Shown here one piece after another: positions 1-39,095 of a DNA stretch of 39,095 bases (position 1 is its first letter; the number at the start of each line of letters is the position of its first letter). The stretch covers positions 1 through 39,095 of the forward strand of contig CAMSIF010000009.1 in NCBI GenBank assembly GCA_947058885.1, given 5' to 3'. The notes beneath the pieces were generated by a model. The model was given only the letters and a program-made list of their open reading frames with translations. It was not told the origin of the DNA and searched no databases. Origin of the DNA: an uncultured Clostridia bacterium. Lineage in GTDB: Bacteria; Bacillota; Clostridia; Oscillospirales; Oscillospiraceae. The translations under genes were made by a program, and so were the position numbers.

Positions 1-46
1 AGATATCTTAGTGTGACTGGAGTTCAGACGTGTGCTCTTCCGATCT
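1..46. other. Illumina TruSeq-type i7 adapter (reverse complement), including 8-nt index
   Basis: Sequence reads AGAT-ATCTTAGT-GTGACTGGAGTTCAGACGTGTGCTCTTCCGATCT. This is the known adapter, and its translation [12 protein letters not shown] is the typical adapter peptide. Confidence 0.99.
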
Positions 47-1107
47 CGGTCTCCGTTGAACATGGCCCGGACCTGGGGCAGGGTAACATGGCTTTCGTCC
101 ACAAACAGCACAAAATCCTCGGGGAAGTAATCCATAAGGGTCAGGGGCGGGGACCCCACCGGCCTGCCGGAGATGACCCGGCTGTAGTTCTCAATGCCGC
201 TGCAATACCCCAGCTCGCGCATCATCTCCAGGTCGTAGGTAGTCCGCTGGTGAATACGCTGCGCCTCTACCAGCTTCCCCTCCTCCACAAACCACTTTTC
301 CCGCTCCTCCAGCTCCTCCTCAATTTCCACAATCGCCCGCTCCATTTTTTCTTTGGAGGTGACATAGTGGCTGGCAGGCCAAACGGGAATGTTGGTAATC
401 CGGCGGATAATCGTGCCGGTAACACCGTTGATTTCGCTGATCCGGTCTATTTCATCCCCGAAGAACTCCACCCGTAGGGCGGTGTCCCTCCAATAGGCGG
501 GCCAAAGCTCCACCGTGTCTCCCCGAACCCGGAACATGTTGCGCTCAAAAGCGATATCGTTGCGTTCGTAGCGGATTTCCACCAGCCGCCGCAGAAGCTC
601 GTCCCGTTCCATGGTAGCCCCCACGCGCAGGGTAATCATCATGTTCTCAAAGTCATCCGGCTCTCCTAAACCGTAGATACAGCTTACGGAAGAAACTACG
701 ATAACATCCCGCCGTTCCAGGAGGGAGGCGGTTGCGCTGAGCCGGAGGCGGTCAATCTCCTCGTTAATGGAGGCGTCCTTCTCGATGAAAGTATCCGTAT
801 GGGCGATATAGGCTTCAGGCTGGTAATAGTCGTAGTAACTCACAAAATATTCCACCGCGTTATGGGGGAAGAACTCCTTGAACTCCTCGCAGAGCTGGGC
901 GGCCAGAATCTTATTGTGGGCCAGTACCAGGGCGGGCCGCTGCACCGCCTCAATGACCTTGGCCATCGTGTAGGTCTTTCCGGAACCGGTAACGCCCAGC
1001 AGAATCTGTTCCCGCAGGCCGTCCTCAATCCCCCGCGCCAGCTTTTTGATAGCCTCCGGCTGGTCTCCGGAGGGGGTGTATTCCGAAACAACTTGAAAAT
1101 CAGGCAT
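47..1107 (-). CDS. uvrB: Excinuclease ABC subunit UvrB, partial (C-terminus lost at contig edge)
   Basis: Reverse-strand reading: [52 protein letters not shown]...[17 protein letters not shown]...RAMFNGDR. It is open into the adapter, which explains its absence from the ORF track. Confidence 0.96.
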
Positions 1108-1118
1108 GATAAACTCCC

Positions 1119-1799
1119 CTAGATTTGTATAATATCCCCCTGCTGCCGGAGGGAGATAAAATCATTATCCGCTACAATAACATGCTCCACCAGCCTTACC
1201 CCCACGGCATCCAGGGCAATCTGGACCTGCCGGGTAGCGTCCTTGTCCTCCTGGGACGGGAAGGCCAGGCCGCTGGGGTGGTTATGGGCCAAGGCCACCA
1301 TCACCGCGCCGCAGACAATGGAGTTTTCCACAATCCGCCGCACATTTACCGTTACGCCGGAAGCCTCTCCCTCCGAGACCTTATAGGTGTTAATCCGCCG
1401 CCCCTTGGCGTCCAGGCAGAGCTGGTACATAACCTCTCTTGGCTCCGCTACATACAGCTCCAGAAAATAGGCGCCGATTCTCTCCGTCGTGTCCAGCACC
1501 ACCTCATTTTCCGCCGCGGATACCCTGGCCCGCCGGTACAACGGCGCTACCAGCTTAAGCAGAGCCGCCGCGCTGCGCCCCATCCCCGGGACCTTTTCCA
1601 GCTCCACCACAGGCGCTGACAGCACCGCCTGGAGACTTCCGAACTGCCCCAGCAGCTCATGGGCGATGGGGTTGGTGTCTTTTCTGGGGATTGCGTAAAA
1701 CAACAGCAATTCCAGCAGCTCGTGGTCTGCCAGGGCGTCCGCGCCGTGGCGCAGAAACTGCTCCCGCCTTCTCTCCCGATGTCCGTCATGTACGCCCAT
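1119..1799 (-). CDS. radC: DNA repair protein RadC (JAB-domain)
   Basis: [44 protein letters not shown]...[22 protein letters not shown] motif. Confidence 0.95.
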
Positions 1800-1953
1800 A
1801 GCTCCTCCTCCAGCGGACTGCCCCCGCTGTTTCCAAGCGGTTTTCTGTTATTGTACCACACAAACATCTGTTTCACAAGTAGTTTTTTATAAATTAACGC
1901 ACAGAAACAACCTGCGCAGCAGCCCCATCCTTTGGTAAGTTCCTGCGAAAAAA

Positions 1954-1982
1954 TTGACAATCCAACGCCTCTGTATTATAAT
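1954..1982 (+). promoter_or_regulatory. Sigma-A-type promoter for the HAD phosphatase gene
   Basis: TTGACA (1954-1959), 17-bp spacer, TATAAT (1977-1982): perfect consensus. Confidence 0.85.
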
Positions 1983-2029
1983 ACGGGGCGCACTGTGATT
2001 ATTTGTTTAGAAACCGGAGGAACATCCCC

Positions 2030-2695
2030 ATGATAAAAGCTGTCGTATTCGACCTGGACGGCACCCTGCTGGACACCATACCTGATATTGCCGCCGCCCT
2101 GAACCACGCGTTAGAGAGCTGCGGCCTCCCCACCCATCCGGTCCGGGCGTGTGAAAAATTTGTTGGCGGCGGCATCCGGGAGGCGGTACGCAAGGCCGCG
2201 CCCCAGAACTCCTCAGAGGAAACCATTGACCAGGTTTTAGCGGCTTACCACGGCTGCTACCCCAACCACTGCACAGAAAAAACCGCCCTGTATCCCGGTA
2301 TTCCAGAACTGCTGGAGGGCCTGGCCCGCCGGGATTTAATCCTGGGCGTTCTCAGTAATAAGACAGAGGATACCGCAAAAAAAGTTGTGAAAGCCTATTT
2401 CCCAGACGTCCCCTTCCGCTTCGTCTTCGGCCGGGTGGACTGCCGTCCCCTGAAGCCTGACCCGAACGCCGCCGCTCCAGTGTTGGAGGCTCTCTCCCTT
2501 CCTCCCAAGCAGATTGCCTACGTTGGCGACAGCGGTACGGACATGTCCTTCGCCACAGCGGTGGGGATGCTGCCAGCCGCCGCCCCCTGGGGTTACCGCT
2601 CCAAAGGAGAATTGGTGGAAAACGGCGCGGCTCTGGTACCCGAAACGCCTGCCGGACTGCTGGAGCTTCTCCTTGCCGCCGCCCAGGGACATTGA
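2030..2695 (+). CDS. HAD-family hydrolase, phosphoglycolate phosphatase-like
   Basis: MIKAVVFDLDGTLLDT start; KPDPNAAAPVLE; YVGDSGTDM motif. GGAGG RBS upstream. Confidence 0.92.
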   Translation: MIKAVVFDLDGTLLDTIPDIAAALNHALESCGLPTHPVRACEKFVGGGIREAVRKAAPQNSSEETIDQVLAAYHGCYPNHCTEKTALYPGIPELLEGLARRDLILGVLSNKTEDTAKKVVKAYFPDVPFRFVFGRVDCRPLKPDPNAAAPVLEALSLPPKQIAYVGDSGTDMSFATAVGMLPAAAPWGYRSKGELVENGAALVPETPAGLLELLLAAAQGH

Positions 2696-2722
2696 TTTTA
2701 TAAAATAGATGAGGAGTTATCC

Positions 2723-4300
2723 ATGAGTATCCAAGAAGAAATCACCCGGCGGCGGACCTTCGCCATTATTTCCCACCCGGACGCCGGTAAAACCACACTG
2801 ACAGAAAAATTTCTCCTCTACGGCGGGGCTATTGCCCAGGCCGGCGAGGTCAAGGGCAAACGTGCCCGGGCCGCAACCTCCGACTGGATGGAAATTGAAC
2901 GCCAGCGCGGTATCTCCGTCACCAGCTCCGTCATGCAGTTCCAGCACAACGGCTTTTGCGTCAACATCCTGGACACCCCGGGCCACCAGGACTTCTCCGA
3001 GGATACCTACCGCACCTTAATGGCGGCGGACTCCGCCGTAATGGTCATTGACGGAGCCAAGGGCGTGGAGCCCCAGACCAGAAAGCTTTTCAAGGTCTGC
3101 GCCATGCGCCATATCCCTATTTTCACCTTCATCAACAAGATGGACCGGGAGACAAAAGACCCCCTCTCCCTCTGCGAGGAGGTGGAGCGGGAACTCGGTA
3201 TCGACACCTACGCCGTCAACTGGCCTATTGGCTGCGGCAAGGAGTTCCAGGGCGTCTATGACCGCCAGCGGCAGAGTGTGCTCTACTTCTCCAGCGAGGG
3301 TCACGGCAAAAAAGCCTCCTCCACCGAAATCCGTCTCGACGACCCCGCGCTGGGAGAAGCTGTCGGCGCGGCCCGCTGGCAGACGCTTCAGGATGACGTT
3401 GAACTTCTTGGCGCGGGCCGGGATTTTGACCTGGAGGCCGTTCAGGCGGGAACCCTCAGTCCTGTCTTTTTCGGTTCCGCACTGACTAATTTCGGTGTAG
3501 AACCCTTTTTGGAGGAATTTCTCCGCATGACCACGCCTCCCCTCTCCCGCATGTCCGACAGCGGCGAAATCGACGCCTTCTCCCCGGACTTCTCCGCCTT
3601 TGTTTTCAAAATCCAGGCCAACATGAACAAAGCCCATCGGGACCGTATCGCCTTCATGCGGGTCTGTTCCGGCAAGTTCCAGCGGGAGAGCGAGGTCTAC
3701 CACATGCAGTCCGCCAAAAAACTCCGTCTGAGCCAGCCGCAGCAGCTGCTCGCCGCGGAGCGGGAGATTATTGAGGAAGCCTACGCCGGCGATATCATCG
3801 GCGTCTTTGACCCCGGCATCTTCTCCATTGGCGATACCATAACCATTCCCGGCAAAAAATTCAAGTTCCTTGGCATCCCAACCTTTGAGCCGGAACATTT
3901 TATGCGCGTTAGTCCTGTAGACACCATGAAACGCAAGCAATTCATTAAGGGAACAGAGCAGATTGCCCAGGAAGGCGCCATCCAGATTTTTAAAATTCCC
4001 TACTCCGGCATGGAGGAAGTCATTGTCGGCGTAGTTGGAACCCTGCAATTTGATGTCTTTCAGTACCGTATGCGCAGCGAATACGGCGTAGAGCTTCGTA
4101 TGGCGGGCCTGCCCTACGACCATCTGCGCCGCGTTACCGCTTCCCCTGTACCTCCCAAGGACCTGACCCTCTGCGCCGACGCCGCGCTGTTGGAGGATTT
4201 CAGAGGCCACAGTCTGATAGCCTACGCGGGCGAATGGCCCGTTGGCTATCTTCTGAAGCACAACCCTGGTCTTGAACTGGCGGAATCCATGACAGTATAA
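2723..4300 (+). CDS. prfC: Peptide chain release factor 3
   Basis: MSIQEEITRRRTFAIISHPDAGKTTLTEKFLLYGGAIAQAGEVKGKRARAATSDWMEIERQRGISVTSSVMQF and full RF3-like length. Confidence 0.97.
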   Translation: MSIQEEITRRRTFAIISHPDAGKTTLTEKFLLYGGAIAQAGEVKGKRARAATSDWMEIERQRGISVTSSVMQFQHNGFCVNILDTPGHQDFSEDTYRTLMAADSAVMVIDGAKGVEPQTRKLFKVCAMRHIPIFTFINKMDRETKDPLSLCEEVERELGIDTYAVNWPIGCGKEFQGVYDRQRQSVLYFSSEGHGKKASSTEIRLDDPALGEAVGAARWQTLQDDVELLGAGRDFDLEAVQAGTLSPVFFGSALTNFGVEPFLEEFLRMTTPPLSRMSDSGEIDAFSPDFSAFVFKIQANMNKAHRDRIAFMRVCSGKFQRESEVYHMQSAKKLRLSQPQQLLAAEREIIEEAYAGDIIGVFDPGIFSIGDTITIPGKKFKFLGIPTFEPEHFMRVSPVDTMKRKQFIKGTEQIAQEGAIQIFKIPYSGMEEVIVGVVGTLQFDVFQYRMRSEYGVELRMAGLPYDHLRRVTASPVPPKDLTLCADAALLEDFRGHSLIAYAGEWPVGYLLKHNPGLELAESMTV

Positions 4301-4330
4301 AAACATAAAGTTGTGAAAGGATGACACAAT

Positions 4331-4909
4331 ATGAAACTATGGAGCGTTCAGAAAAAAGAGGTTGTTTACTATGTGTCGCGTGACGGCGTTTTTCAGCCGG
4401 ACTTCTCCAAGAGCAAGTATCTCAACGGAATCCCGAATCTTCAGCCGCTGTACTACTTTCTCCTGGAGGTCTTTAACCGCCGCAGTCGTTTGGATGTGGA
4501 GGTACCCGGCCTGATTTTCTGTTTCGCAGGCATAGAAAACCAACGGGTTTATGAAATCCAAGATATCGACGGGTTCACCCAGCTGATCCAGAGCCGTCGC
4601 GCCGTTGTAAAGGATCTTTGGAACTATTTCAAGTTGGATAATCGTGTCATCCTTGAACTGGATTATGAAAATCTGGACCAGACCTTTGACCCCATCCTGA
4701 TAGACATCAATGACTTTCAGTTCATCATGCCGCCCATTGACCTGCGCGTAAAAAACTACCAAAAATCCGACGTAAACCGCATTCTCAATAATATTCGCAG
4801 TGGTATCGTTGAACCCGCGCCGCTGCCCAGCGGCATCATCCAGGCCCACGCACCATATATCGCCCGCGAGAACATCACTAACGTTTTCACATTATTCGAT
4901 TTGATCTGA
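4331..4909 (+). CDS. Conserved hypothetical protein (192 aa)
   Basis: Intact ORF with RBS (gaaagga); no family confidently recognised. Confidence 0.7.
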   Translation: MKLWSVQKKEVVYYVSRDGVFQPDFSKSKYLNGIPNLQPLYYFLLEVFNRRSRLDVEVPGLIFCFAGIENQRVYEIQDIDGFTQLIQSRRAVVKDLWNYFKLDNRVILELDYENLDQTFDPILIDINDFQFIMPPIDLRVKNYQKSDVNRILNNIRSGIVEPAPLPSGIIQAHAPYIARENITNVFTLFDLI

Positions 4910-5037
4910 CCTCTATTTCATGCCGCTCGTCAAGAATTAAGACTTTTGTAACAATTCGCGCTGGTTTCCTTAACAAATATAGCGTATCTTATTTCTTGCA
5001 AGAGACAATAACTTCTTTTCATCCAATCTTCCAAAAC

Positions 5038-5079
5038 ATAGCATACGGCGGGATGTTCCTCCATCCCGCCGTATGCTAT
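5038..5079. other. Long perfect inverted repeat (18-bp arms, 6-nt loop)
   Basis: ATAGCATACGGCGGGATG-TTCCTC-CATCCCGCCGTATGCTAT, followed on + by ATATTTTT. Could be a terminator of the 4331-4909 gene. Confidence 0.85.
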
Positions 5080-5096
5080 ATTTTTGCGCTCCTCCG

Positions 5097-5126
5097 TCAT
5101 ATCCGCTCCTCTAAGGTGCATACAAT
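5097..5126 (+). promoter_or_regulatory. Putative sigma-E-type sporulation promoter upstream of spoIIP
   Basis: TCATATC, 15 bp, CATACAAT, compared with B. subtilis sigma-E consensus KMATATT-N14/15-CATACAHT. Confidence 0.6.
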
Positions 5127-5132
5127 GGGACA

Positions 5133-5189
5133 GGCAGTCATTCTTTTTCTTGAAAGAAAAAGAATCAAAAAGAACTTTATACTCGCTCC
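5133..5189 (-). repeat. Dispersed palindromic repeat, copy A
   Basis: GGCAGTCATTCTTTTTCTTGAAAGAAAAAGAATCAAAAAGAACTTTATACTCGCTCC; 12-bp arms at 5140-5165. Strand is relative to copy E. Confidence 0.85.
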
Positions 5190-5255
5190 CTAGTCTCTTC
5201 TGCCCTTCAGTTTTCCACACGGTAACGAAAGCGCCTGCAAGGAGGAACACAAAAC

Positions 5256-6467
5256 ATGACTATCCAACGCCGTCCACGCCCACAACGCCGCCGTCAACTC
5301 GCCGCCCTTCTCCTCTCCGGGGCAGTATTATATCTGGTTGCCGCCACCGCCGCCAGCCCAACCGCTAAATCCGCTCTGGAAACCCTAACACAGCAGGGAA
5401 ACTTTGCCCTGAATCTCCTCCGCGCCCAACTGGGCGATCTCCCCTTTGACTCCTCCCTCCCCACCTCCCTCACCCTGGCCATCGGTCAAAGCCCAATTCT
5501 CCTCTCCAGTCAAGAGGCCGTTTTACAACTCCGCAGTACCGAAGAAACCGACGACAGTACCAGCATCCCCCCAGAAGACGTCTCCAAGCCCCCCGTCCCC
5601 GACGTCCCCATTCCAGAAAAACCTGCTGAACCAGACCCTCCCCTCCTGTTTGCCGACAACGGCGTTACCGCCAAAACCCTAGTCCCTACCTCCACCGACG
5701 GCTACCTGGTTGCCGGAAACGTATATATCAGCAACCGCACAGACCACTCCATCGACGCCTCCAGCTTCGACGGCACCTTCTCCGCCTCTCTCTCCCAGGA
5801 AAATGGCCCCCAAGTTCTCATCGTCCACACCCACGGCAGCGAAGCCTACACCATGCCCCCCGGCCAGGAGTACATACCCAGCGGCGACAGCCGCACCACC
5901 GATTGCGCGTACAACGTAGTCCGCGTAGGCGATGAACTGGCCCGCACCTTGGAGGCCGCCGGTCTCAGCGTCCTCCACGACTCCACACTCCACGACTATC
6001 CAGAGTATAGCGGCGCATACGGACGCTCTCTCTCTACAGTAGAAGAGTATCTGCGCCAGTATCCCACCATCACCTTTGTTTTGGACATCCACCGCGACGC
6101 CATCTCCGATGGAGACGGAAGCCCTTACAAGGTTGTCAGCGGCGTCGCCGGAGCCAACGCCGCTCAAATGTCCTTTGTCATTGGCACTGACGGCGGCGGC
6201 CTCGAACACCCCTACTGGCTGGAAAATCTGAAACTCGCCGCCGCCATCCAACAGCATCTTCTCGACAGTTACCCCACTCTCATGCGTCCCATCACCGTCC
6301 GCAACTCCCGCTACAACCAGCACGTCACCACCGGAAGTCTCCTGATAGAGATGGGCGCCGCCGGTAACTCCCTGGACGAAGCCCTCTTCTCCGCCCGCCT
6401 TTTAGGTCAGGCAATGGCGGAGGTAATCCTATCAAATGAAGATATACCCGAAAATACCGGAAAATAG
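5256..6467 (+). CDS. spoIIP: Stage II sporulation protein P
   Basis: VLIVHTHGSEAYTM, TFVLDIHRDAI, LLIEMGAAGNSLDEA motifs; N-terminal TM segment. Confidence 0.94.
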   Translation: MTIQRRPRPQRRRQLAALLLSGAVLYLVAATAASPTAKSALETLTQQGNFALNLLRAQLGDLPFDSSLPTSLTLAIGQSPILLSSQEAVLQLRSTEETDDSTSIPPEDVSKPPVPDVPIPEKPAEPDPPLLFADNGVTAKTLVPTSTDGYLVAGNVYISNRTDHSIDASSFDGTFSASLSQENGPQVLIVHTHGSEAYTMPPGQEYIPSGDSRTTDCAYNVVRVGDELARTLEAAGLSVLHDSTLHDYPEYSGAYGRSLSTVEEYLRQYPTITFVLDIHRDAISDGDGSPYKVVSGVAGANAAQMSFVIGTDGGGLEHPYWLENLKLAAAIQQHLLDSYPTLMRPITVRNSRYNQHVTTGSLLIEMGAAGNSLDEALFSARLLGQAMAEVILSNEDIPENTGK

Positions 6468-6469
6468 GT

Positions 6470-6498
6470 TTGCCATACGCCAATTTTTTTGGTAAAAT
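6470..6498 (+). promoter_or_regulatory. Putative sigma-A promoter for the Gfo/Idh/MocA gene
   Basis: TTGCCA-17 bp-TAAAAT. Confidence 0.6.
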
Positions 6499-6541
6499 AA
6501 AGTATCCCCCATAAAAATACCGGGATTGAGGAGAGGATTGT

Positions 6542-7822
6542 ATGACAAAACCTGTAACCTTTGCTATCTGCGGCTGCGGCAATCGCGGCCTGCAAGCCTA
6601 CGCCCCCTATCAGACCAAACATCCGGAGATCATGCAGATCGTTGCCGGAGCCGACAACCGCCCCGAGCGTCTCGCCATGCTGCGGGAAAGTTATGGCGTG
6701 GCGGAAGACAAATGCTTCGCTTCCGCTGAAGAACTGCTGGAACAGCCCAAGCTGGCCGACGTTCTGATTATTGCCACGCAGGACCGCCAGCATGTCCCCC
6801 AGGCCCTCAAGGCCTTAGAGAAGGGCTACCATCTGCTGGTAGAGAAGCCCATCTCCCCCAGCCTCGACGAATGCCGCCAGCTCTTGGAGAAGGCTCACGA
6901 GACCAAACGGGCGGTCGTCGTCTGCCATGTCCTGCGCTACACCAAGTTCTACGCGGCCCTCGAGTCTATGCTTCGCCGCGGCGATATTGGCAAAATCCAG
7001 ACCATCGACGCCGTGGAACATGTGGGCTACTGGCACTACGCCCACAGCTTTGTTCGCGGCAACTGGCGCCGCAGCGAAGAGACCAGCCCCATGATTCTCG
7101 CCAAGAGCTGCCACGATATGGACATCCTACGCTGGCTGGCTGGAGAGAAATGTGTGCGTGTGCAGAGCTTCGGCGCTCTGGACCACTTCCGCGCGGAAAA
7201 CGCGCCCGAAGGTGCCGCCCTGCGCTGTATGGACGGCTGTGCCTGCCGGGATAAGTGCCTCTATGACGCGGAAAAACTGTACATCGAAAGTCCCCGCTGC
7301 GGCGTGCGCCGGTTCGGGGACAACTGGCCCTGCAATGTTCTTGTGCGCGAGCCGACAGAGGAAAAGATCCGCGAGGTTCTGCGTACCAGCCCCTATGGCA
7401 GATGCGTATACCACTGCGATAACAACGTGGTAGACCACCAGACAGTAAGCCTGGAGTTTGAAAACAACATCCACGCCACCTTCACCATGACAGCCTTCAC
7501 GGAGCTTTGCCGCCGGACCATCAGAATCACCGGCACCCTGGGCGAGATAGAGGGCGACATGGCGGAAAACAAGTTTATTTTGCGCCGCTTCGGACAGCCG
7601 GAGGAGGTCATTGACCTGAAGGCCGTTACCAGCGAATTTTCTGGACACGGCGGCGGCGACGGCGGACTGATGGAAAACTTCTGCCAGCTGATTGCCAACG
7701 GCGGTACCGAAGGCCTCACCAGCGTAGACGCCTCGGTGGAGAGCCACGTTATGGCCCTGGCGGCGGAGGCCTCCCGGGTCAACGGCGGCAAGACAGTCGT
7801 ATTGGATGAGTTCCAGGGATAA
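6542..7822 (+). CDS. Gfo/Idh/MocA family oxidoreductase
   Basis: Rossmann N-terminus FAICGCGNRGLQAYAP; LVEKPISPSLDEC; cofactor-binding fold pattern; internal Cys-rich CMDGCACRDKCLYD. Confidence 0.93.
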   Translation: MTKPVTFAICGCGNRGLQAYAPYQTKHPEIMQIVAGADNRPERLAMLRESYGVAEDKCFASAEELLEQPKLADVLIIATQDRQHVPQALKALEKGYHLLVEKPISPSLDECRQLLEKAHETKRAVVVCHVLRYTKFYAALESMLRRGDIGKIQTIDAVEHVGYWHYAHSFVRGNWRRSEETSPMILAKSCHDMDILRWLAGEKCVRVQSFGALDHFRAENAPEGAALRCMDGCACRDKCLYDAEKLYIESPRCGVRRFGDNWPCNVLVREPTEEKIREVLRTSPYGRCVYHCDNNVVDHQTVSLEFENNIHATFTMTAFTELCRRTIRITGTLGEIEGDMAENKFILRRFGQPEEVIDLKAVTSEFSGHGGGDGGLMENFCQLIANGGTEGLTSVDASVESHVMALAAEASRVNGGKTVVLDEFQG

Positions 7823-7834
7823 CGTAAAGGAATA

Positions 7835-7870
7835 GGAAACGCCCGCCTTCTAAAGAAGGCGGGCGTTTCC
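7835..7870. terminator. Strong stem-loop between convergent genes (possible bidirectional terminator)
   Basis: GGAAACGCCCGCCTT-CTAAAG-AAGGCGGGCGTTTCC, at least 15-bp arms; no long T-tract on either side. Confidence 0.65.
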
Positions 7871-8085
7871 TGATGGAGAAGATTGAGGAAAAACGATATA
7901 AGTGTTTAGGTTTCTCTCCTAAACTGGCTTTATTTTACCAGTTTAAAGCACTTTTTGTCAATGTTGATATTACCTAAATTTTAAATTGAATCACAGTATA
8001 TGTCGTGATATTACACAAAAAATAAAACATGTTTTTGTGAGAAAAACCAATTGACTTGGAATTGCCCTCCCTCGACGGACGCATT

Positions 8086-9186
8086 TTACTGCTTCTGACC
8101 GTTCACAAATACGGTCACCAGGTTCAAATCCTTATCCAGTACCACTAAATCCGCAGCCCGGCCCGGCTCAATTGCTCCCACATCCTTCAAGCCTACAGCC
8201 ATCGCGGGAGCGGTGGCTGCAGCATAGACGGCGGCCTCCAGAGGCAGGCCAAAGCGCACAACGTTCCTGACAGCATCCAAAAGGGAGATGGAGCTGCCCG
8301 CCAGGGTACCGTCCAGGAGGGTGGCCTTGTGGTCCTTTACAACGATAGGCTGACCTCCCAATTCGTAGTCGCCATCCGGCATACCGGCGCAGCGAAGAGA
8401 ATCGGAAATCAGGTTCAGCCTGGCCCCAAAGAGCTGGTAAGTGGCCCGAATGACAGACGGATGGATGTGGAGGCCGTCGCAGATAAGCTCCACGCTGGCC
8501 CCGGAATCGAAAGCCGCGCCGATAACCCCGGGAGCCCGGTGCAGGAAAGAGGGCATTCCGTTATAGAGGTGAGTGGCGTGAGTTGCCCCGGCCTGGAAGC
8601 CGGCCATAGCGGTGTCATAATCCGCCGTGGTGTGGCCAAGGGATACGGTGCATGTTTTGGAGACAGCCTGAATAAAGGGAAGCGCGCCCTCCTCCTCACA
8701 TGCTACGGTAACCAGCTTCACTTTACCGCCGCTGGCGGCGTTGAGGCGGTCAAAGAGGGAGACATCAGGCTTGTGCAGGTTTCCGGCAGCCTGCGCGCCA
8801 CGCTTGGCGTAGCTGAGGAAGGGTCCTTCCAGATGGATTCCGGCGCATTTAGCCCCATGGACAGAGGTAAAGTCCCGGATTGCGTGCATAGCGGGGGTAA
8901 GAGTCTCTTCTTTAAGAGTCATGGTCGTGGCGAGGAAACTGGTAACGCCGTTGGCCGCGTAGAAGTCAGCGATGGGCTGGAGGCCCTGGGGCTTGCCGTC
9001 GGAAAAATCCTCGCCCACGGCCCCGTGGGTATGAATGTCCACGAAGCCAGGGACAACGTAGCATCCGGAGGCATCCAGATCCGCCGTACCCTCCAGAGAG
9101 CCCACGGCGGAGATGGTTTTGTCAAACTCAATGTCCGCATCCTGGAAGGTATTCCCAACAAAAACCTTCCCGTTTTTAATCAGCAT
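8086..9186 (-). CDS. nagA: N-acetylglucosamine-6-phosphate deacetylase
   Basis: GCYVVPGFVDIHTHGAVGEDFSDG; HLEGPFLS; THLYNGMPSFLHRAPGVIGAAF; ISDSLRCAG. Confidence 0.95.
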   Translation of the reverse strand: MLIKNGKVFVGNTFQDADIEFDKTISAVGSLEGTADLDASGCYVVPGFVDIHTHGAVGEDFSDGKPQGLQPIADFYAANGVTSFLATTMTLKEETLTPAMHAIRDFTSVHGAKCAGIHLEGPFLSYAKRGAQAAGNLHKPDVSLFDRLNAASGGKVKLVTVACEEEGALPFIQAVSKTCTVSLGHTTADYDTAMAGFQAGATHATHLYNGMPSFLHRAPGVIGAAFDSGASVELICDGLHIHPSVIRATYQLFGARLNLISDSLRCAGMPDGDYELGGQPIVVKDHKATLLDGTLAGSSISLLDAVRNVVRFGLPLEAAVYAAATAPAMAVGLKDVGAIEPGRAADLVVLDKDLNLVTVFVNGQKQ

Positions 9187-9252
9187 AGAAAAATCCCCTT
9201 GTCAAAAGTTCTCGTGATGGTTTTCTCTTCCAGACTGTCCGCCGCAGGGCTG

Positions 9253-10632
9253 TTATTTCAGCTCCGGCAAGCTGGCGGCGGCCATAGATTGGCCTACGCG
9301 GCGGAATTTCTCGTCAGGCAGCTCGGCCTTGAGTTTGGAAGCCACATCCGGATACTCCTCTTCCAGGACTTTCTGAGCGGTGGAGAGGATAAGGTCTCCG
9401 CCCTTACCGCTCATGACCCGGCCCAGCAGCAGCACATGACGGCATCCGTAGAGGTCATGGTAGTATGCCAAAGTATGGCCCAGGTATACGCCGATGGATT
9501 CATAAACCTTAGCGGCGGCTTCACTGCCCTCCTCCATCAGCTTCTGGACTACCTTCAGCTTTTCAGCGGGAGAGGCGTTTTCGTCCAGCTGGATGCCCGC
9601 GCGGGGGGCAAGCTTAATGACGCCATCCTGGGAGAAGTACTTGACGCCGCATCCGATATCGCCGCTCCACTCGTCCCGCATGGCGTCTGGCTGCGCGTCT
9701 ACGGGGACGAAAGCCAGCTCATTAAGCCAGCCGGTAATACGGCCTTTCTCATCTACGTAGCCCACCGCCTCGCTGGTACCCATGGCAATTCCCAGGACGC
9801 TGTTATCCTCCAGGCTCATCGCTCCCGCCAGAGCGGAGACGTCGCCGTCGTTAATCACGGAATACGGGATATCTCCGAAGGTATCCTTAATGGCGCGGAT
9901 ATAAATATCCTTTACCTTTGCGTCGTAAAGCTCCTTGGGTACCTGGATAAACAGGGATGCGCTCATGGTACGGTCATTAATAAACACGCCTGCGGAGCTG
10001 ACGCCGACCGCGTCTACGCGGGGCATATGTTCAGCGGCGGATTTCAAGGCGGCAACGATGCCTTCATAGTGGTAATCCGGGTCAGAATTAATTTTGGGGA
10101 ACCAGACTACCTCCTCGGAATAGACTGTCTCGCCATCCACCACGGCGGAGACCTTCCGGTCGCTTCCGCCGGCGTCGAAGCCGATGCGGCAGCCCTTCAA
10201 GTGACCGCCCATGGCTTTGGGGGAGTCCTTGGCCTCAGGCACCTTATCCACCAGGACTACTTCAAAGGGGTGTTCAAACACATTTGCCATATAGTCCCAG
10301 TCAAATTCCTGTTCGCCCCGGGCGCTGTAGGCGGTTTTCAAGTACTCGTACACGCCCTCGTCGCCGCTGACGTAGATTTTAAAGCCGCCTTTCATCCAGA
10401 GGATGGTTTTCACAAGCCGGTTAATATAATAGCAGTCAGCCTCCGCCATATCGGGGGTTCCGTGGATAAAAGTATTGCAGGAGGCCATCTGGCCGTTAGC
10501 CCGCTCCACAGCGATGGAGACAGGTTTTTTAGCCCTGGCCAGGAAGGCGCGGTTAAAGAGCAGCAGGGGGATAAAGTCCTTATCCAGGGGCGGAATGTGT
10601 TTTGGTTCGATGGTAATCCCAAATCTGTTCAT
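9253..10632 (-). CDS. ROK-family protein, atypical, with ~130-aa N-terminal extension
   Basis: GCRIGFDAGGSDRKVSAVVDGE; VGVSSAGVFIN; VINDGDVSALAGA; IAMGTSEAVGYV. ATG at 10632 preceded by GGAGGAGA. Confidence 0.85.
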   Translation of the reverse strand: MNRFGITIEPKHIPPLDKDFIPLLLFNRAFLARAKKPVSIAVERANGQMASCNTFIHGTPDMAEADCYYINRLVKTILWMKGGFKIYVSGDEGVYEYLKTAYSARGEQEFDWDYMANVFEHPFEVVLVDKVPEAKDSPKAMGGHLKGCRIGFDAGGSDRKVSAVVDGETVYSEEVVWFPKINSDPDYHYEGIVAALKSAAEHMPRVDAVGVSSAGVFINDRTMSASLFIQVPKELYDAKVKDIYIRAIKDTFGDIPYSVINDGDVSALAGAMSLEDNSVLGIAMGTSEAVGYVDEKGRITGWLNELAFVPVDAQPDAMRDEWSGDIGCGVKYFSQDGVIKLAPRAGIQLDENASPAEKLKVVQKLMEEGSEAAAKVYESIGVYLGHTLAYYHDLYGCRHVLLLGRVMSGKGGDLILSTAQKVLEEEYPDVASKLKAELPDEKFRRVGQSMAAASLPELK

Positions 10633-10749
10633 AGCGATTCTCCTCCGTCTCGGTAAATTGCCGGTACCGTCCCGGCTGGTTACGCCTATTGTACCATGGT
10701 TTTGTCCATCTGTCACTAACACATTTGAAATTATGGAAAAATAAGGCAA

Positions 10750-10771
10750 GGCCGCTCCTAAAGGAGCGGCC
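10750..10771 (-). terminator. Putative terminator hairpin downstream of serA
   Basis: GGCCGCTCC-TAAA-GGAGCGGCC followed on the minus strand by TTGCCTTATTTTTCC. Confidence 0.6.
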
Positions 10772-10826
10772 CTTACAGCTTTTCTTTTGATACTTTTCTT
10801 TTCGCGAAAAGAAAAGTATGTTTGCC
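10772..10826 (+). repeat. Dispersed palindromic repeat, copy B
   Basis: 30-nt perfect palindrome ATACTTTTCTTTTCGCGAAAAGAAAAGTAT at 10790-10819; abuts the serA stop codon. Confidence 0.75.
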
Positions 10827-11738
10827 TTACTTACCGAAGCTCTCCACAATCTCCACAATCTCCACGCCAATTCTCTGCTGAGCCTCTTTGGTAGCTGCGC
10901 CGATGTGGGGGGTGCAGGAGACGTTGGGATGGTTATAGAGGGCCTTGTTGGTGGCGGGTTCGTCGGCATAGACGTCCAGACCGGCGGCGCGGACCTTTCC
11001 GGAGTTGAGGGCCTCCAGCAGGTCGTACTCGTTTACGTTGTCTCCGCGGGAGGTGTTGACGAATACCACACCGTCCTTCATCTTTTCGATGTTCTCCTTG
11101 CAGATGAGCTTCTGGCCGTTAAGGGAGGGGGTATGAAGGGAGATGAAATCGGCGCGGGCAAGAAGCTCGTCCAGTTCCACATACTTCATGCCCATCTGCT
11201 CCTCAATGCCAGGGACGTGGAAGATATCCTGCGCGATAACCTCCATACCAATTCCCTTGGCCATACGGCCCAGGGATTGTCCAATGCGGCCGAAGCCGAT
11301 GATGCCCAAGGTCTTTCCGCCCAGCTCAATGCCCTTGCCGTAGGCCTTCTTTTCCCATTTGTCCTCGCGCATGGTGTGACCGGAAATGGAGAGGAACCGG
11401 GCGCAGGAGAACATATGGCCCAAAGCCAGTTCCGCCACGGAGTTGGAGGAAGCTCTGGGGGTGTTCTTCACAGTAATACCGGCATCCTCAGCGTACTTGA
11501 CGTCGATGTTGTCCACGCCCACGCCGCCGCGAATGATGAGCTTAAGCTTACCGCCCTTGGCTTCATCAATGTGGCTAGCGCGGATTTTGGTGGCGCTGCG
11601 AATTACTACAGCGTCAAACTCGCGCAGGGCGGCGCCCAGCTCCTCGGGGGCATAGAAACGCTCCACGACCTCGTGTCCGTTGGCCTTCAGCTGGTCCAGG
11701 GCGGATTTATCCATCCCGTCAGTAACAAGGATTCTCAT
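10827..11738 (-). CDS. serA: D-3-phosphoglycerate dehydrogenase (short form, no ACT domain)
   Basis: IRGGVGVDNIDVKYAEDAGITVKNTPRASSNSVAELALGHM; GKTLGIIGFGRIGQ; AGLDVYADEP; HIGAATKEAQ. Confidence 0.9.
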   Translation of the reverse strand: MRILVTDGMDKSALDQLKANGHEVVERFYAPEELGAALREFDAVVIRSATKIRASHIDEAKGGKLKLIIRGGVGVDNIDVKYAEDAGITVKNTPRASSNSVAELALGHMFSCARFLSISGHTMREDKWEKKAYGKGIELGGKTLGIIGFGRIGQSLGRMAKGIGMEVIAQDIFHVPGIEEQMGMKYVELDELLARADFISLHTPSLNGQKLICKENIEKMKDGVVFVNTSRGDNVNEYDLLEALNSGKVRAAGLDVYADEPATNKALYNHPNVSCTPHIGAATKEAQQRIGVEIVEIVESFGK

Positions 11739-11753
11739 AATAATCTTCTCCCA

Positions 11754-11963
11754 TCAAAAATTTTCAGGTGTATTTTTGTCGATGACAACATTTCCGTTTC
11801 CGTCCAGCAGCGGTGTAATACAGGAGAGGGAGAGTCCGTCTCCGCCCGCCGCCAGATAATTAACGCCTGTAACTGTGTCGCAGATAACCGACAGACTGTA
11901 CATGCCAACCGCGTGGTTTTCCTTTACAGTAAACCGCTGCTTCTTTTTTTCCCTGCCAAACAT
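11754..11963 (-). CDS. Small protein, DUF6440-like
   Basis: 69 aa, FTVKENHAVGMYSLSVICDTVTGVNYLAAGGDGLSLSCITPLLDGNGNVVID; resembles DUF6440 proteins from memory. Lies between serC and serA, same strand. Confidence 0.65.
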   Translation of the reverse strand: MFGREKKKQRFTVKENHAVGMYSLSVICDTVTGVNYLAAGGDGLSLSCITPLLDGNGNVVIDKNTPENF

Positions 11964-11964
11964 A

Positions 11965-13059
11965 TCAGCTGTTTTCAGCCTCGAACTTCTTGAGGAAATC
12001 CACCAGAGCCTCTACGCCCTCCTTGGGCATAGCGTTATAGGTGGAGGCCCGCAGGCCGCCCACGCTCTTGTGGCCCTTGAGGTTGTCGTAACCGGCCTCC
12101 TTGGTGGCGGCTACCACCTTGGCGTCCAGGTCCTTGTCGCCGGTGACGAAGGGGATGTTCATGAGGGAGCGGAATTCCTTGTCCACGGTGCCCTGGAACA
12201 TCTTGGAGCTGTCCAGGAAGTCGTACATAACCTTGGCCTTTTCGATGTTCAGCTTTTCCATAGCCTCCAGGCCGCCAATGCTCTTAAGGTACTTAAATAC
12301 CTTGCCGCAGCAGTAAATAGCCCAGCAGTTGGGGGTATTGTACATGGAGCCGTTGTCGGCGTGGGTCTGATAGCTCATATAGACGGGGGTTTTGGGGTCG
12401 AGCTCGGAGATATCCCGAATCAGGTCCTCCCGGATGATAGCGACCACCATACCGGCGGGACCGACGTTCTTCTGCACCCCGGCGTAAATCATGCCGTAAT
12501 CGGAGACATTGCAGGGCCGGGAGAGGAACATGGAGCTCTGGTCGCTGACCAAAATATGTCCCTTGGTGTTGGGAAGCTTGGGCCAGGTGACGCCATGGAT
12601 GGTCTCGTTCTCGCAGATATAGACGTAGTCGGCGTTTTCGGGAATAGAAAGGTCGCCGCAATCAGGGATGTAGCTGAAATTGCGGTCCTTGCTGGAGGCA
12701 GCCACATGCACATCGCCGTACTTCTTGGCCTCAGCGATAGCCTTTTTGGACCACGCGCCGGTCTCCACGTAGCAGGCCACACCGTTTTTCATCAGATTCA
12801 TGGGAATCATAGCAAACTGAAGGGTTGCGCCGCCCTGGATGAAGAGAACCTTATAATTGTCGGGAATCTTCATCAGGTCCCGCAGGTCCTGCTCAGCCTC
12901 GTCAATAATTTGCTGGTAGACCTTGGAGCGGTGGCTCATCTCCATGACGCACATGCCGGAACCCTTATAGTTCATCATCTCATCCCGGATTTCCTCCAGG
13001 ACGGGCTCCGGCATAGTGGCAGGACCAGCGGAAAAGTTATAGGTGCGGTTATACTTCAT
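11965..13059 (-). CDS. serC: Phosphoserine aminotransferase
   Basis: MKYNRTYNFSAGPATMPEPVLEEIRDEM; HRSKVYQQIIDEAEQDLRDLM; FIQGGATLQFAMIPMNL; GVQKNVGPAGM. Confidence 0.96.
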   Translation of the reverse strand: MKYNRTYNFSAGPATMPEPVLEEIRDEMMNYKGSGMCVMEMSHRSKVYQQIIDEAEQDLRDLMKIPDNYKVLFIQGGATLQFAMIPMNLMKNGVACYVETGAWSKKAIAEAKKYGDVHVAASSKDRNFSYIPDCGDLSIPENADYVYICENETIHGVTWPKLPNTKGHILVSDQSSMFLSRPCNVSDYGMIYAGVQKNVGPAGMVVAIIREDLIRDISELDPKTPVYMSYQTHADNGSMYNTPNCWAIYCCGKVFKYLKSIGGLEAMEKLNIEKAKVMYDFLDSSKMFQGTVDKEFRSLMNIPFVTGDKDLDAKVVAATKEAGYDNLKGHKSVGGLRASTYNAMPKEGVEALVDFLKKFEAENS

Positions 13060-13191
13060 CGTTTGTTCCTCCTCAAAAAATAGAAATAGGGTATCTTCTC
13101 CTGACATTTCCAAGTATAGTACATTTTGAGAAAAGAATCAACCATAAGATTCCGATAGAAAAAAATTCTCAAAAATTTTTCCACAAATAGC

Positions 13192-13220
13192 TTGCAATTC
13201 CGCAGAAACCATGCTAAAAT
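13192..13220 (+). promoter_or_regulatory. Sigma-A promoter for rpsT
   Basis: TTGCAA-17 bp-TAAAAT. Confidence 0.7.
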
Positions 13221-13284
13221 GTAATTCCGCGTGGGAAGATTCGCAAACGTCTTTCCACAAACCCAACTGGAGGAGGTGTTTGGT

Positions 13285-13548
13285 TTGCCGAATATTAAGT
13301 CCGCAAAGAAACGTGTGCTGGTGGCGGAGGTACGCGCCGCCCGGAACAAGGCGGAGAGGTCCGCGATGAAGACCGCCGTGAAGAAGTTTGAGGCCGCTGC
13401 CGTCAAAGGCAATCGCACCGAGGCCGAGGGCGCATACAAAGTGGCGGTACAGGCAGTGGACAGAGCTGCCGCCAAGGGCATTCTGCACAAGAACAATGCC
13501 GCTCACAAGAAGAGCGCCATGACTCTGAAGCTGAATCAGATTGGCTGA
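13285..13548 (+). CDS. rpsT: 30S ribosomal protein S20
   Basis: TTG start after GGAGGTG: (M)PNIKSAKKRVLVAEVRAARNKAERSAMKTAVKKFEAA...NNAAHKKSAMTLKLNQIG. Confidence 0.95.
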   Translation: MPNIKSAKKRVLVAEVRAARNKAERSAMKTAVKKFEAAAVKGNRTEAEGAYKVAVQAVDRAAAKGILHKNNAAHKKSAMTLKLNQIG

Positions 13549-13579
13549 GCGAGGCACAAAGTTTTCAGGACAAAGACAT

Positions 13580-13616
13580 GCGGTATGGCAGAAGCCATGC
13601 CGCGTTTCTTTTTTCA
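13580..13616 (+). terminator. Rho-independent terminator of rpsT
   Basis: GCGGTATGGC-AGAA-GCCATGCCGC followed by GTTTCTTTTTT. Confidence 0.9.
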
Positions 13617-13805
13617 AGGCGCGGGGGAAGTTCTTGGAAAAGAACCAAGAAGCCCCGCCAAAGGCGGAGCTTCCTGGTGTGTGTTGTGTGTGTTTTAGGA
13701 GGGAGAAATCGCATCGGGTATTACCCCTTTGCTGGCTTTCATCATACAGATAGATTAAGACAAAATCATGACACTGCTGTAAACAAATTATGAATAATAG
13801 GCCGG

Positions 13806-14243
13806 TTATTTCAGTTTCTGCCACTCCCCTACCGCCATTTGGTCACAGCGGGTATTGTAGGGATTATCAGCGTGGCCCTTGACCCAGTGGGTACGTACTT
13901 GGTGGATTTCGCACAGGTCCAGCAGCTTTTCCCAGAGATCTGGATTGAGGGCGGGCTTTTTGTCGCTTTTCACCCAGCCTCTGGCACGCCAGCCCTTGGC
14001 CCAGCCCTTGGAGAGGGCGTCGATAACATATTTGCTGTCGGAGTAGAGTTCTACGATGCAGGGCTCCTTCAGGGTTTGCAGGGCCATGATGACGCCTGTA
14101 AGCTCCATGCGGTTATTGGTTGTATTCCTTTCTCCGCCGGACAGCTCCTTGGTGTGGGGCCCGTACTGGAGGATGGCCCCCCAGCCGCCGGGTCCTGGGT
14201 TGCCGGAACAGGCCCCGTCGGTATAGATGGTGATGGTTTTCAT
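13806..14243 (-). CDS. rnhA: Ribonuclease HI
   Basis: [63 protein letters not shown]. Confidence 0.96.
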
Positions 14244-14314
14244 ATAGAATCTCCCAAAATGAATGAAATTAAGACAAATTGATGAAAAATTCGTCAGCGG
14301 CAAGAAATTATCCT

Positions 14315-14353
14315 AAAATAAAGAGTGTGCTTATACGGCACACTCTTTATTTT
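14315..14353 (-). terminator. Intrinsic terminator of gyrA
   Basis: AAAATAAAGAGTGTGC-TTATACG-GCACACTCTTTATTTT; the gyrA stop codon (14353-14355) touches the stem base. Confidence 0.85.
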
Positions 14354-16875
14354 TATTCCTCTCCGGACTCTTCACCGGATGCTGTCTCTGCCTCGCTATC
14401 AGATTCCTCCTCCGGCTCTTTTTCCGCCAGCGCGATAGAGATGACCCTGTCGTCCTCCTCCTTAAAGCGCATCACGATAACGCCTTGGGTAGCCCGGCCG
14501 CAGGTCTTGATAGTCCCTACGTCCGTCCGGAGCATTACGCCCTTCTCGGTAACCACCAGCAAATCCTCGCTGCCGTCCACCACCTTGATGCCAACGATAC
14601 CGCCGGTTTTCTCGGTTAATCCATAGTTTTTAATCCCAATGCCGCCGCGGCTGGTAATCCGGTACTCCTCCACAGGCGTCTGCTTGCCGTAGCCCAGCTC
14701 AGTAATGGAGAGAACATTTTTCCCCTCCACGGCCCTTGCAGCGCCCACTACGTAGTCGCCTTCCCGGAGCCGGATGCCCCTTACGCCCATAGCGTCCCGG
14801 CCAGTGGGACGGATATCGCTCTCATGGAAGCACACCGCCGCGCCGTCTCGGGTAGCGATAAGGATATTCATATCCCCTGTCGTTTCCTTCACGGAAATCA
14901 GCTCGTCGCCCTCGTCCAGCTTCAGCGCGCGGATACCGTTGCTGCGGAGGTTCCGCAGAGACTCCCCAGGCAGACGTTTTACGGTACCGTTTCGCGTCAC
15001 CATAACAAGGAATCTCTCGCCGGAGGAAATATCGTCCGTGTGAATCATTGCGCTGACGCTCTCGCCGGCCTCTACAGGCAGGACATTAACGATGTTGGTT
15101 CCCTTCGCGGTCTTACCGGAAGCGGGAATCTGATATCCCTTTCTGCGGTATACCCTTCCAGTATTGGTAAAGAAGAGAATATAATCGTGGGTGGAGGCGG
15201 TGAAAACGGTGTTGACGTAGTCCTCCTCCTTGGTGGACATGGATTTATTCCCCTTGCCGCCCTTGCCCTGGATGCGGTACTCACTGGCGGGAGTGCGCTT
15301 GATATAGCCGCCGCTGGTAAGCGTGTAAACGCACTGCTCCTCCTCAATCAGGTCCTCAATGTCGATTTCATCCTCTACATCCTGAATTTCGGTGATTCTG
15401 TCGTCTCCGAATTTGTCCCGGATGACAATCAATTCGTCCTTGAGCACGCCCCGCAGCATCTCCTCGGAACCAAGAAGCTGGTTGTAATACGCGATTTTCT
15501 CTTCAATTTCCTTATACTCAGCCTCCAGCTTTTCCCGGTTCAGGCCCTGGAGAGAGATGAGCCGCATATCGCAGATGGCCTGGGCCTGCACGTCGTCCAA
15601 GGAAAACCGCTCCATAAGCCGTTCCTTCGCGTTACTGTAGCTGGAGCGGATAATGGAGATAACCTCGTCGATATTGTCCTGGGCAATCAGGAGACCTTCC
15701 AGCAGATGAGCCCGCTCCATGGCCTTTTTCAGGTCATACTGGGTCCGCCGGATAATCACCTGTTCCTGGAAAGCGATGTACTCGTCCAGAATATTGCGCA
15801 GGGACAAAATTTTGGGCTGCTTCTGGTTGTCCACCAGGGCCAGCATGATAACAGAGAAATTGGACTGCATGGCGGTCTGGGTAAAAAGCTTATTGAGAAC
15901 CACTTGCGGATTGGCGTCCTTTTTCAACTCGATGACAATCCGCATACCGTTGCGGTCCGTCTCATCCCGGATATCAGAAATACCGTCCAGCTTTTTATCC
16001 TTGACCTGGTCGGCCATATTCTTAATAAGCTGACGCTTATTGACCTGATACGGCAGCTCGCTGACAATAATACGGATTCTGCCCTTGCTGAACTCCTCAA
16101 ACTCCGTCCTGGCCCGCAGGACAATTTTCCCCCGGCCGGTCGCGTAAGCGGACCGAATCCCGGCCCGGCCCATGATAATACCTTTGGTCGGGAAATCCGG
16201 CCCCTGAATGTGCTCCATCAAATCGTTGAGGGTGGCGTCAGGGTTCTCCAGCACACAGATAACGGCGTTAATAACCTCCCGCAGGTTATGGGGCGGGATG
16301 TTGGTTGCCATACCCACGGCAATACCGCTGGAGCCGTTGACCAGCAGGTTGGGGAACCGGCTGGGAAGCACCCTCGGTTCCTTCCTGCTCTCGTCGAAGT
16401 TGGGGTCCCAGTCCACGGTATCCTTGTCAATGTCCCGGAGCATCTCATTCGAGATTTTAGAAAGGCGGGCCTCTGTGTACCGGTAAGCCGCCGGCGGATC
16501 TCCGTCCACGGATCCGAAGTTTCCGTGGCCCTCCACCAGCATATACCGCATGGAAAAGTTCTGGGCAAGCCGCACCATGGCGTCATAGACGGAGCCGTCT
16601 CCGTGAGGGTGGTAGTGACCCAGCACGTCACCCACGCAGGTGGCGGATTTTTTAAATGGCTTGTCACTGGTAAGACCGCCCTCGTACATGGTGTAGAGGA
16701 TTCTGCGGTGTACGGGCTTCAGCCCGTCCCGGACGTCCGGCAGAGCCCGGCCTACAATGACGCTCATGGCGTACTGCTTGTAGCTGTCCTCCATTTCTCC
16801 CACCAGTTCGGACTCGGTAATAACCTGATTTGGAAATGCGATATCCTCGGGTCTGTAATCTCTATTGTGCGCCAT
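14353..16875 (-). CDS. gyrA: DNA gyrase subunit A
   Basis: [40 protein letters not shown] GyrA-box-like; C-terminal beta-pinwheel repeats. Confidence 0.98.
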
Positions 16876-16889
16876 AAGGCGTCACCTCC

Positions 16890-19144
<2,255 letters not shown>

Positions 19145-19158
19145 ACCAAAGCCTTTCT

Positions 19159-20262
19159 TCACAGGATAGAGCCCTCCCGCACATGGAAGACCCGCCCCGC
19201 CAGCATCCGGCTGAGCCTGTCGTCTTCGCAGCAGGTGATAAACACCTGTCCGCCGCTGATGCGGTTGAGAACAAACTCCTGCCGTTTAGGGTCCAGCTCG
19301 CTGAGCACGTCGTCCAGCAGGAGAATGGGATACTCCCCTATGATTTCCTTATGGATTTCCCGGGCCGCCAGCTTTAACGACAGCGCGGCGGTTCTGGTTT
19401 GTCCTTGAGATGCGTAGGATTTTGCGGGCAGGCCGTTTAAGAGCACATCCAGGTCGTCCTTATGCGGGCCGGACAGGCACTGCCTGCTGGATATCTCCGC
19501 GTAGTGGTGTTCCCGCTGGTGGTTCAGAAGCATGAACACCAGCATTTTTATGTCCTCGAAAGGATTTTCTATGGTTTTTACGGTTTTATATTGGAGCTCC
19601 AAGTGCTCCTTACCGCCGGAACACTCGCTGTGGGCGGCGGCGGCAAACTGGTTCAGGAGTTTGACAAAGGCGGCCCGGTAATGGATAATCACTGCGCCCG
19701 TCTCCGCCATCCGAAGATTAAACTCCGGCAGCGTGGCTAACAGGTCCGGTTTTTCGCCGCAGTCCCGCAAAATTCTGGTTTTGTGCTCGTGGAGCCTCTG
19801 GTACTCCGCCAAAGCGGCGGCGTATCTGGGTTTCAGCTGGCAGAGAGACGCGTCCATAAATTTTCTTCTCGCCGCCGGTCCTTCCCGGATGAGCTGTAAA
19901 TCCTCAGGGCAGAAAAATACGGTGTTGAGGGCCTGGCTCAAATCCGAGGCAACCCTAACCGGGACCTTGTTCAGGGTTATTTTCTTCTTTTTACCGTATC
20001 CCAGCTCAATCCGGCTCACAAACTGCCTGCCCCTGGCGGAAATGCATCCCTCCAGCTGAAAGCCTTCCTGTTCAAAGCGGACCAGTTCCCTGTCGGTTCT
20101 TGTGCGGTGGCTTTTCCCCGTAGAGAGGCAGACCATAGCCTCCAGGAGATTTGTTTTCCCCTGGGCGTTATCGCCGCAGATAACGTTGCAGACAGGGTCG
20201 AACTCCGCCTGCTGGGCGGTATAGTTTCGAAAATCCTCCAGGTAAATGCTGTCAAGGCGCAT
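19159..20262 (-). CDS. recF: DNA replication/repair protein RecF
   Basis: MRLDSIYLEDFRNYTAQQAEFDPVCNVICGDNAQGKTNLLEAM; LSGPHKDDLDV; LLLDDVLSELD. Confidence 0.97.
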   Translation of the reverse strand: MRLDSIYLEDFRNYTAQQAEFDPVCNVICGDNAQGKTNLLEAMVCLSTGKSHRTRTDRELVRFEQEGFQLEGCISARGRQFVSRIELGYGKKKKITLNKVPVRVASDLSQALNTVFFCPEDLQLIREGPAARRKFMDASLCQLKPRYAAALAEYQRLHEHKTRILRDCGEKPDLLATLPEFNLRMAETGAVIIHYRAAFVKLLNQFAAAAHSECSGGKEHLELQYKTVKTIENPFEDIKMLVFMLLNHQREHHYAEISSRQCLSGPHKDDLDVLLNGLPAKSYASQGQTRTAALSLKLAAREIHKEIIGEYPILLLDDVLSELDPKRQEFVLNRISGGQVFITCCEDDRLSRMLAGRVFHVREGSIL

Positions 20263-20470
20263 ATATCACCTGTAGCTCCCGTCCCCGGAATTGGACGGTA
20301 TCCCCAGGACGTAGTTTTTTTCCTCTCTGGGTGCAGGTTTGGCCGTTGACAGAGGCCTGGCCGTCCTGAACCAGCATTTTAGCCTCCCCGCCGGTGGCGG
20401 TAAGGCCAGCCAGCTTCAGGAGATCCTGAAGCCTGATAAATTCGGTGGTAATGGCAATTGTTTCCATCAT
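20252..20470 (-). CDS. rlbA: S4 domain RNA-binding protein (RlbA/YaaA)
   Basis: IRLQDLLKLAGLTATGGEAKMLVQDGQASVNGQTCTQRGKKLRPGD; position between dnaN and recF. Confidence 0.88.
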   Translation of the reverse strand: MMETIAITTEFIRLQDLLKLAGLTATGGEAKMLVQDGQASVNGQTCTQRGKKLRPGDTVQFRGRELQVIYAP

Positions 20471-20484
20471 ATCATTATATCCAA

Positions 20485-21594
20485 TCATCCGTTTTTCAGA
20501 CGCACGGGCAGGACCATATACAGGAACTTTTCCTCTCCCTCTACGGGGGTTATGACGCAGGGAGATATTCCGGTGTTCAGCTCCAGGCATACTTCGTCCG
20601 CAGGGGCGTATTTCAGGGCTTCCATCAGGTAGCGGTTGTTGAAGCCAATTTCCAAGCCGTCTCCGTCTCCGGATACCCGGCAGATATCTTTTGCTTCTCC
20701 AATGGCGGTTTTCGCTGAAAGGAGGATTTGGTCTTGCCGAAAGATACAGCGGATGGGACTTTTCTGCTTGTCGGAGACAACAACGGAGACGCGGTCAATG
20801 GAATCGATGAGTGATTTTGTTCCTACGGCTATCTTAATAGGGTTGCTTCTGGGGATAGCGGATTTATAGTCCAGGAATTCTCCTTCCAGACGGCGGCATA
20901 TAAGCTGGGTTTTTCCTACCTCGAAGAGGATGTGCCGTTTCCCAAGGGTAATGACGGCGGGTTCGTCTACGTCCTCACAGATTTTTTCTACCTCGTTGAG
21001 GGCGTTTCCCGGCGCGACAAACCGGAACGACCCGGATGCAGCTCCCTCCAGAGGTTCCCGGCGCAGCGCAAGCCGGAAGCCGTCTACGCTCACGACTGTT
21101 AAAGCGTTTTCACCGATTTCAAACAGGGAACCGGTATGGATGGGCCTGGTTTCGTCCATAGAGACAGCGAAGGATGTTTCTGAAATCATTGCCCGAAGGA
21201 TATTTTGCTGAATTTGTACAGAAAATTCGTCCTCCACTTCCGGCAGTTCGGGGTAGTCGCTGGCGGAAAGAGCCTGAATATTGTAGGCGGCGTCGCCGCA
21301 GGTTAAGGTAACATTTAGTCCGTCACCACAGGAGAATACTACCACGTCGTCCGGCAGGCGGCGGATCATATCGCCGAAGAGCCGCGCGGACAGGACGAGG
21401 TCGCCGGGTTCCGTGATTTCGGCTTCGATTTCTGTGCGGATGCCGGTATTCATATTGTAGCCGGAGATGGTCAGGGCATTACCGGCTTGCAGGAGGATGC
21501 CTTCTAAAGCCGGGATAGAGCTTTTTGCCGCGACAGCGCGGGAGGTGGTATTGATAGCGGCTTGCAGGAGAGCTTTTTCGCAAGAGAATTTCAT
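20485..21594 (-). CDS. dnaN: DNA polymerase III beta subunit
   Basis: MKFSCEKALLQAAINTTSRAVAAKSSIPALEGILLQAG; C-terminal EVCLELNTGISPCVITPVEGEEKFLYMVLPVRL. Confidence 0.97.
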   Translation of the reverse strand: MKFSCEKALLQAAINTTSRAVAAKSSIPALEGILLQAGNALTISGYNMNTGIRTEIEAEITEPGDLVLSARLFGDMIRRLPDDVVVFSCGDGLNVTLTCGDAAYNIQALSASDYPELPEVEDEFSVQIQQNILRAMISETSFAVSMDETRPIHTGSLFEIGENALTVVSVDGFRLALRREPLEGAASGSFRFVAPGNALNEVEKICEDVDEPAVITLGKRHILFEVGKTQLICRRLEGEFLDYKSAIPRSNPIKIAVGTKSLIDSIDRVSVVVSDKQKSPIRCIFRQDQILLSAKTAIGEAKDICRVSGDGDGLEIGFNNRYLMEALKYAPADEVCLELNTGISPCVITPVEGEEKFLYMVLPVRLKNG

Positions 21595-21659
21595 GATGAG
21601 ATGTCCTTTCCGGTTTTTCAGATGAGGTTGGAATAAAACGGAGCAGAAGAGCATAAGCT

Positions 21660-21860
21660 TTATATTTTCAGTAGTGGGGGTAGTAGGGCGAAAAAATGTG
21701 GATAAAGGGAGAAGTCCCTTGATTTTACAGGAAAAATGAATAAACATCCATATGTGGAAAATATCTCTGTTTATCCACGGTTTTCCACTGCCTGTCAGGC
21801 CGCCAAATTTATCCACAGGTTATGTGGGAAGATTTTTGTTAAAATTGTGGAAAACGTCGG
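21660..21860. promoter_or_regulatory. oriC: Chromosomal replication origin (oriC) element: DnaA-box cluster plus DnaA-trio-like repeat
   Basis: TGTGGATAA 21697-21705, TTATCCACG 21771-21779, TTATCCACA 21809-21817, TTTTCCACA-type at 21753-21761 and 21846-21854; CAGTAGTGGGGGTAGTAGGGCG at 21669-21690. Confidence 0.85.
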
Positions 21861-21897
21861 GGAAAATGTTTAAAACTGTAGGGACGCTGATGGTTGA

Positions 21898-23211
21898 CTA
21901 TTTGCTGGAATTGATGTTTGTAATAATCGCCTTTACGGTGCCGGAGAAATTGGAGTCTGTTTTCATTTTCTTCTCCACCTTCCCAACGGAGTTATATACG
22001 GTGGAGTGATCTCTGCCGCCGAAGATTCTGCCGGTATCGTCCAGAGAGAGGCTGGTCATTCTGCGGATAAGGTACATAGCGATTTGTCTGGCGTTCAGGC
22101 AGTCCCTGCTGCGGGATTGTCCCTTAATCTGCTCCTCCTCGATTCGGAAGTAGCGGCAGACCTCCCGGATAATTCCCTCTGGAGTGATGATGAATTCGCT
22201 GGACCTGCTCATATCCTGGATAGCGCGGTCCACGGTCTCCCGGTTGATATCTATCCCGTCCAAGTCTTTGTAGGCCTTGATTTTTTTGACGGTTCCCTCA
22301 AGCTGCCGGACGTTGGCGGTAATTTTGTTGGCGATGTAGTGGGCAATTTCATCAGAGAGAATAAATCCAAGCTGCGCGGCTTTATTTTTCAGAATAGCGA
22401 CCCTTGTTTCCAGAGCGGGAGGCTGAACGTCAGCCATCAGACCCCATTCAAATCTGGTTCTGAGGCGGTCGTCCAGCTGCGCCATCTCATGGGGCGGCCG
22501 GTCGGATGTTAATACAATCTGTTTTTTACTCTCGTAGAGGGTATTAAAAGTGTGGAAGAACTCGTTTTGCGTTTCCACCTTTCCGGCGACAAATTGAATA
22601 TCGTCCACCAGCATGAGGTCGGCTTCACGGTATTTGGTTCTGAAATCTCCTGCTTTGCCGGACCGGACGGACTCAATGAAGTCGTTGATGAATTCATCGC
22701 CTTTGATATAAAGAATTCTGAAATTAGGGCTGTTATTTCGGATAACGTGAGCGATAGCGTAGAGAAGATGGGTTTTACCGAGCCCGGAGTCTCCATAGAT
22801 GAACAGCGGATTGTAGTGCTGGCCCGGCGCGTCGGCTACGGCTCGCGCGGCGGAGCAGGCCAGCCGGTTGGAGGGACCGATAACGAAGGTATCAAAGGTA
22901 AATTCTCCGCTCTCCATAAGGGACGTAGGTTTTTGCTCCTCCTTATTCTGGTATTGCCGGAGCATGTTGTCGTCCAGGAGACGGACGGAGATGTCCGCGG
23001 AGAAGATATCCTTGAGTCCCGCCTCGATGTTGGGGAGGAAGCGGTCCTGGATATTGGTGCGTTTAAAACTATTCGAGCAGTGGAGCACCAGTGTGTTCCC
23101 CTCCAGCGCGACCACTGTGGTTTCGTCGAACCAGGTTTTTATGGTGGTCTCTGACAGATCCTCCCGCAGTCTGGTCAAAATCATGGACCAGATATCGGAA
23201 ACAGATTGCAT
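21898..23211 (-). CDS. dnaA: Chromosomal replication initiator protein DnaA
   Basis: MQSVSDIWSMILTRLREDLSETTIKTWF; NPLFIYGDSGLGKTHLLYAIAH; VDDIQFVAGK; GGRDHSTVYNSVGKVEKK. Confidence 0.98.
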   Translation of the reverse strand: MQSVSDIWSMILTRLREDLSETTIKTWFDETTVVALEGNTLVLHCSNSFKRTNIQDRFLPNIEAGLKDIFSADISVRLLDDNMLRQYQNKEEQKPTSLMESGEFTFDTFVIGPSNRLACSAARAVADAPGQHYNPLFIYGDSGLGKTHLLYAIAHVIRNNSPNFRILYIKGDEFINDFIESVRSGKAGDFRTKYREADLMLVDDIQFVAGKVETQNEFFHTFNTLYESKKQIVLTSDRPPHEMAQLDDRLRTRFEWGLMADVQPPALETRVAILKNKAAQLGFILSDEIAHYIANKITANVRQLEGTVKKIKAYKDLDGIDINRETVDRAIQDMSRSSEFIITPEGIIREVCRYFRIEEEQIKGQSRSRDCLNARQIAMYLIRRMTSLSLDDTGRIFGGRDHSTVYNSVGKVEKKMKTDSNFSGTVKAIITNINSSK

Positions 23212-23271
23212 AGGGCAGCTTCCTTTCTCTCTTAATGGTGGGGGACAAACAATTTCTAATAATTCGATTAT

Positions 23272-23300
23272 AGTATACCAAAAAAGGCAATTAATTGCAA
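23272..23300 (-). promoter_or_regulatory. Putative dnaA promoter
   Basis: Minus strand TTGCAA-17 bp-TATACT; the -35 overlaps the perfect palindrome GCAATTAATTGC (23287-23298). Confidence 0.6.
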
Positions 23301-23429
23301 CAGACACTTATTCTAATAATAAGACGTAAAGAGGGGGCAGAATTCTCCATCTCCCGTCTATGGAAGGGACGGCGGCGGGATTTTCGCCTTGTTCTGGAAA
23401 GAATTCACCTTTCATTCATAGATTCCGGA

Positions 23430-23457
23430 TTGCTTTTCCTGTAGAATCTGTTATACT
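23430..23457 (+). promoter_or_regulatory. Putative zapA promoter
   Basis: TTGCTT-16 bp-TATACT. Confidence 0.5.
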
Positions 23458-23509
23458 TCACTATGGAATATTATCAAACGTCTACTGAACAGAAAGAGGA
23501 GGAGAAGAA

Positions 23510-23830
23510 ATGGCAAACCGCATTACCGTCACCATATGCGGAGAAGACTATACGCTTATGGCAGAGGAGAGTCCAGCCTATATGCAGAAGGTAGCGGCGC
23601 TGGTAGATGTACGGATCAGCGAAATCATGTCCTCTGGCCGGGTCAGCCGTATGGACGCGGCGGTGCTTGTGGCGGCAAACCTGGCGGACGAGCTGCTTAA
23701 GCAGCAGAGTACCGCTGAGAATCTTCGCAGCCAGCTCAAAGGCTACCTGGACGATGTAAATAAGGCGAAATCAGAGCTTAGCGAATGCAGGCGGGAGCTG
23801 TTTAAGCTTCAGCAGCAGAAGCAGAAGTAA
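23510..23830 (+). CDS. zapA: Cell division protein ZapA
   Basis: MANRITVTICGEDYTLMAEESPAYMQKVAALVDVRI...AAVLVAANLADELLK plus coiled-coil tail. Confidence 0.9.
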   Translation: MANRITVTICGEDYTLMAEESPAYMQKVAALVDVRISEIMSSGRVSRMDAAVLVAANLADELLKQQSTAENLRSQLKGYLDDVNKAKSELSECRRELFKLQQQKQK

Positions 23831-23836
23831 CGGATT

Positions 23837-25921
23837 ATGGAGCTTTTATCTCCCGCCGGCCATTGGGAAGCCATGGCAGCGGCGGTTCAGAACGGCGCGG
23901 ACGCGGTATATCTGGGGCTGAGCAGCTGCAACGCCCGCCGGGGCGCGAAAAATTTTGCGGATGAAGAATTTCCCGATGCGGTGCGGTACTGCCACCTGCG
24001 GGGCGTAAAGGTATACGTGACGGTCAATACGCTTTTAACTGACCGGGAATTACCGGCGGCTGAAAGGCTTCTGCGTCTCGCCAGCGCCAGCGGCGCGGAC
24101 GGCGCCATCGTTCAGGATTGGGGACTGACGGCTTTGGCCCGGTCCATTGTTCCGGACCTGCCGCTCCACGGAAGCACGCAGATGACCGTTCACTCCCTGA
24201 GCGGAGTAGAGCGGGCGGCTTCTCTTGGTATGGATTGTGTGGTGTTAAGCCGGGAGCTGTCAAAAGAGGATATAGTCTATATCTGCCGCCGCAGTCCTAT
24301 CAAAATTGAGGTTTTCGCACACGGGGCTCTTTGTATGTGTTATTCTGGTCAATGCTCCATGAGCGCACTGATTGGGGGCCGCAGCGGCAACCGGGGGCTT
24401 TGCGCCCAACCCTGCCGTCTTCCCTACCGGGTGGATGATGGAAAACAGGGTTATCCCTTAAGCCTAAAGGATGCTAATCTTTCCGGTCATCTTCAAGAGC
24501 TGGAGGACATGGGCGTATCCATATTGAAGCTGGAGGGCCGCATGAAGCGTCCGGAATACGTGGCGGTTATCACGCGTATCTACGCCGCTTTGCTGAGGGA
24601 AAACCGTCCTCCCACGCCGGAGGAGCTGGACCAGCTGAGCCAGGCGTTTTCCAGAGAAGGTTTTACGGAAGGCTACTGGGAGGGCCGGTTAGGACCTCAT
24701 ATGTTTGGGACGCGTCCGGAGAACGCGCCTAACCCGGAGGAGTTGTTCCGTTCTGCGAAAGCGGCCTATAGCCGGGAGGATCTCCGAACAGTTCCTGTTA
24801 TAATTTCAGCAAAAATTACAGCTTCTCATCTGTCTGAGGTTACGGTATCCGGTCCTGGCGGTTTGACCGCACATGTTACCGGTCCTGTGCCGGAGCCTGC
24901 CCGGAACCGTCCTTTGGAGCCGGAGGAAGTAAAATCCCGCCTTTCTAAAACGGGCGGTACGGTTTTCCGGCCGGAGCGGGTAGAGCTTACGCTTGGAGAA
25001 AATCTTTCTCTGCCGGCCAGCGCGGTGAACACTCTCCGCCGGGATGCTTTGGAGCGGTTGACAGATTTCAGCGTCCGCGTTCCGGAGAGAAGAGAGTTTG
25101 CTGTTCCTGATTTGCCGGAAAACGGCTTTCAGCCGTCCCAACTTCAGTTTACGGTATCTCTTACCGCCGCCAGTCAGTTGACGGAATATTTGGCAAACCA
25201 TGCTTCCATCATCTATCTTCCTATAGAACGGATTGAGGATTTCCCTCAGCTGCAAGGTCCGGCGGAATACTGCGCCTTGCTTCCTCGTATCTGTAAGGAC
25301 AGCGAGGAAAGGGAACTCCTGCGCTTATTGTCAGCGGCGAAGGAAAAGGGATGCGTATCCCTTGCCGTTCAGAATCTCGCACAGCTTGGTATGGGGGAAA
25401 AAGTACGTCTCCCTCTGCGCGGCGGATACGGCTTGAATGTATTTAACAGCCGTACTTTATACGAATTGGAATCATGGGGGTTCAAAAGCGCGGCACTCTC
25501 CTTTGAGCTCCGGTACGAGCAAATACGCGACCTGAAAAAGCCGCTTCCATGCGAGGCAATTGTATATGGGCGCCTTCCTCTTATGATAACGGAGAACTGT
25601 CTTATATCCAACGCGCAGAAGGGATGCTCCGCAGAGAGTTTGAAGGGTTCCTGCCGGTATTCGCACATACTTACGGACCGCCGTGGGGAAGCCTTTCCGA
25701 TTCTGCCTGCGTTTGGATGCCGCAGTGAAATAGAGAACAGCCGGATATTATATCTGGCGGATAAACCGGAATACCGGCGCAGTGGTCTTCAATACGCCCT
25801 TTTGAGATTTACCACGGAAACGCCGGAAGAATGCAGCAGTATTTTAGAACAGTATGAAAAGAGTAGTACCAATAAGCCAGAGAATTTTACGCGTGGGTTA
25901 TTCTACCGGGGTGTAGAATGA
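23837..25921 (+). CDS. U32 family peptidase
   Basis: MELLSPAGHWEAMAAAVQNGADAVYLG; FAHGALCMCYSGQCSMSALIGGRSGNRGLCAQPCRLPY; LKLEGRMKRPEYVA. Confidence 0.95.
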   Translation: MELLSPAGHWEAMAAAVQNGADAVYLGLSSCNARRGAKNFADEEFPDAVRYCHLRGVKVYVTVNTLLTDRELPAAERLLRLASASGADGAIVQDWGLTALARSIVPDLPLHGSTQMTVHSLSGVERAASLGMDCVVLSRELSKEDIVYICRRSPIKIEVFAHGALCMCYSGQCSMSALIGGRSGNRGLCAQPCRLPYRVDDGKQGYPLSLKDANLSGHLQELEDMGVSILKLEGRMKRPEYVAVITRIYAALLRENRPPTPEELDQLSQAFSREGFTEGYWEGRLGPHMFGTRPENAPNPEELFRSAKAAYSREDLRTVPVIISAKITASHLSEVTVSGPGGLTAHVTGPVPEPARNRPLEPEEVKSRLSKTGGTVFRPERVELTLGENLSLPASAVNTLRRDALERLTDFSVRVPERREFAVPDLPENGFQPSQLQFTVSLTAASQLTEYLANHASIIYLPIERIEDFPQLQGPAEYCALLPRICKDSEERELLRLLSAAKEKGCVSLAVQNLAQLGMGEKVRLPLRGGYGLNVFNSRTLYELESWGFKSAALSFELRYEQIRDLKKPLPCEAIVYGRLPLMITENCLISNAQKGCSAESLKGSCRYSHILTDRRGEAFPILPAFGCRSEIENSRILYLADKPEYRRSGLQYALLRFTTETPEECSSILEQYEKSSTNKPENFTRGLFYRGVE

Positions 25922-25975
25922 ACACAGTTGGTATAACAACAGAAGAAAAAGACATATAGTAAAAGGAAAGATCAA

Positions 25976-26422
25976 ATGAAATTAAAAATCAAGCCTCTCT
26001 CCCCTAAAATAGGCAAGGAAATCCCTCTGCCCTATTACGCTACGCCCGGCGCGGCCGCGTTGGACCTTCACGCTTGTATAGATAAGCCGTTGACTATACC
26101 GGGCGGAAGCCGGGTGTTGGTGCCTACAGGTATCGCAGTGGCGATTATGGAGAATCATGTAGGGATTGTAGCGGTGCGCAGCAGTATGGGCATACGTAAT
26201 GGAATAACGCTCAGTAATGGAATTGGGGTAATTGACAGCGATTATCGGGGGCCCATAGGGGTTGGCCTGCACAATTTAAATAAGGAGCCTTATACCATTC
26301 AGCCTGGGGACCGGATTGCGCAGCTGATGATAGTGCCGGTAACGCGTCATGAGATTGAAGTCGTATCGGAACTGCCTGAGAGTGAGAGAGGAGAAGGCGG
26401 TTTAGGTTCTACAGGCCGCTGA
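25976..26422 (+). CDS. dut: Deoxyuridine 5'-triphosphate nucleotidohydrolase
   Basis: TPGAAALDLHACID; VRSSMGIRNGITLSNGIGVIDSDYRG; GDRIAQLMIVP; RGEGGLGSTGR C-terminal motif. Confidence 0.96.
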   Translation: MKLKIKPLSPKIGKEIPLPYYATPGAAALDLHACIDKPLTIPGGSRVLVPTGIAVAIMENHVGIVAVRSSMGIRNGITLSNGIGVIDSDYRGPIGVGLHNLNKEPYTIQPGDRIAQLMIVPVTRHEIEVVSELPESERGEGGLGSTGR

Positions 26423-26426
26423 CAAA

Positions 26427-26487
26427 GGAGCGCGATTAAAATTCTTTTTTGATTCTTTTTTCTTATAAGAAAAAAGAATGACTACCG
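26427..26487 (+). repeat. Dispersed palindromic repeat, copy C
   Basis: GCGCGATTAAAATTCTTTTTTGATTCTTTTTTCTTATAAGAAAAAAGAATGAC; perfect 28-nt palindrome 26452-26479. Confidence 0.85.
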
Positions 26488-26511
26488 AAGAAAAATATGA
26501 GGAAACCACCT

Positions 26512-27099
26512 ATGTCTCGTATTATACTAGCATCTCAGTCTCCCCGCCGCCGCCAGCTGTTGGACCAGATTGGTCTGACTGGTTACGAAATTCTGGTACC
26601 GCAGGCGGACGAAAGCTATGAACCTTCTCTCCCTCCTGCCGAAATTGTCCGCTCCATTTCCCGCAAGAAAGCGGAAGCGGCATCCCGTCTTGCCGGAGAT
26701 TCCGAGGCTCTTATCATCGCTGCTGATACGATGGTATTTCTGGATTCGCTTCGCCTTGGGAAACCTCACAGCGAACAGGAAGCTTATTCTATGCTTACTT
26801 CCCTTTCTGGCCGGACCCATGAGGTCATTACGGGGATCACGGTTCTCCAGGGCAGCCGCATGGAAACCTGCTCAGATATGACAGGCGTTACGTTCCGCTC
26901 TCTGACAGATGCGGAAAAGTGGTCGTATATCCGTACCGGGGAGCCGATGGATAAGGCAGGAGCCTATGGCGTTCAAGGTAAGGCGGCCCTTTTTGTTACC
27001 GGCATCAGCGGCGATTATTTTAATGTTATGGGACTCCCCTTGCATTTGCTTGGACAAATGCTTTCCAGCTTTGGAATGGATTTCTTTTCTTTTTCTTGA
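26512..27099 (+). CDS. maf: Maf-like nucleotide pyrophosphatase
   Basis: MSRIILASQSPRRRQLLDQIG; AADTMVFLDSLRLGKP; GEPMDKAGAYGVQGKAALFV; ISGDYFNVMGLPL. ATG at 26512 preceded by GAGG; the track start is 26497. Confidence 0.94.
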   Translation: MSRIILASQSPRRRQLLDQIGLTGYEILVPQADESYEPSLPPAEIVRSISRKKAEAASRLAGDSEALIIAADTMVFLDSLRLGKPHSEQEAYSMLTSLSGRTHEVITGITVLQGSRMETCSDMTGVTFRSLTDAEKWSYIRTGEPMDKAGAYGVQGKAALFVTGISGDYFNVMGLPLHLLGQMLSSFGMDFFSFS

Positions 27100-27138
27100 A
27101 AGAAAAAGAAACAAAAAGAACTTTAATCTCGCTACCAG
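27081..27138 (-). repeat. Dispersed palindromic repeat, copy D (overlaps maf 3' end)
   Basis: TTTCTTTTTCTTGAAAGAAAAAGAAACAAAAAGAACTTTAATCTCGCTACC; palindrome 27086-27111. Confidence 0.85.
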
Positions 27139-27192
27139 GAATGATTTTATCCAACCTTACCGCCCGGTAACGATTGAAAAGGAGGCGGTCGA

Positions 27193-28029
27193 GTGAAGCA
27201 GACCGACAAATTCGCTATTATGCTGCTATCCATAGCGGCGGCCATCGCCGTCCTGCTTAGCATCATGACATATCTATCTACCAATTCCTCCATTTTGCCC
27301 GATATCGCCGGAGTCATCGCAACCCCCTTCCGTTCCGTCTCCTCCACCATCACCAACACCATTGACGGCTGTCTCGCCTATATGTCCGATTTCGACGCCC
27401 TCAAGGAAGAAAACGAACGCCTCAAACTCCAAATCGCGGAGATGGAAGAGGAAGTCCGCCAAGCAAAGGCCGACAGCGACGAAAACGCCCGCCTCCGGGA
27501 CCTGGCCGAACTCCGCGAACAGCGCCGTGACCTGCACCTGGAATCCGCCCGTGTTTTGGAACAGGACGCCTCCAATTGGTCCAGCATGTTGACAATCAGC
27601 AAGGGTACCTCCCAGGACATTGAGACCGGCGACTGCGTTATTACCGAGGCTGGCTATTTGGTAGGCGTCGTCACTGAAGCCGGTCTTAACTGGGCTACTG
27701 TCCGCACAATTCTGGACAGTTCCTCCTCTATTGGAGCCATGATTTTCCGCAGTGGAGCCAGCGCGCTGGCCCAAGGCGATTTTGCTCTTATGAGCGAAGG
27801 CCGTCTGACGCTCTCCTATTTGGGTACAACTCCAGACCTGGTTTCCGGCGATCTCGTCATGACCTCCGGCCTTGGCGGCTACTACCCCTCTCAGGTCGTC
27901 ATTGGCTCGGTAGAGGAAGTCCGCGCCAGTGACGACGGCCTGGACCAGGTTGCGGTAGTGCGTCCCTCTGCGGATATCGAATCCCTGACACAAGTATTTG
28001 TAGTTACCAGTTTCGACATAGTCGAGTGA
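27193..28029 (+). CDS. mreC: Rod shape-determining protein MreC
   Basis: N-terminal TM; coiled coil; ARVLEQDASNWSSMLTISKGTSQDIETGDCVITEAGYLVGVVTEAG; GLGGYYPSQVVIGSVEEV. Confidence 0.93.
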   Translation: MKQTDKFAIMLLSIAAAIAVLLSIMTYLSTNSSILPDIAGVIATPFRSVSSTITNTIDGCLAYMSDFDALKEENERLKLQIAEMEEEVRQAKADSDENARLRDLAELREQRRDLHLESARVLEQDASNWSSMLTISKGTSQDIETGDCVITEAGYLVGVVTEAGLNWATVRTILDSSSSIGAMIFRSGASALAQGDFALMSEGRLTLSYLGTTPDLVSGDLVMTSGLGGYYPSQVVIGSVEEVRASDDGLDQVAVVRPSADIESLTQVFVVTSFDIVE

Positions 28030-28062
28030 CAAACCGCCGGCGGAAGGAGTGCATGGCCTGTG

Positions 28063-28572
28063 ATGCCAAAAAGTTATATTGTATTTAAGTGGGTTATTTA
28101 CAGTCTGGCAACGCTTTTTATGATGGCCTTTCAGGCCTTACTGCTCAACCAGATTGAAATTATGGGAGTTATCCCGTTTCTCTATCCCATGCTGCCCGCT
28201 GTGGTGTCCATGTATGAAGGCGGCCGCCGGGGTCCTGTTTTTTCCTTGATTTTCGGCCTTGTATGCGACCTTCTGATCCCCTCCCCGTTTAAGGGCTTTT
28301 TTACCATTGCCTTTACGCTTTCCGCCCTGCTCTCGTCCCGGGTTGCGGAGGATTTACTCTCTCCTGGTTTCCTCTGCGGTATTTTGGTATCCGCCCTTTC
28401 CCTGGCTCTGACAGGATGCCTCCGTATTTTTATTGGTCTTCTTTCCGGCGGCGGATATCTGGAGCTTATGGCGTGGATAGCCTTGATAGAATCTCTCGCC
28501 ACCCTTCCTTTTGCCGTCATAGTTCTCCCAATCTATGGGACAATTCATAAACGCTGCGCGGTGGATTACTAA
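28063..28572 (+). CDS. mreD: Rod shape-determining protein MreD
   Basis: Hydrophobic ~170-aa protein immediately after mreC; GPVFSLIFGLVCDLL pattern. Confidence 0.85.
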   Translation: MPKSYIVFKWVIYSLATLFMMAFQALLLNQIEIMGVIPFLYPMLPAVVSMYEGGRRGPVFSLIFGLVCDLLIPSPFKGFFTIAFTLSALLSSRVAEDLLSPGFLCGILVSALSLALTGCLRIFIGLLSGGGYLELMAWIALIESLATLPFAVIVLPIYGTIHKRCAVDY

Positions 28573-28602
28573 AGAGATTATTTGCTGAGAAAGGAGTCGC
28601 CT

Positions 28603-30792
28603 ATGGAAGATAGAAAACGTTTTCATCTGCGTTCAAATATTTTGGTCGTGGCGTTTCTGGCCTGTCTGTTTGGTTTCATCTGTATTCTTTACAACGCTCA
28701 GGTAGTCCATGGCAAGGATTATCTCGCGAAATCCAACACCCAGGTTACGACTACCCAGACGGTTGAGACGTCCCGGGGCATTATCACAGACCGCAACGGC
28801 AAAATACTGGTTTCCAACGAAGAAACCTATTGCGTTAATTTTGACCCCAAAGAGGTTCCGGCCAGTTCGGATCCGGATGTCAGTCAGAAGCAGACCATAG
28901 CCTGCGCGGTTCTCCGTCTCCTGAAGCTATGTCAGGAGTACGGCGTTACCTGGACGGACGGCCTCCCCCTCTCTACAGAAAAGCCTTTCTCCTACACCCT
29001 TTCTTCAGTTCAGAGCAGAGAACGCACATATCTACAACGGTATCTTGCTGACCGGGGCTGGTCGGAGACAGAGCTGACGGAGACCACCGCGTTTCCCCTC
29101 ATGACAGAGAAGCTGAAGGAAGAACTGCAAGTATCCTCCCGTCCTCTCTCCGCTAATCTGTTGTTCCAGCTGATGCGGAAGGATTTTGATATTCCAGAGG
29201 ATTTTACTGATGAGGAAGCCCGGTTGGCTATGGGTGTGCTCTATGAGTTGTCTCTCCGAACTCTGCCGAAGCCAAACACAGTAAATATTCCTTATGAATT
29301 TGCAAAGGATGTACCTGTAGAAGTTATTTCTATCCTTCACGACGGCAATTTTGATGGCGTATCGGTAGGTATTAAAACGGTCCGCCAGTACAACACAGAT
29401 TACGCCGCCCATATTTTAGGCCGTGTAGCCGCCATAGACACCAAGGAGGAGCGGGATGAACTGAACGCTCCCTATGCCGCCGCCCAGGCGGCAGGCCAGG
29501 ATACTTCCAGCATTCACTACTACCAGCCAGACGATAAGGTTGGCAAGGATGGTGTGGAAAAGGCGTTTGAGAAATACCTCTGCGGCCTGGAGGGAAAGCG
29601 GCTTATTACCACGGACCGTAATGGAAAGATTACCAGTGAGCTCTATTCCATTGAGCCGAGGCCTGGGGATACGGTGTCCCTGACGATTGACATTGATTTC
29701 CAGGAGAAGGTGGAAAAGATTCTGGCCCAGTCCACCCAGACCATGATTGAAGAGGACGGCATTGAGGACCGTGGTTCCGCAGCGGCGGTAGTCAGCGTGG
29801 CGGATGGTGGTATTCTTGCGCTGGCCAATTATCCGACATACAGCCAGCGCACCTATCTGGAAAATTACACGGAATTGGCGGAGAATCCGGGCCATCCCTT
29901 TACCAACCGGGCTTTGACTGGCGCCTACGCTCCCGGTTCTACCTTCAAGCCCTGTACGGCGGTGGCGGCGGTGGGCAGCGGAGTTATCACCACCACATCT
30001 ACCATCAACGCTTTGGGCAAATACACCTACTGGCCGGGTTATCAGCCTTGGTGCTGGCGGCGTACTGTCCCATGTCATGGCCGGATTAACGTTTCCCAGG
30101 CGATTTTCCATAGCTGCAACTACTTTTTCTATGAAGTGGGCCGCCTGATGACTATTGATGTAATGGGCGAGTATGCGGCGGCTTTCGGCCTGGGCCAGCC
30201 TACAGGTGTGGAAATCTGGGAAAACACTGGAGTAATGGCCAGCCCGGAGTATTCCCAATCTCAGGGAGTACCCTGGGTGGGAGGCAACACAATTCAGGCG
30301 GCTATTGGGCAGGGCGACAGCTCCTTCACCCCCCTCCAGCTTGCCAATTATATTGCTACCTTGGTTCGCGGCGGAGAGCGTTACGGTGCTCATCTTCTCA
30401 ACAATGTCATTTCCTATGACGGAAGCGAGACGGTATTGGATTACGAGCCTGAGGTGCTGGCTACGGTAAATATGACAGAAGAGACCTTGGAGGCGGTAAA
30501 AAAGGGTATGGGCGAACTGGCCTCCAAGGGCAGTATTTCCAAGTACTTTGCCGATTGCGTAGTAACCGCCGGGGCCAAGACGGGCAGTGCGCAGCTGGGC
30601 GACAGCAACACCAACGGCGTATTTGTCTGCTTCGCCCCCTTTGAGGAACCTGAAATCGCGGTAGCGGTAGTGATTGAAAAGGGCGGCAGCGGCGCGGCGG
30701 TGGCGTCTACGGCTGTAGAGATTCTTAACGCCTATTTCTCCGACAGCGATATCGGCGCGATGATGGTGCCAGAGGGTACGCTTCTTCCCTGA
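28603..30792 (+). CDS. mrdA: Penicillin-binding protein 2 (elongasome transpeptidase)
   Basis: SRGIITDRNGKILVSNE; AYAPGSTFKPCTAVAA (SxxK); AKTGSAQ (KTG); mreCD context. Confidence 0.93.
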   Translation: MEDRKRFHLRSNILVVAFLACLFGFICILYNAQVVHGKDYLAKSNTQVTTTQTVETSRGIITDRNGKILVSNEETYCVNFDPKEVPASSDPDVSQKQTIACAVLRLLKLCQEYGVTWTDGLPLSTEKPFSYTLSSVQSRERTYLQRYLADRGWSETELTETTAFPLMTEKLKEELQVSSRPLSANLLFQLMRKDFDIPEDFTDEEARLAMGVLYELSLRTLPKPNTVNIPYEFAKDVPVEVISILHDGNFDGVSVGIKTVRQYNTDYAAHILGRVAAIDTKEERDELNAPYAAAQAAGQDTSSIHYYQPDDKVGKDGVEKAFEKYLCGLEGKRLITTDRNGKITSELYSIEPRPGDTVSLTIDIDFQEKVEKILAQSTQTMIEEDGIEDRGSAAAVVSVADGGILALANYPTYSQRTYLENYTELAENPGHPFTNRALTGAYAPGSTFKPCTAVAAVGSGVITTTSTINALGKYTYWPGYQPWCWRRTVPCHGRINVSQAIFHSCNYFFYEVGRLMTIDVMGEYAAAFGLGQPTGVEIWENTGVMASPEYSQSQGVPWVGGNTIQAAIGQGDSSFTPLQLANYIATLVRGGERYGAHLLNNVISYDGSETVLDYEPEVLATVNMTEETLEAVKKGMGELASKGSISKYFADCVVTAGAKTGSAQLGDSNTNGVFVCFAPFEEPEIAVAVVIEKGGSGAAVASTAVEILNAYFSDSDIGAMMVPEGTLLP

Positions 30793-30832
30793 TGGCATGG
30801 TTTGTATGTTTTTTCCAGTTATCTTATGTCAA

Positions 30833-30848
30833 TGTTTCACGTGAAACA
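30833..30848. promoter_or_regulatory. parS: parS site 1
   Basis: TGTTTCACGTGAAACA, within the 22-nt palindrome CAATGTTTCACGTGAAACATTG. Confidence 0.97.
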
Positions 30849-30878
30849 TTGGAAACAAGAAAAAGGAGACCCTTGTCT

Positions 30879-32756
30879 ATGCAGATTCCAGTTTTTGACT
30901 CCAGGGACCCTCGATATAAGGCTCCCTTTGGCGCGGTCCCATGCAATACAAAACTCAGCTTTACCGTCCGCCCTTCAGCGGCGGAAGGTTTCACGTCCTG
31001 CGTTCTCCTGATATTCCGGGAGTTTGAGGGGCGGCATGAGGAAGTTCCCCTCCACCCTGCCGGGGCGGAGGGGGATTGCTTTCTGTTTTCCTGCGAGTAC
31101 GAGGCTCCCGCACAGCCGGAATTGATTTGGTACAGTTTTCGGTTTTCCCGTGCCGGCGGCTCTGTTTTGCTGCTGGACAACGGCGGTCTCAATTGGCAGC
31201 TGACAGTCTACGACGCTTCCCTTCCTACGCCGGACTGGTTTGGCAGCGGAGTGACATATCAAATTTTCCCGGACCGGTTTCGCCGGACTGGCCTGCCGGA
31301 ATCTGCTGGCCTGCTGGGAAACCGCCGTATCCATCAGAACTGGGACGAAGCGATGGAGCTGCCGGAGGACCAGGAAGGCTTGCCTGGCAGGGATTTCTTT
31401 GGCGGCACCTTGGCGGGAATTACGGAGAAGCTGGATTATTTGAAGGGGCTGAGTGTGTCGACATTATATCTTTGTCCCATTTTTGAATCTGAGAGCAACC
31501 ACCGGTATAACACGGGAGATTACGAAAAAATTGATCCTATGCTGGGTACGGAAGAGGACTTCTGCCGTCTCTGCGCCGAGGCAAAAAAACGGGGTATCCG
31601 GGTGATGCTGGACGGCGTGTTTAACCATACGGGCAGCAACAGCCGCTATTTTAACGCCGCCGGGGCCTATCCCTCCCCCGGCGCGGCTCAAAGTCAGGAC
31701 AGTCCGTATTATTCCTGGTATACCTTCCAATCCTGGCCGGAAGAATATGACGCCTGGTGGGGCATAAAGACCCTTCCCGCAGTTAATGAGGAAAACCCGG
31801 AGTATGTTCAGTTTATCATTGAGGGGCATAATTCTGTTATTCGCCGGTGGCTTCGGGCGGGCGCGGATGCCTGGAGATTGGATGTGGCCGACGAGCTTCC
31901 GGATGAATTTATTGCCCGTATTCGTAGGGCTATGATGGAAGAAAAACCGGATAGTTTTCTTCTTGGCGAGGTTTGGGAGGACGGCAGTAATAAAATCTCC
32001 TACAGCAAACGCAGAAAGTATCTTTTGGGCCGGGAGACCCACGGTTTAATGAACTATCCTTTTCGGGTAGCCGCGCTGAGCTACCTGCAAGGCTTTAATG
32101 GTGAGGAACAGCCTTACACCGCGCGGGATTTTATGGAAGCTATGGAGACTATCCGGGAGAATTATCCTCCGGCTGCCTTTTATAACGGTATGAATATGCT
32201 GACTACCCACGATACTTCCCGTGCTTTGACACTTCTTGGCGGTCCCCGTCCTGCGCCGGAGACCCGCAGGGAGCGAGCCGCCTACCGTATGACCCATGAG
32301 GAGCGGGAACACGGAAAAAGTCTTTTGAAGCTGGGCGTTCTTCTGCTCTACGCCTTTCCTGGTTCTCCCACAGTTTTCTATGGAGATGAGGCAGGCATGG
32401 AGGGCTATGAGGACCCCATGAACCGAGGGACTTACCCCTGGGGGCGTGAGGACCAGGAATTGCTGGAGTATTACCGGATTTTAGGGAAAATCCGGGCATC
32501 CCGCGCTTCTTTGCAAAAGGGTACGCTTCGCTGGCTTCACGCGGAGGGACCGGTTCTGGCTTTTGCCCGTGACTGGAGCGGCGAGACCTCCGCCGCTGTT
32601 CTAAATGCTGGAAAAAATGCAGTGGAGCTTTCTATCCCGTGGTCTGGCGGTTTCGCCGCAGACATCTTGGGCGGACAACGGTTGGCCGTTCTGGACGGGC
32701 AAATAAAGCTCTCCCTCCCCCCTTTTGGCGGAGTGCTGCTGTCAAATACTACCTGA
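30879..32756 (+). CDS. Glycoside hydrolase family 13 (alpha-amylase/neopullulanase-like)
   Basis: GVTYQIFPDRFRR; VMLDGVFNHTG; AWRLDVADELP; LLGEVWEDG; LTTHDTSRAL. ATG 30879 after AAAAGGAGA; the upstream part of the track ORF is parS leader. Confidence 0.93.
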   Translation: MQIPVFDSRDPRYKAPFGAVPCNTKLSFTVRPSAAEGFTSCVLLIFREFEGRHEEVPLHPAGAEGDCFLFSCEYEAPAQPELIWYSFRFSRAGGSVLLLDNGGLNWQLTVYDASLPTPDWFGSGVTYQIFPDRFRRTGLPESAGLLGNRRIHQNWDEAMELPEDQEGLPGRDFFGGTLAGITEKLDYLKGLSVSTLYLCPIFESESNHRYNTGDYEKIDPMLGTEEDFCRLCAEAKKRGIRVMLDGVFNHTGSNSRYFNAAGAYPSPGAAQSQDSPYYSWYTFQSWPEEYDAWWGIKTLPAVNEENPEYVQFIIEGHNSVIRRWLRAGADAWRLDVADELPDEFIARIRRAMMEEKPDSFLLGEVWEDGSNKISYSKRRKYLLGRETHGLMNYPFRVAALSYLQGFNGEEQPYTARDFMEAMETIRENYPPAAFYNGMNMLTTHDTSRALTLLGGPRPAPETRRERAAYRMTHEEREHGKSLLKLGVLLLYAFPGSPTVFYGDEAGMEGYEDPMNRGTYPWGREDQELLEYYRILGKIRASRASLQKGTLRWLHAEGPVLAFARDWSGETSAAVLNAGKNAVELSIPWSGGFAADILGGQRLAVLDGQIKLSLPPFGGVLLSNTT

Positions 32757-32765
32757 GGCCGTATG

Positions 32766-32808
32766 CAGGGCAATGTTTCACGTGAAACATTGCCCTGTTT
32801 TTGTTGTT
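32766..32808 (+). terminator. Intrinsic terminator of GH13 gene; its stem is an extended parS palindrome
   Basis: CAGGGCAATGTTTCACGTGAAACATTGCCCTG (32-nt perfect palindrome, 32766-32797) followed by TTTTTGTTGTTTTT. Confidence 0.85.
32774..32789. promoter_or_regulatory. parS: parS site 2
   Basis: TGTTTCACGTGAAACA exact. Confidence 0.97.
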
Positions 32809-32856
32809 TTTATGCTCTGGTTGAATAATTTGTGCAAAATTTTTCCTAATTTCCTG

Positions 32857-32884
32857 TTGAAATGCGGCGGCTTTGTGTTATACT
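32857..32884 (+). promoter_or_regulatory. Putative parA (soj) promoter
   Basis: TTGAAA-16 bp-TATACT. Confidence 0.5.
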
Positions 32885-32956
32885 ATACAGTACAGCTAAA
32901 AAAATGGATACGGGAGCTCCAATTGACCCTCCTGTGTCCTTTAGGGAGGTGTACCT

Positions 32957-33715
32957 GTGGCAAAAATCGTGACAGTTGTCAATCAAAAGGGCGGCGTGGG
33001 AAAAACCACAACCTGTATCAATTTGACTGCCGCTTTGCGGGAAAAGGGCTTGAAAGTCCTGCTGTGCGACTTCGACCCCCAGGCAAACGCGACCTCCGGT
33101 ATGGGTGTGGATAAGGCCTTATCTCTGGGGGTTTATGACGTGCTGCTCAACCATGTGGAACCGCGAAAACGGGTGGTCTCTACCCGATACGGCGATGTGC
33201 TGCCCTCTTCTAAAGGACTGGCGGGAGCCGGCGTGGAAATGGTTGGCCTGGACAACCGGGAACATCTGCTGCGAAAAGCTTTGGAAGAGCTTTCGCCGGA
33301 TTATGATTACATATTCGTGGACTGCCCGCCTTCCCTGGAGCTGCTGACGCTCAACGGCCTCTGTGCCGCGGACAGCGCGTTGGTGCCGGTGCAGAGCGAA
33401 TATTTTGCCCTGGAAGGTCTCAGCGATTTGATGTATACCATCCGCGCCGTGCGGCGGTCCCTGAATAAGAAGCTGGAGCTGGAGGGCGTGCTTATGACCA
33501 TGTTCGACAGCAGAACCAATCTGGCTTTACAGGTGGCGGAGGAGGTCAAAAGGTTCTTCCCTGGGAAGGTGTACGCCACGGTGATTCCCCGGAATGTACG
33601 CCTCAGCGAGGCCCCCAGTCACGGAAAACCAATCAGCGCCTATGACCGGGCTTCCCGAGGGAACGAGGCCTACGCGAAGCTGGCTGAGGAGTTTCTGCGA
33701 AAAAACAAAAAATAG
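32957..33715 (+). CDS. parA: Chromosome-partitioning ATPase ParA/Soj
   Basis: MAKIVTVVNQKGGVGKTTTCINLTAALREKGLKVLLCDFDPQANATSGMG; FVDCPPSLELLTLN; IPRNVRLSEAPSHGKP. GTG start. Confidence 0.97.
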   Translation: MAKIVTVVNQKGGVGKTTTCINLTAALREKGLKVLLCDFDPQANATSGMGVDKALSLGVYDVLLNHVEPRKRVVSTRYGDVLPSSKGLAGAGVEMVGLDNREHLLRKALEELSPDYDYIFVDCPPSLELLTLNGLCAADSALVPVQSEYFALEGLSDLMYTIRAVRRSLNKKLELEGVLMTMFDSRTNLALQVAEEVKRFFPGKVYATVIPRNVRLSEAPSHGKPISAYDRASRGNEAYAKLAEEFLRKNKK

Positions 33716-33921
33716 TATTTGTTTTTCTAGCTAGAAACGTTGGCCTCGCAGATGGAAACGGAACTTTATGGAAAGAATACTCCTTTCCTGTACCCATAAA
33801 AATTATGAGATGATTGGTATGATTTGTGTATTTTGCGGCGTTATGCGGTAATCTATAACCAGTGCGGCGCAAAGGCGGGTTTGGCGTCCGTCTAGGACTT
33901 CAGAGCAAAGGAGAATCCTCT

Positions 33922-34791
33922 ATGGCAAAAGAAAAAGGCTTGGCAAAGGGTTTGGGCGCACTGCTGGGAGACGATTTCTCCGCCGATTTTTCTGCCCCCG
34001 CTTCCACCCTGCCTATTTCTCAGATTGAAAATTTTCGCGGCCAGCCTAGAAAGAGCTTTGATCAGCAAAAGCTGGAGGAGTTAGCGGACTCCATTCGCCA
34101 GCATGGCGTTATTCAGCCGTTGACGGTGCGGCGGCTGTCTTCCGGTTACTACCAGATTATTGCCGGGGAGCGCCGCTGGCGGGCGGCACGGCTGGCCGGT
34201 TTAACGGAAATCCCCGCTGTGGTCATTGAGGCCGACGACCAGAAGGCCATGGAGCTGGCGATGATTGAAAACCTCCAGCGGGAGGACCTTAACCCGATGG
34301 AAGAGGCCGAAGGCTATCGAATTTTGGTACAGGCTTACGGTATGACGCAGGAACAAGCCGCCGCCCGGGTAGGAAAATCCCGCAGCGCGGTAACCAACGC
34401 TATGCGGCTCTTGGATTTGGCGGCGCCGCTGCAAGATATGGTGGCCGAAGGGAAGCTTTCCGCAGGGCACGCCAGGGCTGTTCTGCCCCTCTCCCCTGCC
34501 CTGCGGGCGGAAGCAGTGAAAATTGTGGTGCAGTCCGGGCTGAACGTCCGGCAGACGGAACAGCTGGTGAAACAGCTGCAGGCCAGAGACGAAGAAAAAA
34601 CTGGTAAGGACGAGGAAAAAAAGCCTGCGGCGGTGGATTATGTGGCGGAGGCCGAAAAATCTTTATCTGACCGGCTTGGCAGAGCCTGCCGCATCTCCCA
34701 CGGAAAAAAACGGGGAAAAATTGAGATTGAATACTACGGCGTGGACGACCTTAACAACCTCCTGGAAGTGTTGGAGGGAATTGGGAAATAA
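33922..34791 (+). CDS. parB: Chromosome-partitioning protein ParB/Spo0J
   Basis: KGLAKGLGALLGDD; PRKSFDQQKLEELADSIRQHGVIQPLTVR; IAGERRWRAARLAGL; IENLQREDLNPMEEA; HTH QEQAAARVGKSRSAVTNAMRLL. ATG 33922 after AAAGGAGA. Confidence 0.97.
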   Translation: MAKEKGLAKGLGALLGDDFSADFSAPASTLPISQIENFRGQPRKSFDQQKLEELADSIRQHGVIQPLTVRRLSSGYYQIIAGERRWRAARLAGLTEIPAVVIEADDQKAMELAMIENLQREDLNPMEEAEGYRILVQAYGMTQEQAAARVGKSRSAVTNAMRLLDLAAPLQDMVAEGKLSAGHARAVLPLSPALRAEAVKIVVQSGLNVRQTEQLVKQLQARDEEKTGKDEEKKPAAVDYVAEAEKSLSDRLGRACRISHGKKRGKIEIEYYGVDDLNNLLEVLEGIGK

Positions 34792-34792
34792 A

Positions 34793-34808
34793 TGTTTCAC
34801 GTGAAACA
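34793..34808. promoter_or_regulatory. parS: parS site 3
   Basis: TGTTTCACGTGAAACA exact, 2 nt after the parB stop codon. Confidence 0.97.
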
Positions 34809-34840
34809 TCCTTTTTGGAAAATTTCAACAGGAGGCATAT

Positions 34841-36145
34841 ATGCTGGATATCAGGTTTATCCGGGAAAACCCGGAAGCTGTGAGAGAAAATATAAAAAAG
34901 AAATTTCAGGAGGCCAAGCTGCCTCTGGTAGAACAGGTATTGGAGCTGGACGGGAAAAACCGCGCCGCTATTACCGAGGCCAGCGAACTGCGCGCCCAGA
35001 GAAATGACCTCAGCAAACAGATAGGTATGCTCATGGGACAGGCGAAAAAAGATCCCTCTAAATTGGAAGAGGCAGAAAAGGTCAAGGCCCGGGTAAAGGC
35101 TAACGCCGAGCGTTTGGCGGAGCTGGAGGCCCAGGAGGGAGCGTTTGAGGAGCAGATTCGTAAAATTATGCTGCAAATCCCCAATATTATTGACCCCTCT
35201 GTGCCTATTGGCCCGGACGACAGCGCAAATGTGGAGGTGGGACGGTTCGGAGAGCCGGCGGAACCGGATTTTGATATCCCCTACCACACTGAAATTATGG
35301 AGCGGTTCGACGGAATTGATATGGAAGCCGCCGGAAGAGTGTCCGGAAATGGGTTCTACTACCTGATGGGCGATATGGCAAGACTTCACGAGGCTGTGCT
35401 GGCTTATGCCCGGGATTTTATGATTGAAAAGGGATTTACCTTCTGCATTCCGCCGTTTATGATTCATGGAGCGGTTGTGGAGGGCGTCATGAGCCAGACC
35501 GATATGGATGCCATGATGTATAAAATCGAAGGCGAGGACCTGTATCTTATCGGTACCAGCGAGCACTCCATGATTGGTAAGTTTATTGACCAGATTCTGC
35601 CGGAGGAAACACTGCCCCAGACGCTGACTTCTTATTCGCCCTGCTTCCGTAAGGAAAAAGGAGCGCATGGAATTGAGGAGCGGGGCGTTTACCGTATCCA
35701 TCAGTTTGAAAAACAGGAGATGGTTGTCGTCTGTAAGGGCGAGGAGGCCATGGACTGGTACGAGAAGATGTGGCGGTTCAGCGTGGAGCTGTTCAGAAGC
35801 CTGGATATTCCTGTCCGGCAATTGGAGTGCTGTTCCGGAGATTTAGCGGACTTGAAGGTTAAAAGCTGCGATATTGAGGCCTGGTCCCCCAGACAGAAAA
35901 AATATTTTGAGGTCTGTTCCTGCTCTAATATGGGCGATGCCCAGGCCAGGAGATTGAAAATCCGGGTAAAGGGTGAGAATGGCAAGAATTATTTGCCCCA
36001 TACATTGAATAATACTGTTGTAGCGCCGCCTAGAATGCTTATCGCTTTTCTGGAAAATAATTTACAGGAGGACGGGAGCGTTCGGGTACCCGCAGCGTTG
36101 AGGCCCTATATGGGCGGAAAGGAAATCCTGACCCCCAAGCGTTAA
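34841..36145 (+). CDS. serS: Seryl-tRNA synthetase
   Basis: MLDIRFIRENPEAVRENIKKKF; LIGTSEHSMIGKFIDQILPEETLPQTLTSYSPCFRKEKGAHG...GVYRIHQFEKQEMV; NNTVVAPPRMLIAFLENNLQEDGSVRVPAALRPYMGG. Confidence 0.97.
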   Translation: MLDIRFIRENPEAVRENIKKKFQEAKLPLVEQVLELDGKNRAAITEASELRAQRNDLSKQIGMLMGQAKKDPSKLEEAEKVKARVKANAERLAELEAQEGAFEEQIRKIMLQIPNIIDPSVPIGPDDSANVEVGRFGEPAEPDFDIPYHTEIMERFDGIDMEAAGRVSGNGFYYLMGDMARLHEAVLAYARDFMIEKGFTFCIPPFMIHGAVVEGVMSQTDMDAMMYKIEGEDLYLIGTSEHSMIGKFIDQILPEETLPQTLTSYSPCFRKEKGAHGIEERGVYRIHQFEKQEMVVVCKGEEAMDWYEKMWRFSVELFRSLDIPVRQLECCSGDLADLKVKSCDIEAWSPRQKKYFEVCSCSNMGDAQARRLKIRVKGENGKNYLPHTLNNTVVAPPRMLIAFLENNLQEDGSVRVPAALRPYMGGKEILTPKR

Positions 36146-36185
36146 GCGTACTGCGCTAATTTATATGAAGAAGGAGATCGCTGCT

Positions 36186-36593
36186 ATGAAAAAGTTCCTG
36201 AAGGTTTTGGGCGCCGCCGCTTTGATTGCCGGTTTTACTCCCTACCAGGTGGAAAAAAATGAGGAAACAGGCGAGCGGACGGTAAAAGCTCTGCTGTGGA
36301 AGGCATCTAAAAAGCCCAGCCCCAGCGGAGATAAGGATGACATTACCATCAAATTTTTGTCCTTTGGGAAGGACGAGGAAGAGGCTCCCCTGTTCAGCGA
36401 TGAGTTGACTGTGGAGTACTCCCCCCGCCAGGACGGCGAGGCAGTCAAAGTGGATGACAGCGTCTCTATGGAGGAAAATATAGAGATGCCCGAACCGCCA
36501 GAGGCCCCCGAGCCTCCGGAGGCTCCAGAAGTGCCGGAAGCACCGGAAGCTCCTGAGCCGCCAGAGGCCCTGGAAGTGTCTGAAGAGGCGTAA
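36186..36593 (+). CDS. Hypothetical protein with hydrophobic N-terminus and Pro/Glu/Ala repeat tail
   Basis: MKKFLKVLGAAALIAGFTPYQVEKNEETGERTVKALLW... PEPPEAPEPPEAPEVPEAPEAPEPPEALE. Confidence 0.75.
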   Translation: MKKFLKVLGAAALIAGFTPYQVEKNEETGERTVKALLWKASKKPSPSGDKDDITIKFLSFGKDEEEAPLFSDELTVEYSPRQDGEAVKVDDSVSMEENIEMPEPPEAPEPPEAPEVPEAPEAPEPPEALEVSEEA

Positions 36594-36624
36594 AAGACTG
36601 CACAAAAGATAAGGAAGCTGTGTT

Positions 36625-37020
36625 ATGAAGAAGTTTTTGGAGGAGTTTAAGGCCTTCGCTATGCGGGGAAATGTGATGGATTTGGCCGTGGGCGTTATTG
36701 TGGGCGGCGCGTTCAGTTCCATCACCAACTCCCTTATTAACGATATTATTATGCCTGTTGTTGGTATTTTTGTCAGCGAGGCCAGCTTTGCGGATTTAGC
36801 TGTGCAGGTTGGGCCGGCTGTCATTACCTATGGCAATTTTATTCAGGCGGTTATCAATTTCCTGATTTTGGCGTTTGTTGTTTTCTGTATGGTAAAGGCC
36901 GTAAACCGGGTTGCGCGGAAGAAAACCGAAGAACCGGTTAAGCCTCCTGTGCCGCCGGAACCCTCCAATGAAGAGAAGCTTCTGACGGAGATACGGGACC
37001 TGTTGAAGGAGAAGGGATGA
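36625..37020 (+). CDS. mscL: Large-conductance mechanosensitive channel MscL
   Basis: MKKFLEEFKAFAMRGNVMDLAVGVIVGGAFSSITNSLINDIIMPVVG; C-terminal NEEKLLTEIRDLLKEKG. Confidence 0.96.
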   Translation: MKKFLEEFKAFAMRGNVMDLAVGVIVGGAFSSITNSLINDIIMPVVGIFVSEASFADLAVQVGPAVITYGNFIQAVINFLILAFVVFCMVKAVNRVARKKTEEPVKPPVPPEPSNEEKLLTEIRDLLKEKG

Positions 37021-37709
37021 GGGAGACCCTATATAAGGGCCTCCCCGCCCTGGGCCTTGATACTGGTTTGGTTCCACAACTGGAGCTGTTTGCGGGGATG
37101 TTACTGGAGAAGAACCAGGTCATGAATTTGACTGCAATTACGGAACCGAAGGACGTGGCTGCGCTGCACCTGCTGGATAGTTTGGCTTTGACAGCATGGC
37201 TGAAGGATGAGCGCGTGGTAGATGTGGGAACTGGGGCTGGATTTCCTGGGATACCGTTGGCGGCGGCTCTGCCAGAGGCTAAGTTCACGCTGCTGGACAG
37301 CTTGGGAAAGCGGGTTGGGTTTTTGCGGGAGGCCTGCGGTGAGCTGGGATTGGAGAATGTGGAGTGCGTGCAGGCGAGAGCGGAAGAGTTTGCTGGGGAG
37401 CGTCGGGAGGTTTTTGATTGTGCGGTGAGCAGGGCGGTGGCGGATTTGCCGGTGTTGTGCGAGTTATGTTTGCCGCTGGTGAGGGTAGGCGGAAGGTTTT
37501 TGGCGATGAAGTCCAGCCATTCAGAAGAGGAGGTCCGGAGGGCGGAAGGAGCCTTGGAGGTTCTGGGCGGTAAGATTGGTTGGGTGAGGGATTATACCAT
37601 TCCGGTCACTGATGTGGTGCATCGTGTGGTGTGTGTGGAGAAGGTCTCCCCTACCCCGAAGAAGTATCCGAGAAGATTTGCGCAAATAAAGAAGCAGCCA
37701 TTAGGCTAG
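37017..37709 (+). CDS. rsmG: 16S rRNA (guanine527-N7)-methyltransferase RsmG (GidB)
   Basis: EKNQVMNLTAITEPKDVAALHLLDSL; VVDVGTGAGFPGIPLAAALPEAKFTLLDSLGKRVGFL; CAVSRAVADLPVL. ATGA overlap with mscL. Confidence 0.95.
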   Translation: MRETLYKGLPALGLDTGLVPQLELFAGMLLEKNQVMNLTAITEPKDVAALHLLDSLALTAWLKDERVVDVGTGAGFPGIPLAAALPEAKFTLLDSLGKRVGFLREACGELGLENVECVQARAEEFAGERREVFDCAVSRAVADLPVLCELCLPLVRVGGRFLAMKSSHSEEEVRRAEGALEVLGGKIGWVRDYTIPVTDVVHRVVCVEKVSPTPKKYPRRFAQIKKQPLG

Positions 37710-37710
37710 G

Positions 37711-37772
37711 GCGCGAAGCGCGATTAAAGTTCTTTTTGATACTTTTTCTTTCAAGAAAAAGTATGAATGCCC
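37711..37772 (+). repeat. Dispersed palindromic repeat, copy E (reference orientation)
   Basis: GCGCGAAGCGCGATTAAAGTTCTTTTTGATACTTTTTCTTTCAAGAAAAAGTATGAATGCC; palindrome 37739-37764. Confidence 0.85.
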
Positions 37773-37794
37773 AAATAGAGAGGAGGGTATCCCT

Positions 37795-38538
37795 GTGGGA
37801 GAAACAATTGCCGTCGTCTCAGGAAAGGGCGGCACGGGGAAAACTTCGTTTACGGCGAATGTGGGTATGGCGTTGGCGCAGTTGGGGTACTCTACTCTGT
37901 GCTTGGACTGCGACGTAGGACTGAGGAATCTGGATATTGCGATGGCTATGACAGACCAGGCGATGATGGATTTTACTGATGTTCTGGCGGGGAGCTGTTC
38001 TCTGGAAGAGGCGGCGGCGCCGCATCCGCAGCAGAAACGGCTGTTTTTGTTGACTGCGCCAGCGAGGATTGGCGTAGGAGGGATTGACCCGGAGGAATTT
38101 CGGGAGCTGTTTCCTGTGATTGAGGAGAAGTTTGATTATTGCCTTGTGGATGCGCCGGCGGGATTGGATAGTGGATTCCGGCTGGCGGTAAGCGGGGCGG
38201 ACAGGGTTGTGGTGGTAACCACGACGGAGGAGAGCAGTCTGCGGGATGCTCAGCGTACGGCGATGGAGTTGGACAGGCTGCCGAGGGATCGGGTACATTT
38301 AGTGGTCAACAGGTGTCGGAAGAAGTTGTTGAAGTCTTTGCATCAGACGATTGACGACGCGATTGATGCTGCGGGGCTGCCTCTGTTGGGGGTGATTCCG
38401 GAGGATGAGACAATGCCGTTGTACGCGGGAAGGGGGGAGCCGCTGCTATTGAGTGGGAACGACTGTGCCGCCAGGGCATACCGCAATATTGCAAGGCGAA
38501 TTGATGGCCGGCGGACACCTCTTATGAAAATCAGATGA
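37795..38538 (+). CDS. MinD-like P-loop ATPase (orphan, lacks C-terminal membrane-targeting extension)
   Basis: AVVSGKGGTGKTSFTANVGMALAQLGYSTLCLDCDVGLRNLDIAMA; FDYCLVDAPAGLDSGF; ends NIARRIDGRRTPLMKIR*. GTG start after GAGGAGG. Confidence 0.85.
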   Translation: MGETIAVVSGKGGTGKTSFTANVGMALAQLGYSTLCLDCDVGLRNLDIAMAMTDQAMMDFTDVLAGSCSLEEAAAPHPQQKRLFLLTAPARIGVGGIDPEEFRELFPVIEEKFDYCLVDAPAGLDSGFRLAVSGADRVVVVTTTEESSLRDAQRTAMELDRLPRDRVHLVVNRCRKKLLKSLHQTIDDAIDAAGLPLLGVIPEDETMPLYAGRGEPLLLSGNDCAARAYRNIARRIDGRRTPLMKIR

Positions 38539-38598
38539 CTCCATGTAGCCGTCAGCAGCAGAGAGACATCAAAGGAAACGGAAAGGAAACGAGATGCC

Positions 38599-39012
38599 AT
38601 GTATATTGCTCTGATGTCCCACGACAATAAGAAGGACCTGATGGTCCAGTTCTGCTCCGCCTATGCCGGTATTTTGTCCCGGCACAATCTTTGCGCCACG
38701 AGTACCACTGGGCGCATGGTGGCTGAGGCCACCGGGTTGCATGTTCATCTCTTCTTGACTTGCCGGCATGGTGGGAGCCAGCAGATTGGCGCTAGAATTG
38801 CTTATAATGAGATGGATATGGTGTTGTTCTTTGTTGACCCGAATGATTCTGCGTTGGAAACTGAGTCGCAGTATATTTCCAGATTGTGTGATCAGAATAA
38901 TATTCCTTATGCCTCTAATGTTGCCACGGCGGAGATGCTTTTGCTTGGTATGGACAGAGGAGACCTTGACTGGAGAAAAATTGTGAATCCGAAGCATAAA
39001 TTGAATCGTTGA
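38599..39012 (+). CDS. Methylglyoxal synthase-like protein with substituted active site
   Basis: MYIALMSHDNKKDLMVQF; ATSTTGRMVAEATGLHVH; GGSQQIGARIAYNEMDMVLFFVDP; NIPYASNVATAEMLL. Confidence 0.85.
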   Translation: MYIALMSHDNKKDLMVQFCSAYAGILSRHNLCATSTTGRMVAEATGLHVHLFLTCRHGGSQQIGARIAYNEMDMVLFFVDPNDSALETESQYISRLCDQNNIPYASNVATAEMLLLGMDRGDLDWRKIVNPKHKLNR

Positions 39013-39048
39013 GGTTGGCTTTTTTACCCTATTTTGTCAGGCTCTCGT

Positions 39049-39095
39049 AGATCGGAAGAGCACACGTCTGAACTCCAGTCACACTAAGATATCTC
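39049..39095. other. Illumina TruSeq-type i7 adapter with index ACTAAGAT
   Basis: AGATCGGAAGAGCACACGTCTGAACTCCAGTCAC-ACTAAGAT-ATCTC; exact reverse complement of the left end. Confidence 0.99.

Follow-up and report, generated by a model that had tools for sequence, protein, structure and literature searches.

This locus raises the question of whether one piece of DNA can serve as a binding site for the partition protein ParB and, once transcribed, as an intrinsic transcription terminator. It lies ahead of the soj-parB genes in the window, i.e., the whole stretch of 39,095 nt that was analyzed, and a preliminary description of the sequence had proposed both roles for it. We consider it very probable that a chromosomal parS inverted repeat has been co-opted here as the upper half of an intrinsic terminator, with termination and ParB binding as its predicted activities. 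The relevant features of the window are the following.

30833 to 30848, no strand: second parS, an internal control located between the PBP2 and GH13 genes, extended by 3 bp and lacking a T-tract
30879 to 32756, + strand: GH13 (alpha-amylase family) gene that would be ended by the terminator; its start codon was assigned by the Shine-Dalgarno-like AAAAAGGAG
32766 to 32797, + strand: 32-bp perfect palindrome, predicted terminator hairpin with parS inside (sequence, fold, terminator score)
32774 to 32789, no strand: parS core TGTTTCACGTGAAACA, predicted ParB site (exact consensus match)
32798 to 32811, + strand: T-rich tail TTTTTGTTGTTTTT, which would supply the U-tract of the terminator (sequence)
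32857 to 32884, + strand: promoter-like site upstream of soj, TTGAAA-16-TATACT with TG before the -10 (consensus match only)
32957 to 33715, + strand: soj, ParA-type ATPase (AAA_31/CbiA)
33862 to 34791, + strand: parB/spo0J (ParB_N, HTH_ParB, ParB_C)
34793 to 34808, no strand: third parS, an internal control located between parB and serS, extended by 1 bp and lacking a terminator stem

A parS core within a predicted terminator hairpin

The core at 32774-32789 matches the 16-bp parS consensus TGTTNCACGTGAAACA (PMC2346475) exactly. Three exact cores are present in the window (30833, 32774 and 34793) versus 0.10 expected, and none of 100 shuffled versions of the window contained three. The genome assembly to which the window belongs holds these three exact cores and one further copy with a single mismatch. 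Besides matching the consensus, the cores cluster near parAB, and the ParB encoded in the same genome possesses ParB_N and a ParB HTH domain. A second ParA/MinD-type ATPase gene, distinct from soj, is found at 37795-38538 and adjoins rsmG (gidB).

As the preliminary description had recognized, the core lies at the center of a 32-bp perfect palindrome, CAGGGCAATGTTTCACGTGAAACATTGCCCTG at 32766-32797, which is the longest perfect palindrome in the window. Around a given parS, naive chance would yield the additional 8+8 bp of symmetry with a probability of about 4^-8. The RNA copy of 32766-32797 is predicted to fold into the 14-bp stem with an ACGU loop that had been proposed, at -22.7 kcal/mol. 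Directly 3' of the palindrome follows the T-rich tail; its presence had been noted earlier, but with an end at 32808, 3 nt short of the actual end at 32811. The location at the 3' end of the GH13 gene and ahead of soj holds as well, with 32756 as the last position of the GH13 stop codon and the hairpin beginning 9 nt after it. The longest open reading frame of the GH13 gene starts at 30792, while 30879 is the start chosen here.

What is characteristic of an intrinsic terminator is thus found in the sequence, i.e., a stable stem with a short loop, a U-tract oriented with the upstream gene and a nearby stop codon. Within the 17 kb from 22000 to 39095, the top terminator-like match is this very hairpin, with 15 pairs including one G-U. 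The terminator score of the element at 32766-32811, calculated by the d'Aubenton-Carafa formula and used only for the contrast between sense and antisense, is +51.8 on the + strand and -16.0 on the - strand. The opposite strand is devoid of a T-tract, so that the hairpin is terminator-like solely in the direction from GH13 to soj. The promoter-like site at 32857-32884 follows approximately 45 nt beyond the T-rich tail. A scan of 30500-35000 against Rfam gave no match up to E = 1.

Neither of the two other parS sites of the window, at 30833 and 34793, combines a stable stem with a terminator-like tail. Two further long perfect palindromes lie elsewhere in the window: ATACTTTTCTTTTCGCGAAAAGAAAAGTAT of 30 bp at 10790-10819, by the possible start of a + strand open reading frame (10818-11993), is possibly an operator or a terminator, and ATTCTTTTTTCTTATAAGAAAAAAGAAT of 28 bp at 26452-26479 is located between the end of one open reading frame (26422) and the start of another (26497).

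Arms around parS in the genus and at soj-parB loci

For the genus, we took the soj neighborhood and other places carrying parS from other genomes and recorded all exact cores. Arms of 6-13 perfect bp flanked one or more parS sites upstream of soj in 10 of the 16 genomes whose soj region was readable, the window included, and were absent in the other six. Many relatives have a parS with neither arms nor T-tract, which counts in part against the proposal of the preliminary description; the arrangement is recurrent and not universal. The arm sequence itself varies by species: 3' arms read, e.g., cgccggac, tcttgccctctt, atccgctttcttt, tacccctg and gcccgg, compared to ttgccctg in the window. In three relatives, a parS hairpin lies some tens of nt past the stop codon of each of two consecutive genes ahead of soj (L029:1211 and 2301, L033:3341 and 5048, L044:3048 and 4331). 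The first gene of the pair in L033 and L044 resembles the final gene of an rnf-type operon, as judged from the translated N-terminus only. Four extended sites (L029:2301, L033:5048, L042:5030 and L064:3858) carry long, GC-rich perfect arms with no clear T-tract, their tails being pyrimidine-rich and free of T-runs; their palindromy may be kept for another reason.

For a wider sample, 60 genomes of the family and 80 named contigs from many phyla were added to the genus set. This yielded 130 unselected parS sites located 0-1600 nt upstream of soj at 90 loci. As a control, flanks were exchanged between parS sites in 3000 permutations. Perfect arm extensions of at least 6 bp were found at 23 of the 130 sites, versus a permuted mean of 0.31 and a maximum of 3 in any of the 3000 permutations. 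Arms of this length together with a sense T-tract occurred at 15 of 130 sites (0.15 expected, maximum 2). Flank pairing over all unselected sites exceeded the permuted control up to the ninth extension position, with the first two positions favoring A/T symmetry (62% and 56% paired). Among the 23 extended sites, 21 of the six-base arms were different. Pairing is kept while the bases change, which means that the structure is retained and the sequence is not. Such covariation of the arms is predicted for an RNA hairpin and would not be predicted for an extended, sequence-specific protein contact.

The T-tract has a clear polarity. It was found on the sense side of 17 and on the antisense side of 3 out of 25 extended sites, whereas the 98 unextended sites were balanced (14 vs 12). 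A terminator score above 10, read again for the strand contrast only, was reached 13 times in sense and once in antisense orientation. Extended hairpins begin at a median of 24 nt past the stop codon, and 84% of them start between -10 and +60 relative to it, compared to 47.5% of unextended sites. At four loci (L101, L117, L126 and L182), G-U wobbles bridge to further pairs, in the sense orientation only, which is the behavior predicted for RNA. A parS-terminator candidate was also found in Coprococcus catus (L145:3786), where it precedes soj by 216 nt. None of the 33 parS sites in the parB-serS or soj-parB interval was extended by at least 6 bp.

Occurrence beyond the genus and alternative explanations

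Across 293 genomes of the class Clostridia, a T-tract was found near parS in 64 and an A-tract in 67, i.e., there is no bulk excess of T-tracts over A-tracts, and the signal becomes visible only when stem and tail are taken together. Arms of at least 5 perfect bp were present at 14 of 31 T5 sites and of at least 9 bp at 8 of 31, reaching up to 20 bp; for the A-tract control sites the numbers were 10 of 34 and 3 of 34. Four AT-rich cases (L213, L223, L230 and L231) show T-runs on both strands.

In the Burkholderiaceae, a T5 follows parS in 12 of 60 genomes, and 11 of these 12 sites possess matching arms of 4-10 bp, counting G-U. The armed sites lie 22-43 nt past a stop codon and carry the T-tract on the sense side; their arm bases differ, and several of the pairs are G-U. 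Paraburkholderia is among the carriers. The reversed, A-tract control picked six other genomes of the 60, all of ~2 Mb, and matched none of the genomes with the T-tract form. Several of the T5 genomes carry another parS at a distance of roughly 1.5 kb; the second copies sampled mostly have extensions of 0-1 bp, and some are located within coding sequence. Burkholderiaceae represent an independent lineage with the same arrangement. Further scattered cases were observed in other Pseudomonadota (L327, L328 and L335). The hairpin of L335, with symmetric 12-bp arms, T-runs on both strands and open reading frames that stop 61-83 nt away on both strands, is probably a bidirectional terminator. In Bacilli, no armed parS was seen in a small sample, in part with a variant core.

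A longer dyad could also have been selected as DNA, as a cruciform or as a longer contact for ParB that aids ParB loading or SMC recruitment, with the T-tract being incidental. This would account for the four extended sites that show no clear T-tract, for the extended palindromes in the A-tract control (at least 5 bp in 10 of 34) and for the A/T symmetry at the first two extension positions. However, a role as DNA is expected to be strand-symmetric and independent of gene ends, and both the marked preference of the T-tract for the sense strand (17 vs 3) and the close spacing to stop codons count against it. Moreover, G-U wobbles occur on the sense side, parS sites located after soj or parB are not extended, and a published binding study in Burkholderiales equates the ParB site with the 16-bp palindrome (PMC5450999). 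We regard selection of the dyad as DNA as quite unlikely. Pure coincidence, in which a terminator hairpin happens to hold a parS and no pattern recurs, is scarcely credible. Although parS by itself forms a hairpin of 6-7 bp, leaving a small step to a terminator-like element, and only one of the three sites in the window is armed, the permutation results (23 vs 0.31 and 15 vs 0.15) and the recurrence across many genera and in Burkholderiaceae speak against chance.

Co-option of parS as a terminator stem, in turn, is based on the observed anatomy of the element, arm covariation, T-tract polarity, position at gene 3' ends and recurrence in separate lineages. The proposal that one DNA is both a parS and a terminator hairpin is well supported by the covariation, polarity, stop codon spacing, sense G-U pairs and the Burkholderiaceae cases; the many relatives whose parS has neither arms nor T-tract weigh on the other side. 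Termination in the cell and ParB binding to the copy at 32774-32789 are predictions.

Consequences of the probable co-option and relation to known systems

At the DNA level, the central 16 bp would serve as the binding site of ParB/Spo0J and as the place where it is loaded as a clamp. At the RNA level, the same 16 nt together with the 8-nt complementary arms on each side would form a stable hairpin followed by the U-tract, which would release RNA polymerase where the GH13 transcript ends, ahead of the soj-parB promoter. The element would act in one direction only. Because the T-tract is located downstream of parS, polymerase would have to cross the entire parS before release. Such a terminator could therefore insulate soj, but could not shield its own parS from polymerase. 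Since parS already is a perfect and obligatory inverted repeat, the evolution of outer arms and a T-tract would suffice, which would explain why the fusion could occur repeatedly with different arms.

In addition to co-option, the element might work as a regulated switch. ParB bound to parS would roadblock polymerase or alter the hairpin, and read-through into soj-parB would depend on ParB occupancy, resulting in autoregulation. The position of the hairpin between the upstream gene and the promoter-like site of soj would fit, and in Pseudomonas aeruginosa native ParB represses genes adjoining the intergenic parS3 and parS4 (PMC5521831), making effects on adjacent transcription plausible. On the other hand, a promoter-like site belonging to soj lies beyond the hairpin, spreading of ParB could repress the soj promoter with no need for a terminator, and a ParB roadblock would halt polymerase ahead of hairpin transcription. 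We consider such a switch unlikely. Unlikely, too, is the broader notion that these elements form a convergent and widespread class with dual roles as DNA and RNA in which ParB occupancy and termination affect each other. Either the ParB clamp would stall polymerase before the hairpin, or polymerase reaching the U-tract would clear ParB, and insulation of soj-parB would be tied to loading of the partition complex. The functional link between partition-complex assembly and parAB insulation that the preliminary description had drawn is put forward here as a hypothesis.

If co-option is true, a single sequence would be a centromere and, when transcribed, a terminator, and this in two or more distantly related groups of bacteria. 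This would account for where parS can sit in compact genomes, namely at gene 3' ends, and would represent a simple evolutionary route in which outer arms and a T-tract are added around an existing inverted repeat. It would also offer a natural system for studying how the passage of RNA polymerase and the loading of ParB are accommodated on one and the same 16 bp, with arms and core being separately mutable.

The reuse of a DNA signal in terminators is already established for the DNA uptake signals (USS/DUS) of Neisseria and Pasteurellaceae (Kingsford 2007, PMC1852404). The open-access literature searched contained no account of parS acting as a terminator, which weakly suggests that the parS version is new. 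In both cases a DNA recognition sequence builds the terminator hairpin, for parS at 23 sites versus 0.31 expected. In USS/DUS terminators, however, two inverted uptake signals form the stem, and they make up a large share of terminators genome-wide; two inverted signals and hundreds of copies per genome are not found for parS, where one palindromic centromere site is the apical stem, with a few copies per genome near soj. As in P. aeruginosa, where parS3 and parS4 affect transcription of neighboring genes, an effect on a neighboring gene is predicted here, but there ParB acts on promoters, whereas the RNA copy of parS is proposed to act here with no need for ParB.

Like the parS sites of Soj-Spo0J (ParABS) systems, the site in the window matches the 16-bp consensus exactly, is clustered at soj-parB and is present in several copies near rsmG/gidB. 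Unlike the typical parS, for which descriptions usually give a 16-bp DNA site only, it centers a 32-bp palindrome with a U-tract. With intrinsic (Rho-independent) terminators it shares a GC-containing hairpin just past the stop codon, followed by a U-tract on the sense strand only. It differs from ordinary ones in that the upper stem is fixed by the consensus of a DNA-binding site and only the outer arms vary.
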